Part shown: positions 1-61,813 of the stretch, piece after piece
Numbering within the stretch: the first letter of the stretch is position 1
Layout of the letters: each line of letters starts with the position of its first letter
Source of the DNA: a bacterium
Lineage (GTDB): Bacteria > Desulfobacterota > Deferrisomatia > Deferrisomatales > Deferrisomataceae
Length of the DNA: 61,813 nucleotides
Assembly: GCA_027021615.1 (NCBI GenBank)
Contig: JALUTY010000018.1
Span: 1 to 61,813, forward strand
Direction of reading: 5' to 3'
Notes under the pieces: model-generated
What the model saw: the letters and a program-made list of their open reading frames with translations, nothing else
Told to the model about the DNA's origin: nothing
Databases searched by the model: none
Translations under genes and position numbers: made by a program

Positions 1-222
1 CTGATGAAGAGGTACGGCTACCCCAAGTACCCCGAGCACAAGGCGATCCACGACCGGTTCAAGAAGGAGTTCGAGGCCCTGGCCGCCGACAACGGGAAGC
101 GGGCGGGGAGCCTGTCGCTCACCCTCGAGGTGCAGAACAAGGTCGTGGACTGGCTGCGCAAACACATCATGAACGTGGACGTGAAGATGGCGGCTCAGCT
201 GAAGGAGAAGGGAGCAGCCTGA
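1..222 (+). CDS. Bacteriohemerythrin, C-terminal part (cut by window edge)
   Basis: The frame is open from base 1 and ends at a TGA at 220-222, so only the last ~73 residues are present. Two hemerythrin signatures are visible. HKAIH gives the HxxxH pair of one helix, and HIMNVD gives the C-terminal HxxxxD pair that ligates the di-iron centre. Hemerythrins are four-helix-bundle proteins that bind O2 reversibly through a non-heme di-iron site, and in anaerobes often serve in O2 sensing or delivery. Whether this is a stand-alone ~130-residue protein or the end of a longer fusion cannot be seen. A hairpin follows the stop. Confidence 0.8.
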   Translation: MMKRYGYPKYPEHKAIHDRFKKEFEALAADNGKRAGSLSLTLEVQNKVVDWLRKHIMNVDVKMAAQLKEKGAA

Positions 223-255
223 CCGGCTCGCGCCCCGGGGGGGGCGATCCGGACC

Positions 256-285
256 AACGCCGCGTCCCCGTGGGGGCGCGGCGTT
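256..285 (+). terminator. Hairpin after hemerythrin gene, terminator-like
   Basis: AACGCCGCG and CGCGGCGTT form the arms of a strong GC hairpin 34 bases after the hemerythrin stop. It lacks a clear U tract (TTCGCTCGTT follows), so intrinsic termination is likely but not certain. Confidence 0.5.
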
Positions 286-409
286 CGCTCGTTCAGGGCC
301 CGGAGGGAGCGGAGAGCTTGCGGTGCCCCCGGGCTGTGGTAAGGGGTACCGGCGGACCCGGCCCCGGGGGGAGGATGCGGATCGTTCCGCACCGGAGAGG
401 AGCGCGATC

Positions 410-1906
410 ATGAGAACGTCGAGATCGTTGGCCGTGGCTCTCGTGCTCGTCCTGACGGCGGTGGGTGCGATGGCCGCAAAGGCACCGGTGAGCGAGGACA
501 CGGAGGCGTGCATCGGATGCCACGAGGAGGTCACCCCTGGCATCGTGGCGGACTGGCGTCGCAGCCGGCACGCCCACACCACGCCCGGGGAGGCGCTGGA
601 CCGGCCGAAGCTCGAGCGCAGAGTCTCGGCAGCCTCCGTGCCCGAGGCGCTCCGGACCGTGGTGGTGGGCTGCGCCGAGTGTCACACCCGCAACCCCGAC
701 GCCCACCCCGACACCTTCGACCACAACGGGTTCCGGGTGCACATCGTGGTCACCCCGGCCGACTGCGCCACCTGCCACCCCGAGGAGCGCGAGCAGTACG
801 GCCGCAACCTCATGGCCAACGCCCACGACAACCTGATGGGCAACCCGCTGTACGGGGCGTTGGTGGCGGCGGCGGCCGGGCCTACCACGTACAACGGGCA
901 GGGGTTGGTGGTGAGCCCCCCCGACGAGCGGACGCTCGGCGACGCCTGCCTCGCCTGCCACGGAACCCGAGTCACGGTCGAGGGCATGGAGACCCGCGAC
1001 ACGGCCATGGGCGAGATGGAGTTCCCGAGGCTCCGGGGCTGGCCCAACCAGGGGGTGGGCCGGATCAACCCCGACGGCACCAAGGGGGCCTGCACCTCGT
1101 GCCACACCCGCCACCGGTTCTCGATCGAGGAGGCCCGCGAGCCGGACGCCTGCGAGCAGTGCCACAAGGGGCCGGACGTGCCGGCCTACAAGGTGTACGA
1201 GGCGAGCAAGCACAACGCCGTGTACCAGTCGTCCAGGGGCTCGTGGGACCTCGAGGCCGTTCCCTGGGTGGTGGGGCGGGACTTCACGGCGCCCACCTGC
1301 GCCACCTGCCACGCGAGCCTCATCGTGAGCCCGGGGGGTGAGGTGCTCGCGGCTCGCACCCACGAGATGGCCGACCGGCTGAAGCACCGCCTGTTCGGGC
1401 TGCCCTACGCCACGGCCCACCCCCGCTCGGGCGACACCACGGTGATTCGGAACAAGGGGGGGCTCTCCCTCCCGTCGGAGCTGTCCGGGGAGCCGGTGGC
1501 CGAGTTCCTGATCGACGGGGCCGAGCAGGCCCGGCGGGAGGCCCGGATGCGCTCGGTGTGCTCGGGGTGCCACAGCGGCCAGTGGATTCGGGGTCACTTC
1601 GAGCGGCTGGAGAACACCGTGCGGACCACCAACGCGCTGACGCTCGAGGCCACCAAGATCCTGCTGCGGGCCTGGGAGTCCGGGCTGGCCCGGGGGCCCG
1701 GTCAGGGCGGGAACCCCTTCGACGAGGCCATCGAGAAGATGTGGGTGGAGCAGTGGCTGTTCTACGCGAACTCCACCCGGTTCGCCTCGGCCATGGCCGG
1801 CGCGGACTACGGGGTGTTCGCCAACGGCCGGTGGTACCTGCAGAAGAACCTGGCCGTCATGAAGGACTGGCTGGGGTTCCTGTCGCGGCCCCCGACGGGC
1901 CGGTGA
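410..1906 (+). CDS. Octaheme c-type cytochrome, hydroxylamine oxidoreductase (HAO) family
   Basis: The ATG at 410 is chosen because GGAGAGGAG lies just upstream and the first residues (MRTSRSLAVALVLVLTAV) form a signal peptide. The 498-residue product has eight CxxCH heme sites near residues 34, 88, 119, 180, 227, 247, 297 and 384. Their spacing, the opening CIGCHEE, the stretch around HRFSIEEAREPDACEQCHKG and the C-terminal ADYGVFANGRWY block resemble HAO-family octaheme cytochromes. In nitrifier HAO a tyrosine in that C-terminal block cross-links to heme 4 and favours oxidation. Members in anaerobes often act as hydroxylamine or nitrite reductases. Direction and substrate cannot be read here. 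The protein is probably periplasmic. Confidence 0.8.
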   Translation: MRTSRSLAVALVLVLTAVGAMAAKAPVSEDTEACIGCHEEVTPGIVADWRRSRHAHTTPGEALDRPKLERRVSAASVPEALRTVVVGCAECHTRNPDAHPDTFDHNGFRVHIVVTPADCATCHPEEREQYGRNLMANAHDNLMGNPLYGALVAAAAGPTTYNGQGLVVSPPDERTLGDACLACHGTRVTVEGMETRDTAMGEMEFPRLRGWPNQGVGRINPDGTKGACTSCHTRHRFSIEEAREPDACEQCHKGPDVPAYKVYEASKHNAVYQSSRGSWDLEAVPWVVGRDFTAPTCATCHASLIVSPGGEVLAARTHEMADRLKHRLFGLPYATAHPRSGDTTVIRNKGGLSLPSELSGEPVAEFLIDGAEQARREARMRSVCSGCHSGQWIRGHFERLENTVRTTNALTLEATKILLRAWESGLARGPGQGGNPFDEAIEKMWVEQWLFYANSTRFASAMAGADYGVFANGRWYLQKNLAVMKDWLGFLSRPPTGR

Positions 1907-1914
1907 CCGGGGGT

Positions 1915-1943
1915 TTGGCCCAGGGGGCGGGTCGCGGTATCAT
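1915..1943 (+). promoter_or_regulatory. Candidate sigma70-type promoter for the thioesterase
   Basis: TTGGCC (1915-1920) and TATCAT (1938-1943) are separated by exactly 17 bases, about 43 bases before the downstream ATG. This is a motif match by eye, with no transcript evidence. Confidence 0.45.
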
Positions 1944-1985
1944 TCGCGGCCGCTTTTTTCCACGAAACGGGAAGGAGAACGCCCC

Positions 1986-2417
1986 ATGCCCCACGTCACC
2001 AGGATCAAGGTCCGGGGGTACCACCTGGATCTCTACGGACACGTCAACAACGCCCGGTACCTGGAGTTCCTCGAGGAGGGCCGGTGGAGCTGGGTGGAGG
2101 AGCGCGGAGACCTGGCCGGGTTCATGAAGGGGGGGTACGGGTTCTCCGTGGTGAACATCAACATCAACTACCGCCGGCCCGCCTTCCTGGGCGACGAGCT
2201 GGAGATCCTCACCTCCCTGAAGGGGCTGGGGAACCGCTCGGGCGTGGTGCGCCAGGTGGTGCGCCTGGCCGGCACCGACACCGTGGTGGCCGAGGCCGAC
2301 GTGACCTTCGTGGTGGTGTCGGCCGAGACCGGCCGGGCCGTGCCCCTGGAGGGGGAGGTGCGGGCCCTCCTGGCGGGGTTGGAGGCGGACCGCAGCGGGG
2401 ATTCGGCGGAGTCGTAG
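1986..2417 (+). CDS. Acyl-CoA thioesterase, FadM/YbgC hotdog family
   Basis: A 143-residue single hotdog-fold protein. Its N-terminal block DLYGHVNNARYLEF is the hallmark of the 4-hydroxybenzoyl-CoA thioesterase/FadM/YbgC group, in which the Asp of DxxGHVNN is catalytic. It probably hydrolyses an acyl-CoA thioester in the cytoplasm; the acyl group cannot be predicted. The ATG follows GGGAAGGAG. The gene stands alone with a candidate promoter upstream and a bidirectional terminator downstream. Confidence 0.85.
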   Translation: MPHVTRIKVRGYHLDLYGHVNNARYLEFLEEGRWSWVEERGDLAGFMKGGYGFSVVNININYRRPAFLGDELEILTSLKGLGNRSGVVRQVVRLAGTDTVVAEADVTFVVVSAETGRAVPLEGEVRALLAGLEADRSGDSAES

Positions 2418-2443
2418 CCTCCTTGGGCCGTGCCCGGGAAAAA

Positions 2444-2473
2444 AAAGGAAGGGCCCCGAGGGGCCCTTCCTTT
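2444..2473. terminator. Bidirectional intrinsic terminator
   Basis: AAAGGAAGGGCCC (2444-2456) pairs perfectly with GGGCCCTTCCTTT (2461-2473) around a 4-base loop. A-rich sequence precedes it and TTTCTT follows, so it can end transcription from both convergent neighbours, the thioesterase and the giant lipoprotein. Confidence 0.85.
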
Positions 2474-2494
2474 CTTGCAGATGGGGTTTCCGGC

Positions 2495-5400
2495 TTACGG
2501 GGGGCCGAGGGTCCACGAGGTGCGTTTCCACGCCATCTCCTCCACGGCCGGCACCTCCATCAGGTCGATCGGCTGCCACCCGTAGGACGAGATCTCCTCG
2601 AGGGTGCCGCCCTCCCGGAGGACCTCCCGGACGAAGGCGTCGTAGCCGCCCGTCAGGCGCATGCAGGTGACCCGGGCCGTGACCTTGCTCACGGCATCCG
2701 TGGCGGGGTAGGTCTGGGTGTCGGTGCTTCCCTCTCCCCCATAGGTCACGGTCATCTCGGGCAGGGGGTAGTCCAGGGTGAGCTCGGTGACCGAGCCGTC
2801 CGTCAGGCAGTTCTCCGACCGGGTGCGGTCGGCCCACCCGTCGCCGTTCGTGTCGAACTCCACGTCCACGTCCACCGCGCAGGCGTCGGCGTTCGAGGCC
2901 TGGTAGCGTACCGTGACCGTCTTGCCCTCGGTGTCCACGGTGATCTCCGGATCCGACACGGTCACGGCCACGCCCGGCGCGGCGAGGTCCAGGGGGTCGG
3001 GCAGCGCCTCGGGCGCCCAGGAGCGGTAGAACCCGAACCCGTCCCGTTGGTCCGTGCCGTCGAACATCAGGTGCACCGTGCTCTCGTCCTGCACCGTGAG
3101 CACCGACCCGGTGGCGGCGGCGCCCTCGGACACACTCTGCATGGACCGCACCCGGATCCCCGACGCCCCCACAACCTCCGCCCGTAGATGGCCTGGGGGC
3201 GCGTTCTCCAGCCCCAGGGGAGACTCCGGGTCGAGCCCCGAAAGATCCACGGGCACGGGGTCGGACGCCCCCACCGTGTCCGCGTCCAGGGAGACCTCCA
3301 CGGTCCAGTAGGAGCCGTCGTCGAGCACGGCGGCGAACTCCAACGTGTAGTCCGCCCCCGGCACCACCGGGATCCGGACCCTGCCCTGGTCATCCTGGGG
3401 AAGCGCGTGGGTCTCCCCGAACCGGAGCTCCATCCCGTCGACGAGGATCGCCACGTCGGACAGCTCGACCTGGATGCCGGCGGGCGAGGCGATCTCCAAC
3501 GACCGCAGCGCCACCGCGTCCGCCTCGCCCAGGGAGAACGCGTCCTCCCCGGAGCTCTTGAACCCGAAGTACTCGTAGTCGCAGGTGTACGTGGAGTCGT
3601 TCCACTGACCCAGCATAGCGAGCAGGTTCACCCGCCCGTCCGACGTCGTAAAGCCCCACAGCGGCTCGATGTCCAGGGAGGACAGCGGGGAATCCACGTT
3701 CGACCCCCAGTACCCGAAGTTGCGGGGCCACTGCCCGTGGAGGAGGAGCCCGCAGCTGTAGGCCGCAGGGAACCGGACCGTGCGTGACGAGCCGGTCTCC
3801 CAGGAGTCCAGACCCACCTCATACGTGCCGGGGGTCTCGATCTGGACCAGGGTGTCGGACACGTTGCCCCAGCTCTCTCCGTGGAACCCGTAAAACGCCG
3901 GCCCCGCAAACGTCAGCTGGGAGCTCAGCCCCTGCAGGTCCTCCGAGTTCACGGCCGCATCGTCCACCGGAGTGCTCGCAAACCACAGGCCTCCGCCGTG
4001 GCCGATCACGTCCGACAGGGCGTCGAAGTCCACCTCCGGTCCGAGGCCGTCGGACCGGACCTCCTTGAACTGGAACACCACGCCCGCTTCGTCCGGATCC
4101 AGGACGTACACCGTGACGCTCTTGGTCGAGCTCTGGCCCGCGTCGTCGGTGACCTCCGCGGTCAGCGTGTAGGTGCCCGGGTCCTGGAAGGTATGGGATA
4201 GGGTGGCGCCCGATCCGATCGGTTCGTCGTCCAGGTACCACGCGTACCCGGTGATCTCCCCGTCGTCGTCGGCCTCGGCCGTTGTCGTGACGTCCAGGGG
4301 GGCCACGCCCGAACCGGGCTCCACCCGAACGGACACGATCGTCGGCGGCCGGTCCTGGACCAGCACCGGCACCGAGGACGAGGCAGTGAGCCCGCCCGCA
4401 TCCGTCACCTCCACCCGCACGGTGTGGGTGGCCTCCGCCTCGAAGGCATGGGTGAAGGTGCTCGCGGTGCCGGCGCTCACGGGCTCACCGTCCACGAACC
4501 ACCGGTAGTACAGGCTCTCGCCCTCCCGGGCGTCCGGATCCTCGGCATCCGCAGCAAACGTGACCTCCAGCGGCGGTCGGCCCGAGGCGGGGTCGGCCGT
4601 GAGGGCGTGGATCACCGGCGGGTCGGCCGTGACCGTCACGGCGTACGTGGCCGTGGACACGACCCCCCGGCTGTCCTCCGCCTCCACCCTCACGGTGTAG
4701 GAGCCGGCCTCCGCAAAGGTCCACGCGGCCTGCAGCGGATCGTCCGTGGGAACCGGCCGGAACCCGCCCTCCGGGCCATCCACGCTCCACCGGACCTCCG
4801 CCACCTCTACGCCCTCCGGCACCGCGGCCCCCAGGGTCACCACGTCGCCCGCCCGGGCCGTGGGCTCGTCCACCCCGTCCGCGCGGCCCACCTCCAAGAG
4901 TACCGGGGAGTAGGCCTGGAAGCTCACCTCCCGCACCACCTTGTGGGCCTCGGCCGTCTCCTGGGCGTTTCGAATCTCGACCCCCACGGTGTGTTCGCCC
5001 TCGGTGTCCGGGGTGTAGGTGAACGCTGGGCTCGTGCCCTCCCCCTGGTCCACGCCGTCCACGAGCCACCGGAATCGCAGGTCTGCATCGTCGGGCTGGG
5101 TGGTCACCTCCACCGAGAGCGCCACCTCGTCGCCCACGAGCACCCAGCCGCCGGAGGCGGCAAAGGCATCCAGGGGGTCGCCGTTCACCCGGAGCTCGCC
5201 GTCGAACGGAGCCGTGACCTCGATCACCCGTGAGAGCGACGCGCTCATCCCCCTGGCATCCTGGGCCCACACCGACACCGTGTAGCTGCCCGGCTTGTCC
5301 AGAACGAGGGGGATGGCCCCGTCCTCGGGGAGTTCCGCGTTCCAGGCGATCGTCTCGGACCACCACCACCGGTTGCCCGACCGGTAGGTCACCGAGTACG

Positions 5401-8400
5401 TGCCTTCCGCGATCGAACCGCCCCCTTCCTCGTACCCGCCGGGGCCGTTGTCGCTCTTGACCTGCACGGTCACGTCCAGGCCGGGGGCGTCCCCGGCCGG
5501 GAGCTCCACCCAGGTGTTGCCGTCCTCGTCTTGGTGAAGCGCGTCTTCCGGCAGGGACACCTCGAACCGCAAGGGGTAGAGCACGTGCACCGTGGTGGTG
5601 AGGGCCGTCTCGAGCCCCCGGGAGTCCACCGCCTTGTAGGTGACCGCGTAGTCCCCGGGGTCGGTGTAGCGGCACGCGGGGAGGTCCCAGACGCTGGCGG
5701 CCTCGGCCGGGGATTCGCCGTTGCCGCAGTCGAGCTCGAAGTGGTCCAGGTCGCCGTTGGGGTCTCGGAACCAGACCCGCCCGGCCATCCACACGTCCAC
5801 CCGCTCTTGCCATCCGTCGGTGTCCGCATCGTACGCCCGGTACAGGGACACCACGTACTCGTCGTCGAGCCCGCCGCCCGCCACTTCCGGCGGAACCGGG
5901 TTGGGTTCCACAGTGAACTCGGCGGTTTCCCGGTCCGTGAGCCACGTGCGATCCGTCACCGAGGCGGTGACCACGCACCGGAGCGTGCCCTCGAGCAGGG
6001 TGTAGGCCGGGTCGGTGCCGATGGACCAGGTTCCGTCGGGCTCGGCCCTCACGGCCAACCAGCGGCGGGTGCCCGCCTCGTCCGAGCAGTCCAAGGTGAT
6101 GTTGCGGGAGCGGATCGTGTCGTCGCCGTCGGGGTCTGATGCCTCCAGGGTGACGACCGCGGATTCGCCGGCCTTCACTTCCGCCGGCGTAACCGTGAGC
6201 GCGTCGATCGAGGGCGGGGTGCTCTGCACGTCGATTCCCAGGTCCACCACCCGGGGCGGCACCGTGTCGTCGTCCGCCACGGACAGGGTCACCCGGAGGG
6301 TGTACCGGCCCAGGTCCACGTCGTCTCCCACCGTGAACGAAAACGACTCACCCGACCCTTCCTCGATCGGCACCGCTTCGTCGGACACCCAACCCCGGTA
6401 CAGGGCGTAGGAGATCGCGAGCGTCCGGCCGGTGGCGCTTCCGGCCCACTCGTCCGGGCGAACGGTCAGCGACTCCCCCCGCCGGAGCCTCGTCAGCCAG
6501 GGCACGTTCCCGTAGTCCACCGTCACCTGGTCCTGGACCTCGATCGTTCCCAGGTCCAGGGCCCCCTCCTGGAGCGTACCGCTTCCACCCAGCCCGAAGG
6601 ACGGCAGCTGGTACGGCACCCACGTGGAGTCGGCAAACCACGAGATCTCGCCCTCGAACCGCCCGTCGGGGCCGGTGCGCAGCTCGGTGCCGGCCACCAC
6701 CACCGGCACGTCCGGCAGCGGTGTGCCCCCCGTGCTCTGCACCAGCCCCTGCACGGTCACGTTGGGCTCCAGGTCCAAGGTCCAGGTGCCCAGGTAGAGC
6801 GCCGGGGCCTGGGGGCTGCCGGGCCCGAACGAGGTCACCGTCGGAACAGGGATGAACGAGGCGTCCACGCCCAGATCCGACCGGCCCTCCAGCGGCACCC
6901 AGTCGCTGCCGTCGTAGTACTCCAGCATGACCACCGCGTCCCCGCCCACGTACTCGGGCTTCCCGGGCCAGTCCTCCACCGGGTGGAACTCGCCCTGGTC
7001 GTCGAAGTAGCCCCATTGGTACCGCCGCATGCGCGACGCCCCGAGCAGGAGCCCGCCCAGTTCGTCGTACGAGGCCAACACCTCGTCCGCCACGTCGTCC
7101 ACCGCGGCCGCCTCCTCCTCGGGGGTCTGCGGATCGGGCTCGGTGAGCGGCGCCGCCCGGGCCACACGCCGGTTCAGGCGGCTGCCCAGGGTGCTGGCGA
7201 GGCTCTTGATGTTCTCCATGGTCTCCCGGAGCTGTTTGGCCAGGTTCCAGAAGTCGCGCCAGCTTCCCGTCCCTTTTTTGTACGCCCGGTAGGCTTGAAG
7301 GGCCTGGGAGGCCAGCTCCTTGGCCGACTTGATCTGACCGGGAATCTCGCCGAGCTCCTGGGCCACGCCGTCGGTGTTCGCCACAACGTCCAGGAACTCC
7401 AGGCCCTTGGTGGCCGCGTACTCGAAGTCCAGGTTGGTAGGGTTGTAGGCGTCCACCGCGATCTGCATCAGGAACGCGGTGACCTGCTTGGCCTTGGACG
7501 AGCGGTTCACCGCCTCGGCCGCGGCCGCCACGGCCCCCTTGCAGAGGTCGGGGGTCTTGGAGCAGTCCAGCCCCTCGGTGTTGATGAAGGCGTCGTTGAT
7601 CTCCTTGCTCCGGAAGATCTCCATCAGTCCCCGTTTGAACTCGCTTTCCTCCGAGGAGATCTCCACCATCTGGTTCTCCTCGTAGCGGCGTAGGGCCTCC
7701 AGAAGGGCGGTCAGGGCGTCGGGGTTCTTGGAGTGCATCACGGCGTACAGGTACCGGGAGCGTTCCTCGGCCGAGATGCTCCGGTCCAGCACCCTGCGGA
7801 TGATGCTGTCGGCCGTGGCCGCCCGGTAGGTGTGGAGGTTGGGGTCGGGGCGGTTGCTGTAGTCCGAGGTCCGGCCGCCGCGCCTCGTGCGCACGCGCAC
7901 CGAGACGTTCCTCACGCGGTTACCGTTCCGGTCCCGGAGCCTGGCGTGGTAGCTGACCGAGTACCCGGACCGGTCGCAGTTCCAGGTGGTAAAGTGGTGC
8001 ACCGTTCCCACCCCGAACACCGGGGTGTCGGTGTCGTCCCCGGCCCGGAGCCGCGCGAGGTCGTCCTGGGTGAGCACGTTTCCGTACGGGTCCTCGATAT
8101 GGCCGTAGGCCGGGCTGCCGTCGGTCGTGCGGTGGAGTCGCCAGGTTCCTGCTGCTTCGTCATAGTAGAAGAGCGGAATCTCCACCTCAGGGGTCTCGGG
8201 ATCCTCGTCCACCAGCGTCTCGTACGCCTCGGCCGGAATCGCGATCCGGATCCGGATGTCCCGGTCCCGGTCGGTGGGGTCGGTGAGGAGCTTGTTGCCG
8301 AGCTCGTCGTATAGGGTGATCTCGGAGGCGGCGTAGGTGCTGAGCACCTCCACCGGGCTGTCGCCGGAGCCCTCGGCCTTGAAACCGCCGGGCATGGTGT

Positions 8401-9181
8401 CGGGGTCGTTGGCCGTGTCCAGGTAGGCCACGCTTGCGTACAGTTGCTGGGTGCCGGCCGGTAGCTCCAACCCCCGCAGGCTGAACGACATCCGGGCGAG
8501 CTCCTGGCCGGCGCCGGAAGAGGGCGAGGGCTCGGAGCCCCAGAACACCCGTGCCGCGCGGCGGCCCGTGGCCCGGTCGCGTACCAGGCTCACGGTGACC
8601 GTGCGGTCGGTGTCGAGCACCACCCGACCCGCGCGTGCCGGCGAGGCCGACACCCCGCCCAGGTCCACCGCGGCCACCGCGCCCTCGGACAAGACCGGGT
8701 CCATCAGGATGGACCCCTCGACGTCCTCGTACCGCTTCACAAAGGTGCTGTACCCGGGCTTCTCCACCCGGACCTCCACCGTCTTGCCCGCGGCTTCGGC
8801 CGGCAGGCTGACAACGAAGCCGCCGCTTTCGTCGGTGCGCACGGTGAACACCTCGGTCTCCGGGGCGAACAGGCCGTCCCCGTCCAGGTCCACCGACACC
8901 CGCACGACCACGTTCTCCACGGCCGAGAGGTCCGATCGGGCCAGGCGCGCCGCGCCGGCGCTGGACAGATCCCGGACCGTTCCGGACACGGTCAGGGCGC
9001 TCTCGGCCGTGGGCGCCGTCGAGGGTTGGGTTCCTCCTGCTGACCCCCCGCCTCCGCCCCCACACCCGGCGGCGGCCAAGACGAGCAGGGCGACCAGTCC
9101 GAGCCGCATCCGCGGGGAAAGGACGGCCCGCTCTGCGCGGGTCCCCCGCACCGATCCGCTTGTCGGCAGTTTCCACACCAT
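2495..9181 (-). CDS. Giant PKD-domain surface lipoprotein (2228 aa)
   Basis: The ATG at 9181 follows a strong GAGGAGAGGAG site. The signal sequence has a long basic lead, a hydrophobic core and a lipobox (LAAAGC) with Cys at about residue 40, then a Gly/Ser linker. A carboxypeptidase-regulatory-like beta-sandwich lies at about residues 77-165. The middle (about 400-950) has no fold I recognise. Ig/PKD-like modules run from about 990 on, the clearest at about 1520-1610 and 1610-1695 (phrases such as PPTIVSVRVEPGSG and HTFQDPGTYTLTAEV). The last ~500 residues are an unassigned beta-rich region. I infer a lipid-anchored, probably surface-exposed adhesin or scaffold. No enzymatic motif is visible. 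It is monocistronic and divergent from the membrane LuxR-type regulator. Confidence 0.8.
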   Translation of the reverse strand: MVWKLPTSGSVRGTRAERAVLSPRMRLGLVALLVLAAAGCGGGGGGSAGGTQPSTAPTAESALTVSGTVRDLSSAGAARLARSDLSAVENVVVRVSVDLDGDGLFAPETEVFTVRTDESGGFVVSLPAEAAGKTVEVRVEKPGYSTFVKRYEDVEGSILMDPVLSEGAVAAVDLGGVSASPARAGRVVLDTDRTVTVSLVRDRATGRRAARVFWGSEPSPSSGAGQELARMSFSLRGLELPAGTQQLYASVAYLDTANDPDTMPGGFKAEGSGDSPVEVLSTYAASEITLYDELGNKLLTDPTDRDRDIRIRIAIPAEAYETLVDEDPETPEVEIPLFYYDEAAGTWRLHRTTDGSPAYGHIEDPYGNVLTQDDLARLRAGDDTDTPVFGVGTVHHFTTWNCDRSGYSVSYHARLRDRNGNRVRNVSVRVRTRRGGRTSDYSNRPDPNLHTYRAATADSIIRRVLDRSISAEERSRYLYAVMHSKNPDALTALLEALRRYEENQMVEISSEESEFKRGLMEIFRSKEINDAFINTEGLDCSKTPDLCKGAVAAAAEAVNRSSKAKQVTAFLMQIAVDAYNPTNLDFEYAATKGLEFLDVVANTDGVAQELGEIPGQIKSAKELASQALQAYRAYKKGTGSWRDFWNLAKQLRETMENIKSLASTLGSRLNRRVARAAPLTEPDPQTPEEEAAAVDDVADEVLASYDELGGLLLGASRMRRYQWGYFDDQGEFHPVEDWPGKPEYVGGDAVVMLEYYDGSDWVPLEGRSDLGVDASFIPVPTVTSFGPGSPQAPALYLGTWTLDLEPNVTVQGLVQSTGGTPLPDVPVVVAGTELRTGPDGRFEGEISWFADSTWVPYQLPSFGLGGSGTLQEGALDLGTIEVQDQVTVDYGNVPWLTRLRRGESLTVRPDEWAGSATGRTLAISYALYRGWVSDEAVPIEEGSGESFSFTVGDDVDLGRYTLRVTLSVADDDTVPPRVVDLGIDVQSTPPSIDALTVTPAEVKAGESAVVTLEASDPDGDDTIRSRNITLDCSDEAGTRRWLAVRAEPDGTWSIGTDPAYTLLEGTLRCVVTASVTDRTWLTDRETAEFTVEPNPVPPEVAGGGLDDEYVVSLYRAYDADTDGWQERVDVWMAGRVWFRDPNGDLDHFELDCGNGESPAEAASVWDLPACRYTDPGDYAVTYKAVDSRGLETALTTTVHVLYPLRFEVSLPEDALHQDEDGNTWVELPAGDAPGLDVTVQVKSDNGPGGYEEGGGSIAEGTYSVTYRSGNRWWWSETIAWNAELPEDGAIPLVLDKPGSYTVSVWAQDARGMSASLSRVIEVTAPFDGELRVNGDPLDAFAASGGWVLVGDEVALSVEVTTQPDDADLRFRWLVDGVDQGEGTSPAFTYTPDTEGEHTVGVEIRNAQETAEAHKVVREVSFQAYSPVLLEVGRADGVDEPTARAGDVVTLGAAVPEGVEVAEVRWSVDGPEGGFRPVPTDDPLQAAWTFAEAGSYTVRVEAEDSRGVVSTATYAVTVTADPPVIHALTADPASGRPPLEVTFAADAEDPDAREGESLYYRWFVDGEPVSAGTASTFTHAFEAEATHTVRVEVTDAGGLTASSSVPVLVQDRPPTIVSVRVEPGSGVAPLDVTTTAEADDDGEITGYAWYLDDEPIGSGATLSHTFQDPGTYTLTAEVTDDAGQSSTKSVTVYVLDPDEAGVVFQFKEVRSDGLGPEVDFDALSDVIGHGGGLWFASTPVDDAAVNSEDLQGLSSQLTFAGPAFYGFHGESWGNVSDTLVQIETPGTYEVGLDSWETGSSRTVRFPAAYSCGLLLHGQWPRNFGYWGSNVDSPLSSLDIEPLWGFTTSDGRVNLLAMLGQWNDSTYTCDYEYFGFKSSGEDAFSLGEADAVALRSLEIASPAGIQVELSDVAILVDGMELRFGETHALPQDDQGRVRIPVVPGADYTLEFAAVLDDGSYWTVEVSLDADTVGASDPVPVDLSGLDPESPLGLENAPPGHLRAEVVGASGIRVRSMQSVSEGAAATGSVLTVQDESTVHLMFDGTDQRDGFGFYRSWAPEALPDPLDLAAPGVAVTVSDPEITVDTEGKTVTVRYQASNADACAVDVDVEFDTNGDGWADRTRSENCLTDGSVTELTLDYPLPEMTVTYGGEGSTDTQTYPATDAVSKVTARVTCMRLTGGYDAFVREVLREGGTLEEISSYGWQPIDLMEVPAVEEMAWKRTSWTLGPP

Positions 9182-9404
9182 GGATCCTCTCCTCTCCTCG
9201 GGACGGGGCCGCCGGCCAGGCCGGCGGACGGGAAGGGTCTGGCACCCCCAACCGGAACTCTGTATCGGACGCCGAGGACGGCCGAAAAGTCATCCACCGT
9301 GTCACTCGCCGGAAATCGTGTCGCCCACGGTGTCGTCCAGGAGGTGTTGGGGGCTCACGTGCTTTGCTTGTATTCCTCGTTTTCTTGAGGGTAAAGTGTC
9401 AGCC

Positions 9405-10709
9405 ATGCGTTCCGGATACCGACCGGCGATCCCGTTTGCCGCTTTTGTGCTCTGGCTTTTGGTGTTTCCCCTCCAGGGGCCGTTCTTCGCCCTGGAGAGC
9501 ACCCCCCCTCCGCCGCTCGCCGCGTTCCTGCTTCCCCACGCCGCCGTGTTGGCGCTGCTCGGCTTGAGCGCGGCGGTGCGCCGGCTGCTCATGCCCGCCT
9601 CCGTGGCTGGTGGGGTCGCTGCGGCAGGGCTCACGGTCCTGTATCCGTTTGTCACCGCAGGGCACGGCCTGGTCCTGGCGCTCCTGGGAACGGTGAGCGC
9701 GCCCCTGTCCGTTCGGGTAGCCGGGGCCCTGGCCCGCTCCGACCGGCCCCTTGTGGAAGGGGCCTGGGCCCTGGTGGCGGCCAATCTGCTGCTGCCCCTG
9801 GCCGCGCGGCTCCCCGGCCCGGCGGGGCTGCGGCTTTCGGCCGCGGCTGCGTTGGTGCTCGTCCCTTTGTGGAGACCCGTGACCCCTCCGCCGGCCCCGG
9901 CGGCGCCGCGGCTCCTTCACGGGGCCCACCTGGGGTTCCTGACGGCCATCTACGCCCTGAACGGGGTGTTCTACGAGAGGCTGTTTCCCGCTTACGCACA
10001 GGTGGCCTGGCTGCCGGGCGCGGAGCTCGCGGCCTACGTTGGGGCGATGCTCGCGGCTGTGTACCTGGTTGGGGGGCGGGCCAAGCCCGCCCTGGTCCTG
10101 GGCGTGGCGTTCGGGTTCGCCGCGCTCGCGGTGTTTCGAGCGGGCAGCGTGGCCGGGGTGAACGCCGGCATGGGTCTCATGCAGGGGGGCTCGGGGTTCC
10201 TGGACGCCTTCGTGCTGGCCTACTGCCTGGGGCAGCCCGATCCGGTGCGGGGCTTCGCCCTGGGGCTGGCGAGCGTGTGCGGGGGGCTGGGGCTGGGGTG
10301 CCTCGCCGCCCACGGGCCGTGGGTGACCGGGGACGGGGTGCCGCTTCTGGGGGCGTTCTTTGTCAACGGCGCGCTGCTCGTGCTCTACGCCGTATCGGTG
10401 GGGGAGGTCCCCGGCGCGGCGCGGGCCGGGGGCTCCGCGGCCGAGGAGGCTCCCACCGGTGCGCTGCCGCTGCCCCGGCTCGGCGCGGTGCCCCTTTCCT
10501 CACGCGAGCAGGAGGTCGCGGCCTGCATGCTCCAGGGGCTGAGCAACCGGGCCATCGCCGACCGTCTGGGTATCTCACCCTCGTCGGTCCAGACCTACGC
10601 CCGCCGCATCTACGCCAAGGTCGAGGTCTCGGGCCGGGATGAGCTGCTCGAACGCCTCCGGCCCGCCGCCCGGGAAGCGAGGAGCCCCGGGGGCGCGGCG
10701 CCGGGGTAG
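9405..10709 (+). CDS. Membrane-embedded LuxR-type transcriptional regulator
   Basis: About 350 residues of hydrophobic helices (roughly 10-12 membrane segments, starting FAAFVLWLLVF) are followed by a C-terminal GerE/LuxR helix-turn-helix at about residues 360-420 (LSSREQEVAACMLQGLSNRA, then a SPSSVQTYARRIYAKV recognition helix). The layout suggests a membrane receptor that binds DNA directly without a kinase. The ligand is unknown. An in-frame GTG at 9396 sits only 4-5 bases after TTGAGGG and is an alternative start. It is divergent from the giant lipoprotein gene, which is a plausible target by position only. Confidence 0.75.
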   Translation: MRSGYRPAIPFAAFVLWLLVFPLQGPFFALESTPPPPLAAFLLPHAAVLALLGLSAAVRRLLMPASVAGGVAAAGLTVLYPFVTAGHGLVLALLGTVSAPLSVRVAGALARSDRPLVEGAWALVAANLLLPLAARLPGPAGLRLSAAAALVLVPLWRPVTPPPAPAAPRLLHGAHLGFLTAIYALNGVFYERLFPAYAQVAWLPGAELAAYVGAMLAAVYLVGGRAKPALVLGVAFGFAALAVFRAGSVAGVNAGMGLMQGGSGFLDAFVLAYCLGQPDPVRGFALGLASVCGGLGLGCLAAHGPWVTGDGVPLLGAFFVNGALLVLYAVSVGEVPGAARAGGSAAEEAPTGALPLPRLGAVPLSSREQEVAACMLQGLSNRAIADRLGISPSSVQTYARRIYAKVEVSGRDELLERLRPAAREARSPGGAAPG

Positions 10710-10717
10710 GGGGCCGG

Positions 10718-10734
10718 TCCCCAGGGCCTGGGGA
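10718..10734. terminator. Short hairpin between convergent genes
   Basis: TCCCCAG and CTGGGGA pair over 7 bp around a 3-base loop between the LuxR-type gene and the MoaD-like gene. There is no U tract, so a terminator role is weak. Confidence 0.25.
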
Positions 10735-10742
10735 GCGCCTGA

Positions 10743-11060
10743 CTACGGTCTGCCCTTGCTCCCTTTCCCGGCGGAGTAGATGCCCAGGGTGTACCGGTGG
10801 GGCCCCGGCGTGCCCTGGGGCACGAACGCGACGCGGTCACCCGGACGGATGGGATGGGAGAGGTCGCGGGTGCGGTGGTTCACGATGACGGCCTCGATCC
10901 GCTCCACCGGCAGCTCGAGCCGCCGGGCCGCCTCGGCCGCGGGCTCGCCGTCGGGGGGCACCTCCAGCTCCACCTCGGTGGGCAGGCCCTGTTGCCGGCG
11001 CAGGGTGTGCAGGAGCCCGAGCATGAGAATGTGGGCGGTGCGGGAAGAGCTTGGGGACAT
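10743..11060 (-). CDS. MoaD/ThiS-like (Mut7-C ubiquitin-type) beta-grasp protein
   Basis: 105 residues. The middle section (EAARRLELPVERIEAVIVN, then RPGDRVAFVP) has the size and pattern of the beta-grasp ubiquitin-like domain of the MoaD/ThiS/Mut7-C groups. The usual MoaD terminal Gly-Gly is absent and the protein runs on ~25 residues, so sulfur carriage is doubtful and the Mut7-C-like subgroup fits better. The ATG follows GGAGGTCCTGACC. It is the last gene of the trkA-trkH-cvpA run, 15 bases after cvpA. Its role there is unknown. Confidence 0.55.
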   Translation of the reverse strand: MSPSSSRTAHILMLGLLHTLRRQQGLPTEVELEVPPDGEPAAEAARRLELPVERIEAVIVNHRTRDLSHPIRPGDRVAFVPQGTPGPHRYTLGIYSAGKGSKGRP

Positions 11061-11075
11061 GGTCAGGACCTCCGC

Positions 11076-11594
11076 TCAGATCCGACGGGTCAGCCGCCGC
11101 AGGGCCTGCCGGCTCTCCCGCACGGGCCCACGGTAGGCGGGGGGCAGGAGGTCCAGGACGGTCTCGGCGATCCGCAAGGTGTAGGGGAGTGCCACCGAGT
11201 CGCGGACCAGGGGCGAGCCCGTCGGCAGGAGGGCGGCCAGGAAGTATCCGACGGTCGCGGCCACCACGATCGCCTTCACGAGCCCCAGGGCAGCGCCCAG
11301 GGTCCGGTCCATCCACCCTAGATGGGCTGCCCCCAGGAGCCTTGAGATCGCCCACCCCACCAGGAACGCTGCCACGATCGCCCCCACCAACAGGGCCGAG
11401 AACGCGATCAGCTCCCGGGTGGCTGGTGCGCCCCAGGGGATCCGGCGGGCCAGATCCCCGTGGTAGCGAAGCGCGGCCCCGGCGCCCAGGATCACCCCGG
11501 CAAAGCCCGCGATCTGGCGCACGGCGCCCTTCCAGACGCCGGCCAGCAGGAGCAGGCCGGCCAGCACGAGCACGAACAGGTCAAAGGGGTTCAT
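11076..11594 (-). CDS. CvpA family membrane protein
   Basis: 172 residues with about four membrane helices, opening MNPFDLFVLVLAGLLLLAGV and containing the typical GxxRQIAGFAGV stretch of the CvpA (colicin V production) family. CvpA proteins sit in the inner membrane and are tied to envelope stress and colicin V export in E. coli, but no biochemical activity is settled. The ATG follows GGAGACGCGGA. It lies between trkH and the MoaD-like gene on the same strand. Confidence 0.8.
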   Translation of the reverse strand: MNPFDLFVLVLAGLLLLAGVWKGAVRQIAGFAGVILGAGAALRYHGDLARRIPWGAPATRELIAFSALLVGAIVAAFLVGWAISRLLGAAHLGWMDRTLGAALGLVKAIVVAATVGYFLAALLPTGSPLVRDSVALPYTLRIAETVLDLLPPAYRGPVRESRQALRRLTRRI

Positions 11595-11642
11595 TCCGCG
11601 TCTCCGGAAGTGTCACACCAAGTTGCCATCCATCTGATCCGC

Positions 11643-13088
11643 CTACCTTCTCCATGCCCCGGGGAAGAACAGCACGAACACCGTGAACAGCTCCAGCCGG
11701 CCGGCCAGCATGCAAAAGGTGAGCACGGCCTTTCCGGCCTGGGGCAGGTGGGCGTAGTTGTCCGTCGGGCCCACCCCGCCGAGGCCGGGGCCGATGTTGC
11801 CCACGCAGGCGATCACCGAGGCCACGGCCGTGACCGGGTCCACGCCCAGGGCGGCCATGACCAGCGCGCCCCCGCCGACGGTCAGGAGGTAGAGGGCGAA
11901 GAATCCCAGCACCCCCTGGAGCACCTCGGGGGGCACGGGCCGGCCGTCCATCTTCACCAGGCGAACCCCCCGGGGATGGATGAGCGACCAGAGCTGGGCC
12001 CAGGCGTGTTTGACGATCAGCACCACTCGGCTGACCTTCATGCCGCCGCCGGTGCTGCCGGCGCACCCCCCCACGAACATGAGCAGCACCAGGAGCACCT
12101 GCCCCACCACGGGCCAGGTCTCGTAATCGGCCGTGCCGAACCCGGTGGTGGTCAGGATCGACACGGCCTGGAACGCACTGTACCGCAGGTTCTCCCAGAG
12201 GCTCGGGTAGGTACGGGCCGCGTTGGAGACCATCAGCACCGCCACCGCCGCCAGGGTCAGCAGCCCGTAGGCCTTCAGCTCCTCCTTTTGCCGGATGCGA
12301 CGCCACCCCCCGGTCAGTGCGGCGTGGTGCAGGGCGAAGTTCACACCGGCCAGGAACATGAACACCGTGATCACCGCGTCCACGTAGGCGCTGCCGAACC
12401 CCGCCACGCTGGCGTTGCGGGTGCTGAACCCGCCGGTGGCCATGGTGGCGAACGCGTGGCACACGGCCTCGAACCAGTCGAGCCCCCCCAGCATCAAGAG
12501 CAGGGTCTCCACCGCGGTCAGGGCCACGTACACGCCCCACAGGAGCTTGGCCGTGTCCTGGATGCGCGGTCGGAGCCGGTCCGCGGTGGGGCCCGGCACC
12601 TCGGCCCGGAACATCTGCATGCCCCCGACCCCGAGCATGGGCAGGATGGCGAGCCCCAGCACGATGATCCCCATGCCCCCGAGCCAGTGGGTGGTGGCCC
12701 GCCACAGCAGCAGGCTGCGTGGGAGGGCCTCGATGTCGGTGAGCACGGTGGCCCCGGTTGTGGTGAACCCGGACAGGGACTCGAACACCGCGTCCACCAT
12801 GGTGGGCAGGGCGCCGTGGAGCCGGTAAGGCAGGGCGCCGATCAGCCCGAACAGCACCCAGCCCAGGGTCACCACGGCGAACCCTTCGCGGTGGGTGAGC
12901 TCGGCCGGCCCCCGCCGGCCCAGGGCCAGCAATCCCCCTCCCAGCCCCCCCGAAGCGGCCAGGGCGGCGAGAAAGCTCGGGTGGGCTCCGTCTCCGTCAA
13001 GCAGGGAGAGGGCCAGTGGCACCAGCAGCACGGCGGTCAAGGCCAGGCCCAGGCCGCCCAGGACGCGGGCGAGGGCGAACAGGTTCAT
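11643..13088 (-). CDS. trkH: Potassium uptake protein TrkH
   Basis: 481 residues, the expected TrkH length, with the four pore-loop repeats in order: SGFTTTGATV, ATGGFSTRN, LTTTGFGTAD and CVGNIGPGLG. The first Gly of each forms the K+ selectivity filter. The ATG overlaps the trkA stop (ATGA), so the two are translationally coupled. TrkH is the channel-like subunit in the inner membrane and TrkA gates it. Confidence 0.95.
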   Translation of the reverse strand: MNLFALARVLGGLGLALTAVLLVPLALSLLDGDGAHPSFLAALAASGGLGGGLLALGRRGPAELTHREGFAVVTLGWVLFGLIGALPYRLHGALPTMVDAVFESLSGFTTTGATVLTDIEALPRSLLLWRATTHWLGGMGIIVLGLAILPMLGVGGMQMFRAEVPGPTADRLRPRIQDTAKLLWGVYVALTAVETLLLMLGGLDWFEAVCHAFATMATGGFSTRNASVAGFGSAYVDAVITVFMFLAGVNFALHHAALTGGWRRIRQKEELKAYGLLTLAAVAVLMVSNAARTYPSLWENLRYSAFQAVSILTTTGFGTADYETWPVVGQVLLVLLMFVGGCAGSTGGGMKVSRVVLIVKHAWAQLWSLIHPRGVRLVKMDGRPVPPEVLQGVLGFFALYLLTVGGGALVMAALGVDPVTAVASVIACVGNIGPGLGGVGPTDNYAHLPQAGKAVLTFCMLAGRLELFTVFVLFFPGAWRR

Positions 13089-14434
13089 GAGGTCCCGAAG
13101 AAGTCTTCCACCGCCACCACCGCCTCGGGCAGGGCGAACACCACGATGCGGTCGCCGGGGTCCAGGGTGGTGTCGCCGGTGGGGATGAACGCCCGGTCGC
13201 CGCGCAGGGCCGCACCCACGATGGCGCCGGCGGGGAACGGGACCTCCCGCAGGGGTCGCCGGGCCCAGGTGAACCCCTCGGGGATGCGAAGCTCGAGCAC
13301 CTCGGCCTGGTTCTCCTCCACGGTGGCCACGTTGAGCACCCCGCCCCGCCGCACGTACTTGAGGATGGCGCTGGCCGTGGACAGCCGGGGGCTGATGCAG
13401 GCATCAATGCCCAGGCTCGGTACAAGCCCCACGTAGGCGGGCCGGTCCACCAGGCACAGGGCCCGCCGGGCACCGTGGCGCTTGGCCAGCAGGGAGGCCA
13501 GGATGTTCTTCTCCTCATTGGGGGTGGTGGCCACCACCACGTCCGCCTTGCCGATGCCCTCCGACAGGAGCACGTCCACCTCGGTGATGTCGGCGTTGAT
13601 CACCGTGGCCCGGTGGGCCCGGCGGGCGAGCTCGTCGCACCGGTTCCGGTCGGGCTCCACCATCGTCACCTCGGCTCGCTTCTGCTCGAAGTGCTCGGCC
13701 ACCCGCTGGCCCACCGAACCGCCGCCGAACACGAAGATGCGCCGAGTCTGCCGCTTCTCCAGCCCGAACATGTAGCGCACCGCGGCCAGGTCCTTCTGTC
13801 GCAGCACCAGGAACAGGTGGTCGTCGGGCTCCACCCGATCGTCGCCCCGGGGGATGAGGGTGCGGCCGTGGCGGGTGATGGCGGCCACCACGAAGGGGTA
13901 CATGGTGCGAAGCTCCCCGATCTCGGCCAGGGTGAGGCCGGCCACCGGGCTGTCGGCCGTGATGGGGTACCCCACGAACAGGATCCGGCCGCCCGCGAAC
14001 TCGGCCACCTCCACGGCGGCGGCATGGCTGGCGATGTTGATCAGGTCCTGGGCCACGGCCTCCAAGGGGTTGATCAGCAGCTCGATCCCGAGCTTCTCGG
14101 CGTTGAGCACCGCTCCCCGACCGGTGTAGGCTACCGAGCGCACCCGGGCGATCTTCACCGGCACCCCGTACTCCTTGGCCAGGAGGCAGGCCACCAGGTT
14201 CACCTCGTCCACGTCGGTGACCGCGATGAACAGGCCGCACTGCTCGATGCCGGCCTCCTCCAGCACCCGGGCCTCGGCGCCGTTGCCCTCGAGGGCCATG
14301 ACGTTCAGCCGCTCCTCCACGGAGCGAAGCGCCTGGCGGCTGTGCTCCACCACCACCACGTCGTGGCCCTCCAGGGCCAGGCGCTCGGCGGTGTGGAACC
14401 CCACCTCGCCCGCACCCACCACGATCACGCGCAC
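13085..14434 (-). CDS. trkA: Trk system potassium uptake regulatory subunit TrkA
   Basis: The GTG at 14434 gives the family-typical opening MRVIVVGAGEVGFHTAERL, five bases after AAGGAGG. A GTG two codons further upstream overlaps that ribosome site and is unlikely. The 449 residues hold two RCK halves, each a Rossmann NAD-binding domain (GAGEVG near residue 8, GGGSVGQRV near 230) followed by a TrkA-C domain. TrkA binds NAD(H)/ATP in the cytoplasm and controls TrkH. First gene of trkA-trkH-cvpA-MoaD-like. Confidence 0.95.
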   Translation of the reverse strand: MRVIVVGAGEVGFHTAERLALEGHDVVVVEHSRQALRSVEERLNVMALEGNGAEARVLEEAGIEQCGLFIAVTDVDEVNLVACLLAKEYGVPVKIARVRSVAYTGRGAVLNAEKLGIELLINPLEAVAQDLINIASHAAAVEVAEFAGGRILFVGYPITADSPVAGLTLAEIGELRTMYPFVVAAITRHGRTLIPRGDDRVEPDDHLFLVLRQKDLAAVRYMFGLEKRQTRRIFVFGGGSVGQRVAEHFEQKRAEVTMVEPDRNRCDELARRAHRATVINADITEVDVLLSEGIGKADVVVATTPNEEKNILASLLAKRHGARRALCLVDRPAYVGLVPSLGIDACISPRLSTASAILKYVRRGGVLNVATVEENQAEVLELRIPEGFTWARRPLREVPFPAGAIVGAALRGDRAFIPTGDTTLDPGDRIVVFALPEAVVAVEDFFGTS

Positions 14435-14462
14435 CCACACCTCCTTGCGGCGGTTTGGACCT

Positions 14463-14614
14463 TCGGCATATCAGGGGCCAGAACTCAGAGGACAGTGGAC
14501 GGGGAGAACCCCTGGGACCCAACCCTGTCCTCTGAATTCTGTCTTCTTCCCAGTAACTTCGGTCGTTGGTCTGGGCCTTCGGCCCGCTGGGCGGCTAGGC
14601 GGCCGGGCGGCTCC
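14463..14614. repeat. Short-repeat cassette H1 (7-mers, hairpin, 8-mers)
   Basis: Upstream of trkA. In order: 7-base units of TGTCCTC type (14,523-14,548), the reverse complement of the GACCGAN heptamer ending in GTTACTG (about 14,551-14,571), the hairpin GGGCCTTCGGCCC (14,573-14,585), then three 8-base units of CTGGGCGG type (to 14,614). The same parts recur at eight other sites in this window. Confidence 0.75.
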
Positions 14615-14642
14615 TGGGCCGCCGCCAAACCCTTGGCAGGGC

Positions 14643-14856
14643 ATGGGGCCTGCTGGAGAGCCGGGCGCGGCTCCTCAGCTCGCCGCGCAGTGCCTCTGGC
14701 GTCCGGACCGCGAAAGGGTACCCATTGCTCGAGCCCGTGATGAAACCGACTCCCGTGTTTTGTGCCTGCGCGGCGATCGGATGCCGCACTCGCGCCCGGC
14801 CGGAACCAGGCCCCCACCCCGCCGCACCCTGGCAATACCTTTGCAGGTCTTAGTAA
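14643..14856. repeat. Palindromic element P1 (subfamily A)
   Basis: Most of the gap between trkA and cheR. Outer arms ATGGGGCCTGCT (14,643) and ACCAGGCCCCC (14,805), inner stem TCGCCGCGC/GCGCGGCGA (14,680 and 14,768). Each side also carries an arm that can fold on itself. The right tail GGCAATACCTTTGCAGG is shared with P7. The left end seems replaced by cassette H1. No credible gene is seen between trkA and cheR. Confidence 0.7.
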
Positions 14857-14997
14857 CAGTCTGCCGAGGCTCCCAGGATGCCCCAGGGCTCCGGGTCGTC
14901 GCAACCCGCGGGTCAAGCCGGGGGACGGTCGGGCCGATGGAAGAGGAGAGCCGCGGCGGCCGCATCGGCCGCCGGCCTGAACTCCCGGAGGGGCCCC

Positions 14998-15849
14998 GTG
15001 GCGGAGAGCTGCCCTCTTCCGAAGCTGAACGCCGCCTCGTTTCGAGCCGTGGCACAGTTGGTGTTCGAGCACACCGGCATCCGTCTGACGCCGGGCAAGG
15101 AGTACTTCGTGATGTCCCGGCTGGGAAATCTCCTGCGTGAGACGGGATGCTCCCGCTGGGAGGACCTGCCGGCCGCGATCCTGCGGGCCGGCGCGCGGGC
15201 CGTGGACGGGCTGGTCCAGGCGGTGCTCACCCTGGAGACCTCCTTCTTCCGGGACGGCCGCCCGTTTCGGGCCCTGCGCGAGGTCCTGGTGCCGGAGCTG
15301 GTGCGCCAGGGCCCTGCGCCCTACCCCTTGCGGATCTGGAGCGCGGGGTGCAGCACGGGGCAGGAGCCCTACAGCATCGTCATGTGCTTGGGAGACCTAC
15401 TGGACCGGGGGCGGATCCGGCTGGACCTCCTGGCGACCGACCTGAGCCCGCTGGCGTTGCACCGGGCGCGCGAGGGGGTGTACGAGCCGTGGGAGCTGGA
15501 CCGGGGCCTCGACGGGGAGGCCCGGGCGCGGTACTTTGACCGCCTCGGCCACGGCCGGGCCCGCATCCGGCCCGAGGTGCGGCGGTGGGTCCGGTTCCGG
15601 CGCCATAACCTGGTCACCGCTCCCCCGCCGGAGAGGGGGTTCGACGTGGTGTTCTGCCGCAACGTAGGGATCTACTTCGGCCCGGAGACCCTGGGACGGC
15701 TCCACCGCAACCTGGCGGCCGCCCTCCGGCCGGGCGGGGTCCTGGTGCTGGGGGCCGGGGAGACCGTGTCGCCGACGGTTCCGGGGCTCCGGGCGGAGTA
15801 CCCTAACCGGGCCCTGGTGTACCGGTACACAGCGGAGGACCTCCCATGA
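14998..15849 (+). CDS. CheR-type protein-glutamate O-methyltransferase
   Basis: GTG at 14998 is preferred over the upstream in-frame ATG at 14878 because GGAGGGG precedes it and the protein then begins like CheR. The 283 residues have the small helical CheR-N domain (FRAVAQLVFEHTGIRL) and a SAM-dependent methyltransferase domain with motif I IWSAGCSTGQEPYS at about residue 110 and FDVVFCRNVGIYF further on. CheR proteins methylate chemoreceptor glutamates with SAM in the cytoplasm. Only a PilZ gene is adjacent and no receptor, so the target pathway is unknown. Confidence 0.9.
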   Translation: MAESCPLPKLNAASFRAVAQLVFEHTGIRLTPGKEYFVMSRLGNLLRETGCSRWEDLPAAILRAGARAVDGLVQAVLTLETSFFRDGRPFRALREVLVPELVRQGPAPYPLRIWSAGCSTGQEPYSIVMCLGDLLDRGRIRLDLLATDLSPLALHRAREGVYEPWELDRGLDGEARARYFDRLGHGRARIRPEVRRWVRFRRHNLVTAPPPERGFDVVFCRNVGIYFGPETLGRLHRNLAAALRPGGVLVLGAGETVSPTVPGLRAEYPNRALVYRYTAEDLP

Positions 15850-16208
15850 AGCGTTCCCCACCGCCCCCGCCCCAGGAGGCCGACCGGCGGGTTCACCCGC
15901 GGGTCCCGCTGGTGGTCCGGGAGGCCCGCTGCATCGCGGGCATGGAGGTGTTCTTCGGGTACGCCACCAACGTGAGCCGGGGAGGGCTGTTCATCAACTC
16001 GCCCCGGGTGCGGCAGCCCGGGGAGGAGTTCGAGATCCGGTTCGGGCTCCCCGGGCTCGACCGGGAGTTCGCGTGCCGGGCGCGGGTGGTGTGGACCCGA
16101 CCTTACCGCCACGACTCTCCCCACCCCCCCGGCTACGGCCTGCGGTTCCTGGACCTGCCCGAGGAGGACGCCCAACGGATCGACGAGTGGGTGAGGTCAC
16201 AGGAATAG
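15846..16208 (+). CDS. PilZ domain protein, probable c-di-GMP effector
   Basis: 120 residues forming one PilZ domain. The N-terminal arginine motif (DRRVHPRVP) and the NVSRGGLFI signature, which together bind c-di-GMP in this family, are both present. The start overlaps the cheR stop (ATGA), so the pair is co-translated. This links c-di-GMP to the methyltransferase, perhaps in surface motility control (inference). Its 3' end overlaps the convergent serA 3' end by 12 bases. Confidence 0.85.
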   Translation: MKRSPPPPPQEADRRVHPRVPLVVREARCIAGMEVFFGYATNVSRGGLFINSPRVRQPGEEFEIRFGLPGLDREFACRARVVWTRPYRHDSPHPPGYGLRFLDLPEEDAQRIDEWVRSQE

Positions 16209-17789
16209 CTGCCGTGCCTCCAGGATGTCGGGCAGGCCCGCCAGGGCCTCGAGCACCTGGGGCTCGGCCGTGCCGTCGATGTTCACCAGGCTGATCGCGG
16301 TGCCTCCGGGTGCGGAGCGGCCGTTGTACATGCCGGCGATGTTCACCCCCCGGTCCCCCAGGCAGGTTCCGATCTTCCCGATGACCCCCGGCACGTCCCG
16401 GTTGTAGATCAGGATCAGGGTGCCCCGGGGCAGGGCGTCGAGCCGGTAGTCGTTGAACCGCACCAGGCGCGGCTCGTGCTTGCCGAATAGGGTCCCCTCC
16501 ACCCGGTGCTCTCCCGAGGGGCCGGCCGCGGTGATCGCCACCAGGTCGCTGAAGTCCCCGGCCTCGGCCGTGACCCGGGTGGACACCCGCACACCCCGCT
16601 CCCGGGCCACGGCCGGGGCGTTTACCAGGTTCACCCGGGTCTCGAGGGCGGGGGAGAGCAGCCCCACCAGGGCGGCGGCCGTCACCAGGTCGGCCCCCTG
16701 GCCGGAGGCCTGGCCCTGCACCGCCACCTCGACCCGGCTCAGTGGCTCCGGCACGGCCTGCGCCAGGAACAACCCCAGCCTTTGGGCCAGGTCCAGGTAG
16801 GGGCCGAGCCGGGTCAGGGCCTCCGGGGGCACGCTGGGGGCGTTCAGGGCGTTGGGAGCCACGCCGGTGCGCAGGAACGAGATCACGTTCTCGGCCACCT
16901 CCAACGCCACGCTCTCCTGGGCCTCCACCGTGGAGGCACCCAGGTGGGGGGTGACCACCACCTCGTCCCGGGCGTAGAGGGGCTTCGGGGGCGGCGGCTC
17001 CTGCTCGAACACGTCCAGGGCGGCGGCCGCCACCCGGCCCCCGGCGATGGCCCGGTCCAGGGCCTCCTCGTCCACGATGCCCCCCCGGGCGCAGTTGACC
17101 ACGATCACCCCGGGCTTGACCTTGGCAAACGCCTCGTCCCCCAACAGCCCCCGGGTGTCGGGCGTGAGCGGGGTGTGCACGGTGATCGCGTCCGACTCGG
17201 CCAGGAGCCGGTCCAGATCCACCTTCTCCATCCCGAGCCGGGCCGCCCGCTCCTCGGTGAGGTAGGGGTCGTAGGCGACCACCCGCATCCGGATGCCCCG
17301 GGCCAGCTCGGCCACCACCGAGCCGATCCGGCCCACACCCACGATCCCCAGGGTTTTGCCCCGGAGCTCCCGGCCCACAAACCGCTTCTTCTCCCAACGG
17401 CCCGCCTTCAGGGCGGCGCAGGCTTGGGGCACCTTCCGGGCGGCGCTCATCAGGAGGGTCAGGGCGTGCTCGGCCGTGGTGACCACGTTGCCGCCCGGGG
17501 CGTTCACCACCGCTACCCCCAAGCGGGTGGCCGCGTCCATGTCGATGTTGTCCACCCCGATGCCGGCCCGGCCCACCACCCGCAGATCGGTTCCGGCCTC
17601 GAGCACCTCCCGGGTCACCCGGACGTTGCTTCGAACGATGACGGCGTGGAACCCGGGCACGGCCCGCGCCAGGGCCTGTGGATCGTTGATGCTCTCGACC
17701 CGGACCATGAAGCCGGGCTCGTCGGCAAACCGGTCCAGGGCCGCCTGGCCCAGGGAGCAGGTCACGAGCACGCGGAAGGTGTCGGGCAT
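16197..17789 (-). CDS. serA: D-3-phosphoglycerate dehydrogenase
   Basis: 530 residues, the long SerA form. The catalytic and NAD-binding parts carry GRAGIGVDNIDMDAA and the Rossmann GIVGVGRIGS. An intervening domain (about 320-450) and a C-terminal ACT domain (TLILIYNRDVPGVIGKIG) follow, the usual place for serine feedback. It oxidises 3-phosphoglycerate to 3-phosphohydroxypyruvate, the first step of serine synthesis. The ATG follows AAGGAGG. Transcribed alone, with palindromic element P2 directly upstream. Confidence 0.95.
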   Translation of the reverse strand: MPDTFRVLVTCSLGQAALDRFADEPGFMVRVESINDPQALARAVPGFHAVIVRSNVRVTREVLEAGTDLRVVGRAGIGVDNIDMDAATRLGVAVVNAPGGNVVTTAEHALTLLMSAARKVPQACAALKAGRWEKKRFVGRELRGKTLGIVGVGRIGSVVAELARGIRMRVVAYDPYLTEERAARLGMEKVDLDRLLAESDAITVHTPLTPDTRGLLGDEAFAKVKPGVIVVNCARGGIVDEEALDRAIAGGRVAAAALDVFEQEPPPPKPLYARDEVVVTPHLGASTVEAQESVALEVAENVISFLRTGVAPNALNAPSVPPEALTRLGPYLDLAQRLGLFLAQAVPEPLSRVEVAVQGQASGQGADLVTAAALVGLLSPALETRVNLVNAPAVARERGVRVSTRVTAEAGDFSDLVAITAAGPSGEHRVEGTLFGKHEPRLVRFNDYRLDALPRGTLILIYNRDVPGVIGKIGTCLGDRGVNIAGMYNGRSAPGGTAISLVNIDGTAEPQVLEALAGLPDILEARQLFL

Positions 17790-17817
17790 TGGGCGCCTCC
17801 TTGGGGTTCAGCGGTGT

Positions 17818-18097
17818 TCATATCGAGCTGCGTTCGCAGCCATTGGCTCCCTGAGAGAGAGGGGCCTGGTGGAGCGCCGGGCGTGGCTCCGACGGTCGTC
17901 GCCTCCGGTACTCAGCCGATGCCTGCCCGGCCGCAATCCGAGAAACACGGTGTCAACGTTCGTTTTTCCGGCGTTCAAGGAGCCTCCGGGCTGAGTGCCG
18001 GAGGCAACGTGAGTCGGATGGCGCACTCACGAACGGCCGGAACCAGGCCCCTTGCCCCGCCCCGGAGGAGCTTTGTTTGAGCGCAATTTGGAATGAA
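17818..18097. repeat. Palindromic element P2 (subfamily B, full length)
   Basis: Fills the gap between serA and the pseudouridine synthase gene. It has imperfect terminal repeats (left TTCATATCGAGCTGCG, right end reading TTCATTCCAAATTGCG on the other strand). Outer arms are AGGGGCCTGGT (17,860) and its perfect complement (18,042). The inner stem GCCTCCGGTACTCAGCC (17,901) pairs with 17,989-18,005 with one mismatch. Another partial terminus-like copy (TTTGAACGCAACGCGG) lies just beyond, near 18,130. Confidence 0.75.
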
Positions 18098-18145
18098 ATC
18101 TTTGTCCCGTCCCACGAGAGTTCTCGGTTTGAACGCAACGCGGCA

Positions 18146-19207
18146 TCAGGTGGCCTGAGGGGCGGCCAGGCCGTCCACGCCGGACGGGAGGCCGCCGAAC
18201 GCGGCCAAACAGGCCACCAGATCCTCGGGCAAGGGGTCGGTGAGGTCAAGGGGGCCGCCCCCGGCCGGGTGGCGCAGCCGCACCCGGTGGGCGTGGAGGA
18301 ACATCCGTCCCAGCCCAGTCACGGCGCGCAGGTGCTCGTTGAACTCCGGGTCGCCGTAGCGGCGGTCGAGGGCCAGGGGATGCTCCGCCAGGGCCAGATG
18401 GCGACGGATCTGGTGGGTCCGGCCGGTTACCAGGTCCACCTCGAGCAGGGCCGCCCGCAGGGGCTGGGGGTACCGGGCCAGGGTGCGGTACCGGGTCAGG
18501 GCGTCCTGGAGCACGGGCCGGGAGCGGGGGTGCCCGGCCGGGTGCCGGCCCCGGTCCCGGGAGTCCGGGTGGCGGGGCAGGGGGATCCGGATCTCCCCCT
18601 CGGCCGGCTCGGGCCAGCCGGCCACGAGGGTGAGGTACGCCTTCTCGACCCGACCCCTCTGAAGGTTCCGGCCCAGGCGGCGCTGGGCCGGGCGGGTCTT
18701 GGCCACGAGCACGATCCCGGAGGTCTCCAGGTCCAGACGGTTGGCCAGGGCGGGCTGGAACGGGTCCGCCGGGACCACGCCAAGGTAGGCCCGGACCCGC
18801 TCGATCAGGGTGTCGCCGGCGTGGCCCAGGGCCGGGTGGCTCGCGCACCCCGGCGGCTTCGACACGACCAAGAGATGGGGGTCCTCCCTGACCACCCGAA
18901 ACGGCCCGGCCGGGGTGCCCACCTCCTCGTGCTCCCGGTCGGGCGAGGGGGTGCGGGGCCGGGCCGGCCGAACGAGCTCCACCGCCACGGTGTCCCCCCC
19001 GGCTAGCCGGTCCAGGGCTCCGCAGCGTCGGGCGTTCCGGCGGATCTCGCCCGATCGGGCCTTGCGAAACACCTCGCGCGGATCCAGGTCGGGAAACGCC
19101 GTTCTCACGGCGTCGTACACGGTCTTTCCGGCCCAGGCGGACCCGACCCGCAGGTGTCGGACGATCCGCTCCAGCCCCCCCCCGGGTTCGGCCTCGGCCA
19201 GACCCAT
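18146..19207 (-). CDS. RluA-family 23S rRNA/tRNA pseudouridine synthase
   Basis: About 353 residues. The start at 19207 lies seven bases after GGGAG and one base after the upstream gene's stop. An N-terminal S4-like RNA-binding region (LERIVRHLRV, VYDAVRTAFPDLDPREVFRKA) precedes the catalytic domain, which contains the active-site block ANRLDLETSGIVLVAKT with the invariant Asp. The GRTHQIRRHLA motif follows. The family isomerises uridine to pseudouridine in rRNA or tRNA. Which site is modified cannot be told (RluC/RluD-like layout). Confidence 0.9.
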   Translation of the reverse strand: MGLAEAEPGGGLERIVRHLRVGSAWAGKTVYDAVRTAFPDLDPREVFRKARSGEIRRNARRCGALDRLAGGDTVAVELVRPARPRTPSPDREHEEVGTPAGPFRVVREDPHLLVVSKPPGCASHPALGHAGDTLIERVRAYLGVVPADPFQPALANRLDLETSGIVLVAKTRPAQRRLGRNLQRGRVEKAYLTLVAGWPEPAEGEIRIPLPRHPDSRDRGRHPAGHPRSRPVLQDALTRYRTLARYPQPLRAALLEVDLVTGRTHQIRRHLALAEHPLALDRRYGDPEFNEHLRAVTGLGRMFLHAHRVRLRHPAGGGPLDLTDPLPEDLVACLAAFGGLPSGVDGLAAPQAT

Positions 19208-19208
19208 C

Positions 19209-19586
19209 TCAGTACTCCCGGGAGCAGGGCCCTGCAAACAGATCGTCGCCCCGCACGGCCCGGCGGTCCACCAGGGCGTCCATCACCAGCAGGGCGCCGC
19301 AGGGGGAGGCCCCCTCCCTCTTGTCGGGTCGCCGGAACGGGCAGCGGTAGGGGTAGAGCTCGCACCGGATGCACACGGCCCGCAGCAACAGGGCGTCGTG
19401 CTGGTTGCTCCAATGCAGGGACGCTCCCCGAAGCCGCTCCACCACCCGGAAGGCCGGTGCCCCGGGGGTGACCCGGTCCCGGAGCCACGCAAACGCCGCG
19501 CACTTCTGCCGCTCGTCCCAGGGCTTGAAGAGCCGGCAGTGCTCGGCGCACACGGTCCGTTCCAACACTTCTTCGTGGCTGCGCAT
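19209..19586 (-). CDS. Conserved-looking Cys-rich hypothetical protein
   Basis: 125 residues, not recognised. Cysteines are spaced as CAEHC, a Cys after KPWDERQK, then CIRCELYPYRC and two late ones (CGALL and PCSREY). That could bind zinc or an Fe-S cluster, but no known motif matches exactly. The ATG follows GGAGAGG. Its stop is one base from the start of the pseudouridine synthase gene, so they are co-translated. Function unknown. Confidence 0.65.
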   Translation of the reverse strand: MRSHEEVLERTVCAEHCRLFKPWDERQKCAAFAWLRDRVTPGAPAFRVVERLRGASLHWSNQHDALLLRAVCIRCELYPYRCPFRRPDKREGASPCGALLVMDALVDRRAVRGDDLFAGPCSREY

Positions 19587-19744
19587 GGGTGGCCTCTCCG
19601 GAGTTCCACGGAAATATCCAGGGTACCAATCCGGCGCCGGGGGTCAAGCGCAAAACGATGTGCGCTTGTGCGGCAGGGACGGGGGGTGGCACACTGCGCC
19701 TTCTCTGACTTCGGGCGTCGGTCCCCTTGCCCTCCGGCAAGTGG

Positions 19745-19975
19745 CTGTCGCCAACCTGGGGCCGAGGGGCCTACGGGAGCGCCGGGCGTGGCTCCTGCCG
19801 TCGCTGCATCCGGCATTCCGCCGACGCGTGGCGTTTTCCCGGCCTCTGGCACACCGAAAACGCCCCCTATTCCCGAGGGGTTCAGTCTGTCCGGCTGCGT
19901 GCCGGATGCAGCGTAAGTCGGATGCCGCCCTCACGCATGGCCGGAAGCAGGCCCCACGCCCCTGCGGCCACCTGC
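19745..19975. repeat. Palindromic element P3 (subfamily B, inverted)
   Basis: Between the Cys-rich gene and recQ, in opposite orientation to P5 and P6. The inner stem GCTGCATCCGGCATTCCGCC (19,803-19,822) pairs with 19,893-19,912 at 17 of 20 positions. The outer arm GGGGCCT (19,766) pairs with AGGCCCC (19,949). Its arms contain the shared GGAGCGCCGGGCGTGGCTCC hairpin. No gene is seen between 19,587 and 20,072. Confidence 0.7.
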
Positions 19976-20072
19976 GCGCCTCTATCGTCGCCGGGTTAAT
20001 AAATAGGAGATGAAAGGGCTTTTTGGCCCTCTAACCTCCCGGCGAGCTAGCGGAACTCCTAGGGAGGATCCC

Positions 20073-21992
20073 GTGGAAACCGGACCGCCCTCCATCCCCG
20101 ACCCCTTCGAGATCCTGCGACAGGTGTTTGGCTACCCCGGGTTCCGCGGGCAGCAGGAGGCCGTGGTGGGGCACCTGGTGGAGGGGGGCGACGCCCTGGT
20201 GGTCATGCCCACGGGCGCGGGCAAGAGCCTGTGCTACCAGATCCCGGCCCTGGTGCGGCCGGGGGTGGGGGTGGTGGTGTCGCCCCTGATCGCCCTGATG
20301 AAGGACCAGGTGGATGCCCTGGTCCAGTTGGGGGTGCGGGCCGCCGCGCTCAACTCGTCCCTGACCCCGGCCGAGGCCCGCCGGGTGGAGGAGGCCCTGG
20401 CCCGGGGGGATCTGGACCTGGTGTACGTGGCGCCCGAGCGGTGCCTCAGCCCCCGGTTCCTGGACCTCGTGTCCCGGGTGCGGGTGGCGCTCTTTGCCAT
20501 CGACGAGGCCCACTGCGTGAGCCAGTGGGGGCACGACTTCCGGCCCGACTACCTGGGGCTGTCGGTCCTGGCCGATCGGTTTCCCGGTGTTCCCCGGGTG
20601 GCCCTCACCGCCACGGCCGACGCGCCCACCCGGTCCGACATCGTCGAGCGCCTGGCGTTGGGCCCGGCCCGGGTGTTCGTCTCCGGGTTCGACCGGTCCA
20701 ACATCCGGTACCGGGTGGTGTACAAGGAGCGGCCGAGGCAGCAGCTGGCCCGGTTCCTGGAGGGGCACCGGGGTGAGGCCGGCATCGCGTACTGCCTGTC
20801 GAGAAAGCGGGTCGAGGCCACGGCCGCCTGGCTGCGGGAGCAGGGGTGGGATGCCGTGCCCTACCACGCAGGCCTGGACCCGGCCGTGCGCCGTGCCCAC
20901 CAGGAGCGGTTCCTGCGGGACGAGGGGGTGGTCGTGGTGGCCACCGTGGCGTTCGGCATGGGCATCGACAAGCCCGACGTGCGGTTCGTGGCCCACCTGG
21001 ACCCCCCGAAGAGCCTGGAGGCGTACTACCAGGAGACGGGTCGGGCCGGTCGGGACGGGCTGCCGGCCGAGGCCTGGATGGCCTACGGCATGGGAGACAT
21101 CGCGGCCCTGGCGTGGCTGCTGGAGGGCTCCGGCGCGGACGAGGCCCACCGCCGGGTGGAGCGCCGCAAGCTCGAGGCCCTGTTCGGGTACTGCGAGACC
21201 GCCGAGTGCCGGCGCCGGGTGCTGTTGGGGTACTTCGGCGAGCGCCTCGCCGCGGACTGCGGCAACTGCGACACCTGCCTGGAGCCGGTGGAGACCTGGG
21301 ACGCCACGGTGGAGGCCCAGAAGGCCCTCTCGTGCGTGTTCCGGACCGGGCAGCGGTTCGGGGTGGGCCACCTGGTGGACGTGCTGCGGGGCCGCGACAC
21401 CCCCAAGGTACGGGGGTGGGGGCACCACCGGGTCAGCACCTTCGGGATCGGGGAGGACCTGGACGCCCGCACCTGGCGCAGCGTGTTCCGGCAGCTGGCC
21501 GCGGCCGGCATGATCCAGGCCGACCCCGACGGCCACGGGGCCCTGCGGCTCACGCCCCGGGCCCGGCCGGTGCTCCGGGGCGAGGAGCGGGTGCGGCTGC
21601 GGCGCGACCCCGCCGGCCGGAGGACGGCCCGAACGCAGGCCCCTGCGGCCGAGCTCAGGGGAGCGGACGAGGCGCTGTTCCAGCGGCTGCGGGCCTGGCG
21701 CCTGGAGACGGCCCGGGCCCAGGGCGTGCCCCCCTACGTGATCTTCCACGACGCCACCCTCCGGGAGGTGGCCCGGGCCCGCCCCCGGACCCTCGAGGAG
21801 CTGGCGGCCGTGCCCGGGCTGGGCCGGGCCAAGCTGGCCCGGTACGGGGCCGCCTTGCTCGGGATCGTGACGGAGGCGGCCGTGGGCCGGGAGGAGGAAG
21901 GAGGCCCCCTGCAGCACCCCGTTGGACCCCCGACCGAGGACCGAGGGCCGTCCGACCGACGACCGAAGTTCCCTCCAAGGAGCCCTCCGTGA
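20073..21992 (+). CDS. recQ: ATP-dependent DNA helicase RecQ
   Basis: GTG at 20073 is chosen because AGGGAGG precedes it by five bases; an ATG at 20010 touches its ribosome site. The 639 residues show Walker [16 protein letters not shown] (about residue 46), DEAH in [15 protein letters not shown] (about 143), helicase C, the RecQ zinc-binding Cys set (CETAECRR and CGNCDTC, about 373-405), a winged helix and a C-terminal HRDC domain (about 530-600). It unwinds DNA 3' to 5' in recombination repair. The last ~20 residues are encoded by the intergenic heptamer repeat and are probably not functional. Confidence 0.95.
21932..21972. repeat. Heptamer repeat H2 inside the recQ 3' end
   Basis: GACCGAG GACCGAG GGCCGTC followed, after a frame shift in the period, by CGACCGA units and GACCGAAGTTCC. 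This is the same 7-base family as the intergenic cassettes, here translated as the recQ tail. Confidence 0.7.
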
Positions 21993-22705
21993 CCCACCGC
22001 GACATCACCGACCGGCTCGCGGCCAGCGTGGCCGCCCTGCGGTTCTCCCCACCGGTGGCCTACGTGTACAACCCCCTGGAGTACGCCAGGGCCCCCTACG
22101 ACCTTTACTGGGAGCGCTACGGCGCCCCGCCCAAGGAGGTGGTGCTCCTGGGCATGAACCCCGGCCCGTTCGGCATGGCCCAGACCGGGGTGCCGTTCGG
22201 GGCCGTGGGCCGGGTCCGGGGGTGGCTGGGCATCGAGGCGCCGGTGGGCACGCCCCCCCGCCAGCATCCCAAGCGGCCCGTACTGGGGTTCGGGTGCCCC
22301 CGCGAGGAGGTGAGCGGGGCACGGCTGTGGGGGTGGGCCGAGGAGCGGTTCGGCACGCCCGAGCGGTTCTTCGCCCGGTTCTTCGTGGCCAACTACTGCC
22401 CCCTGGTGTTCCTGGAGGAGACCGGGCGGAACCGCACCCCCGACAAGCTGCCCGCAGCCGAGCGCAAAGCCTTGTTCGCGGCGTGCGACCGGGCCCTGCG
22501 GGACACGGCGGCGCTGCTCCGGCCCCGGCTGGTTGTGGGAGTCGGGGCGTTCGCCGAGGCCCGGGCCCGGTCGGCCCTGGCCGGCACCGGCGTGCGGATC
22601 GGCCGGATCAGCCACCCGAGCCCGGCCAGCCCCCGGGCCAACCGGGGGTGGAGCCGCCTGGTGGAGGCGGAGCTCGCCGCCCTGGAGGTGGGGCGGGGGG
22701 GCTGA
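21989..22705 (+). CDS. SMUG1-like uracil-DNA glycosylase
   Basis: The GTG at 21989 overlaps the recQ stop (GTGA) and follows AAGGAG. The 238-residue product has the SMUG1 family active-site block [17 protein letters not shown] at about residue 52 and a C-terminal [12 protein letters not shown] block, the family's HPSP motif. SMUG1-type enzymes remove uracil and oxidised pyrimidines from DNA to start base-excision repair. Coupling to recQ suggests a small repair operon. Confidence 0.85.
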
Positions 22706-22727
22706 GGGCGGGCTAAGGGGTGCGGGG

Positions 22728-22912
22728 TGGGGGTCTGGCGGAGTGCCGGGTGCGGCCCCTTAGCTCGCCGCGCTCCCGAATGTCCGGATCGCCAACAGAT
22801 CCCAGGGGTTCCGCTATCGTCGCCCGGACCGACGGGTAGACGACGGCATGAGAAGGCGCGGCGATCGGATGCCGCACTCGCGCCCGGCCGGAGCCAGGCC
22901 CCCACCCCGCAC
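22728..22912. repeat. Palindromic element P4 (subfamily A)
   Basis: Lies between the convergent glycosylase and small hypothetical genes. The outer arm GTGCGGGGTGGGGGTCTGGC (22,728-22,747) pairs with 22,893-22,912 at 19 of 20 positions. The inner stem (GCTCGCCGCGC and GCGCGGCGAT) and the block GGATGCCGCACTCGCGCC match P1 and P7. No gene is seen from 22,706 to 23,027. Confidence 0.75.
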
Positions 22913-23027
22913 TGCGGGAACACTCCTGAAGGGTCTAGGGGCCGGAAGCAGGGCCCCGTGCCCCGGACCCCGCAGACCCGGGGTGCCCGTCTGGCCGCCG
23001 GGTGAGGTGGGGCGCGAAGGCGGGGGA

Positions 23028-23432
23028 TCAGGGGCGGGGCTTGGCGGGCGACGGCGAGGTCCAGTCCTCCTCCCACTCCTCGTCCAGCAGCCCCTGGCGC
23101 TCCATGAACTCCATGTTCGCCTGGAGCACCCGGGCGATCACGTCCCGCTCGATGCCCCGGTTCCTCTGGATGAACGAGACGGCCACGTCCATGTCGTACC
23201 CGTCGGGGTTGCGGTCGAGGAGGTCCTCGTTCTCCCGGCGCAGCTCCTCGAACTCCCGGCGGGTGGCCTCGTCCATGATCTCGCCGTTCAGGAGTCCCAG
23301 GCAGCCCAGGTAGTCCAGCTCTCCCTCCAGGACCTGGGCGATCACCTTGAGGTCCAGACCGGTGCGCACGGCGATGTCCTCCAGCGCCGCAAACGGGTCG
23401 TACCGGGCCACCGTGTCGTCTAAAGGGCTCAC
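23028..23432 (-). CDS. Small acidic hypothetical protein
   Basis: 134 residues, unrecognised, soluble and acidic. It contains what looks like two similar halves, VIAQVLEGELDYLGCLGLL and VIARVLQANMEFMERQGLL, suggesting an internal helical duplication. GTG at 23432 overlaps the previous stop (GTGA) and follows GGAGGAG. It is the last gene of the ten-gene envelope/ABC operon, so it is presumably linked to that system, but nothing in it shows how. Confidence 0.65.
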   Translation of the reverse strand: MSPLDDTVARYDPFAALEDIAVRTGLDLKVIAQVLEGELDYLGCLGLLNGEIMDEATRREFEELRRENEDLLDRNPDGYDMDVAVSFIQRNRGIERDVIARVLQANMEFMERQGLLDEEWEEDWTSPSPAKPRP

Positions 23433-24646
23433 GGACTCTCCTCCCTCCTCAACCGGGCGGCGTACACCCGCCGCCACCGTTTCTCGGCCCGGCCGACCCC
23501 GCCCTGGGCCGTGAAGAAGACGATCACCTCACCCCCCCGCACCGTTACCCAAGGGTCGGCGTTCAGCTCGGTGCCGGTGCGGAGCAGCCGGGGTGGCGCG
23601 GTGCCCTCCCGCGGCACCCATGCCAGCGGGTTCAGGCGGTCGGCGTCGTCCAGCACCACCACGAGCCCCCGAGAGTCCGGGGTCCAGCGGGGGCCGCCCC
23701 GGGTCTCGGACAGCACCCCCCGGCACACCCGGCGGGCCCGACCTCCCCCGGCCGGCACCACGTACAGGTCGGCGGGCCGGGCCGCCTTGGTCCGAGACAG
23801 GAAGGCCACCCATCGGCCGTCGGGGGAGAAGCTGGGGGCGAGGCACGTTCCGGACCACCCGGGCGTCAGGTCCCGCAGGTGCTCCCGCAGCCGGAGCCGG
23901 CGCGAGGTCTCGTCGGTCACGGCGAGCAAGGCTCCCACCCGGTCCACCAGGTACACGTGGTCCGAGGCGCCCAGGTGACCCACGAAGGCCAGCCGGTCCC
24001 CGTCCGGGGACCAGGCCGGGTACAGCTCGGACCCGCCCGCCTCGAACGTCAGGCGCATCAGCCCGGCCGGCTCTCCCCGCAGCCGGTACACGTACAGGTC
24101 CCCCTGGCCGGTCCGGCCCGAGGTGAGCGCCACCGCGGTTCCGTCCGGGGCGAACGCGGGCTGGGCGTCGTTCTCCGGGTGCTCAGTCAGGAACACCCGG
24201 CGGCCGGGCTCCCGAAGGAACACGTCCAGGTTCACCACCCCGGTGCCCCGAACCGCGGCCTTCCGGGTGGCGGCCACCACGAGTCGGGGCCGCCCCCGCT
24301 TCGGCGGGCCGAAGCTGAGCCCCTCGCTCAAGGGACGCTCCGGTTTGAGGGCGAACGGGTCGGGCCCGGCCGCGGGCACGGCGGGCCTCGGCGGGGCCGC
24401 ACCGTCGGGCAGGGCCTCGTCCCCCTGCAATCGGGTCAGGTACACCTCGAGGGTGTCCCCGTCCGCCGCCAAGAACTCGAACCCCAGGTGGTCCCCCGGG
24501 GGATCGACGGCCAGGGCCGCGGGCTGGCCCTTGCCGTCCAGGCCCGGCAGGGGCAGGGCCTCCACGGCCTCCACCCGGTAGCCCGCCCGGACGCCGGCGG
24601 GCAGCAGAACCGCCGTGAGCAGGGCGGCCGCGAGGCGCCGGGTCAC
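23429..24646 (-). CDS. TolB-like PD40 beta-propeller, exported
   Basis: 405 residues from a GTG at 24646 that overlaps the previous stop (GTGA). A signal peptide (RRLAAALLTAVLLPAGVRAG) is followed by PD40/WD40-like repeats with the telltale phrases FAPDGTAVALTSG, WSPDGDRLAFVG, FSPDGRWVAFLS and WTPDSRGLVVVL. This is the C-terminal fold of TolB and of periplasmic propellers that act as binding scaffolds. No TolB N-terminal domain and no tol/pal genes are nearby, so true TolB is unlikely. It is probably a periplasmic partner of the operon's other exported proteins. Confidence 0.75.
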   Translation of the reverse strand: MTRRLAAALLTAVLLPAGVRAGYRVEAVEALPLPGLDGKGQPAALAVDPPGDHLGFEFLAADGDTLEVYLTRLQGDEALPDGAAPPRPAVPAAGPDPFALKPERPLSEGLSFGPPKRGRPRLVVAATRKAAVRGTGVVNLDVFLREPGRRVFLTEHPENDAQPAFAPDGTAVALTSGRTGQGDLYVYRLRGEPAGLMRLTFEAGGSELYPAWSPDGDRLAFVGHLGASDHVYLVDRVGALLAVTDETSRRLRLREHLRDLTPGWSGTCLAPSFSPDGRWVAFLSRTKAARPADLYVVPAGGGRARRVCRGVLSETRGGPRWTPDSRGLVVVLDDADRLNPLAWVPREGTAPPRLLRTGTELNADPWVTVRGGEVIVFFTAQGGVGRAEKRWRRVYAARLRREESP

Positions 24647-26427
24647 GGCCGGGCCCCCCTTTTGGCGGGGCGCGGATAGGCCCGGTAGGAGAGGTCCACG
24701 GTCAGCAGGGGCACGCGCTCGCCCCCCGCGCCCACGGCGTACACGCGCACGGGGTGGCGGGTGGCCAGAAGCGGGGTCTGCAGGCCGTCCACCTCCACGT
24801 AGGGCCGCTTCACGAGCACCTCCTTCTCCCCCACGACCACGGCGTACAGCCGCGCCCCCCGGCAGGGGTCCCAGGAGAGGGCCAGGTCGGGGAGGGTCTG
24901 GCCCATCCGGCGGCGTTTCCCAAACCGTTGGTCGGGTTCCTCGCCGGTGGCCCGGATCCACTCCGGATCCAGGATCCACCGGCCCCCTACCACAGGGATC
25001 ACGAAGTGACGCCACTGGGACGCCTCGAGGGGGTCGGCCACCTCGTAGGAGTACTCTCGGGCGAACGCGTCGCTGATCTCGCCCACGAGCTCCCCCAGGG
25101 TGCCCCGGCCCCGCTGGCGGTAGATGCGGTAGGACTGGGCCGCCGCCTCCCTGGGCAGGGTCTCCCAGTACACCACCACCAGGCCCCGGTCCACCGACTC
25201 CGCCACCTCGGCGACCCGCTCCACCCGGGCCGGGATCTCCACCTCGGCCCAAGCCGCGGCAGCCGGAGCCTCGGCCCCGGCCACCCATGCCTCGATCCGG
25301 TAGCTCACGGGGCGGGGCCGGGCCTCGGGAAGAAACGGCCCGTCCACGGCCTGGCCCTCCCGCAAGGGCTCCGGGCTGCGGCGCCGCAGGACGATCCGGT
25401 CCCCTTCGGAGCCCTCCCGCATCACCCGCACCTCGTCCACGGCTCCGTCGCCCAGGACCCACGCCACCGCCACCCGCAGGTCGTCCTGCACCTGGGCCTC
25501 GGCCGCGGCCCGCTCCACCGGGGCCAGGGTGCGGGCCGTCACGCGGCCCACCGCGGCCAGGGTCCCGTCGGCGGTGCGCACCTCGAGCCGGTAGGCGGCA
25601 TCCACCCCCACCGCCAGGCCCTGATCCCGGCACGAGGGCTCGGACCCCTCGCACACGATCACCGGGCCGTCCGGGACCTCCCGCACCAGGCGGTAGGTCA
25701 TGCCCACGAGGGGGGGCCAGGCCAGGTCCACGGTGCGCGCGCCCGCTCCCACCCGCCAAGAGGCCGGCCGAGGATAGCGGGGCACGAGCCGCAGGTCCAC
25801 CTCGTCGCCGGCCCACACCTCCAGATCCACCGCGTCCTTGGGGGCCTCCAGGGGTGTTGCCGGGTCGAAGGCGACCCGAAACCGGCCCTCGGGCACCAAC
25901 AGCACGGTGCCGGCGGGCCCCACCCCCAGTCCCCGGTCGAACAGCTCGGACAGCCGCTCCACGGCTCGGCGGCCCGCCGGGTCCAGGGCGGCAGGGTCCA
26001 GGGGGGCCATCCGGAGCCGAACCCGGTCCAGGGGCACCGCGCTGACCATGCGCACCCGGCCGAGGCCGGAGGCCTCCAGCAGGTGCTCGCGCAGGGCCGC
26101 CGCCTCGGGCCCCAGGGCTCCCTGCGCCTCCAGGCGCTCCAGGGCCCAGTAGGCCTCGGTGTGGCGGCCGGTCTGGACGTAGGCGCGGGCCGCCGCCTCG
26201 AGCCACCGGGGGTCGGACCAGGCCCGGGTGGGGTCCTCGGCCTCGGCCTGCCGCAGGCTCCGCACCGCGTCCGGACCGTAAGTGCTGCCGCGGCTCAGGT
26301 AGAACAGGGCCTGGTCGAGGGCGGCCGTGTAGCCTGCCCAGGCCGGCAGGGCCAGAAGCATCACGAGCCCGGCCCAAAGGCCGAGCTTGGCCTTGCGGGC
26401 GAACGACGATCGCTGGGTCGAACTCAC
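24643..26427 (-). CDS. Exported multi-domain protein with fibronectin-III-like modules
   Basis: 594 residues. The GTG start overlaps the dppF-like stop. A signal peptide (KLGLWAGLVMLLALPAWAG) leads to a short helical, TPR-like start (about 35-115), then beta-sandwich segments that read like FN3 modules (for example RTVDLAWPPLVGMTYRLVRE and DLALSWDPCRGARLYAVVV). No catalytic motif is seen. Position between the ATPase gene and the propeller gene suggests a periplasmic or surface component of the same system. Domain naming is tentative. Confidence 0.6.
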   Translation of the reverse strand: MSSTQRSSFARKAKLGLWAGLVMLLALPAWAGYTAALDQALFYLSRGSTYGPDAVRSLRQAEAEDPTRAWSDPRWLEAAARAYVQTGRHTEAYWALERLEAQGALGPEAAALREHLLEASGLGRVRMVSAVPLDRVRLRMAPLDPAALDPAGRRAVERLSELFDRGLGVGPAGTVLLVPEGRFRVAFDPATPLEAPKDAVDLEVWAGDEVDLRLVPRYPRPASWRVGAGARTVDLAWPPLVGMTYRLVREVPDGPVIVCEGSEPSCRDQGLAVGVDAAYRLEVRTADGTLAAVGRVTARTLAPVERAAAEAQVQDDLRVAVAWVLGDGAVDEVRVMREGSEGDRIVLRRRSPEPLREGQAVDGPFLPEARPRPVSYRIEAWVAGAEAPAAAAWAEVEIPARVERVAEVAESVDRGLVVVYWETLPREAAAQSYRIYRQRGRGTLGELVGEISDAFAREYSYEVADPLEASQWRHFVIPVVGGRWILDPEWIRATGEEPDQRFGKRRRMGQTLPDLALSWDPCRGARLYAVVVGEKEVLVKRPYVEVDGLQTPLLATRHPVRVYAVGAGGERVPLLTVDLSYRAYPRPAKRGARP

Positions 26428-27407
26428 CGTGGGTTCTCGCTCCCGGAGGTTCTGCGGTGACAGGCCACTCGGTGGGCCGAACCCACCGCCCGAAGAGTGG
26501 GGGGCATTCTAGCACACGGCCCGTCGGGTTCCGCGAGGGCCTCGGCGCACCGGCTGGAGAACGGGCACCCAGTCAGGGGGGGCTCGGAGAACGGCCGGGT
26601 CGGGCCTGCCACGGCCTCTGCCACCCCGAAGGCACTCGTCAGGAGCTCCCGGGAGTACGGGTGGAGGGCGCCGCCTCCGAAGAAGACCCGGGCCGGGGCG
26701 TCCTCGACGAGCCGGCCCCGGAACAGCACCAGCACCCGGTCGACCAAGGTGCGCACCACCCGGAGGTCGTGGGTCACCAGGAGCACGGTCAGGCCCCTGC
26801 GCCGGTGGATTCGGCGCAGCAGGGCCACCAGCTGCTCCTGGATCGGGGGGTCCAGCCCGGCCACGGGCTCGTCGGCCACCACGAACCGGGGCCGAGTGGC
26901 CAGGGCTCGGGCAAACGCCACGCGTCGCCGCTCCCCACCCGACAGCTCCGGCGGGAAGGCGTCGAGGCGTTCAGGGGGAAGGTGGACCGTTTCGGCCAGC
27001 CGCTCCACCTCGGCCCGCACGGCGGACCGGGGCAGGCGTCGGTGGATCCGCACGGCCTCGGCCAGGAGGAACCGAACCCGGAACGCGGGGTTCAGGGTGG
27101 CGTAGGGGTTTTGGAACACCATCTGTGCCGTGCGGGCGAACTCAGCCCGGCGGCCCCAACCCAGCCGGGCCGGGTCGTACCCCCCTACCCGGACCCCACC
27201 CCGTTCGAACCGGGTGAGCCCCACCAGACACCGGCCGAGGGTGGTCTTGCCCGACCCGGACTCCCCTACCAGTGCGGCGAACTCGCCGGGTTCCAGGGCA
27301 AACGACACCCCCCGCACGGCCGGGACCGGAGGGCTGCGTCCCAGGGCGGTTCCGGCCGGCCGAAACGTCTTGTGGAGATCACGTACCTCCACCCCCACGC
27401 CGCTCAC
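26424..27407 (-). CDS. Peptide/oligopeptide ABC transporter ATPase, DppF/OppF type
   Basis: 327 residues from GTG 27407 (GTGA overlap with the upstream gene). Walker A GESGSGKTT, signature LSGGERRRVAFARALA, Walker B FVVADEPVAGLD and H-loop THD are intact. The C-terminal oligopeptide-family extension with paired cysteines (CPFSSRC and PC) is present. It is one of two ATPases driving the Dpp-like importer. Substrate is not predictable from the sequence; dipeptides, nickel or other small molecules are known for the family. Confidence 0.9.
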   Translation of the reverse strand: MSGVGVEVRDLHKTFRPAGTALGRSPPVPAVRGVSFALEPGEFAALVGESGSGKTTLGRCLVGLTRFERGGVRVGGYDPARLGWGRRAEFARTAQMVFQNPYATLNPAFRVRFLLAEAVRIHRRLPRSAVRAEVERLAETVHLPPERLDAFPPELSGGERRRVAFARALATRPRFVVADEPVAGLDPPIQEQLVALLRRIHRRRGLTVLLVTHDLRVVRTLVDRVLVLFRGRLVEDAPARVFFGGGALHPYSRELLTSAFGVAEAVAGPTRPFSEPPLTGCPFSSRCAEALAEPDGPCARMPPTLRAVGSAHRVACHRRTSGSENPR

Positions 27408-28447
27408 CCCTTCACCTCCCAGCAGGCGATCCCGTGATCGGGGTCCACCCGGACCCAGGGCGGCTCCTCGGCCCGGCACCGGCTCCGGGTGCGGCTGCAC
27501 CGGTCCGCGTAGGGGCAGGCGCCGGCCGGGCCGGCCTGGGGGCGGGCCGAAGGCGGAGCCTTCCAGCCTGCCAGCACCTGCTCGGCCTCCAGCAGCATCC
27601 GGGTGTACGGGTGCTTGGGCGTCCCGCCCGGATCGAGGACCTTGCCTGCCGGCCCGTTCTCCACCACCCGCCCTCCACACAGCACCGCCACCCCCTCGCA
27701 CAGCAGGCGGGCAGCCTCGGTGTCGTGGGTGATCAGCAGCAGGGTGGTACCGGCCGCGTCCCTCGCTCGGATCAACAGGTGGAGCACCCGGACCCGTAGG
27801 GTGGCGTCGAGGCCGGTGGTGGGCTCGTCGGCCACCAGCAGGGCCGGCCCGGGGGCCAGGGCCAGGGCCAGGGCCACCCTCTGGGCCATGCCGCCCGAAA
27901 GCTCGTAAGGGTGCTGCCGGGCCACCTCGCGGGTCCGGTACATGCCCACCCGCGCCAGGTGATCGAGCCCGGCCTCCAGGGCCTCGGCCCGGGTCAGGCC
28001 CGGATCCCGCCGTCGGACCGCCCGCACGAGAAGGTCGCCCACCGTGGCGTAGGGAGGGAACGCCGTGGCCGGGTCCTGGGGGACCAGGGTCACCTCTCGG
28101 CCCAGCACCGAGGCCACCCGCCGCCGGAGCCGGCGGTTCCAGGTGCGCACGTCCTTGGCCGCCCGGTCGGGGGATTCGGGGGACCAGGCCACCGTCCGGT
28201 TGAGGCCGGCGAACAGGTCCAGGTGCAGGACCCGGGCCGTGCCGGCCACCACCCCGGGCACCGCGTCGGACAGGCCAAGCACCGAGTGGAGCAGGAGGGT
28301 CTTTCCCGACCCCGACTCGCCCAGCAGGCCGAACGGCTCGCCGGCCCGCACCTCAATGTCGACCCGGTCGAGCACCCGGCGCAGTGACCGGCCGGCCTCC
28401 AGGGCCACGACCAGGCCGCGAATTCCCAGCAGCACGGGGGCGCTCAC
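27404..28447 (-). CDS. Peptide/oligopeptide ABC transporter ATPase, DppD/OppD type
   Basis: 347 residues. GTG 28447 follows GGAGGAG and overlaps the permease stop. Walker A GESGSGKT, signature LSGGMAQRVALALALA, Walker B LLVADEPTTGLD and a C-terminal Cys-rich oligopeptide extension (CPYADRC, CRAEEPPW) are visible. The region between Walker A and the Q loop carries an extra stretch (about residues 65-105, including WSPESPDRAAKDVRTWNRRL) compared with most DppD proteins. It pairs with the DppF-like ATPase. Confidence 0.9.
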   Translation of the reverse strand: MSAPVLLGIRGLVVALEAGRSLRRVLDRVDIEVRAGEPFGLLGESGSGKTLLLHSVLGLSDAVPGVVAGTARVLHLDLFAGLNRTVAWSPESPDRAAKDVRTWNRRLRRRVASVLGREVTLVPQDPATAFPPYATVGDLLVRAVRRRDPGLTRAEALEAGLDHLARVGMYRTREVARQHPYELSGGMAQRVALALALAPGPALLVADEPTTGLDATLRVRVLHLLIRARDAAGTTLLLITHDTEAARLLCEGVAVLCGGRVVENGPAGKVLDPGGTPKHPYTRMLLEAEQVLAGWKAPPSARPQAGPAGACPYADRCSRTRSRCRAEEPPWVRVDPDHGIACWEVKG

Positions 28448-29295
28448 CGGGGCTCCTCCACGGCCTCCAGGAGCCCCCGGCCCAGGAGGCTGAGACCCAG
28501 GAGGGTCAGCGACAGCATCACAGCGGGCGCCAGGGCCGGGAGCCAGTGCCCCCGGAACACCCCGTCGCGGGCCAGCGCGAGCATGTTGCCCCAGCTCGCG
28601 GCAGGCTCCTGAACCCCCAGCTCGCCCCCCAGGTACGAGAGGCTGGCCTCGGCCAGCACGGCGAACGAGAGCAGGCTGGTGGCCTGGGCCAGCAGCACCC
28701 GGCGGGCGTGGCCCCAGAGGATATGCACGAGCACGACCCGGCCCGGACCCACGCCCAGGCCCCGGGCCGCCTCGATGAACGCCAGGGAGCGCAGCCTCTC
28801 GATGCTCGACCGGATCGGCTCGGCCACCTGGGGCGCGAACGACACCCCCACGGCCGCCATGATCCAGTCCAGGTCGCTCTGGGTCACCGCGGCCACCAGG
28901 AGCACCGTGACCAGCTTGGGGACCCCGTCCACCGCCTGGGCGAGGCCCGTGGCCAGGGCGTCCCCGGGCCCGGGCAGGAGCCCCTCGGCCAGGCCCAGGG
29001 CCACACCGGCGACCCCTCCCACGGCCACGGCCAGAAGGGCCGGGCCGGCGAACCGGGCCGCGGCCCAGGCGAGCCGGGCCGCCAGGTCCCGACCGAGTGC
29101 GTCCGCCCCGAGCCACAGGTCCGGGCCGGGAGGGGCGTGGGCCGGGGCCACGAAGGCGGTGGGGTCGTGGGGGAGCCAACCCAGCAGCCCCAAAGCGGCC
29201 CCAAGCACGGTGGGGATCAGGCACGCGGTTCCGGCCGCCAGGGCCAGGCGGGCCGCGGCAGGGCCGCCCCGGGGGAATCGCGTCGGCTTTCCCAT
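28444..29295 (-). CDS. ABC transporter permease, DppC type
   Basis: 283 residues with about six membrane helices. An N-terminal helix and a periplasmic loop with LGADALGRDLAARL, typical of DppC/OppC, are present. The EAA-like loop FIEAARGLGVGPGRVVLVHI contacts the ATPases. The ATG overlaps the dppB-like stop (TGATG); a GTG one codon upstream is possible. Inner-membrane partner of the DppB-like subunit. Confidence 0.9.
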   Translation of the reverse strand: MGKPTRFPRGGPAAARLALAAGTACLIPTVLGAALGLLGWLPHDPTAFVAPAHAPPGPDLWLGADALGRDLAARLAWAAARFAGPALLAVAVGGVAGVALGLAEGLLPGPGDALATGLAQAVDGVPKLVTVLLVAAVTQSDLDWIMAAVGVSFAPQVAEPIRSSIERLRSLAFIEAARGLGVGPGRVVLVHILWGHARRVLLAQATSLLSFAVLAEASLSYLGGELGVQEPAASWGNMLALARDGVFRGHWLPALAPAVMLSLTLLGLSLLGRGLLEAVEEPR

Positions 29296-30254
29296 CACGG
29301 AGCCTCCCCGCCGGTACGGGGGTCGGCCCAGCGCCGCACCAGCTCGGCCAGAAGCCCGGCCGTCCGCACCACCACGGCCATGAGCACCGCCGCACCCAGC
29401 AGGAGCGGCAGGTCCCGCTGGGCCGCGGCGCGCCATGCCAGGTATCCCAGCCCCGGCCACCCCAGAGCCGCCTCGAGGATGACGGTGGAGCCCAGGACGA
29501 ACGAGACCCGCCGGGACAGGTGGGCCGCCAGGCCGGGTAGGGCCTCCCTCACCCGCACCTCCCAATCGGGGATGCCGAGCAGCCGCGCGCCGGCGCGGTG
29601 CTCCACGGCGCGGGCCGCCCTCCACTCGGCCTGGGTCCGGCGGAACAGGTCTGCCAGTAGGCCGTCGCCCACCGCCAGGATCAGGGCGGCCGCAATCCAC
29701 GGCACCCAGTCGTCCCGGCTCGGGAACGGGAACCACCCGGGCCGGTCCCACCAGTCCGCCCGGATCCCGGCCCCCACGAGGCGGTTTCCGGCCAGGGTGG
29801 TCAGGTACACCAGCAGGAACACCGGAAGGGCCGACACCAGGTGGGCCGCGGCCGACAGGGCAGACGCGGGTCCCGGATCGGACCAGCGGGAGCGGATCAG
29901 GGTGAGCCCGGCCGAGAGAAGGGAGGAGAGGGCCAGGCCCGCGGCCGCCAGGCCCAGGGAGCGACGCAGCCCGGCAAAGACCAGGTCGGAGACGGGCCGG
30001 CCCTGCTGTACCGCCGTGGATCGGCCCAGATCGCCCCGGACCACCCCGGCCAGCCACTCGGAGTAGCTGGGCAGGCCCTCGGCCGGCCGGGCCCCGGCCG
30101 GAGCGGCGGCCACCACCCGGCCGTCCGGACCGGCGTGGGGAGCCAGGCGTGCCACGGCGTAGAGGACGGCGCTGGTGCCCAGCAGGACCAGGAGGGCGCC
30201 GGCCGTCTGGCGCAGGGTCCACCAGGCCAGGGAGAGGGCCGGCCGCGGGGTCAC
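29295..30254 (-). CDS. ABC transporter permease, DppB type
   Basis: 319 residues. The GTG at 30254 overlaps the binding-protein stop. The layout is DppB-like: first helix, a large periplasmic loop with YSEWLAGVVRGDLGRS, then the permease core with an EAA-like loop (ARLLGIPDWEVRVREALPGL) and a terminal helix. The EAA region is more diverged from consensus than in the DppC-like partner, so substrate may differ from classic dipeptides. Confidence 0.85.
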   Translation of the reverse strand: MTPRPALSLAWWTLRQTAGALLVLLGTSAVLYAVARLAPHAGPDGRVVAAAPAGARPAEGLPSYSEWLAGVVRGDLGRSTAVQQGRPVSDLVFAGLRRSLGLAAAGLALSSLLSAGLTLIRSRWSDPGPASALSAAAHLVSALPVFLLVYLTTLAGNRLVGAGIRADWWDRPGWFPFPSRDDWVPWIAAALILAVGDGLLADLFRRTQAEWRAARAVEHRAGARLLGIPDWEVRVREALPGLAAHLSRRVSFVLGSTVILEAALGWPGLGYLAWRAAAQRDLPLLLGAAVLMAVVVRTAGLLAELVRRWADPRTGGEAP

Positions 30255-31780
30255 CGTTCCTTCCAGGACCCCACGTAGGAGAAAAAGTAGAACGGGTGGA
30301 GCCGGACGTTGTCGATCCGGGTGGACACGGCCGCATACCGGTTGAGGCTCCACAGGAACAGGTACGGCAGGTCGTCGTGGAGGATGCGGTGGAGCTCGCC
30401 GTAGGCCGCCCGCAGGGACTCGGAGTTGGTGGCCCCACGGGTCTGATCCAGAAGCCGGTCCACCTCGGGGTTCGCATAGGCACCCAGGTTGTTCCGGCCC
30501 GGCCCGGTCTCGGCCGAGTGGAACAGGGAGTAGATGTTCACGCTGTGGTCAAAGGTCCACTCGGCCAGCACCAGGTCGAAGTCGTGGTCCTGGAACACCG
30601 CCTTGCGCCAGGCCGACGGCTCCAGGAACTTCACCTCGACCCCGATGCCCAGGCCCTTCAGCTGCTGCTGGAGGTCCAGTACGACAGCCTTCTGGGCCTC
30701 GCTGGCCGCCAGGGACACGAGCCGAAGCCGGACGGGCTCTCCGTCCTTCTCCCGGATGCCGTCGCCGTCGGAGTCGGTGAGCCCTGCCTCGTCCAGCAGC
30801 CGAGCCGCGGTGTCGGGCTCGTGGGGCCAGGGCTTGACGTCGAAGTTGTACGCCCACGAGGCCGGCGGGAACGGCCCGGAGATCACCACACCCCGACCCC
30901 CGTAGTGGGCCTTGAGCATGGCCTCCCGGTCGATGCCCCGGGCCAGGGCCCGGCGGACCCGCAGGTCCCGCAGCAGGGGGTTGCGGAAGTTGATGCCCAC
31001 GAAGGCGTAGGACAGTGTGCTGTAAGGGTACAGGCGGATGCCCGAGAGCTCCTCCAGCACCGGGATGTCCCGGGGCCGGACCCGAGGGATCAGGTCCACG
31101 GCGCCGTACCGCAGCAGCTCGTTGCGGATGTTGTCGTCGGGCACCGGCGAGGCCTCCACCTCCCGGATGCCCGGCTGGCCCGGCCGGTGGTAGTCGGGGT
31201 TGGCCTCGAACCGGATCTCCCCCGAGGGCGCCCACTCCCGGAACCGAAACGGGCCGGTGCCCACGGCCGACGGGTCTCCCCCGGCGAGCCTGCCGTCGGG
31301 GAACCGGTGGGCCGGAAGGATCCGGAAGTCGAACAGGAGGACGGGGTTGGCCGAGGGGTGGGCCAGCCGGAACCGCACGGTGTGGTCGTCGAGGGCCTCC
31401 ACCGACTCGAAGGCCGCGAACTGGCTGTGCAGGGGCGAGGCGTTCGCCGGGTTCCGGCCGGCCTCCACCGTGAACACCACGTCCCGGGCCGTGAACGGCC
31501 TGCCGTCGTGCCACCGCACCCCCCGCTTCAGGTAGAACGTCACGGTGCGGCCGTCGGGGCCCACGTCCCACCGCTCGGCCAGCAGGGGGCGCACCTCCCC
31601 CGCGTCTGGGGGGGTGAGGAGCCCTTCATACACCAGCTCCGACGCGCGCACGCTGGGCATGTCCCGGGCCAGCAAGGGGTTCAGGGTGGACGGGGGCGTG
31701 CTCTCGGCATACCGCAGCCCGGCCGAGGCGTTCGCGGCCAGGCCAACCACCAGGAATAGGGCGATGACGTGGCGGATCAT
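30251..31780 (-). CDS. Periplasmic substrate-binding protein, SBP family 5
   Basis: 509 residues with a signal peptide (MIRHVIALFLVVGLAANASA) and no lipobox, so it is soluble in the periplasm. Family 5 features include STPPSTLNPLL, LAERWDVGPDGRTVTFYLKRGVRWHDG near residues 65-92 and RRALARGIDREAMLKAHYGG near 285. These proteins capture peptides, metals or other ligands for the DppBCDF-like importer encoded directly downstream. Ligand is not predicted. Confidence 0.9.
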   Translation of the reverse strand: MIRHVIALFLVVGLAANASAGLRYAESTPPSTLNPLLARDMPSVRASELVYEGLLTPPDAGEVRPLLAERWDVGPDGRTVTFYLKRGVRWHDGRPFTARDVVFTVEAGRNPANASPLHSQFAAFESVEALDDHTVRFRLAHPSANPVLLFDFRILPAHRFPDGRLAGGDPSAVGTGPFRFREWAPSGEIRFEANPDYHRPGQPGIREVEASPVPDDNIRNELLRYGAVDLIPRVRPRDIPVLEELSGIRLYPYSTLSYAFVGINFRNPLLRDLRVRRALARGIDREAMLKAHYGGRGVVISGPFPPASWAYNFDVKPWPHEPDTAARLLDEAGLTDSDGDGIREKDGEPVRLRLVSLAASEAQKAVVLDLQQQLKGLGIGVEVKFLEPSAWRKAVFQDHDFDLVLAEWTFDHSVNIYSLFHSAETGPGRNNLGAYANPEVDRLLDQTRGATNSESLRAAYGELHRILHDDLPYLFLWSLNRYAAVSTRIDNVRLHPFYFFSYVGSWKER

Positions 31781-31811
31781 GGGGTGTGAGACTCCTTCGT
31801 GTGGCGAGGGC

Positions 31812-33335
31812 TCACCGGGGCGGGACCCCTCCTCCGCTCCGGGACGCGTACAGGCGCTTCATGCTCTCGTAGGCCAGGCGGGCCGACGGGTACTCCCGGG
31901 TCAGGTCGAACAGGATCGCCACGGCCGGGGCGAACTGTCCGGCCCGGGCGTAGGCCCGAGCCAGATCGGCCAGGAACGCCGGGGGGTTGCGGAAGTCCGG
32001 ATGGGCCCCCTGGCCCTTCTGCTGGGCCGCGTCGAGCACCTGGAGCGCCTCGGTGTCGAGGCCCCGGGCCCACAGGGCCCGGGCGGCCCACCGGGCCACC
32101 TCGGCCCGGCGCACGGCGTACAGCTCCGCCACGGCGGCCGACTCGGGGCCCGGCGGCAGGCGGTCGGGCAGCCGTTCCACGGCCCGCACCGCGGCCCGGG
32201 CCGACTCCACAGGGTCTCCCAGCGGCTCGGACAGCCCGAGCTCGGCCTGGAGCCCGGCCAGCACGGCCAGGGTCAGGGGGCTGGGCTCGCCGCCGGCCAC
32301 CTTGCGCCACAGGCCCAGGCCCTCGACCCCCCGACCCGCCCGGAGCAGGGCCGCTCCGGCCCGGACCCGGCCCACCTCCGTGGCCTCCGCCGCGCCGTGG
32401 ACGGGGCTGAACAGCCACGGCGCCGGTCCCGTCCGGGCCGGGGGGGAGGCCACGTAGCTCGACGCGGCCTCGTCCCAACGGTTCTGGGCCTCGAAGCCCC
32501 GGCCCCCCCAGTAGGGAGACGGAATCTGTGCGGCTCCGTTGGCCGCCAGCCCGCCAAAGCCCCGTTCCAGGAGCTCGTACAGAAACAGGTCCGCGCCGGG
32601 GCCTTCGCCCACCCGGTTGAAGTCGATCATCTCCAGGGCGAGCACGCCGCTGGCCAGGTCGCCCTGCCGGAACGCGTCCAGGGCCTGCCCGTAGGGGCTG
32701 CGGTCGCCCGTGGGGCACGGCACGCCCCACAGGTAGCAGGCCACCAGGCCCAGGACCTTGTCCGTCTCGGTCTCGGGAGGGGGAGCCTGCCGGGCAAGCA
32801 CCCGGACCCGGTCCATGTTCCCCTCCCAAAACGCGATGCCGGCCCGAGCCAAGGCCGCCGGGTAGCTGCCGGCTTGGCCCTTCCGGGCCCCGAACACCGC
32901 CCGGGCCTCGGCCAGGTTCCCCCGCCGGAGGGCCACCCAGCCCTTGCGCTCCACGAGGCCCCGGTCACCGGAGGGGGCTCGGCTCAGGTAGAGGTGCTCC
33001 GTCTCGAGGAACAGGTCGTCCATCGCCCCGTACAGGTCGGAGAACGCCTGGTAGGTGCGCACCAGGCCGGGGCCGAGGGGGCCGGCGGAGAACACCTGGA
33101 TCGCGTCGTACAGCCGCATGTCCCGCAGGGCACGCCAGCCGTCCCCGCCCGAGAGGAGCCGGGCGATCTCCGGATCCTTCCGGGCGTACCGGCCCATCCA
33201 CCCCTCCTGGCAGGCGCGCACCTCGGGGTCGGAGCCGGAGGCCTGGCCGGCCCGGCCCTCGGGGGCCTGGGTGCAGGCGATCCCCAGGGCCAGGAGGAGC
33301 AGGCTAGCCGCCCAGCTTGGTCGCCAGGTACTCAA
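31812..33335 (-). CDS. TPR-like lipoprotein of the ABC operon
   Basis: About 507 residues. The reading frame enters from inside the PEGA gene, so the start must lie near its end. TTG 33335 is the best in-frame candidate, giving a signal peptide with lipobox LGIAC at about residue 20. Helical repeats follow (for example RKGWVALRRGNLAEARAVFG and LARAYARAGQFAPAVAILFDL), consistent with TPR-like superhelical packing. The start is uncertain and its ribosome site is weak, which fits translational coupling. Probably a protein-protein adaptor at the outer or inner membrane. Confidence 0.7.
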   Translation of the reverse strand: MSTWRPSWAASLLLLALGIACTQAPEGRAGQASGSDPEVRACQEGWMGRYARKDPEIARLLSGGDGWRALRDMRLYDAIQVFSAGPLGPGLVRTYQAFSDLYGAMDDLFLETEHLYLSRAPSGDRGLVERKGWVALRRGNLAEARAVFGARKGQAGSYPAALARAGIAFWEGNMDRVRVLARQAPPPETETDKVLGLVACYLWGVPCPTGDRSPYGQALDAFRQGDLASGVLALEMIDFNRVGEGPGADLFLYELLERGFGGLAANGAAQIPSPYWGGRGFEAQNRWDEAASSYVASPPARTGPAPWLFSPVHGAAEATEVGRVRAGAALLRAGRGVEGLGLWRKVAGGEPSPLTLAVLAGLQAELGLSEPLGDPVESARAAVRAVERLPDRLPPGPESAAVAELYAVRRAEVARWAARALWARGLDTEALQVLDAAQQKGQGAHPDFRNPPAFLADLARAYARAGQFAPAVAILFDLTREYPSARLAYESMKRLYASRSGGGVPPR

Positions 33336-34914
33336 GGTTCCGGCGGTGGCGCCGGGCTCGCTCGACCCACTCCGGCGCCATGGCGTCCGGGGCCTGCTCC
33401 AGGCGGGCAAAGAACACCTGCCAGGCCTGGGCCCCCTTCTGGATGAACCGGGCCTCTCCGGTCTCTTGGAACAGACGCTCACTGGTCACCCCCAGGTAGT
33501 AGTAGGCTTTCAGAAGGAGCGGCTGACGCCGGCCCGCCGGTAGAAGCTCCGGGGTGGACACGGCCCGTTCCAACGCCTTGGCTCCCTGACGCAGAAGGGC
33601 TACGGCCTCCCCCGGGTCGGCCTGCCGGGCGGCCTGCCAGCACCAGTACCCCAGGGCCAAATTGAGGGCGGGGTTTCGGCCCGTCTCCGGCCGGGCCACC
33701 AGCTCGGCCAGGACCGGCGGAATCTCCCGGACCCGGCCCGCCCGGGCCAGCAGGTCCACCACCTGGACTCGGGCCCGGGCGAAGCTGGGGTGGTCCGGCG
33801 GCACCCGCCCCAGGAACCCCAGGGCCTCCTCGATCTGCCCCCGCTCGATCAGCTTCTGGGCGTTGGCGTAGCTCTCGTCCACCGGCGGGATGCGCAAGGG
33901 GCGGTCCCGGAAGTCCTCCACGTCGTCCCGGAACGGCACCGTGACCTCCAGGGGCGTGTACCCTGGCCGCTCGGCCGGGTCGAAGACCAGCCGAAGCCGG
34001 TGGAGCCCCTTGGGAGCCCGGAAGCCCAGGCCGTCCTTGCCGGCCCGTCCGATCTCCCGGCCATCCAGCCACACCCGGGCGCCGGGGGGGTCGGTGTAGA
34101 GCCGCACCGAGCTGTCGTTGCGCACGGGCACGAGGGCCGCGATCACGGTGGTGGTACGGCCGTTGGTCACCACCACGTCGTCGCGCTCCCAGGGGCGGTA
34201 ACCTTCGAGCTCCACCCGGACCCGGTGCACCCCGGGGGCCACCGGCTCCACCCGTAGGGGCCCCTGGGCTGCCCCCCGGGGCTCGTCGTCCACGAGCACC
34301 TGCCCGCCGTCCGGGCTGGACACCACGAGGAGCGCCCCGTCCTCCGGGGCCAGGGTGAGGGCGACCTCCTGGCCGGCGGCGGCGGGGACCACCTCCACGG
34401 CGGCCTCGGCGGGCTGGAACCCCTGCTTGGTCGCCCGGATCACGTGGCGGCCGGCCTGTAGGGGGACCTCCAGGGGGGCCAGGCCCACGGGCTTGCCGTC
34501 CACCTCCACCCGGGCGTCGGCCGGGTCGGTGGTCACGGCCACGAGCCCGATCCCGATGCCGGCCTCCTCGTCCAGGTCCACGAAGATCCGGCCGCCGGGG
34601 CCCTCCAGGGTCTGGCGGAACGCACCCTTGCCCGGCAGGTACAGGATCACCTCGTGCTCTCCCTCACCCAGGTCCCGCACGTACAGGGGGGTGGTGCCCT
34701 TCTCCTCCCCGTCCACGAACACCCGGGCCCCCTCGGGCCGGGACAGGATCGACAGCACCCCAGGCTCTCCCGCCTCCCGCTGGTATGTGGCCGGGTTCTG
34801 GAGGACCTCGTCCGAGCCGGGGGACGAGCCCCCCTCCACGGCCCCTGCCCAGGGGGGCGATGGGGGGGCGAACGCGACCACGCCGAGCAACAGCAGCAGC
34901 CAGATCTGTTTCAT
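33304..34914 (-). CDS. PEGA-repeat exported protein with C-terminal helical repeats
   Basis: 536 residues. The ATG at 34914 follows GAGGAACCCC and starts a signal peptide (MKQIWLLLLLGVVAFA). Four successive PEGA domains (about residues 50-330) show the pattern ARVFVDGEEKGTTPL, ARVEVDGKPVGLAPLEVPL, GQVLVDDEPRG and ARVWLDGREIG. The remaining ~200 residues are TPR-like helices. PEGA domains are beta-sandwiches of surface and envelope proteins. First gene of the ten-gene operon; overlaps the next gene by 32 bases. Confidence 0.8.
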   Translation of the reverse strand: MKQIWLLLLLGVVAFAPPSPPWAGAVEGGSSPGSDEVLQNPATYQREAGEPGVLSILSRPEGARVFVDGEEKGTTPLYVRDLGEGEHEVILYLPGKGAFRQTLEGPGGRIFVDLDEEAGIGIGLVAVTTDPADARVEVDGKPVGLAPLEVPLQAGRHVIRATKQGFQPAEAAVEVVPAAAGQEVALTLAPEDGALLVVSSPDGGQVLVDDEPRGAAQGPLRVEPVAPGVHRVRVELEGYRPWERDDVVVTNGRTTTVIAALVPVRNDSSVRLYTDPPGARVWLDGREIGRAGKDGLGFRAPKGLHRLRLVFDPAERPGYTPLEVTVPFRDDVEDFRDRPLRIPPVDESYANAQKLIERGQIEEALGFLGRVPPDHPSFARARVQVVDLLARAGRVREIPPVLAELVARPETGRNPALNLALGYWCWQAARQADPGEAVALLRQGAKALERAVSTPELLPAGRRQPLLLKAYYYLGVTSERLFQETGEARFIQKGAQAWQVFFARLEQAPDAMAPEWVERARRHRRNLEYLATKLGG

Positions 34915-34978
34915 GGGGTTCCTCGTCAGCGCCGGCAGGCCACGGGCGGCCTGTTTGCGAAAAAGGAACTTGCACCGA

Positions 34979-35293
34979 CCCGAAGTCGAGCCGAACTTTC
35001 GACCGACGACCAACAACTGATGACCGTTGACCGACGACCGAAGTTACAGGGAAGCCCCTTCGGGGCCGTCCAGAGACTGGAACCTAGAGACTAGCAACTA
35101 GAAAAATCTCAGGAGCCTTATCCCATTTGTCCGCCAGGCCCCCTCGGGGCCCTACAACGGGGAGGGTAACTTTCTCCCAAACCGTGAGGTGGAGGCAAAG
35201 AGGCATGAAGGGTCCTAGAACGCGAGGGAATCCGTGGGGTCTTCAAGCCTTCTAGCCTCCTAGCACTCCAGCCTTCCAGCGGGCCGAAGGCCC
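34979..35293. repeat. Short-repeat cassette H3 (all major repeat types)
   Basis: Occupies most of the 381-base gap upstream of the PEGA gene. 7-base GACCGAN units run from 35,001 to 35,046 and end in GAAGTTACAGG. A second 7-base family (GAGACTG, GAACCTA, GAGACTA) spans 35,073-35,101. 8-base units of TTCTAGCC type fill 35,241-35,280, then GGGCCGAAGGCCC (35,281-35,293) abuts the next gene's stop. No gene is seen here. Confidence 0.75.
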
Positions 35294-35295
35294 CT

Positions 35296-36498
35296 TCATG
35301 GGTTCAGGCGTGGGCCGGCCCCCTGTGGGACCACCTCGGCGGGGCCCAGGGTCAGGTGTTGGGCCAGGTCCAGGTCCAGGTCCGGAACCGGTTCGCCCGC
35401 CAGGTCGATCCGCTCCACCCGGATCGGGGGCACCCGGTTCTCCCGGTAGCTCTCGGCCGACACCCGGGCCCGCCCCACCGAGTACCCCTTGCGGTACGCG
35501 AACACCTGGTAATCGCCGCCGAACAGGGGCCGGTCGGCCGGCTCCCCCTCCCCGGGTGTGAGCACCTTCCTGCGGGAGATCCGAAACGCCCCTGCCTCGT
35601 CGGACAGCACCTCCATGGTGTAGGGCGAGGTCCATACCTCCATCCCCGCCAGCGGCGCCCCCCGCTCGTCCCGAACCTCGCCCACCAGAACGGTGGGGGT
35701 GACCCGGACGGGGATGTCCGCCTGGACCTCGGCGAACGAGTCGGCCGGGAGTTTCACCTTCACCTGGCGGGCCTTCTGGAACCGGGGGTCCTTGATGCCG
35801 AGGTCCAGCTTCACGGCCACGGGAAGCTTGGGGATCCCCTCGATTCGGAACCTGCCGGTGTCGTCGGTGCGGGCGATCACGAACCGGTCGAGCTTGATCA
35901 GCACCTGGCCCAGGGGCAGGTCTCGGTCCACGGTCTCGGCCAGCCGGACCCGACCCTCCAGGGTGGTGCCCGGGAACGTGGGGTAGCTCTCTTTCATCTT
36001 CAGTCGAAACACCTCCCGGGCGATCCGGGGCCGGTACTTGCTCCTGGGGAAGAACCCGAGGAACTCCAGGTAGGTCGGGACTCGGTTGGTACGGATCACC
36101 CGGGCCGCGGCCTCGCGCTCGGACTCCCGGGCCAGCCGGTCGCCGGAGGACACCGAGAACCGTCCCGCCGGCTTGAGCAGGTACACGCCCTTGTCCAGCT
36201 CCCGCTCGACCACCGCCTTGCCCACCCTGCGCATCCCCTGGCCGAACACCACCATCCACTCCCGGGGCTTGGCCCCCCCCGGGATCTCGGCCACCACCGG
36301 CCCCCCTCGGGAGAAGATGACCGTTCCGACAAACACGTCCTTGCCCCTTCTCGGACGCGTCGCCGGCCGGGGTCGTGAACTCTCGGGGGCCAGCAGGACG
36401 GGTTTCCTGACCTTGATGGCGGTGTCCCCCCGTACCGGGATGGCGACCATGGCGGTCGCCAGAAAGAGGGTCACTGTGATCCTTCGCAAACCACCCAT
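35296..36498 (-). CDS. Exported protein with carboxypeptidase-regulatory-like modules
   Basis: 400 residues from ATG 36498 (after GGAGGAGG) with a signal peptide (RRITVTLFLATAMVAIPVRG). A basic stretch (about 45-70) precedes beta-sandwich modules that read like CarboxypepD_reg/Cna-B (IARTDDTGRFRIEGIPKLPV, VGEVRDERGAPLAGMEVWTS and SDEAGAFRISRRKVL). No enzyme motif is present. Probably a periplasmic or outer-membrane protein. It may belong with the PEGA/ABC operon downstream on the same strand, but the repeat-filled gap separates them. Divergent from the 35-heme cytochrome gene. Confidence 0.65.
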   Translation of the reverse strand: MGGLRRITVTLFLATAMVAIPVRGDTAIKVRKPVLLAPESSRPRPATRPRRGKDVFVGTVIFSRGGPVVAEIPGGAKPREWMVVFGQGMRRVGKAVVERELDKGVYLLKPAGRFSVSSGDRLARESEREAAARVIRTNRVPTYLEFLGFFPRSKYRPRIAREVFRLKMKESYPTFPGTTLEGRVRLAETVDRDLPLGQVLIKLDRFVIARTDDTGRFRIEGIPKLPVAVKLDLGIKDPRFQKARQVKVKLPADSFAEVQADIPVRVTPTVLVGEVRDERGAPLAGMEVWTSPYTMEVLSDEAGAFRISRRKVLTPGEGEPADRPLFGGDYQVFAYRKGYSVGRARVSAESYRENRVPPIRVERIDLAGEPVPDLDLDLAQHLTLGPAEVVPQGAGPRLNP

Positions 36499-36545
36499 GC
36501 CACGGCCTCCTCCGGAGGGTTGGATCGGGGACGGCAGCGTGAGGT

Positions 36546-36575
36546 CTGATAGCACAAACCATGCCGGGCGTCCAA
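36546..36575 (-). promoter_or_regulatory. Candidate promoter for the exported modular protein
   Basis: On the minus strand TTGGAC (36575-36570) is followed after 17 or 18 bases by CTATCA or TATCAG, about 50 bases before the ATG at 36498. Motif match by eye. Confidence 0.35.
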
Positions 36576-36653
36576 GGCGCCTTTCGGGCGGAGCCGGCCG
36601 AGAGACTGGGTCTTATCACGCATGATCCGGCGAAATGCCCCCGGCCACGGTCG

Positions 36654-36682
36654 TTGCGGCCGGTCCGCTTCGATGCTACAGT
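36654..36682 (+). promoter_or_regulatory. Candidate promoter for the 35-heme cytochrome
   Basis: TTGCGG (36654-36659) and TACAGT (36677-36682) are 17 bases apart, which would leave a leader of about 190 bases. The downstream NtrC-type regulator makes a sigma54 promoter worth considering, but no clear GG-N10-GC site was found. Confidence 0.3.
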
Positions 36683-36877
36683 CAGGGTCCTTTTCTTTTC
36701 GGAACCGGAAGCGGTTTCTTGACGGTCCGAGGCGGCCCCGTTCTTGGGGGAGGCCTTTCGTCAGGCAGCAGGCCTCTCCGCTTCGGCCCCTCCCCCGGGA
36801 AACCCTTCGGCGGTGTCCGCCCACCCGTTTGGGGCGCCGATCAACGCTCGCCCGCGCATCCGGAAGGTCCGACACGC

Positions 36878-39694
36878 ATGCACGCGTCCCCCGGCACACG
36901 CCCCCCTACCAGCGGGAAGCTTCGGGCCCTGGCGGTGGGGCTGGGCTTTCTGTGCGGAGCGCTCCTCCTCCCCCGTCCCGGAGGAGCCGGGGAGATCGAC
37001 ATCCTCGCCCCGGTGGACGGCTCGGTGGTGAAGGAAGACTCTCTGCTCATCCTGGGTACGGCGCCCCGGGGCAGCCAAGTGTCCTGGTCCGTGCGGAGCG
37101 TCTCGGGCGTGCTCGAGGACTCCGCACGGGCGGACTGGGGCGACCTGTTCGAGATCTTCGTGCTGCTGGACCCCGGGCTCAACGAGTTCCGGATCGGCGA
37201 CCGACGGGTTCGGGTGTTCTACGACGACGGGACCCGAGAGCCGCCCGAGGGGTTCCGGCCCGTGCAGGTGCACGCGGGCGACGTGTCCCGGTGCTCCGAC
37301 TGCCACGATCGGCTGAGCATGGAGCTGCTCGAGGGGGGCTACCCCGGCGTGTGCCTGGCCTGCCACGTGGTCGTGTCGGTGAACCCCGCCAACCAGGGTC
37401 CGGCCACGGACACCCCCCACTTCCGGAAGGCCGTGGTGCGGTGCGGCCGGTGCCACGAGCCCCATGCCTCCCTGGACCCCAAGCTGCTCCGCAAGCCCGG
37501 CCCGGACCTGTGCCGGTCGTGCCATCCCGAGCGGACGGTGTCGGCCGGATCCCACCCGGTGCTGGCCGAAGAAGGGTGCTCGGCGTGCCACGATCCCCAC
37601 TACTCGGGGTACCCCAACGACCTCCACAAGCCCCAACCCGGCCTGTGTCAGGACTGCCACGATCAGGGCGGGGGGGAGCGGGAGGGCCTCCACCCGCCCC
37701 AGGTGGCCGAGCGGTCCTGCTCCACCTGCCACGATCCCCACGGCGACCAGCCTGGCCTCCTGCGCTCGGAGATGCCGGACCTGTGCCTGGGCTGCCACGA
37801 AGGGGTCATGGGCCAAGGCCATGGCGACGCACTGGCCGAGTGCTCCCGCTGCCACGACCCCCACGGCCGCACCGACAGGGGGCTGCTCGAGGACGGGGTG
37901 AGCCCCAAGTGCCTCGAGTGCCACGGGGGGATCGACCAGGGCCAGACGGTCCACCCAGCCCTGGAGGAAGGGTGCCAGGTCTGCCACGACCCCCATGCCG
38001 ACGACAGCGTGGGGCAGGCCAGGACCTCCTGTGGCAGATGCCACGACCTCCAGGGAGACGAGGAGCTGGGGGCCCTCCACGGAGGGCTTTCGATCCCGGT
38101 CGAGGCGTGTCTGCGCTGCCATCCGGCCCACGCGGCCCAGGGGAGCCGGCTCGTCCGGGGGCGACTCCATCCCCCTCTGGCCAAGGGCAAGTGCACGGTG
38201 TGCCACGGCGGTGGGGCGGACCGGAGCGTCCGGATCGAGAACCCCGCGGCCCGCTGTCGCATGTGCCACTCGTTCGAGAAGGACCTGCGGGCCGCCGGGG
38301 CCAGGGTGCACGCTCCGGTGGCCGGGGGCGAGTGCACGGCCTGCCACGACCCCCACATGTCGTCGGAGCCCGCGTTCCTGCGGGGACCCCAGCCCGGGGT
38401 GTGCGGCCGGTGCCACGAGGAGGCCCGGGTGGGGCCCGGCCGGCAGCGTCACCCGGCGGCCGAGACCTGCACCGACTGCCACGGGGCCCACGGCGGGCGG
38501 GGGCCGGCGTTCCTGCGCTCCCGGCCGCCCGGGCTGTGCCTCGGCTGCCACGACGATCCCACCGAGGGGCTGGAGGACCCCCACCCCGCTCTGGCGGAGG
38601 GGTGCCTCGTGTGCCACGATCCTCACCAAGGGTTCCGGCCGGGGTACCTGAAGGGCGACACCCCGTGGGCGGCCTGCCAGGAGTGCCATGGCGTGCCCAA
38701 TCTCTCCGAGGACCGCACGCTCCACTCCGCGGCCGAGACCTGCACGGTCTGCCACGACCCCCACGGCCGGGGCGGCGCCCGGTACCTGGCCTCGCAGCCG
38801 CCGGAGCCGTGTCTGGAGTGCCACGACGATCCGGCCGAGGGGGTTGAGGACCCCCACCCCGCGCTGGCGGAGGGGTGCCTCGTGTGCCACACCCCCCACG
38901 CCGGGTTCGGGGGGGCGAACCTGGTGAAGCCCCAGCGGGAGCTGTGCCTCGGCTGCCACGACGATCCGGCCCGAGGGGCTCCCCGGGTCCACGCCCCGGC
39001 GCGGGACCGGTGCTCCGGGTGCCATGACCCCCACGGCGACGCATCCGCAGCCCTGTTGAAGGACGGGCGCCCCGGCTTGTGCCTGGGCTGTCACGCGCTC
39101 CAGGCGCCGGCCGCCGACCGGCCGGCGCACCCGCCCGCGGCCGAGAGCTGCACCAACTGCCACGAGGACGCCCCCCACGGGGGCACTTCGCCCCAATTCC
39201 TCCCGAAGACCCCGCCGGAGCTGTGCCTGGAGTGCCACGACGACCCTCGCCAGGGGGCCCAGGCCCTGCACCCGGCCCTGGCGGAGGGGTGCCTCGTGTG
39301 CCACGACCCCCACCGGGGAACCCGGCCGGGGTTCCTGCGGGGCGCCGATGCCAACGGCCCCTGCCTGGACTGCCACGAGGTGCTGACCGGTAAGCCCGTG
39401 CGGCACGCTGCCCTGGACCAGGGGTGCACGGTGTGTCACGATCCCCACCGTGCGGATGCCGAGCGCCAGCTGCGCAGGCCCGGCAACGCCCTGTGCCTGG
39501 ATTGCCACGACCTGACCGGGCATGCTCACACCGTGGATGCGACCCGGGGGAGGCGCTTTCCCAGGGCACGAGGGTTCCCCATGGACGGGGAGCAGTACCT
39601 GTGCACGGGATGCCACGCCCCCCACGAGGCGGAGGACAAGGGGCTGCTCGTCCGGCCCCGCGGGATGCTGTGCCAGGAGTGTCACCGGATCTGA
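36878..39694 (+). CDS. 35-heme c-type cytochrome, doubled-CXXCH type, exported
   Basis: The ATG at 36878 begins a signal peptide (LRALAVGLGFLCGALLLP); GGAAGG lies 10 bases upstream. The 938-residue product has a ~100-residue heme-free beta domain (ILAPVDGSVVKEDSLLILG) and then 35 CxxCH heme sites in about 800 residues. Many are followed by DPH, giving CxxCHDPH, and they alternate as in doubled-CXXCH (paired c3-like) cytochromes. The density, about one heme per 23-26 residues, suits a long electron wire. Probably periplasmic or extracellular electron transfer (inference from heme load). A histidine kinase and NtrC-type regulator follow. Confidence 0.85.
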   Translation: MHASPGTRPPTSGKLRALAVGLGFLCGALLLPRPGGAGEIDILAPVDGSVVKEDSLLILGTAPRGSQVSWSVRSVSGVLEDSARADWGDLFEIFVLLDPGLNEFRIGDRRVRVFYDDGTREPPEGFRPVQVHAGDVSRCSDCHDRLSMELLEGGYPGVCLACHVVVSVNPANQGPATDTPHFRKAVVRCGRCHEPHASLDPKLLRKPGPDLCRSCHPERTVSAGSHPVLAEEGCSACHDPHYSGYPNDLHKPQPGLCQDCHDQGGGEREGLHPPQVAERSCSTCHDPHGDQPGLLRSEMPDLCLGCHEGVMGQGHGDALAECSRCHDPHGRTDRGLLEDGVSPKCLECHGGIDQGQTVHPALEEGCQVCHDPHADDSVGQARTSCGRCHDLQGDEELGALHGGLSIPVEACLRCHPAHAAQGSRLVRGRLHPPLAKGKCTVCHGGGADRSVRIENPAARCRMCHSFEKDLRAAGARVHAPVAGGECTACHDPHMSSEPAFLRGPQPGVCGRCHEEARVGPGRQRHPAAETCTDCHGAHGGRGPAFLRSRPPGLCLGCHDDPTEGLEDPHPALAEGCLVCHDPHQGFRPGYLKGDTPWAACQECHGVPNLSEDRTLHSAAETCTVCHDPHGRGGARYLASQPPEPCLECHDDPAEGVEDPHPALAEGCLVCHTPHAGFGGANLVKPQRELCLGCHDDPARGAPRVHAPARDRCSGCHDPHGDASAALLKDGRPGLCLGCHALQAPAADRPAHPPAAESCTNCHEDAPHGGTSPQFLPKTPPELCLECHDDPRQGAQALHPALAEGCLVCHDPHRGTRPGFLRGADANGPCLDCHEVLTGKPVRHAALDQGCTVCHDPHRADAERQLRRPGNALCLDCHDLTGHAHTVDATRGRRFPRARGFPMDGEQYLCTGCHAPHEAEDKGLLVRPRGMLCQECHRI
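38591..39304 (+). repeat. 27-base identical repeats inside the cytochrome gene
   Basis: Three identical 27-base copies at 38,591-38,617, 38,864-38,890 and 39,278-39,304, beginning CTGGCGGAGGGGTGCCTCGT and encoding the LAEGCLVCH heme site. They lie in a two-heme unit of about 90 residues that seems to have been duplicated recently. Confidence 0.7.
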
Positions 39695-39748
39695 GCCCAC
39701 AGCCCCGTCGGCCGTCCGGCCCCCCCTTAACCCCGAGGACCGATCTCG

Positions 39749-40879
39749 ATGCGCGAGCGGTTGGCCAGCCTCCTCCTGTCCTCGATGCGCTGCGGCGTGA
39801 TCGCGGTGGACGCCGCGGGCACGGTAATGCTCTGGAACCTACCGGCGTCCGAGATCCTGGGTATCGGGCCGGAGGGTACCGAGGGGCGCCATTGCCGGGA
39901 GGTGCTCGCCCCATACCCGGCCCTGGCCCACCTGCTACTGGAGGCCCTGGGCCGCACCACCCTGCCGGACCGGGCCGAGCTGGAGCTGAAGCGGCCCGAC
40001 GGCGGGCGGGAGCTGGTGGGGTTCAGCCTTTCCCGGGTGGAGTCCGGAGAGGGGGCCGTGCTGGGCTCGGCCCTGTTCTTCAAGGACCTCACGGTGGTCG
40101 AGGAGGAGCGGGAGCGCGAAGCCCTGCGTGGCCGGCTGGCCAGCCTGGGGGAGGTGGCCGCCCAGCTGGCCCATGAGATCCGCAACCGCCTGGGAGGCAT
40201 CCGCCTGTTCCTGGGCCTGGCTCGACGGCGCCTGGGCCACGACCCCGAGGGCACCGAGTTCCTGGATCGGGCCGATCAGGAGCTCCTGGAGGCGAACCGG
40301 AAGATGGAGGAGATCCTGGCCTTCGTGCGGCCGCTTCGGCTCGAGAGCGGGCCGGTGGATGCCGAGGCGCTGTGCCGGGAGGCCTGGCAGGGGGTGGAGG
40401 CTCGGTTCGAGGGGAAGACGCCGCGCCTGTCCTGGGAGGCGGCGCCCGGCCTCCCCCCGGCCCAGGCCGACCGGGAGAAGCTGCGGGACGCCCTGTCCAA
40501 CGTCCTGTCCAACGCGGTCGAGGCGACCGGGCCGGGAGGAAACGTGAGGGTTCGGCTCTCGTTGGAGGAGGTGCCCACCCTGGTGGCCGAAACAGGAGCG
40601 ACGGCGCTCCCCGGGTTGCGGCAGTTCGAGCAGCACCCGGCCTCTCGGCTTCGGATCGAGGTGGAGGACGACGGACCCGGCATGGAGCCGGAGGTGCTGC
40701 GGCGTGTGTTTCACCCCTTCTTCACCACCAAGGAAGGCGGCTCAGGTCTGGGGGTTCCCACGACCCAGAAGATCCTGGACGCCCACGGCGGGGGTCTGGA
40801 CGTGACCTCCGAGCCGGGCCGGGGGACCCGGTTCGTGCTATGGGTGCCGGTGGCTACCGAGGAGACGAGCCGTGGCTGA
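39749..40879 (+). CDS. PAS-domain sensor histidine kinase (NtrB-like)
   Basis: 376 residues with no membrane segment, so cytoplasmic. A PAS domain (about 10-115, SMRCGVIAVDAAGTVMLWN) precedes a dimerisation helix with phospho-acceptor His142 in AQLAHEIRNRLGG. A HATPase domain follows with N box, VEDDGPGM and GSGLGVPTTQKILDAHGG. The ATG follows GAGGA. It overlaps the next gene and should phosphorylate that NtrC-type regulator. What the PAS senses is unknown. It sits directly after the cytochrome gene. Confidence 0.9.
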   Translation: MRERLASLLLSSMRCGVIAVDAAGTVMLWNLPASEILGIGPEGTEGRHCREVLAPYPALAHLLLEALGRTTLPDRAELELKRPDGGRELVGFSLSRVESGEGAVLGSALFFKDLTVVEEEREREALRGRLASLGEVAAQLAHEIRNRLGGIRLFLGLARRRLGHDPEGTEFLDRADQELLEANRKMEEILAFVRPLRLESGPVDAEALCREAWQGVEARFEGKTPRLSWEAAPGLPPAQADREKLRDALSNVLSNAVEATGPGGNVRVRLSLEEVPTLVAETGATALPGLRQFEQHPASRLRIEVEDDGPGMEPEVLRRVFHPFFTTKEGGSGLGVPTTQKILDAHGGGLDVTSEPGRGTRFVLWVPVATEETSRG

Positions 40880-42308
40880 GATACTGATCGTGGAGGATCA
40901 CGCGGCCCTTCGGGACGCCCTGGCCATCGCGGCCGGCGCCCGGGGCCACCGGGTGGTCACGGTCGACCGGGGGGACGCGGCGGTCCGGGTGCTGGGGAGC
41001 CGCTCGTTCGACCTGGTGGTGACCGATCTCAAGCTGCCCGGGGCCGACGGGTTCGCCGTGCTCGAGGCTGCGCGGGCCCGCCAGCCCCGCACGCCCGTGA
41101 TCGTGATGACCGCCCACGGATCCATGGAGGCGGCGGTACGGGCGCTACGGTTGGGGGCCCTGGACTTCATCGAGAAGCCGTTCGACATCGACGAGATGGA
41201 GGCCCGGATCGAACGGGCCCTACAGCAGGGGGACCTGGCCGAGACCGTGCGGGGCCTGCGCGAGCACCTGCTCGAGCCCTACCGGCCCGAGAACATTGTG
41301 GGCGACAGCCCGGGCATCCGGGCCGCCCTGGATCTGGCCCGGAAGGTGGCCCCGGCCCCCACCACCGTGCTGATCACCGGAGAGACCGGCACCGGCAAGG
41401 AGCTGGTTGCTGGCGCGATTCACGCCATGGGGCCCCGGCGGGAGGGGGAGTTCGTGGCGGTGAACTGTGCGGCCGTGCCCGACACCCTGCTGGAGAGCGA
41501 GCTGTTCGGGTACGAGCGCGGCGCGTTCACCGGTGCGGCCCGGCGCCGGGTGGGCCGGTTCGAGCGGGCCCACGGGGGCACCCTGTTCCTGGACGAGATC
41601 GGTGACATGAGCCTGGTCACCCAGGCCAAGATCCTGCGGGCCATCGAGGACGGCCGCATCGAACGGCTGGGGGGGGAGGCTCCCCTGGAGGTGGACGTCC
41701 GGATCATCGCGGCCACCCACCGGGACCTGTTGGAGATGGTGCGCCAGGGCAGGTTCCGAGAGGACCTGTTCTACCGGCTGAACGTGGTCACCATCCGGCT
41801 GCCCCCCTTGCGGGAGCGGGGGGACGACGTGATCCTGCTGGCCCGCCACTTCGCCGGGCAGTTCTGCACCGAGTTCAAGCGGCCGCCCGTGGAGTTCGGC
41901 GACGACGCCCTGGAGACCCTGCGGCGTCACCCCTGGCCCGGGAACGTCCGGGAGCTTCGAAACGCGGTGGAGCGGGCCGTGCTCCTCACCGAGGGACCGG
42001 TGATCTCGGCGTCGGACTTGGGGTTGCCCGACGCGGGGCCCCCGGTTCCCAAGGACTGGGAGGGAGAGACGTTTCGGTTCTACTTCCCTTCGGGCGGGGT
42101 GCCCCTGGACGTGGCCGAGAGAGAGCTCCTGGTGGCCGCCCTGCGCCGGTCCCGGTGGGTCCAGAAGGATGCCGCCCGGCTGCTGGGCATCACCAAGAGG
42201 GCCATCCACTACAAGATCGAGAAGCACGGGATCACGCACCCCTCCTGGACCAAGAACCGACCCCCCCCGGACCCGGAGGGTGACACCGGCCCGCCGGATC
42301 GGGTATAG
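40872..42308 (+). CDS. Sigma54-dependent NtrC-family response regulator
   Basis: 478 residues; the GTG start overlaps the kinase gene. The receiver domain has Asp52 in VVTDLKLPG. The AAA+ domain has Walker A GETGTGKE (about 169) and the sigma54-contact loop GAFTGA (about 216). A Fis-type helix-turn-helix lies at about 420-455 (KDAARLLGITKRAIHYKI). It activates sigma54 promoters when phosphorylated by the upstream kinase. Targets are unknown; the adjacent cytochrome gene is a candidate by position. Confidence 0.95.
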   Translation: MAEILIVEDHAALRDALAIAAGARGHRVVTVDRGDAAVRVLGSRSFDLVVTDLKLPGADGFAVLEAARARQPRTPVIVMTAHGSMEAAVRALRLGALDFIEKPFDIDEMEARIERALQQGDLAETVRGLREHLLEPYRPENIVGDSPGIRAALDLARKVAPAPTTVLITGETGTGKELVAGAIHAMGPRREGEFVAVNCAAVPDTLLESELFGYERGAFTGAARRRVGRFERAHGGTLFLDEIGDMSLVTQAKILRAIEDGRIERLGGEAPLEVDVRIIAATHRDLLEMVRQGRFREDLFYRLNVVTIRLPPLRERGDDVILLARHFAGQFCTEFKRPPVEFGDDALETLRRHPWPGNVRELRNAVERAVLLTEGPVISASDLGLPDAGPPVPKDWEGETFRFYFPSGGVPLDVAERELLVAALRRSRWVQKDAARLLGITKRAIHYKIEKHGITHPSWTKNRPPPDPEGDTGPPDRV

Positions 42309-42349
42309 GAACGGGGCGGGAAGTCGGAACCCCGAGCCCGGAGGGGACG

Positions 42350-42709
42350 ATGCTGTTCGAGCGGTACCGCAAGATGAACCACAGGGATCGGGCGCTCTTG
42401 GACGGCCGCCTGATCACCTACCACTTTTACGTGGGGGGGGTGACGCTCCTGGTCCTGGGCTGGATCGGGATCGCCCAGCAGGGGAGGTATGCCTGGGTGG
42501 CCGTGGTGTTCGGGCTGGCCAGCCTGGCCATGGGGACCGGCCTCCACTGGTTCCACCGCCGCATGATCCGGAGCCCCCACCGGGACGCCTACCTGGTGAC
42601 CATCACCGCGGCCCTGGGCCGGCACCGGTTCCCCCTGTTGCCGAGCCTGCTGGGCATCTTGATCGTGTTCAGCGTGGCCGTAACCCTGCTGTACCTGCTG
42701 AGCGGGTGA
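42350..42709 (+). CDS. Small membrane protein, unknown function
   Basis: 119 residues with three hydrophobic segments (about 25-43, 47-63 and 95-117) and a His-containing loop (HWFHRRMIRSPHRDAYLVTI). GGAGGGG precedes the ATG. It follows the NtrC-type regulator by 41 bases and may be co-transcribed. No family is recognised. Confidence 0.65.
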   Translation: MLFERYRKMNHRDRALLDGRLITYHFYVGGVTLLVLGWIGIAQQGRYAWVAVVFGLASLAMGTGLHWFHRRMIRSPHRDAYLVTITAALGRHRFPLLPSLLGILIVFSVAVTLLYLLSG

Positions 42710-42720
42710 GGCCGGGGTCC

Positions 42721-42838
42721 CAGTAACTTCGGTCGTTGGTCGTCGGTCGAGGGCCTTCGGCCCGCTGGGCGGCTAGGCAGCTAGGCGGCCGGGCGGCTCC
42801 AAAATCCAGTTTCTAGTCTCTAGTTTCTGGTCTCTAGC
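42721..42838. repeat. Short-repeat cassette H4
   Basis: Reverse-complement GACCGAN heptamers (42,721-42,749), hairpin GGGCCTTCGGCCC (42,751-42,763), four 8-base units of CTAGGCGG type (to 42,800), then the heptamers TTTCTAG, TCTCTAG, TTTCTGG, TCTCTAG (42,810-42,837). The module order matches H1. Confidence 0.8.
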
Positions 42839-42900
42839 CCGCAGCGGCCGACGGGGGCTTCTCAGTGCCGGAGCCGAGCAGACAAGGGGTTGGTCGAGCG

Positions 42901-43389
42901 ATGAACCGAGACGAACTCCTTTTGCGGGGCGCTGACGACTTCGTGCGCCTCGACAGCCTGTGCTCCGAGCTGCTCCAGGAGTTCGCGGCCTGGCTGCGCG
43001 ACGATCAGGGACGGACGCCCCTGGAGGCAGGGGGGCTGGCCCACCAGGCCGACCGGTACCTCCGGGACTTCGTGGTGGACTGTAAGGAGACCGGGCCGGC
43101 GGACGAGGACCCCACCCTGGTGCGCCAGTACCTGGCCAACTGGTACGTCGTGCACACCCTCTACCCCACCCACGACGAGATCGACCGGATCCGCGAGGCC
43201 TTGGTCCTGCTCTACCGGTTTCTGGCGGGGAAGGGAATCGTGGGAGAGGCTGCCCGCGATGCGGCCGAGGCCGCCTTGGCGGAGGCCGGATACTTCCACG
43301 ACCGGCTGGAGGCGTTCTGGAACCTCACGCCGGAGGAGATCGACCCCTGGCGGGCCCAGGACGACTACCGCCGCCGGCGGCAGGGCTAG
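42901..43389 (+). CDS. Hypothetical helical protein
   Basis: 162 residues, predicted all-helical and acidic, with no signal or membrane segment and no known motif. The first 70 residues (RLDSLCSELLQEFAAWL, then QADRYLRDFVVDC) superficially resemble a core-binding SAM-like domain of tyrosine recombinases, but no catalytic domain follows. It is flanked by repeat cassettes on both sides. Function unknown. Confidence 0.6.
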   Translation: MNRDELLLRGADDFVRLDSLCSELLQEFAAWLRDDQGRTPLEAGGLAHQADRYLRDFVVDCKETGPADEDPTLVRQYLANWYVVHTLYPTHDEIDRIREALVLLYRFLAGKGIVGEAARDAAEAALAEAGYFHDRLEAFWNLTPEEIDPWRAQDDYRRRRQG

Positions 43390-43410
43390 TTGGCTAGGCG
43401 GCCAGGCAAC

Positions 43411-43644
43411 GTGCGGTGTAACCGGACGCCCTCCCGCGGCGGCGGGGGGCCTGCTTCCGGCCGTGCGTGAGTGCAGCATCCGATGTACGCTGCATCCGTC
43501 ACTCAGCCCGGGGGACGAAGCGTTTCAGCGGACCTTATTGCGAGACTTCCCGGAAGCGAAGCCGACCGGGCACGCGGCGGCTGAGTGCCGGATGCAGCGA
43601 CTGTCGGAGCCACGCCCGGCGCTCCACCAGACCCCCCGCCGCCG
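43411..43644. repeat. Palindromic element P5 (subfamily B)
   Basis: The inner stem GCTGCATCCGTCACTCAGCC (43,489-43,508) pairs with 43,579-43,598 with one mismatch. The outer arm GGGGGGCCTG (43,444) pairs with CAGACCCCCC (43,628). Side hairpins sit between outer and inner stems. It is nearly identical to P6 along its length, starting at GTGCGGTGTAACCGGACGCC. Between two convergent genes; no gene seen in 43,390-43,728. Confidence 0.8.
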
Positions 43645-43676
43645 GGTTGGCGAGAGCCACTCGCCCTGGGGGCCAG

Positions 43677-43712
43677 GAGACCGAAGACCGAAGACCGTGG
43701 ACCGAAGTTCCT
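43677..43712. repeat. Heptamer repeat H5
   Basis: Four consecutive heptamers GACCGAA, GACCGAA, GACCGTG, GACCGAA, then GTTCC. Together with 8-base units at 43,388-43,410 on the other side it brackets P5. Confidence 0.75.
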
Positions 43713-43728
43713 GAGCCTCCCAGCCTTT

Positions 43729-44166
43729 TTACGGCAGCTTGATCTTCCCGCCCCCCGGCCGGGGCATGGGGCCGCCCTTGAGCCCGGCCGTGAGGTCGGG
43801 GCTGAGCCCCATGCCGGCCTCGGCCGGGGTCACGATACGGGAGGCCTCGCGCAGCTGGGCCTCGCGAACCTCCCGCACCAGGCGTTGGACGGCCTCGTTG
43901 ATAGCTTGGGGGAACTTGTCGCAGGCCTCCTCCAGGGTGGCCGCGTCGATCGGCGCCTGCACGGGCAGCAGGCCGGCCGGGGTCAGGATCTGGGTCTCAC
44001 CCATGTATAGGGGCTGCCGGTCCGGGTCGTCGGACCCGTCGGCCCGCACCGGAACGAGCCGTCGGATCGTGGCGGCCCGCAGGTCGGTGAACATCTCCTC
44101 CCGGAACAGGTTGGCCTTGTTCACCTCCACCTGCACCGGTCCTTCGTTGCTCCGCTCTTCGCTCAC
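43729..44166 (-). CDS. Conserved-looking cytoplasmic hypothetical protein
   Basis: 145 residues, soluble, GTG start after AGGAGATCC. It contains FREEMFTDLRAATIRRLVPV and GETQILTPAGLLPVQAPIDA, which look strongly constrained, and a flexible Gly/Pro-rich tail (MPRPGGGKIKLP). I do not recognise an enzymatic fold. It lies 22 bases after the FAH-family gene and is probably co-transcribed. Confidence 0.65.
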   Translation of the reverse strand: MSEERSNEGPVQVEVNKANLFREEMFTDLRAATIRRLVPVRADGSDDPDRQPLYMGETQILTPAGLLPVQAPIDAATLEEACDKFPQAINEAVQRLVREVREAQLREASRIVTPAEAGMGLSPDLTAGLKGGPMPRPGGGKIKLP

Positions 44167-44188
44167 GTTGGATCTCCTGACAGAAGGT

Positions 44189-44998
44189 TTAGGCCCCGTC
44201 GGGGCCGGTGACCCGGTTGGTCAGCCGGCCGATGCCCTCGATCTCCACCGAGACCAGGTCCCCGGGTTTCAAGAACACCGGTGGGGTTCGGGCGAACCCG
44301 ACCCCCGGGGGGGTGCCGGTGAGGATCACCGTGCCTGGCAGCAGGGTGGTGTCCCGGCTCAGGAAGCTCACCAGCCGGGCCACGGGGAAGATCATGTCGT
44401 CGGTGCCCCCGTCCTGCACCAGCTCTCCGTTCAGGGCCGTGCGGATCCTCAGGGCCTGGGGGTCGGGAATATCGTCCCGGGTGACCAGGGCCGGCCCCAG
44501 GGGGCAGAAGGTGTCGAAGGACTTGCCCCGGATCCACTGGCCCCCGTTGTGCTTCTGCCACCGTCGGGCCGACACGTCGTTGGCCACGGTGTAGCCCAGC
44601 ACGAAGTCCATGGCCCGCTCCTCGGGTACGTCCCGGGCCTTGCGGCCGATCACCACTGCGAGCTCCCCCTCGTAGTCCACCTCGGGCCCCCGCTCGCAGC
44701 AGGCCGGGATCCGGATCGTTTGGTCCGGTCCCACCACCGCGGTGGTGGGCTTCATGAACAGCACCGGGTCGTCGGGGATGGGGAGCCCGGCCTCCTGGGC
44801 GTGGGCCCGGTAGTTGAGGCCCACGCAGAAGATGTTCACCGGCTCCACCGGCGCCAGGAACCGCAGAACGTCGGCGGTGCGGAAGGTGGGGGAGAGCCCG
44901 GTAAACGGGTCGCCCTCCAGCTCCTCCACCACGCCGGGCGGATCTTCCCGGCCGTACCAGACGTTCCCCCGCATGTCTTCATACCGGACGATGCGCAT
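44189..44998 (-). CDS. Fumarylacetoacetate hydrolase (FAH) family protein
   Basis: 269 residues with the family layout. FCVGLNYRAHAQEAG and an Asp/Glu set (EVDYEGELAVVIG) bind the divalent metal, followed by GYTVANDVSARRWQ, GKSFDTFCPLGPALV and LTGTPPGVGFAR. Members hydrolyse or decarboxylate 2-oxo/acylpyruvate compounds (fumarylpyruvate, acylpyruvate, oxaloacetate). The exact substrate is not predictable. Start ATG after GAGGCTCTCC. Confidence 0.9.
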   Translation of the reverse strand: MRIVRYEDMRGNVWYGREDPPGVVEELEGDPFTGLSPTFRTADVLRFLAPVEPVNIFCVGLNYRAHAQEAGLPIPDDPVLFMKPTTAVVGPDQTIRIPACCERGPEVDYEGELAVVIGRKARDVPEERAMDFVLGYTVANDVSARRWQKHNGGQWIRGKSFDTFCPLGPALVTRDDIPDPQALRIRTALNGELVQDGGTDDMIFPVARLVSFLSRDTTLLPGTVILTGTPPGVGFARTPPVFLKPGDLVSVEIEGIGRLTNRVTGPDGA

Positions 44999-45061
44999 GG
45001 AGAGCCTCGTCGTTTCGAGGATGGCCTACAGGGTAGGCGGAGGGAGGGACCCGGGGCAAGC

Positions 45062-45392
45062 CCTGGGATTCGGTCGCCGGTCTGGGGCCTTCGGCCCGCT
45101 AGGGGGTTCAAAGGCTAGAAGGCTGGAAGGCTAGAGGGCTGGAAGGCTCAAACCCTCCCGGATTTCAATGGGTTCGAGGCATCGCCGTGCCTGGTCGCCT
45201 CCGCCTCAGGGGCCGCCGCCACCGACCCGCGGGCAGGGGGGCTGCGATTCAGGTGCCAGGGGTCAGAGGTCAGAAACCCGTGTCCTCTGTCCTCTGATCC
45301 CTGGTTCCTGAACCGTAGGGTCGCGCGGCGGCCGAAGGGGGCTTCCAGCTTTCTAACTGTCCAGCCTTCGGGTCCAGCGGGCCGAAGGCCCG
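45062..45392. repeat. Short-repeat cassette H6 (two hairpins, three repeat types)
   Basis: Fills most of the 397-base gap between the FAH gene and the oxidoreductase beta gene. It contains a heptamer remnant and hairpin GGGCCTTCGGCCC (about 45,069-45,098), then 8-base units GGCTAGAA, GGCTGGAA, GGCTAGAG, GGCTGGAA (45,113-45,150). TGTCCTC-type heptamers follow (45,248-45,313), then inverted 8-mers and the hairpin again (45,349-45,392). No gene is seen. Confidence 0.75.
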
Positions 45393-45395
45393 CAC

Positions 45396-46274
45396 TTACC
45401 CGATCCGGGCCAGGGCCTTCAGCCGGTCCCAGCTCTCGTCCACCTGGGCCTGGATCCGGTCCAGGTCCTCCCGGGTCAGGTGCTTGAACCGGCCCTGCGT
45501 GCGGTAGTACTCGTCCACCAGGTAGCCCACCGGCTCCAGGTTGATGGTGTAGCGCACCCCCTCCTCCACCTCGTACAGGGGGAAGATCCGGGTCTGCACC
45601 GCCAGCCGGGCGAGCTTCACACTGATCTCGCTGGGCACCTTCCAGCCGGTGGGACACGGGGCGTATACGTGGAGGAACTTCGTGCCCTTCAGGGACACCG
45701 CTTTCTGGACCTTGCGGACCATGTCCTCGGGGTAGGCGATGGAGGCCGTGGCGGCATAAGGGATCCGGTGGGCCGCCATGATCTGCATGATGTCCTTCTT
45801 GCGGGTGGGCTTGGGCGAGCCGGTGGGCGTGGTAGTGGTCCAGGCGCCGGTCGGGGTGGCACCGGAACTCTGGACCCCGGTGTTCATGTACGCCTCGTTG
45901 TCGTAGCACACGTACAGGATGTTCTCGTTGCGCTCGGCTGCCCCCGAGAGGGACTGGAGCCCGATGTCGAAGGTGCCGCCGTCGCCGGCCCAGGTCACCA
46001 CCTGGGTCTCGGTGTCGCCCCGGGCGTCCAACGCGGCCCGGATGCCGCTGGCCACGGCCCCGCCGGTCTCGAACGCGGTGTGGAGCACCGGCACCTGAAG
46101 GGCGGTGTAGGGGAACGGGCCGCCGATGATCGACCAGCAGCACGCCGGGATCGACAGGACCGCCTTCTCCCCCAGCCCCTTCAACAGGAACCGCATGGCG
46201 ATGGCCGCGCCGCATCCGGGGCAGGCCAGGTGGCCCGAGTACATCCGCTCGTGCACGGGAAGTTCGATGGGCAT
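45396..46274 (-). CDS. 2-oxoacid:ferredoxin oxidoreductase beta subunit (PorB-like)
   Basis: 292 residues from ATG 46274 after CGGAGATCGCC. The thiamine-diphosphate subunit features are clear: CPGCGAAIAMRFLLKGLG for the Fe-S/TPP region, GDGGTFDIGLQSLSGA for Mg-TPP and CYDNEAYMNTGVQSSGATP. With the alpha and gamma subunits it oxidatively decarboxylates a 2-oxoacid to an acyl-CoA while reducing ferredoxin. Closest in layout to archaeal-type four-part pyruvate oxidoreductases. Last gene of the operon. Confidence 0.9.
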   Translation of the reverse strand: MPIELPVHERMYSGHLACPGCGAAIAMRFLLKGLGEKAVLSIPACCWSIIGGPFPYTALQVPVLHTAFETGGAVASGIRAALDARGDTETQVVTWAGDGGTFDIGLQSLSGAAERNENILYVCYDNEAYMNTGVQSSGATPTGAWTTTTPTGSPKPTRKKDIMQIMAAHRIPYAATASIAYPEDMVRKVQKAVSLKGTKFLHVYAPCPTGWKVPSEISVKLARLAVQTRIFPLYEVEEGVRYTINLEPVGYLVDEYYRTQGRFKHLTREDLDRIQAQVDESWDRLKALARIG

Positions 46275-46285
46275 GGCGATCTCCG

Positions 46286-47446
46286 CTAGAGCTTGAGCCC
46301 TTCCCACAGGATGTCGGAGGGGGGCTCGTCCCCCAGGGCCCGGGCCACGACGGACTCGATGGTCTGGGGCGTGATGTCCCGGCCCCCAAGGCCCGCAACG
46401 AAGGGGTACACGGCCGGCTGCTCGCCCCGAAGCGCGAGGGCCGCTCGGATCTCGCTGGCGAAGATGCCACCGGATCCGAACGAGATGTTCCGATCCAGCA
46501 CGATCACCCGGTCATAGGGACCCAGCACCCTCCGGATCTCCTCGTGGGGGAACGGCCGGAACAGCTTGAGCTTTACCACGTCCACGCCGATGCCCTTCTG
46601 CCGCAACGCCGCCTGGGCCACCCGGGCCGTGCCGGTGACCGACCCGGTGGTCACCAAGGCCAGGGGGGCCCGTTCGCCCTCCCTGCAGGGGATCCGGTGC
46701 ACTGCCCCGTAGGAGCGGCCGAACCGTCGGCCGAACTCGGCGTCGATCTCGTCGTGGGCCCGGAGGGCATCCTCCATGGCCTGCTGGATCTTGTACCGAA
46801 ACTCCATATAGTACTCGGGGCTCGCCAGCTGGTTGAAGGCGTGGGGGTCGGCCGGGTCGAGGATCTCGGTGGGTTCCCAGGCCGGCAGGAACGCGTCCAC
46901 CTCGTCCTGCTCGGGCACCTCCACCGGCTCGTAGGTGTGGGAGAGGAAGAACGCGTCCAGCACCACCATGGCCGGCAGGCTCACCCGCTCGGCCAGCTTG
47001 TACGCGATAAGGATCGTATCGAGCACCTCCTGCACGTCCTCGCAGTACAGCTGGATCCAGCCGGTGTCCCGCTGGGACAGGCTGTCGGTCTGGTCGGCCC
47101 AGATGTTCCAGCCCGGTCCCATGGCCCGGTTCACCTCGGCCATCACGACGGGCAGCCGGGCGCCGGCGGCCCAGTGGAGCATCTCGTGCATCAGGGCCAG
47201 ACCGTGGCTGGAGCTGGCCGTGAACGACCGGGCGCCAGCCGAGGCCGCTCCGATCACGGCGGCCATGGCCGAGTGCTCGCTCTCCACCCGGATGAACCGG
47301 GCGTCCAGGACCCCGTCGGCCACCAGCTCGGCCAGCCGCTCCACGATGTGGGTCTGGGGGGTGATGGGGTAGGCGCTGATCACCTTCACCCGGGCCAGCT
47401 CCACGGCGTGGCTGACGGCGTGGCTGCCCTCCAGCACCCGCCTCAT
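46286..47446 (-). CDS. 2-oxoacid:ferredoxin oxidoreductase alpha subunit (PorA-like)
   Basis: 386 residues. The ATG at 47446 overlaps the upstream stop (ATGA) and follows GGAGGAG. It shows the PorA hallmarks ISAYPITPQTHIVERLAELV, FIRVESEHSAMAAVIGAA, ASSSHGLALMHEMLHWA and a C-terminal domain with LDRNISFGSGGIFASEI. It pairs with the beta subunit to form the active site. Pyruvate is the most likely substrate by family resemblance. Confidence 0.9.
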   Translation of the reverse strand: MRRVLEGSHAVSHAVELARVKVISAYPITPQTHIVERLAELVADGVLDARFIRVESEHSAMAAVIGAASAGARSFTASSSHGLALMHEMLHWAAGARLPVVMAEVNRAMGPGWNIWADQTDSLSQRDTGWIQLYCEDVQEVLDTILIAYKLAERVSLPAMVVLDAFFLSHTYEPVEVPEQDEVDAFLPAWEPTEILDPADPHAFNQLASPEYYMEFRYKIQQAMEDALRAHDEIDAEFGRRFGRSYGAVHRIPCREGERAPLALVTTGSVTGTARVAQAALRQKGIGVDVVKLKLFRPFPHEEIRRVLGPYDRVIVLDRNISFGSGGIFASEIRAALALRGEQPAVYPFVAGLGGRDITPQTIESVVARALGDEPPSDILWEGLKL

Positions 47447-49203
47447 CGGGGCTCCTCCTCCAGGATCATGGCGTTGCGGGGGCACTCCACCACGCACACG
47501 CCGCATCCCTTGCAGTAGTCGTAGTTGATCTCCCGGGTGCCGGCGCGCAGGTCCCGCAGCACCGACACGTCGGGGCAGAACAGGTAGCAGTTGTCGCACT
47601 GGTCGCACTGGCCGCAGTGGAAGCACCGCTCCGACTCCTTGAGGGCCAGCGAGGCCGAGATGCGCATCTTCACCTCGTCGAAGCCGGTACGGCGCTCCTC
47701 CAGGGTGATGCGGGGCCGCTCCCGGCGCTCTTGGAACCGGAAGTAGATGGTGTTGAGCTCGTCGTAGCGCACCACGTGGTCCTGCTGGGCCGCCCGATCG
47801 CCGCTTAGATACCGATTCATCGACACCCCGCCCTTGCGGCCGACCCGGATCGAGGGCCAGATCGAGGTCGCGTCGCGGCCGCGCAGCCGCGTGTCGATCA
47901 CGAGCGCCGCCTCCTTGCCCGAGGCGATGGCCGTGACCACGGCCTTGCGGTCGTTCACCAGGTCGCCACCCACGAGCACGGGCGGCCGGGCGGCCCACTC
48001 GCCCTCGGGCGCGATCCGCTTCAGGTGGAGGCCCTCCGCCACCAGGCCTTCCCCGGTCACCTCGGCCGGCGCCCCCTGGGACGGCCCGGCGCCGATGGCG
48101 GTAACCACGGCGTCCACCTCCACCTCCACGTCGGGGTGACCAGAGGGAACCGCCCTCGGCCGTCCCCCCTCGTCCTCGTCCAGGATCTCCATGGTGGTGA
48201 GCACGAGCCGAAACCCGCCTTGGGGTAGAGGCTCGATGCGCTTGGGGGCGAGCAGGGTCTGGAACGGGATCCCTTCCTCCCGGGCCTCCTGGATCTCTTC
48301 GGGAAGGGCCGGCATGTCCTGGAGCCGGCGGCGGTAGTATACCGCCGGCTCGGCGCCGAGCCGCAGGAGCGAGCGAGCCACGTCCATGGCCGTGTTGCCG
48401 CCGCCGATCACGGCCACCTTCCCCGAGACCTCGGGGGTCTCGCCCTGCCGGATCGCCTCCAGGAGGGTCAGCCCGTCCTGGGCGTGCTCCTCGCCCTCGG
48501 CTCCCAGGGGTGCCGGCTTCCAGGTGCCCACGGCCAGGAACACAGCGTCGTAGCCCGAGAGCTCGTCCCAGGTGAGGTCCGAGCCCAGGCGTCGGTTCCC
48601 GTGGAACCGCACCCCCTCGTTCAGGATGAGCCCTACCTCCCAGGCCAGCGCGTCCAGGGGCAGCCGATACTCGGGGATCCCGTACCGGAGCAGTCCCCCC
48701 GGCTCCTCGCGGGCATCGAACAGGTCCACCTCGTGGCCCAGGCGCAGCAGGAAGTAGGCCGCGGTCAGCCCTGCGGGCCCGGCCCCCACCACGGCCACCC
48801 GGCCACCGCCGGCAGCCGGCTCGGGGGGCGGGGGGGAAAGACCCAGCTTCCACGCGTGGTCCGCCAGGAAACGCTCCAGGGAGTTGACCGTGACCGGGTC
48901 GTCATACTCGCCCCGGTTGCAGGCCGTCTCGCAGGGGTGGTAGCACACCCGGCCACACACCCCCGGCAGGGGGTTCTCCTCCCGGATCCGTAGCCAGGCC
49001 GCCTCGAAGTCCCCCTGGCCCAGCAGGATCTGGATCCGGGCGATGTCCTCGGCGGCCGGGCACCCCTCGGCGCAGGGAGCCACCTTGTCTTGGTAGCGGG
49101 GCCGGAGGAACCTCCAGGACCCGGTCCGGTTCCACAGCATGGTGTCGGTCGAGCGGGACATGGGGGGCAGGTCCCGGACCGAGCGGAACGTCACTGGGCT
49201 CAT
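47443..49203 (-). CDS. GltD-like FAD/NAD(P) oxidoreductase fused to PorD-type ferredoxin
   Basis: 586 residues. ATG 49203 overlaps the gamma-subunit stop and follows GGAGGCTGCC. An N-terminal Fe-S dicluster-binding domain (CAEGCPAAEDI and CGRVCYHPCETACNRG) leads into GltD-like FAD and NAD(P) Rossmann domains (VAVVGAGPAGLTAAYFLLRL near 148 and VAVIGGGNTAMDVA near 268). The C terminus has two [4Fe-4S] sites (CFHCGQCDQCDNCYLFCPD and CKGCGVCVVECP), like the PorD delta subunit. It could pass electrons between the oxidoreductase and NAD(P)H. The fusion is unusual for a por operon. Confidence 0.85.
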   Translation of the reverse strand: MSPVTFRSVRDLPPMSRSTDTMLWNRTGSWRFLRPRYQDKVAPCAEGCPAAEDIARIQILLGQGDFEAAWLRIREENPLPGVCGRVCYHPCETACNRGEYDDPVTVNSLERFLADHAWKLGLSPPPPEPAAGGGRVAVVGAGPAGLTAAYFLLRLGHEVDLFDAREEPGGLLRYGIPEYRLPLDALAWEVGLILNEGVRFHGNRRLGSDLTWDELSGYDAVFLAVGTWKPAPLGAEGEEHAQDGLTLLEAIRQGETPEVSGKVAVIGGGNTAMDVARSLLRLGAEPAVYYRRRLQDMPALPEEIQEAREEGIPFQTLLAPKRIEPLPQGGFRLVLTTMEILDEDEGGRPRAVPSGHPDVEVEVDAVVTAIGAGPSQGAPAEVTGEGLVAEGLHLKRIAPEGEWAARPPVLVGGDLVNDRKAVVTAIASGKEAALVIDTRLRGRDATSIWPSIRVGRKGGVSMNRYLSGDRAAQQDHVVRYDELNTIYFRFQERRERPRITLEERRTGFDEVKMRISASLALKESERCFHCGQCDQCDNCYLFCPDVSVLRDLRAGTREINYDYCKGCGVCVVECPRNAMILEEEPR

Positions 49204-49775
49204 GGGGCAGCCTCCGCTGGCGCCTCCGGGAGCACGACCGTCTCGTAGGCCTCCCTGGCGGCGGCGATATTGGCCTCGTGGTGGGACGGTACCTCCTCCT
49301 GGATGGCCTCGCACACCGCGTCCACCGACACCAGACCGGTGACCCTGGCGAAGGCCCCCAGGATGGCGGTGTTCACGATGGGATGGGTTCGAGATCCGAG
49401 CCGATGGCGCAAGGCGATGCGGCTCGCGTCCACCGTGGCCACCCGGAACGAGGTGAACCGGGGGTATGCGTTGGGGAGCTTATCGGTGTTCAGCAGGAGG
49501 GTGGCTCCGGGTTTGAGACCACGGGTCACGTCCACCACCTCGATCAGGGTGGGATCGAGCACCACCACATGATCGGGGGTGTACACGTTGGTGCGCAGAT
49601 GGATCTTCCGGTCGTCGATCCGGATGTACGCCTCCACGGGGGCCCCCCGCCGCTCCACCCCGAAGGCGGGGAACGCCTGGACGTACTTCCCTTCGATGAA
49701 ACACGCGGCGGCCAAGATGTTGCTCGCCACCACCGCGCCCTGCCCCCCCCGTCCGTGGAACCGGATCTCAACCAC
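49200..49775 (-). CDS. 2-oxoacid:ferredoxin oxidoreductase gamma subunit (PorG-like)
   Basis: 191 residues, starting with the family signature EIRFHGRGGQGAVVASNILA and continuing PAFGVERRGAPVEAYIRI. The GTG start lies four bases after the regulator's stop. The gamma subunit binds the CoA side of the oxidoreductase complex in the cytoplasm. First structural gene of the operon. Confidence 0.9.
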   Translation of the reverse strand: MVEIRFHGRGGQGAVVASNILAAACFIEGKYVQAFPAFGVERRGAPVEAYIRIDDRKIHLRTNVYTPDHVVVLDPTLIEVVDVTRGLKPGATLLLNTDKLPNAYPRFTSFRVATVDASRIALRHRLGSRTHPIVNTAILGAFARVTGLVSVDAVCEAIQEEVPSHHEANIAAAREAYETVVLPEAPAEAAP

Positions 49776-49778
49776 GGC

Positions 49779-50381
49779 TCACCCCCGTTCGCCGGTGTAG
49801 ACCACCACCAGGGCCCGGGCCTCCCTGTTGCCCAGGGCCCGGAAGGCGTGGGACACGTCCGACTCGAAGTACAGGCTGTCGCCGGGCTTCAGGGTGCGCA
49901 CTTCGTCCGGGGTGCGGAACTCGATCTCGCCCTCGATCACGTGGACGAACTCCTCCCCTTCGTGGGAGTAGAACACCATGTCCTTTTTCTCCAGGGGCGG
50001 GAATGTCACCAGCAAGGGCTCCATGTGCTTGCGGGACTTGTGGAGCTCAAGGGACTCGTACAGGTACCCCACCTCGCTCGCGTCCTGGTGGGACCGGCGG
50101 GTGAACCGGCGGCGCTCCGGAGCACGGGTCACCGCGATCTTCTCCTCCTGCTCCTCCTCCTGGAAGAAGTAGGAGATGTTCACGTCCAGGGCCCGGGCGA
50201 TCTTGAGCAGCGTGGCCACCGGGGGCATGACGTGGCCGTTCTCCACCTGGGAGAGGAGGGGCTTCGACAGGCCGGTCTTGGCCGAGAGGTCCTGGAGCGT
50301 GTACCGCCGGCGTTGGCGAAGCTCCCGGATCTTCTGGCCGATGCCCAGGTCTTCCAGTTCGGGGTCGATGCGTTTGGCCAT
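49779..50381 (-). CDS. XRE-family regulator with C-terminal cupin domain
   Basis: 200 residues. An N-terminal helix-turn-helix (IRELRQRRRYTLQDLSAKTG, LSKPLLSQVENG) is followed by a Lys/Glu linker and a small cupin (HEGEEFVHVIEGEIEFR, LKPGDSLYFESDVSHAFRAL) likely to bind a small ligand. The ATG follows GGAGGAG. It is the first gene of the oxidoreductase operon and probably controls it and itself. Regulators of this build often sense metabolites tied to the adjacent enzyme. Confidence 0.9.
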   Translation of the reverse strand: MAKRIDPELEDLGIGQKIRELRQRRRYTLQDLSAKTGLSKPLLSQVENGHVMPPVATLLKIARALDVNISYFFQEEEQEEKIAVTRAPERRRFTRRSHQDASEVGYLYESLELHKSRKHMEPLLVTFPPLEKKDMVFYSHEGEEFVHVIEGEIEFRTPDEVRTLKPGDSLYFESDVSHAFRALGNREARALVVVYTGERG

Positions 50382-50414
50382 GGGGGGTCTCCTCCGGTGT
50401 GCGGAACGGCAAGA

Positions 50415-50458
50415 AGCCTATCCCGGGAAAGGGTTTGATGTCAAGAAACATATTTTGA
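50415..50458 (-). promoter_or_regulatory. Promoter and candidate operator of the oxidoreductase operon
   Basis: TTGACA (50444-50439) and ATAGGC or TAGGCT (about 50421-50415) are spaced 17-18 bases, about 35 bases before the regulator ATG. The imperfect palindrome TCAAGAAACATATTTTGA (50441-50458), in an AT-rich island, overlaps the -35 and is a candidate site for the XRE-cupin protein. Confidence 0.5.
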
Positions 50459-50479
50459 GAGAGCCAACAAAGGGCGTGG

Positions 50480-50728
50480 ATGGGCACAGTATAGCGCGTG
50501 TTTGGCGCAAAGAAACCCTCGTTTCAGCCGGGGCCCCTGCCGTGCCGTGGGGAGGGGGGCATCGGCAGGCCGCGTCGCGGACTGCCCGCGAAGCAGGAGC
50601 TCCTGGTGCCGGTCAGGCGGGCGGGGGTTTCGCCGGACCAACCCGGCGTGGTATCTTCCCGCCGCCCCGTTTGGGGGAAACCGATCCTCCAGGGAAACAC
50701 CCTCAGGCCCTTGCGGGGCCCTACTAAA
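50480..50728. other. Hairpin-rich gap, possible non-coding RNA
   Basis: Between the XRE-cupin promoter and P6. Contains several local stems: GAAAC/GTTTC (about 50,512), CCTGCCG/CGGCAGG, the palindrome CAGGAGCTCCTG, CCCC-GTTT-GGGG (about 50,665) and GGCCC/GGGCC (about 50,707). No reading frame with a ribosome site stands out. No known RNA family is recognised. Confidence 0.25.
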
Positions 50729-50964
50729 GTGCGGCGTAACCGGACGCCCTCCCGCGGGGGCGGGGGGCCTGTTTCCGGCCGTGCGCGAGTGCAGCATCCG
50801 ATTTACGCTGCATCCGTCACTCAGCCCGGGGAACAAAGCGTTTCAGCGGATCTGATGGGGAGACGGGCGGGAAGCGAAGCCGACCGGGCACGCGGTGGCT
50901 GAGTGCCGGATGCAGCGACTGTCGGAGCCACGCCCGGCGCTCCAACAGGCCCCCCGCCCCCGGG
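50729..50964. repeat. Palindromic element P6 (subfamily B)
   Basis: The outer arm CGGGGGCGGGGGGCCTGT (50,755-50,772) pairs perfectly over 18 bases with 50,945-50,962. The inner stem GCTGCATCCGTCACTCAGCC (50,807) pairs with 50,897-50,916 with one mismatch. Same orientation as P5 and nearly identical outside the central loop. Lies between the divergent regulator and GAPDH genes. Confidence 0.8.
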
Positions 50965-51023
50965 CCGTGAGGTGATGTCAAGGAGGCGCGGTGATGCTTA
51001 GAACGCTTGGAAATGGGCCGGTT

Positions 51024-51075
51024 TTCAAGCCTCCGAGCGTCCCAGCCTCCCAGCGTCCTAGCGGAAGTTACTGGA
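51024..51075. repeat. Octamer repeat H7 upstream of GAPDH
   Basis: 8-base units TCAAGCCT, CCGAGCGT, CCCAGCCT, CCCAGCGT, CCTAGCGG, then AAGTTACTGG. It ends directly before the GAPDH ribosome-binding site AAGGAGGGAGG. Confidence 0.7.
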
Positions 51076-51093
51076 AGGAGGGAGGTGGTCACC

Positions 51094-52548
51094 ATGGGTG
51101 GGAGCAAAAACGAACGGTACTTCCAGTTGTGGAACGAGTCGGAGGCCCTGGCCACGAAGATGCTCCCGGTTCTGAGCGACCTGCGGGTGGACCGGGGGGT
51201 GCTGGTGCATGTGTTCGGTCGGTCCATCGCCAAGGTGAGCTCGGTGGAGATCCTCAAGGTCCACCGCCACGCCCGGTTGATCCTGGGGCGGGAGCTCACG
51301 GTCCAGGACACGTTCCCTGTGCTCCAAGCCGTATCCAGGCTGGACCTGGGGCCCTGCCGCATCGACCTGGGCAAGCTCACCGTGCGCTACCAGAAGGAGG
51401 GGGGCGATCTGGATGCGTTCGTGGTCCGGGAGCTCGAAGGCGTGACCACGGGGGTGCGGCCGGTGCTGGAGCCGCCCCAGGACGTGGTGCTGTATGGGTT
51501 CGGCCGGATCGGCCGGTTGCTGGCCCGGATCCTGGTGGACAAGACCGGTAAGGGCGACAAGCTGCGGGTGCGGGCCGCGGTGGTGCGCCGGCCCGAGGAG
51601 CCCGATCTGTGCAAGCGGGCTTCGCTGTTCCGCCTGGACTCGGTCCACGGGCCGTTTCAGGGCACCACGATGGTGGACGAGGAGGAGAACGCCATCGTGG
51701 CCAACGGCAACCTGATCCGGATCCTCTACGCAGACGACCCTGCGTCCATGGACTACACCCAGTACGGCATCCGGGACGCCATCGTGGTGGACAACACCGG
51801 CAGGTGGCGCGACCGCAAGGGGTTGGGCAAGCACCTGGAGGCCAAGGGGGTGAGGAGCGTGCTCCTCACGGCTCCGGGCAAGGGAGACATCCCCAACATC
51901 GTGTACGGCGTGAACCACGGCACCCTGGATCCCGGCGAGCGGATCGTGTCGGCGGCCTCGTGCACCACCAACGCCATCGTGCCGGTGCTCAAGGTGATCC
52001 ACGACCGGTACGGCATCGAGTCGGGCCACGTGGAGACCTGCCACGCCTACACCAACGACCAGAACCTGATCGACAACTTCCACAGCAAGCCCCGTCGGGG
52101 CCGGGCCGCGGCCCTGAACATGGTGATCACCTCCACCGGCGCGGCCGAGGCCGCGGCCAAGGCCCTGCCTCAGCTCAGGGGCAAGCTCACGGGCAACGCC
52201 GTGCGGGTGCCCACCCCGGACGTGTCGTTGGCCATCCTGAACCTGCGGCTCCAGAAACCCACCACCCGCCAAGAGGTCAACGACTACCTGCGCCGGATCG
52301 CTCTGGACAGCCCCCTGCAGAACCAGATCGACTTCACCACCAGCCCGGACATCGTGAGTTCCGACCTGATCGGGTCGCGCCATGCAGGCGTTGTGGACGG
52401 CGAGGCCACCATCGTCAACGGCACGGACGGCCGCAACGTGGTGCTCTACGTGTGGTACGACAACGAGTTCGGTTACGCCTGCCAGGTGATGCGGCTCCTG
52501 CAGCAGATGGCCGGACTGGACCTGCCCGAGCTTCCGAAGACGGTGTGA
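51094..52548 (+). CDS. Glyceraldehyde-3-phosphate dehydrogenase, long (~480 aa) form
   Basis: 484 residues from ATG 51094 after AAGGAGGGAGG. A ~125-residue N-terminal extension precedes the standard GAPDH core: VVLYGFGRIGRLLARIL for NAD, the catalytic Cys in SAASCTTNAIVPVL, ETCHAYTNDQNLID and the C-terminal WYDNEFGYACQVMRLL. This long class is known from Pseudomonas and Vibrio. It interconverts glyceraldehyde-3-phosphate and 1,3-bisphosphoglycerate with NAD(P). The extension's role is unknown. Followed by a terminator. Confidence 0.95.
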   Translation: MGGSKNERYFQLWNESEALATKMLPVLSDLRVDRGVLVHVFGRSIAKVSSVEILKVHRHARLILGRELTVQDTFPVLQAVSRLDLGPCRIDLGKLTVRYQKEGGDLDAFVVRELEGVTTGVRPVLEPPQDVVLYGFGRIGRLLARILVDKTGKGDKLRVRAAVVRRPEEPDLCKRASLFRLDSVHGPFQGTTMVDEEENAIVANGNLIRILYADDPASMDYTQYGIRDAIVVDNTGRWRDRKGLGKHLEAKGVRSVLLTAPGKGDIPNIVYGVNHGTLDPGERIVSAASCTTNAIVPVLKVIHDRYGIESGHVETCHAYTNDQNLIDNFHSKPRRGRAAALNMVITSTGAAEAAAKALPQLRGKLTGNAVRVPTPDVSLAILNLRLQKPTTRQEVNDYLRRIALDSPLQNQIDFTTSPDIVSSDLIGSRHAGVVDGEATIVNGTDGRNVVLYVWYDNEFGYACQVMRLLQQMAGLDLPELPKTV

Positions 52549-52575
52549 GGGAGGCTGGGAGGCTAAAAGGCGCGC
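52547..52575. repeat. Octamer repeat H8a after GAPDH
   Basis: Units GGAGGCTG, GGAGGCTA, AAAGGCGC sit right at the GAPDH stop, the same 8-base family as elsewhere. Confidence 0.5.
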
Positions 52576-52584
52576 ATGAAATCG

Positions 52585-52614
52585 AACGGCCGGCCCCAAA
52601 AAGGGCCGGCCGTT
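52585..52614 (+). terminator. Intrinsic terminator of GAPDH
   Basis: AACGGCCGGCCC (52585-52596) pairs perfectly with GGGCCGGCCGTT (52603-52614) around CAAAAA, and TCTCGTC follows. Strong stem with a modest U tract. Confidence 0.8.
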
Positions 52615-52685
52615 CTCGTCATGGAAGCCCCGTCAGGCCCCATGCCCACCGGGGCCCTGGCGACGGTTCGGGAGCCTCCCCGCGG

Positions 52686-52723
52686 CCTAGCCGTCTGGCC
52701 GCCCAGCGGGCCGAAGGCCCGTC
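52686..52723. repeat. Hairpin/octamer repeat H8b overlapping a gene end
   Basis: CCTAGCCG, TCTGGCCG, CCCAGCGG, then GGGCCGAAGGCCC. The minus-strand stop codon of the Rossmann protein lies inside this repeat. Confidence 0.65.
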
Positions 52724-53373
52724 GATCCGTCCGTGCGCAGCACCCCCGTGATCACGCCGTGGCAGCGGCAGGCCGTGGCCACCAGCGCCGGGCCGGTGTG
52801 GGCCGTGAGCCGGGCCAGCAGGTGGAGGAGCTCCTCGGGCCGGTACCCGCCGACCCCCGGGGCGAGCTGGTGGCTTCGCAGGACGAACGGTCGGAAGGGC
52901 GGCACGTCGAGCTCGGCGAGCAGGCGGAACAGGTCCTTCGGTCTGGGCTTCCCCGTGACCGTGCACCGGTCGGCTGGCTCAGGGCAGTCGGGGGGGCATC
53001 GCCAGTCGGCGTGGCTCGTGTAGATCTCGTCGGCCGAGGCCCGCAGGGGGTGGGGGACCGCCCGCTCCACCTCGGGGGGGATCGGGTGGCGGACCAGCCG
53101 GTCGTGCCCCAGCTCGGCCAGGCACCACAGGGCCGCCAGGTGCACCGGCACGGCCGGCACGATCCAGTCGGCCCCGCCCGGGCCCCGCACGTGCTCCTTT
53201 TGCTCGGAGAGGAACCCCACCGCGTCGGCCACCCGGGTCTCGGCGCCCAGACGCCGGGCGGCCTCCAGCCCTGCGGAGGCCCGGTCCACCACCCGCACCG
53301 AGGCCCCGGCCGCGATCAGCTTGGCCGCGGCCCGGGTGCCGAACCGTCCTCCCCCCAGAATCCAGACGCGCAA
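52687..53373 (-). CDS. Rossmann-fold (TrkA-N-like) NAD(P)-binding protein, unknown function
   Basis: About 228 residues. The TTG at 53373 follows AGGAG by eight bases and gives MRVWILGGGRFGTRAAAKLI. The ATG at 53394 has no ribosome site and lies against the heptamer repeat. A GGGRFG dinucleotide-binding loop is followed by a Cys-bearing segment (CPPDCPEPADRCTVTGK) that could bind metal. The last ~12 residues (about STGLRPAGRPDG) are encoded by the intergenic hairpin and octamer repeat. No specific function is recognised. Confidence 0.65.
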   Translation of the reverse strand: MRVWILGGGRFGTRAAAKLIAAGASVRVVDRASAGLEAARRLGAETRVADAVGFLSEQKEHVRGPGGADWIVPAVPVHLAALWCLAELGHDRLVRHPIPPEVERAVPHPLRASADEIYTSHADWRCPPDCPEPADRCTVTGKPRPKDLFRLLAELDVPPFRPFVLRSHQLAPGVGGYRPEELLHLLARLTAHTGPALVATACRCHGVITGVLRTDGSTGLRPAGRPDG

Positions 53374-53394
53374 GGCTTCGGCTCCTGCTTCCAT

Positions 53395-53432
53395 GGAACT
53401 TCGGTCTACGGTCGACGGTCTTCGGTCTCCTG
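53395..53432. repeat. Heptamer repeat H9
   Basis: Read on the minus strand: GACCGAA, GACCGTC, GACCGTA, GACCGAA, GTTCC. It lies immediately upstream of the Rossmann protein's ATG. Confidence 0.75.
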
Positions 53433-53439
53433 GTACCCA

Positions 53440-53714
53440 GGTATTAATACCAACGGAAGTATTGCCAGATCTTCGGCGTTCACAAGGGAACCAGCGGGTG
53501 GGCGGCTGGTGGAGAGCCGGGCGCGGCCCCTCACGTCGCCGCGCCCTCACCAAGCAGGAATCGCCTTGGAAGTTCCGGAACTTCCGCCACCGGCGCCCCG
53601 ACCTACCGGGCTGACGACGGCATGCGAAGGCGCGGCGAAAGGGGTGCCGCACTCGCGCCCGGCCGGAGCCAGCCCCCCACCCGCGCCCGGCAATACCTTC
53701 GTAGGCCTTAGTAA
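53440..53714. repeat. Palindromic element P7 (subfamily A, full length)
   Basis: The best-formed subfamily A copy, filling the gap between the Rossmann gene and tonB. Imperfect terminal repeats read GTATTGCC-type at both ends (about 53,440 and 53,690-53,714). The outer arm GCGGGTGGGCGGCTGG (53,494) pairs with 53,669-53,684 at 15 of 16. The inner stem TCGCCGCGCC (53,536) is perfect with 53,629-53,638. The loop contains a perfect 18-base palindrome GGAAGTTCCGGAACTTCC (53,568-53,585). Confidence 0.8.
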
Positions 53715-53779
53715 ATGCCTGTCGCCGACCCGCGGGCCGAAGGCCCCATTCTCCCCTTGGCGTCGGCCGGGGGGCAAGG

Positions 53780-54877
53780 TCACCCCGAGCGGTTGAGGGA
53801 GAACCGCACGGGTACCACCACCTCGGACGCCACGGGCTCGCCACCGCGCACCGCCGGACGGAACCGCCAGCCCCGCACCGCCTCGAGGGCGGCCCGGTCG
53901 AGCACCCGGTAGCCCGAGCTCTGCTCCACCGAGGCGTCGAGCACCCGGCCGTCGGGCGACACCCGTACCCGGAGCCGCACCACCCCCTGCCACCCCCGCC
54001 GCCGGGCCAGGCGCGGGTAGGAGGGCGGCGCGATCGCGGCGTAGTCGGGTTGGGCGTCCCGGTCCTCGGCGCCCCCTCCGGAGCCGTCGGCTCCCGTGGT
54101 GAGTGGGGGTGCCGGGGCTTTCCCGGCCGAAAGGGGGTGCGCGACCGTTGCCCCGCCGGCCGCACCTCCTGGCGCAGGGGGGATGGGCGGTGCTTCGGGG
54201 GCGAGCCCCTCCACGGCAGGGGAGACGGCTGCCAGGCCAGCCGCAGGTCCGCCCGTCCGAGCCGGTGCAGAAGGGTCCGTTTTTGGGGCTACCGCCGGCT
54301 CCTGGGGCGGGGCCTCGGCCGCCTCGGGTGTCTCGGAGGGCAGGACGGCGTCCGGGAGGGTCGTCGGCCGAACCGGCGCAGGAGGCGGCTCGGGCTCGGG
54401 AGCCTTGTGGGATGCTGGGGACGGTGTGGGAGGAGCCTGTGGCCTCGGCTCGGGCCTCGGCGCCGGCTCCGGCCGGGGCCGAGGGGGGACGGCTTCTCTC
54501 GCGGGCTCGGGTCTGGGGCGGTGCACGGCCGGTTGGGGCCTGGAGCGGGTGGTTGGCCGAACGGGTCGGGTGGGCTGGCGGCGGCGGATCTCCACGGTGG
54601 TCCGGCCGGACCGCTTCGGCGGGGCGGAGATCTTGGCCGTCCGTTTACGCCGCACGGCCCTGCGGGGCTTGGGGCGGGAGGCCTCGATGGTCTGCCCCCG
54701 GGCCGGCCCCCCCTTCTCTCCCCGTGGGCCGGAAGGCGCGTCCAGGAGCAGAACCCGCACGGGGATCGGGGCAGGAGGGCCGGCCCCGCGGCCTGGCCCG
54801 GCGGCGACCCACAGCGAAAGACCCAGGGCATGGATCGCGAGGGAGACCGCGATCCACCGCTCCAACGAGGGGGTCAT
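53780..54877 (-). CDS. tonB: TonB energy-transducing protein
   Basis: 365 residues. The ATG at 54877 overlaps the ATPase stop (ATGA). A single N-terminal membrane helix (IAVSLAIHALGLSLWVA) is followed by a ~200-residue Pro/Arg/Glu-rich spacer across the periplasm. The C-terminal TonB domain has PPSYPRLARRRGWQGVVRL and YRVLDRAALEAVRGWRFRPA. It couples the proton-motive force, through ExbB/ExbD (not in this window), to outer-membrane receptors. As last gene of the B12 uptake operon it probably serves the BtuB-like receptor. Confidence 0.9.
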   Translation of the reverse strand: MTPSLERWIAVSLAIHALGLSLWVAAGPGRGAGPPAPIPVRVLLLDAPSGPRGEKGGPARGQTIEASRPKPRRAVRRKRTAKISAPPKRSGRTTVEIRRRQPTRPVRPTTRSRPQPAVHRPRPEPAREAVPPRPRPEPAPRPEPRPQAPPTPSPASHKAPEPEPPPAPVRPTTLPDAVLPSETPEAAEAPPQEPAVAPKTDPSAPARTGGPAAGLAAVSPAVEGLAPEAPPIPPAPGGAAGGATVAHPLSAGKAPAPPLTTGADGSGGGAEDRDAQPDYAAIAPPSYPRLARRRGWQGVVRLRVRVSPDGRVLDASVEQSSGYRVLDRAALEAVRGWRFRPAVRGGEPVASEVVVPVRFSLNRSG

Positions 54878-55683
54878 CGAGACCCCTCCAGGGCCGGGTC
54901 CCTCGCGGGCAGCACGGGCAGCACCCGAGGTCGGCCGGTGGCCGGATCGGGCTCCACCCGCACGATCACCGAGAACGCCTCCCGGATCCTCGCCGGCGTC
55001 AGCACCTGCCACGGGGTGCCCACGGCTAACGGTTCTCCCCCGGGAGAGAGCAGCAGCAGCCGGTCCGAGATGGCGGCGGCCAGGTCGAAGTCATGGGTCA
55101 CGTGCACGATGGTCCGGTCCTCGTCCCGGTGGAGCCGTACCAGGAGCTCGGCGATGCCGAGGCGGTGGCGGATGTCCAGGTGGCTGGTGGCCTCGTCCAG
55201 CAGCAAGATCGGGGTCTCCTGGGCGAGCGCCCGGGCCAGCACCACCCGCTGGAGCTCCCCGCCGCTCAACCGGGTGACCGGCCGCCGGGCGAGGTGGAGG
55301 GTGTCGGTCAGGGTCAGGGCCTTGTCCACCGCGGCCCGGTCGCCTCGTCGTGGTCCTCCGATCCCCGGGGCGTGGGCGAAGCGGCCCATGGCCACGAACT
55401 CCCACGCCGTGTATGGAAACGGCGTGGCCGTGGCCTGGGGCACCACGGCCATCCAGCGGGCCAGCTCCCGCCGCCGGTACCGGTGCACGGGCCGGCCGTC
55501 GAGCAGAACCCGCCCGCCCCCGGGCGTAAGCGCTCCCCGCATCAGGCGCAGGAGGGTGGACTTGCCGCATCCGTTGGGCCCCAGCACGCCCAGGATCTCG
55601 CCCCGGCGCACCTCCAGGCTCAACCGGCGGAGCACCGGCGGGCCGTCCCCGAACCGGAACGTGAGCTCCTCGATCCGGATCAC
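54874..55683 (-). CDS. Cobalamin/iron-siderophore-type ABC ATPase (BtuD/FhuC-like)
   Basis: 269 residues from GTG 55683 (GTGA overlap with the permease). Walker A GPNGCGKST, signature LSGGELQRVVLARALA, Walker B ILLLDEATSHLD and H-loop VTHD are all intact. This ATPase class serves FecCD-type importers. The riboswitch and BtuB-like receptor upstream point to corrinoid. Confidence 0.9.
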   Translation of the reverse strand: MIRIEELTFRFGDGPPVLRRLSLEVRRGEILGVLGPNGCGKSTLLRLMRGALTPGGGRVLLDGRPVHRYRRRELARWMAVVPQATATPFPYTAWEFVAMGRFAHAPGIGGPRRGDRAAVDKALTLTDTLHLARRPVTRLSGGELQRVVLARALAQETPILLLDEATSHLDIRHRLGIAELLVRLHRDEDRTIVHVTHDFDLAAAISDRLLLLSPGGEPLAVGTPWQVLTPARIREAFSVIVRVEPDPATGRPRVLPVLPARDPALEGSR

Positions 55684-56675
55684 GCCCGTCCGTCCTTCTG
55701 GCGCAGCAGGTACAGGAAGAACGGAGCGCCCACCAAGGCCGTGACCACGCCCACCGGGACCTCGGCTGGCGCGAGCACCGTGCGGGCCACGGCGTCGGCC
55801 CCAAGCAGGAACGCGGCGCCCAGCAGCGCGGAGGCGGGGAGCAGCCGCCGGTGCCCTGGGCCCCACACCAGACGCACGGCGTGGGGCACCACCAGTCCCA
55901 CGAACCCCACCAGGCCGGCCAGGGCCACGGCCGCGGCGGTCAGCCCCCCGGCCGCTCCGAGCAGCAGCAGCCGCGCCCGTCCCACGTCCAGGCCCAGATC
56001 GGCCGCGGTCTCCTCCCCCTGGGTCAGCAGGTCCAGGGCCGGGGCCTGGAGCCAGAGAACCAGGAACGCGACCCCGGCCCACAGCCCGGCCGCCGGAAGC
56101 CACCCGGGCGACGCCCCCGACAGGTCCCCGGCCAGCCAGAAGATCGCGGTTCGTACCGGGTCGGAGGGGGAAGTCCACAGCAGGAACAGGAGCAGGGCCG
56201 AGCAGAAGCTGCCCACCATCACGCCCGACAGGATCAGGGTGTGGGGCGAGCCCCGGTGGGCCCGGGCCACCACGTACACGAACCCCAAGGCTGCCACCGC
56301 GCCCAGGAACGCGGCCGCGGGCACGGCCAGGGGGGTGGTCAGGCCCAGGGACAGCGCGGCCACGGCCCCGAGGGCCGCGCCGCCGGACACCCCCAGGATG
56401 TACGGGTCGGCCAGGGGGTTGCGCAGCAGGCCCTGGAACGCCCCGCCGGCCGCGCCCAGCCCCGCCCCCACCAGGGCGGCCAGGGCCGCCCGGGGCAGCC
56501 GCACCCGGAGCACGATCGCCACGTGTGTCGGGTCGGTGCGGCCGTTGCCCAGCAGGATGCCGCCGATCTCGCCCCACGAGAGCCGCAGCGACCCGGCCCA
56601 CAGCGAGAACCCCAGGCCGGCGAGGAGCAAGGCGGACAGCACGGCCGCCCAGGGCAAGCGCCGTTGGGGGGTCAT
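55680..56675 (-). CDS. FecCD-type ABC permease (BtuC-like)
   Basis: 331 residues with about ten membrane helices. Family blocks include LRLPRAALAALVGAGLGAAG, QGLLRNPLADPYILGVSGGA and VGFVGLVVPHAVRL. ATG 56675 follows GGAGGAAG and overlaps the binding-protein stop. Inner-membrane channel for the B12 importer. Confidence 0.92.
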   Translation of the reverse strand: MTPQRRLPWAAVLSALLLAGLGFSLWAGSLRLSWGEIGGILLGNGRTDPTHVAIVLRVRLPRAALAALVGAGLGAAGGAFQGLLRNPLADPYILGVSGGAALGAVAALSLGLTTPLAVPAAAFLGAVAALGFVYVVARAHRGSPHTLILSGVMVGSFCSALLLFLLWTSPSDPVRTAIFWLAGDLSGASPGWLPAAGLWAGVAFLVLWLQAPALDLLTQGEETAADLGLDVGRARLLLLGAAGGLTAAAVALAGLVGFVGLVVPHAVRLVWGPGHRRLLPASALLGAAFLLGADAVARTVLAPAEVPVGVVTALVGAPFFLYLLRQKDGRA

Positions 56676-57601
56676 GGGCCTTCCTCCGGAAACGCGTCCG
56701 GGTGGATGGCGCGGGCCAGGGCTCGCAAGCCCCGTGCGAGCCGCGGCCCGGGGCGGTGGATCCAGTCGGCCGGGATCTCGACCACCCGGCCGGCGGCCAC
56801 GGCCTTGAGCTCGGGCCACCGGTCGAACAGCCGGCCGGGGGCGGGCTGGCCCGGATGGGGCGACACCACCACCACGTCCGGATCTGCCGCCAGCAGGGAC
56901 TCGGGGCCCCACGTGGGGTACCGCGACGGTCCGGCGGGCACCACGTTGCGGCCGCCCGCCGTCGCGATGAGATCGTGGGCCAGGGTGCCGGGGCCGGCCA
57001 CCACCAGGGGCTCGACCATGACGCACAGGAGCACGCGGGGCCGGGGAAGATCCCGCACCCGGTCCCGGACCTCTGCCACGGTGCGCTCCAGGCCGGCCGC
57101 GAGCCGCTCGCCCGCCCGGGCCGCCCCCACCACCCGGCCCACCCGGCGGAGCATCGCCACGGTGCTGGCGAGGCTCCGGGGATACACCACGTACACCGGG
57201 ATCCCCAGGCCCTCGAGGCGGTCGATCAGCAGGGGAGGGGTCGCGTCGGCCGAGCCGAACACGAGATCCGGGGCCAGGGCCACGATGGCCTCCAGGCTGG
57301 GGTCTGCGTAGCCGCCCACCTTGGGCTTGGATTGGGCCTCGGCCGGAAAGGTACAGAACCGGGTGACCCCGGCCACCCGGTCCTGCACGCCCAGGGCGTA
57401 GAGCACCTCGGTCACGCTGGGCACCAGCGACACGATCCGCCCCGGCCGGTCCGGCACCTCGACCCGGCGGCCGAGCGCATCGGTCCACACGGCCGCGCCG
57501 GCGGCCGACGCGCCCGCCGCCAGCATCAGGGCGAGGATGCCCGCCCTCAGGAAAAGGGCTCGGCTGCTCAATGGGAGTTCATACCGAGTTGGGGAGTTCA
57601 T
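56672..57601 (-). CDS. Periplasmic corrinoid-binding protein (BtuF-like)
   Basis: About 309 residues. A signal peptide (FLRAGILALMLAAGASA) leads to a two-lobed binding protein with IVSLVPSVTEVLYALGVQDRVAGVT and APDLVFG, typical of BtuF/FhuD-class proteins. The reported ATG start lies inside the terminal repeat of element P8, so its first ten residues (MNSPTRYELP) are repeat-encoded. A TTG at 57565 (LSSRALFL) is an alternative. Neither has a clear ribosome site. Confidence 0.85.
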   Translation of the reverse strand: MNSPTRYELPLSSRALFLRAGILALMLAAGASAAGAAVWTDALGRRVEVPDRPGRIVSLVPSVTEVLYALGVQDRVAGVTRFCTFPAEAQSKPKVGGYADPSLEAIVALAPDLVFGSADATPPLLIDRLEGLGIPVYVVYPRSLASTVAMLRRVGRVVGAARAGERLAAGLERTVAEVRDRVRDLPRPRVLLCVMVEPLVVAGPGTLAHDLIATAGGRNVVPAGPSRYPTWGPESLLAADPDVVVVSPHPGQPAPGRLFDRWPELKAVAAGRVVEIPADWIHRPGPRLARGLRALARAIHPDAFPEEGP

Positions 57602-57610
57602 ACCGAGTTG
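57573..57610. repeat. Perfect 19-base tandem duplication at the P8 edge
   Basis: GGGAGTTCATACCGAGTTG occurs twice in a row (57,573-57,591 and 57,592-57,610). The unit contains the element's terminal repeat, so the duplication lies at its boundary and at the BtuF-like start codon. Confidence 0.9.
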
Positions 57611-57868
57611 CGATCAAATCGAGAGCCCCCGAGCCGGGGCAAGGGACCTGCCTCCGGCCGGGCGCGAAGCCAGGCATTGAGATTCGCCGCGCAGGCACGG
57701 GACGGCGGAGCTGGCTTCATGGCTACCCGGTGGAATCCGTACCATTTCGCAGTCCAAACGCCGGAAGCGCTACGCGGCGAGCCAAGGGGCCGCGCCCGGC
57801 TCTCCGACAGGCCCCTTGCCCCTCCGAGCAGGGGCCTAATAGCTTTAAAGGCAAGTTGGTATCAGAAC
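57592..57868. repeat. Palindromic element P8 (full length, inside the B12 operon)
   Basis: Terminal repeats: left GTTCATACCGAGTTGCGAT, right end reading GTTCTGATACCAACTTGCC on the other strand. Matching arms GGGGCAAGGGACCTG and (other strand) GGGGCAAGGGGCCTG follow. It separates the propeller lipoprotein gene from btuF-like; the right end overlaps the lipoprotein stop codon. Confidence 0.8.
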
Positions 57869-58998
57869 ACCGCGATGGAGTTCGGCGGCAGGCCCACGTC
57901 CACCGGGCTGCCTTCCACCTCCTGGTCGGTCGCGGTGTCATAGATGCGCACGCCCGGGCTGGTGGTGTCCCGGTCGGGCACCAGGAGCCGTCCCTGGCCG
58001 TCCAGGGCGAGGCCCGGGATGAACGCCCCTGGCAGGCCCAGCGTGCCCTGTTTCTGCCACGATCCGTCGGTCTTTTCCACCACGGCCACGTCGTTGGCCC
58101 ACGACGAGTCCGTGACTACCACGTAGACCTTGGCGCCGTCCACCACGGCGAGGGCGCCCACGTCGCCCCCCAGGTCCCCCTCGGTCACGAAAAACCCTTC
58201 GGCGCTGTACGTGATCGGGTCCACCGTCTCCAGACCGCCGTCCTGGGCGCCGTAGCTGCCGGTCTCCGAGACCACGATCTTGCCCAGGGCATTGTCGTAG
58301 GTCAGGAACTGAGGGTTCGTGCCGGTCAGCACGATCGGGTCCTTCGTGTCGGGCGTGGAGGAGTCCGCGTCCACGATCTCGTTCGTGGCCGTGTCGATCA
58401 CCACCACGTACGATGCGTCGGTGGGCGCGAACCAGCTGTTGCGGTCCAGCCTCTGGAGGGCCACGAACAGCTTCCCGTCCACGATCACCATGGCCGAGGC
58501 CTCGGGGATGCCGTCGGCGTCGGCAAACCCGCTCAGGTCCACCCGGCCCACCTCCTCGCCCGTGGTAGGGTTCACGATCAGCAGGTAGTCGGCCCCGTAC
58601 AGGCTCACGTAGGCCTTGGCGTCGCTCACGAAGGCCATGGCGTGGGGGTTCGTGCCGTTGCCGGTGGTGAACTGGACAACCGGAGCGGTCAGATCCGAGG
58701 GGTCCATCACCGTGATGTTGTCGAACCCGTAGCGGTTGATCACATAGATCCTGCCGCCGTAGGCCGTGACGGCGTTGTCGCTCTCCACGATGCCGCTTCC
58801 TTGGAACGTCTGGGCCGCGAGGGTGTCGAGGTCGATCGTGGCGTACCCTCCCGTGGAGTAGTCGGTGGTGGCCACGAAGGCCGTGCCGGGTAGGGCCGGG
58901 GCGGCAGCGTCGGACCCGCCGGAGCTTCCCCCGCAGCCGGCCAGCAGCAGGCAGGCCGCGGCCAGGAACATCGCAGAGCGTTGGATCGTGTACCTCAT
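57862..58998 (-). CDS. Beta-propeller lipoprotein of the B12 operon
   Basis: 378 residues. The ATG follows AAGGAGGAG. Lipobox LLAGC places the acylated Cys at about residue 22. The body is a repeated propeller pattern (ITVMDPSDLTAPVV, YLLIVNPTTGEEVGRVDLSG, YVVVIDTATNEIVDADSS) like YVTN/NHL proteins. It lies 30 bases after the BtuB-like gene. It may help capture corrinoid at the outer membrane, but this is inferred from position only. Confidence 0.8.
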   Translation of the reverse strand: MRYTIQRSAMFLAAACLLLAGCGGSSGGSDAAAPALPGTAFVATTDYSTGGYATIDLDTLAAQTFQGSGIVESDNAVTAYGGRIYVINRYGFDNITVMDPSDLTAPVVQFTTGNGTNPHAMAFVSDAKAYVSLYGADYLLIVNPTTGEEVGRVDLSGFADADGIPEASAMVIVDGKLFVALQRLDRNSWFAPTDASYVVVIDTATNEIVDADSSTPDTKDPIVLTGTNPQFLTYDNALGKIVVSETGSYGAQDGGLETVDPITYSAEGFFVTEGDLGGDVGALAVVDGAKVYVVVTDSSWANDVAVVEKTDGSWQKQGTLGLPGAFIPGLALDGQGRLLVPDRDTTSPGVRIYDTATDQEVEGSPVDVGLPPNSIAVF

Positions 58999-59028
58999 GG
59001 TCTTCTCCTCCTTCTTGGGGGGACGGGG

Positions 59029-61059
59029 TCAGAGCTGGGCCGAGACCGTGGCGTAGTAGCTGCGGCCGGGCAGCGGAAACCCCAGGGCGTCCGACACCTG
59101 CTCGTCGGTCAGGTTCTTGAGCTCGAACGTGACGGTCAGGCCCCGGCCGGGTTGCACCGACAGCCCCAGGTTATGGATGCGCCGGGTCTCGGCCTTCTCG
59201 AAGTTGGCCGCGTCCAGGTAGTTGCCCGAGGTCCACGAGAGTTCGTGGAACACCTTGCCCCACCCAAAGAGCAGCTCCAGGCGGTTGAACAGCTCGTGCT
59301 CGGGCCGGGCCGGGAGCTGGTTGCCCCGGTAGTAGGGGATGTCGCTGGTGTTCTCGGTGTGCTGGAAGGTGTAGTTGCCGCTCACGGCCAACCGCCGGGT
59401 CACCTCGAGGCTCCAGGCGGTCTCCAGGCCCCAGACCCAGGCGCTCGACACGTTGGTGGCCCGCACGGTGCGCTGGGAGGTCTGCTCGAACAGGATCAGG
59501 TCGTCGGTGCGGCTCTGGAAGTAGGCCGCCTCCAGATGGAGCCGGCCGGCCGGCCAGACCGGATCCACCGCAACCCCGAGGTCCCAGTTGAGCCCGCGCT
59601 CGGGCACCAGCTCGGGGTTGCCGATCACCGTGCCGCGATCGCCGAACAGCTCGGTCAGGGTGGGGAACCGGTAGGCTCGGGCCGCGTTGGCCCGGACCTT
59701 GACCCAGGGGCGGGGTTGGTAGGAGAGCCCCAGCCGGTAGGTCCAGTACCCCTGATCGTCCAGGGAGGGGAGCTCCTTCCAGGAGAACGGCGCCCGGCCG
59801 CCGAACTCGTGGTCGAGGAAGGTGTAGAGCACCTGGGGCACCAGCACGAGGCGGTCGTCCAGGAGGTAGACCTCGTCCTCGACCCCGGCCTGATAGGTGG
59901 TGCGCTCCTGGGTGTCGCCCTCGGCCGGCTCGGCGAGCTCGTCGCGGGACTCGGCCCGCTCGTTCCGGTAGGCCCCCAGCAGGGTGAGCACCTGGTGCTC
60001 GCCCCAGTAGTAGGTGAGCATGCCGTCCGCGCCCCAGCCGACGGTCTCGTTCACGTTGTCCTGGCGGCCCACCCCGATCTCGCCCAGCGGGTCCAGGAAG
60101 GCGGTGGTCTCGTCGATCCGGTGCAGGAACAGCTCCGCGCCCAGGTTCTCGGAGAGGAACTCGTCGCGCACGGCCCGCACCGACAGCACGTTGCGATAGG
60201 TGCGAAGCCGCGCCGTGTCCGATTGGTTCGAGCCGATCCCGGGCACGCCCTCGCGTTTGTCGAAGTAGTCGTCCGAGAGCTCGAGGCGCAGCACCGGCGA
60301 GGGCTCCCAGGAGAACTTGGCCAGGAGGTTACGGGCGTAGAAGGCGTTGTTGCGGCGGGTGGTGGTCTCGTCGTCGTCCGGGTTGGCCCGGGTGCCGTTG
60401 TCGTCGGGGAACTCGAAGTCCCCGTCGGACGAGGTGTAGCTGCCGGAGACCAGGAGCCCCAGCCGGTCGCCCTCCCACGAGACCACGCCCCGCGTGTCCA
60501 GGGTGTCGAACGAGCCGTAGGTGGCGTCGGCCCGGGCGTTCCAGCCCGGCTTCGCCTTGCGGGTCACGATGTTGATCACACCCCCGATGGCGGGGGCGCG
60601 CAGCCGCAGGGGCGACGCGCCCCGGTACACCTCGATCCGCTCCACGTCGCCCAGGGGGAGGTCGCCGAGGTTCACCAGACCGGTGCCGGGGCCGGCCAGC
60701 GGCACGCCGTCCAGGAGCACCGCCACCTGCTGGGCCGTGGACCCGCGGATCGACGCCGTGGAGAACGCGCCCAGGCCGCCGAACCGGCGGATCGTAAGGC
60801 CCACCGACTGCTCCAGGACCTCCGGAACCGAGGTGGCCTTCTCCTGGAAACTCTTGGCCGGGATCACCGTGACCGCGGCCGTGCGTTCCGGGGTCTCCGT
60901 CGGCTCCGGTGGCGGCGCTTCGGCAGAGACCACCACCTCCTGGAGCACGGGGCCCTCACCGGCAGGCGCGGGGTGGGCGCGGAATGTCAACAGCAGGGCC
61001 AGCCCCACGACGGCCCGGACGGATCTCCCCACACGTTGGCGATGCGTGCAGCGTTCCAT
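59029..61059 (-). CDS. TonB-dependent cobalamin receptor (BtuB-like)
   Basis: 676 residues. The ATG at 61059 is preferred over an upstream ATG (61110) because GAGAGGAG precedes it, a signal peptide follows, and the attenuator hairpin lies just upstream. A TonB box region (LQEVVVSA) and plug domain (SVPEVLEQSVGLTIRRFGG, VLLDGVPLAGPG, IEVYRGASPLRLRAPAIGGV) are followed by a 22-strand-type barrel. It ends YYATVSAQL, with Leu in place of the usual terminal Phe. The cobalamin riboswitch upstream supports B12 or another corrinoid as substrate. Confidence 0.92.
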   Translation of the reverse strand: MERCTHRQRVGRSVRAVVGLALLLTFRAHPAPAGEGPVLQEVVVSAEAPPPEPTETPERTAAVTVIPAKSFQEKATSVPEVLEQSVGLTIRRFGGLGAFSTASIRGSTAQQVAVLLDGVPLAGPGTGLVNLGDLPLGDVERIEVYRGASPLRLRAPAIGGVINIVTRKAKPGWNARADATYGSFDTLDTRGVVSWEGDRLGLLVSGSYTSSDGDFEFPDDNGTRANPDDDETTTRRNNAFYARNLLAKFSWEPSPVLRLELSDDYFDKREGVPGIGSNQSDTARLRTYRNVLSVRAVRDEFLSENLGAELFLHRIDETTAFLDPLGEIGVGRQDNVNETVGWGADGMLTYYWGEHQVLTLLGAYRNERAESRDELAEPAEGDTQERTTYQAGVEDEVYLLDDRLVLVPQVLYTFLDHEFGGRAPFSWKELPSLDDQGYWTYRLGLSYQPRPWVKVRANAARAYRFPTLTELFGDRGTVIGNPELVPERGLNWDLGVAVDPVWPAGRLHLEAAYFQSRTDDLILFEQTSQRTVRATNVSSAWVWGLETAWSLEVTRRLAVSGNYTFQHTENTSDIPYYRGNQLPARPEHELFNRLELLFGWGKVFHELSWTSGNYLDAANFEKAETRRIHNLGLSVQPGRGLTVTFELKNLTDEQVSDALGFPLPGRSYYATVSAQL

Positions 61060-61099
61060 CGGCTCCTCTCGAAACCGAGCCCCGGATGGGGCGACGAAA

Positions 61100-61131
61100 A
61101 AAGCCCGCACGCCATGGACGGCGTGCGGGCT
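61100..61131 (-). terminator. Terminator of the cobalamin riboswitch
   Basis: AAGCCCGCACGCC and GGCGTGCGGGCTT form a 13-bp hairpin followed on the minus strand by TTTT, located between the riboswitch and the btuB-like ATG. Ligand-dependent premature termination is the likely mechanism. Confidence 0.8.
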
Positions 61132-61197
61132 TCCCGTTTTTGAAGCACCGCTTCAGGGGCCCACCCTCCCAAAAGCCCGGGGAGGTTCGCGTGGGCC

Positions 61198-61375
61198 GCC
61201 CAGCCGGCAGGTCTTCTGGCTCGCGATTCATCCTCCGGGCCGCCTTCCCAGCCTCTCGGCCAGTGGCATCTGTGGCCCTTCGTCCTCGCTTACAGCGGCG
61301 GGTCCGCGGGGGACTTGCACCCCACTTCCCTTTTCAGCCCCAAGGGGCACCGGCGGGCAGATTCGATTTTCGAGC
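61198..61375 (-). ncRNA. Cobalamin riboswitch
   Basis: On the minus strand the conserved elements appear in order: GTGGGGTGCAAGTCCC, CGCCGCTGTAAGCGAGGA, GCCACTGGCCGAGAGGCTGG with GGGAAGGC, and the B12 box AGCCAGAAGACCTGCC. Binding of adenosylcobalamin or a related corrinoid should switch the downstream terminator and repress the btuB-like operon. Confidence 0.93.
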
Positions 61376-61475
61376 CTTCTAGCCCCAGTGAACCCCTCGT
61401 GTCAACGCCATCTTTTGGATCTTCAGCCCTCTGGGTGGCCAATGTCCCGTTCCGCAAGAAGAGATACGGATTGCT

Positions 61476-61565
61476 GCGGTGGGGCTGGGGGCTCCGACGG
61501 AGCGCGACGGCCGAGGCGGCCCCTGCGAGGCCGTTCAGCGAAGGAAGGGCCCCCAGCCCCGCCGC
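61476..61565. repeat. Multi-arm inverted repeat near the porin end
   Basis: GCGGTGGGGCTGGGGGC (61,476) pairs with 61,549-61,565 at 16 of 17 positions. Inside lie CTCCGACGGAG and ACGGCC...GGCCGT stems, giving a cloverleaf-like fold. May be the terminator region of the porin gene or a further small repeat element. Confidence 0.5.
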
Positions 61566-61598
61566 CTCGGGAAATGCACGACCTTGCGGAGCGTGACA

Positions 61599-61813
61599 TT
61601 AGAACTCCACGGCGAGCTGGGCGGTCACCAGGTCCCGGCTGTCCAGGGTGTTGCCGTCCTCGTCCACCCCAAAGCCCTCGTCGTACTCCCCGTGCAGATA
61701 CTCCAGGCTCACGCTCACCCCCTCCAGCGCACCCCACGAAACGACCGCCCCGTACTGGAGCTCCGGCTGTCCCCCCAGCTCCCGGCTCCCCTCCACACGC
61801 ACCGCCACCTCCA
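61599..61813 (-). CDS. Outer-membrane beta-barrel protein, C-terminal fragment (LbtU-like porin?)
   Basis: Open at the window edge; about 70 C-terminal residues are visible. Alternating hydrophobic strands (YGAVVSWGALEGVSVSLEYLH) and the ending LVTAQLAVEF, with terminal Phe, are the barrel-assembly signature. The ending resembles LbtU-type siderophore porins, but too little is present to be sure. It lies upstream of the cobalamin riboswitch and so outside its control. Confidence 0.55.
   Translation of the reverse strand, partial: EVAVRVEGSRELGGQPELQYGAVVSWGALEGVSVSLEYLHGEYDEGFGVDEDGNTLDSRDLVTAQLAVEF

Follow-up and report, generated by a model that had tools for sequence, protein, structure and literature searches.

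A Deferrisomatales gene block that joins a Dpp/Opp-type importer and exported repeat proteins to a divergent multihaem cytochrome

Closest described systems and layout of the locus

Peptide importers of the Dpp/Opp type, such as E. coli DppABCDF and B. subtilis App, consist of a family 5 solute-binding protein (SBP5), two permeases, and two ATPases that have oligo_HPY ends and, at the C-terminus, four cysteines, the positions of which have been described for the [4Fe-4S] clusters of E. coli DppD and DppF (PMC12136057). Among metal reducers, to which the Fe(III)-reducing Deferrisoma belongs (PMC6137239), large CxxCH cytochromes adjoin exported FN3-type proteins at loci that also carry prolyl isomerases (e.g. 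locus L099 on contig C122 of genome G000). The PorE protein of the type IX secretion system brings together TPR, beta-propeller, and carboxypeptidase-regulatory-like domains (PMC7192894), and TolB of the Tol-Pal system is an exported PD40 propeller. A literature search returned no paper tying a peptide ABC transporter to multihaem cytochromes or to extracellular electron transfer.

The locus described here, found in a 61,813-nt stretch of Deferrisomatales DNA (the window), resembles each of these in part. It carries the full Dpp/Opp-type set, but adds a small helical protein and five accessory proteins that are exported or lipidated. As at L099, a large cytochrome adjoins an exported FN3-type protein, but there is no prolyl isomerase, and the complete ABC importer was not seen at L099 or at the similar locus L100. 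The resemblance to PorE is one of domain type (TPR, beta-propeller, and carboxypeptidase-regulatory-like modules and a lipid anchor), whereas the modules here are separate proteins, no OmpA_C domain was seen, and PEGA and FN3 proteins are added. The exported PD40 propeller is shared with Tol-Pal, though its identification as TolB was rejected (73.6 bits against a cut-off of 343), and no match to Pal, TolQ, TolR, or TolA occurred among the other block proteins. No outer-membrane porin or secretion gene is present in the block. The features, in window coordinates, are:

23028..23432, minus: small acidic all-helical protein, 134 aa, without signal peptide (structure model, pLDDT 80.6)
23429..24646, minus: exported PD40 beta-propeller protein, 405 aa, TolB-like (PF07676, E 5e-21)
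24643..26427, minus: exported protein with helical (TPR-like) N-terminal part and tandem FN3-like domains, 594 aa (AlphaFold2 and Foldseek)
26424..27407, minus: DppF-type ATPase, motifs intact, four C-terminal cysteines (PF00005, E 1.7e-25)
27404..28447, minus: DppD-type ATPase, Walker, signature, and H-loop motifs intact, C-terminus Cx5Cx6Cx17C (PF00005, PF08352)
28444..29298, minus: DppC-type permease (PF00528; NCBIfam Opp4C/Opp2C-like, under equivalog cut-offs)
29295..30254, minus: DppB-type permease with a degenerate N-terminal periplasmic 'scoop' stretch (PF00528; aligned against another, canonical DppB encoded in this genome)
30251..31780, minus: periplasmic SBP5, 509 aa (PF00496, E 3.7e-86)
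31812..33335, minus: TPR lipoprotein, lipobox LGIAC (PF14559)
33304..34914, minus: exported PEGA-TPR protein, 536 aa, four PEGA domains and a helical TPR-like C-terminal part (PF08308, E 1.8e-44; orthologues 41–91% identical)
35296..36498, minus: exported CarboxypepD_reg-like protein reg400, 400 aa, first in the conserved block (PF13620, above cut-off)
36550..36566, minus: sigma54-like element YGGCAYNNNNTGTGCTA, ~60 nt upstream of reg400, a conserved island in the intergenic region
36878..39694, plus: divergent exported multihaem cytochrome, 938 aa, 35 CxxCH, doubled-CXXCH repeats (PF09699, E 6e-130)
39749..40879, plus: PAS-HisKA-HATPase histidine kinase in which no membrane segment is evident, conserved here in three families
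40872..42308, plus: NtrC-type response regulator (receiver, Sigma54_activat, HTH_8), conserved here in the same three families

The preliminary description had reported a ten-gene run (23028–34914) in which nearly all genes overlap by a few bases. The coordinates and named genes of this run, all on the minus strand, were borne out, and seven of the nine junctions are 4-nt overlaps, the other two in the window being a 32-nt overlap (PEGA/TPR) and a 31-nt gap (TPR/SBP5). The named domains were recovered by Pfam and NCBIfam (four PEGA, TPR, SBP_bac_5, two BPD_transp_1, two ABC_tran with oligo_HPY ends, PD40). The ‘FN3-like’ label, for which Pfam gave no FN3 call, is upheld by an AlphaFold2 model (mean pLDDT 85.7) with tandem beta-sandwiches after the helical N-terminal part, its top PDB matches in Foldseek being tandem FN3 proteins. 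The TTG at 33335 is the best guess for the start of the TPR lipoprotein, Cys21 of which is unchanged across 10 orthologues. The small helical protein belongs to no Pfam or NCBIfam family, and its model matches no PDB fold.

Conservation within Deferrisomatales and in a rearranged operon

The block occurs in the same gene order in all 11 other sampled Deferrisomatales genomes, in some split at contig ends, and the cytochrome was seen in 10 of the 11; the sampled order comprises four families, and these orthologues together with the operon described below represent one clade and one outlier, not independent events. The main block lies on a single contig in seven genomes. Outside the genus, identities of the block proteins range from 33 to 71%, with similarly tight spacing. 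The flanking genes of the window (RecQ, glycosylase) adjoin the block only within the same genus, and since the block is kept while its flanks change, its conservation is not mere genome-wide synteny; order-wide conservation and changing flanks together rule out chance adjacency. Genome G001 was considered as an operon-free genome and rejected, as it carries the cytochrome, reg400, and PEGA genes and the beginning of the TPR gene at a contig end, indicating an assembly gap.

The extra genes belong to the importer operon and are conserved with it, linked to the ABC genes in relatives, as the preliminary description had supposed; its further suggestion of an envelope-spanning uptake or sensing system is a hypothesis. 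Its ten genes all stand as members but not as the whole unit, because reg400, which it had tentatively included, and the divergent 35-CxxCH cytochrome are conserved together with them, as is the two-component pair in three families. The distance between reg400 and PEGA is 23–34 nt in two genera and 172–549 nt in several genomes, where reg400 may be a separate transcript. In a set of 395 genomes from the phylum, only Deferrisomatales have FN3, TPR, and reg400 relatives that are full length.

A homologous operon with a different gene order was found outside Deferrisomatales, in genome G073 (a CarbReg-PEGA-TPR fusion, then PD40, TPR, SBP5, and DppBCDF). PEGA, PD40, TPR, SBP5, and DppBCDF are linked in another family as well, with the CarboxypepD module fused to PEGA, while searches of the wider phylum and of families returned no further operon of this kind. 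No cytochrome is visible in G073, where the contig edge falls inside the PEGA gene, so that the cytochrome link is supported for the order alone. This comparison bears on a PorE-like reading, in which the main job of the exported proteins would be to act as a scaffold on which the cytochrome is secreted or assembled, and the importer would do no more than recover peptides released when signal peptides or substrates are processed. The presence of the PorE domain set, here as separate exported proteins, would fit such a role, but Pfam found neither an OmpA-type peptidoglycan-binding domain nor a type IX core gene within the block, and of all parts the importer changes least between Deferrisomatales and G073, leaving this explanation quite improbable.

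The importer and its ligand

The transporter is canonical in its catalytic parts. Walker A, signature (LSGG), Walker B (DEP), and H-loop (HD) motifs are intact in the window and in every orthologue. The oligo_HPY end of DppF scores below the cut-off (22.6 versus 27.1 bits, E 1.4e-4). Both ATPases have the four C-terminal cysteines, with spacing relative to E. coli exact in DppD (Cx5Cx6Cx17C) and wider in DppF. Outside the catalytic parts, the set departs from described Dpp/Opp importers: the permeases are strongly diverged and the block falls under every NCBIfam equivalog cut-off, including the E. coli-type dipeptide equivalogs (score/cut-off in bits: DppA, 126.7/1005; DppB, 23.4/590; DppC, 52.9/483; DppF, 162.7/660). 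Most orthologues have a shortened, divergent DppB scoop; that of G007 looks canonical, and in G073 the scoop is nearly missing. The binding protein, which has a hydrophobic N-terminus consistent with a signal peptide, is the best-conserved gene product of the locus (63–71% identity across families compared to 40–65% for DppB–F), suggesting a conserved ligand. Its closest solved chain is B. subtilis AppA (1xoc), and Asp411, in a W-x-x-D stretch, is invariant and may correspond to the OppA/DppA residue that holds the peptide amino terminus.

That residue, together with the membership of SBP5, permeases, and ATPases in Dpp/Opp families, would also suit an ordinary nutrient importer of dipeptides or oligopeptides, with an operon that happens to carry housekeeping envelope genes and no functional tie to the cytochrome. 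However, three other SBP5 loci (two in the same genome and one in the close relative G002) are without such extras, the accessory proteins are specific to the order, not housekeeping, and the block persists as its flanks change and, though rearranged, in G073; this alternative is considered unlikely. A canonical Dpp annotation was rejected as sufficient, given the missed equivalog cut-offs and the separate SBP5 loci. The system is most likely a dedicated importer of a specific, presumed peptide-like ligand that serves the cytochrome-bearing envelope.

The cytochrome, its regulation, and the proposed role of the block

Cytochrome orthologues beside the operon carry 23–35 CxxCH motifs. Of the remote FN3 matches, 10 of 24 are located inside a multihaem cytochrome gene or no more than 2 kb away from one, compared to none in 80 kb of sequence from control SBP5 loci, a proportion to be read against FN3 being a common domain. 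The divergent cytochrome with a putative NtrC/sigma54-type control element was absent from the preliminary description and is the strongest functional clue at the locus.

With 35 haem sites encoded next door, the importer could instead salvage haem or haem-peptides, either reclaiming the cofactor as the giant cytochrome is turned over or delivering it; in M. tuberculosis, binding proteins of the DppA type take haem as a ligand and function in its uptake (PMC6751184). The block nevertheless lacks genes for a haem receptor or for cytochrome maturation, haem of the c type is attached covalently, and the closest solved binding protein is an oligopeptide protein, such that haem salvage has a low probability.

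The sigma54-like element resembles GG-N10-GC, although its -12 half is GTGC rather than TTGC. Five genomes have the pattern, four of them in a single copy and one in two. Regulator and element are found together in three families and are both absent in the fourth. In G004 the cytochrome gene has a sigma54-like site of its own, but this is not conserved and is not claimed. The adjacent kinase and NtrC-type regulator, the conserved and nearly unique element, and a binding protein better conserved than its own permeases could belong to a sensing circuit in which the soluble PAS kinase, or else the small helical protein, reads an imported signal peptide and the regulator sets cytochrome expression. 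The fourth family, however, retains the rest of the locus without kinase, regulator, element, or the small protein (not found behind PD40 there, and present in the other three families), and the PAS kinase may sense redox state instead, making such a circuit improbable.

In the reading favoured here, the exported repeat proteins (CarboxypepD-like, PEGA-TPR, TPR lipoprotein, helical-FN3, and PD40) would build a scaffold of the periplasm and outer membrane around or beside the cytochrome, with possible complex formation among the block proteins and a putative physical link to the cytochrome. SBP5 would gather one particular small ligand in this compartment, probably a peptide or peptide-like compound, for ATP-driven import by DppBCDF, and in three of the four families the PAS kinase and NtrC-type regulator would turn on the operon via a putative sigma54-type promoter upstream of reg400. 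Gene content, order, conservation, transporter motifs, and the promoter-like element are observed, and the block as a conserved unit is well supported. That cytochrome, exported scaffold-type proteins, and dedicated importer constitute one functional unit of Deferrisomatales working in this manner is judged about evenly balanced between right and wrong. A further step, in which the importer is built into the extracellular-electron-transfer apparatus, with binding protein, scaffold, and giant cytochrome as one envelope-spanning machine and ligand import needed for, or reporting on, cytochrome assembly or activity, is offered tentatively and is rather doubtful.

Because, within Deferrisomatales, the importer genes are always kept with five exported scaffold-like proteins and a giant cytochrome, the locus suggests that the importer is part of the cell-surface electron machinery and not an ordinary feeding pump. 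An automatic annotation as ‘dipeptide transporter’ can conceal a distinct system of this type. For the secretion, assembly, and regulation of giant multihaem cytochromes in iron reducers, this strictly conserved block of 11–12 genes, in which such a cytochrome is tied to five scaffold proteins and an importer of the peptide type, provides specific candidates.

Gene content of the block

The genome (4.25 Mb, 97.8% complete; the window is its contig C18) carries ten minus-strand genes that the preliminary description had taken as an operon around a Dpp-type importer, and both this run of genes and, through domain searches of the ten proteins, the assigned domain names were borne out. The unit exceeds that set, however, with an exported protein (reg400), a cytochrome and a kinase/regulator pair adjoining it. 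Gene starts within the block are best guesses.

34914–23028, minus strand: PEGA, TPR lipoprotein, family 5 solute-binding protein (SBP5), DppB, DppC, DppD, DppF, FN3, PD40 and a small gene
35296–36498, minus strand, upstream of PEGA: reg400, exported, 400 aa, with a CarboxypepD_reg-like domain
36878–39694, plus strand, divergent from reg400: cytochrome, 938 aa, 35 CxxCH motifs, doubled-CXXCH type
39749–42308, plus strand, directly after the cytochrome: PAS histidine kinase, then NtrC-type regulator

In the AlphaFold2 model of the FN3 protein (594 aa; mean pLDDT, 85.7), the N-terminal region is helical and tandem beta-sandwiches follow, and its top PDB matches are tandem FN3 proteins; the name FN3-like follows this predicted structure and these matches.

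Elsewhere in the window, a multihaem protein (434–1906; 490 aa, 8 CxxCH) is positionally unrelated to the operon, and positions 2495–9181 hold one open reading frame of 2228 aa with a lipoprotein-like start (AAGCGGGGGG). On a reading of sequence only, 54874–61811 encodes a set resembling cobalamin/iron-type uptake, made up of an ABC ATPase, a membrane permease and a binding protein, and next to it a probable TonB-dependent receptor and a lipoprotein-like protein.

Conservation within and beyond the order

The near relatives compared were all from the order Deferrisomatales, where SBP5 orthologues (63–96% identity) occurred in 10 of the 11 other genomes, conserved-genome counts that are not independent events; FN3 and PD40 orthologues were distributed similarly. 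Outside the order, the best SBP5 identity among long matches in the same genome sample was ~37%. Gene order was identical in all neighbourhoods (divergent cytochrome, reg400, PEGA, TPR, SBP5, DppB, DppC, DppD, DppF, FN3, PD40), placing together in relatives the PEGA, SBP5 and PD40 genes whose linkage had been proposed. The small gene follows PD40 in three families. Spacing is tight throughout, with mostly 1–4 nt overlaps from SBP5 onward in families f1–f3. The block is divided by contig ends in G004, G005, G010 and G011; the complete set spans three contigs in G005, with the kinase/regulator after the cytochrome, and reg400 and the cytochrome were not found in G011, where the contig stops after PEGA. 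In G001, the cytochrome, reg400, PEGA and the beginning of TPR lie at a contig end. The genes flanking the block in the window (RecQ and a glycosylase) sit beside it in G002 only. There is good support for selection acting on these genes as one unit.

Profiles run over 395 genomes, all comparisons being within one phylum, recovered full-length relatives of FN3, the TPR lipoprotein and reg400 in the order only, and one scan of genome contigs with strict FN3 peptide patterns gave one match, a Deferrisomatales bacterium. Extra reg400-like genes in G005 (L145:7400-8716) and G004 (L146:9624-10640) are off-locus, without other block parts or an adjoining cytochrome or ABC gene. A homologous, rearranged operon was present in G073, from another family (L158:3-10500, contig C81), ordered as a CarboxypepD-PEGA-TPR fusion, PD40, TPR, SBP5 (42%), DppB, DppC, DppD and DppF, with accessory homology in profile alignments (PD40, E = 1.6e-34; PEGA, 3.2e-10; TPR, 3.2e-8). 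It occurred in 1 of 24 genomes of that family, wider searches of its class and phylum found no further examples, and horizontal transfer from an unsampled lineage is possible. The cytochrome link covers the order only; the G073 contig begins inside the PEGA gene.

A sigma54-like element and multihaem cytochromes

Six genomes (G000, the window genome, and G001, G002, G003, G004 and G007) share a 17-nt island, YGGCAYNNNNTGTGCTA, ~60 nt ahead of reg400; two of them have A instead of Y as its first base, and the DNA around the island aligns poorly. The island matches the GG-N10-GC spacing of sigma54 promoters. Genome-wide, there was a single copy of the exact pattern in each of G000, G002, G003 and G007, two copies in G004 and none in G006. 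A close variant in G005, GGCACGGATTGTGC, came from a one-mismatch search in which two to three chance matches are expected and is weak alone. The NtrC-type pair adjoins the cytochrome in the families that bear the element, and at this locus both pair and element are missing from family f4. The element also includes a near-palindrome (GCAC-N5-GTGC), which makes an operator conceivable. G006 lacks a kinase/regulator pair beside the cytochrome; another NtrC-type pair (31–38% identity) lies a few kb past the PD40 end (L073:4601-6689).

Among remote FN3 matches in the phylum sample, 10 of 24 were inside, or ≤2 kb from, a multihaem cytochrome gene, and 80 kb of DNA at control SBP5 loci had no such gene. 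One of the ten, L099 (G000:C122:122000-138000), comprises two PPIC-type prolyl isomerases, a 581-aa FN3-match protein and a series of CxxCH proteins with 8 or 5 haems each, and looks like an extracellular-cytochrome cluster; a near copy occurs in G003 (L100). Members of Deferrisoma are known to reduce Fe(III), and they have other porin-cytochrome genes (PMC6137239).

The transporter and its possible role

The permeases have diverged, DppB being 24% identical to a canonical DppB of the same genome. In E. coli DppB, a scoop motif in the N-terminal periplasmic stretch is thought necessary for dipeptide import. In most orthologues of the block DppB (29295–30254), the same stretch, between the first membrane helix and the GDLG motif, is short or has a scrambled sequence; it is almost deleted in G073 and canonical-looking in G007. 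Between genera and families, SBP5 was the most conserved at the locus (63–71%), above DppB (40–53%), DppC (53–62%), DppD (46–58%) and DppF (53–65%), and at a canonical Dpp locus in the G000/G003 pair all five genes were 79–87% identical. The higher conservation of SBP5 suggests that the ligand is conserved and the translocator freer to change. In every orthologue the two ATPases retain the Walker A, signature, Walker B and H-loop motifs, and the DppD cysteine spacing, Cx5Cx6Cx17C, is that of the E. coli DppD [4Fe-4S] site (PMC12136057).

The closest solved binding protein to SBP5 is the oligopeptide protein AppA. The importer might instead serve haem salvage, given that M. tuberculosis DppA binds haem (PMC6751184). 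Searches with incomplete coverage of the literature turned up no publication that ties a peptide ABC importer to multihaem cytochromes, which is weak evidence of novelty. The block proteins share the module set (TPR, propeller, carboxypeptidase-regulatory-like) of PorE from the type IX secretion system (PMC7192894), and by analogy only, a scaffold role for the exported proteins is plausible. We infer the ligand, complex formation and a physical tie to the cytochrome, and a mechanism that takes importer, exported scaffold and cytochrome together is the most economical reading.
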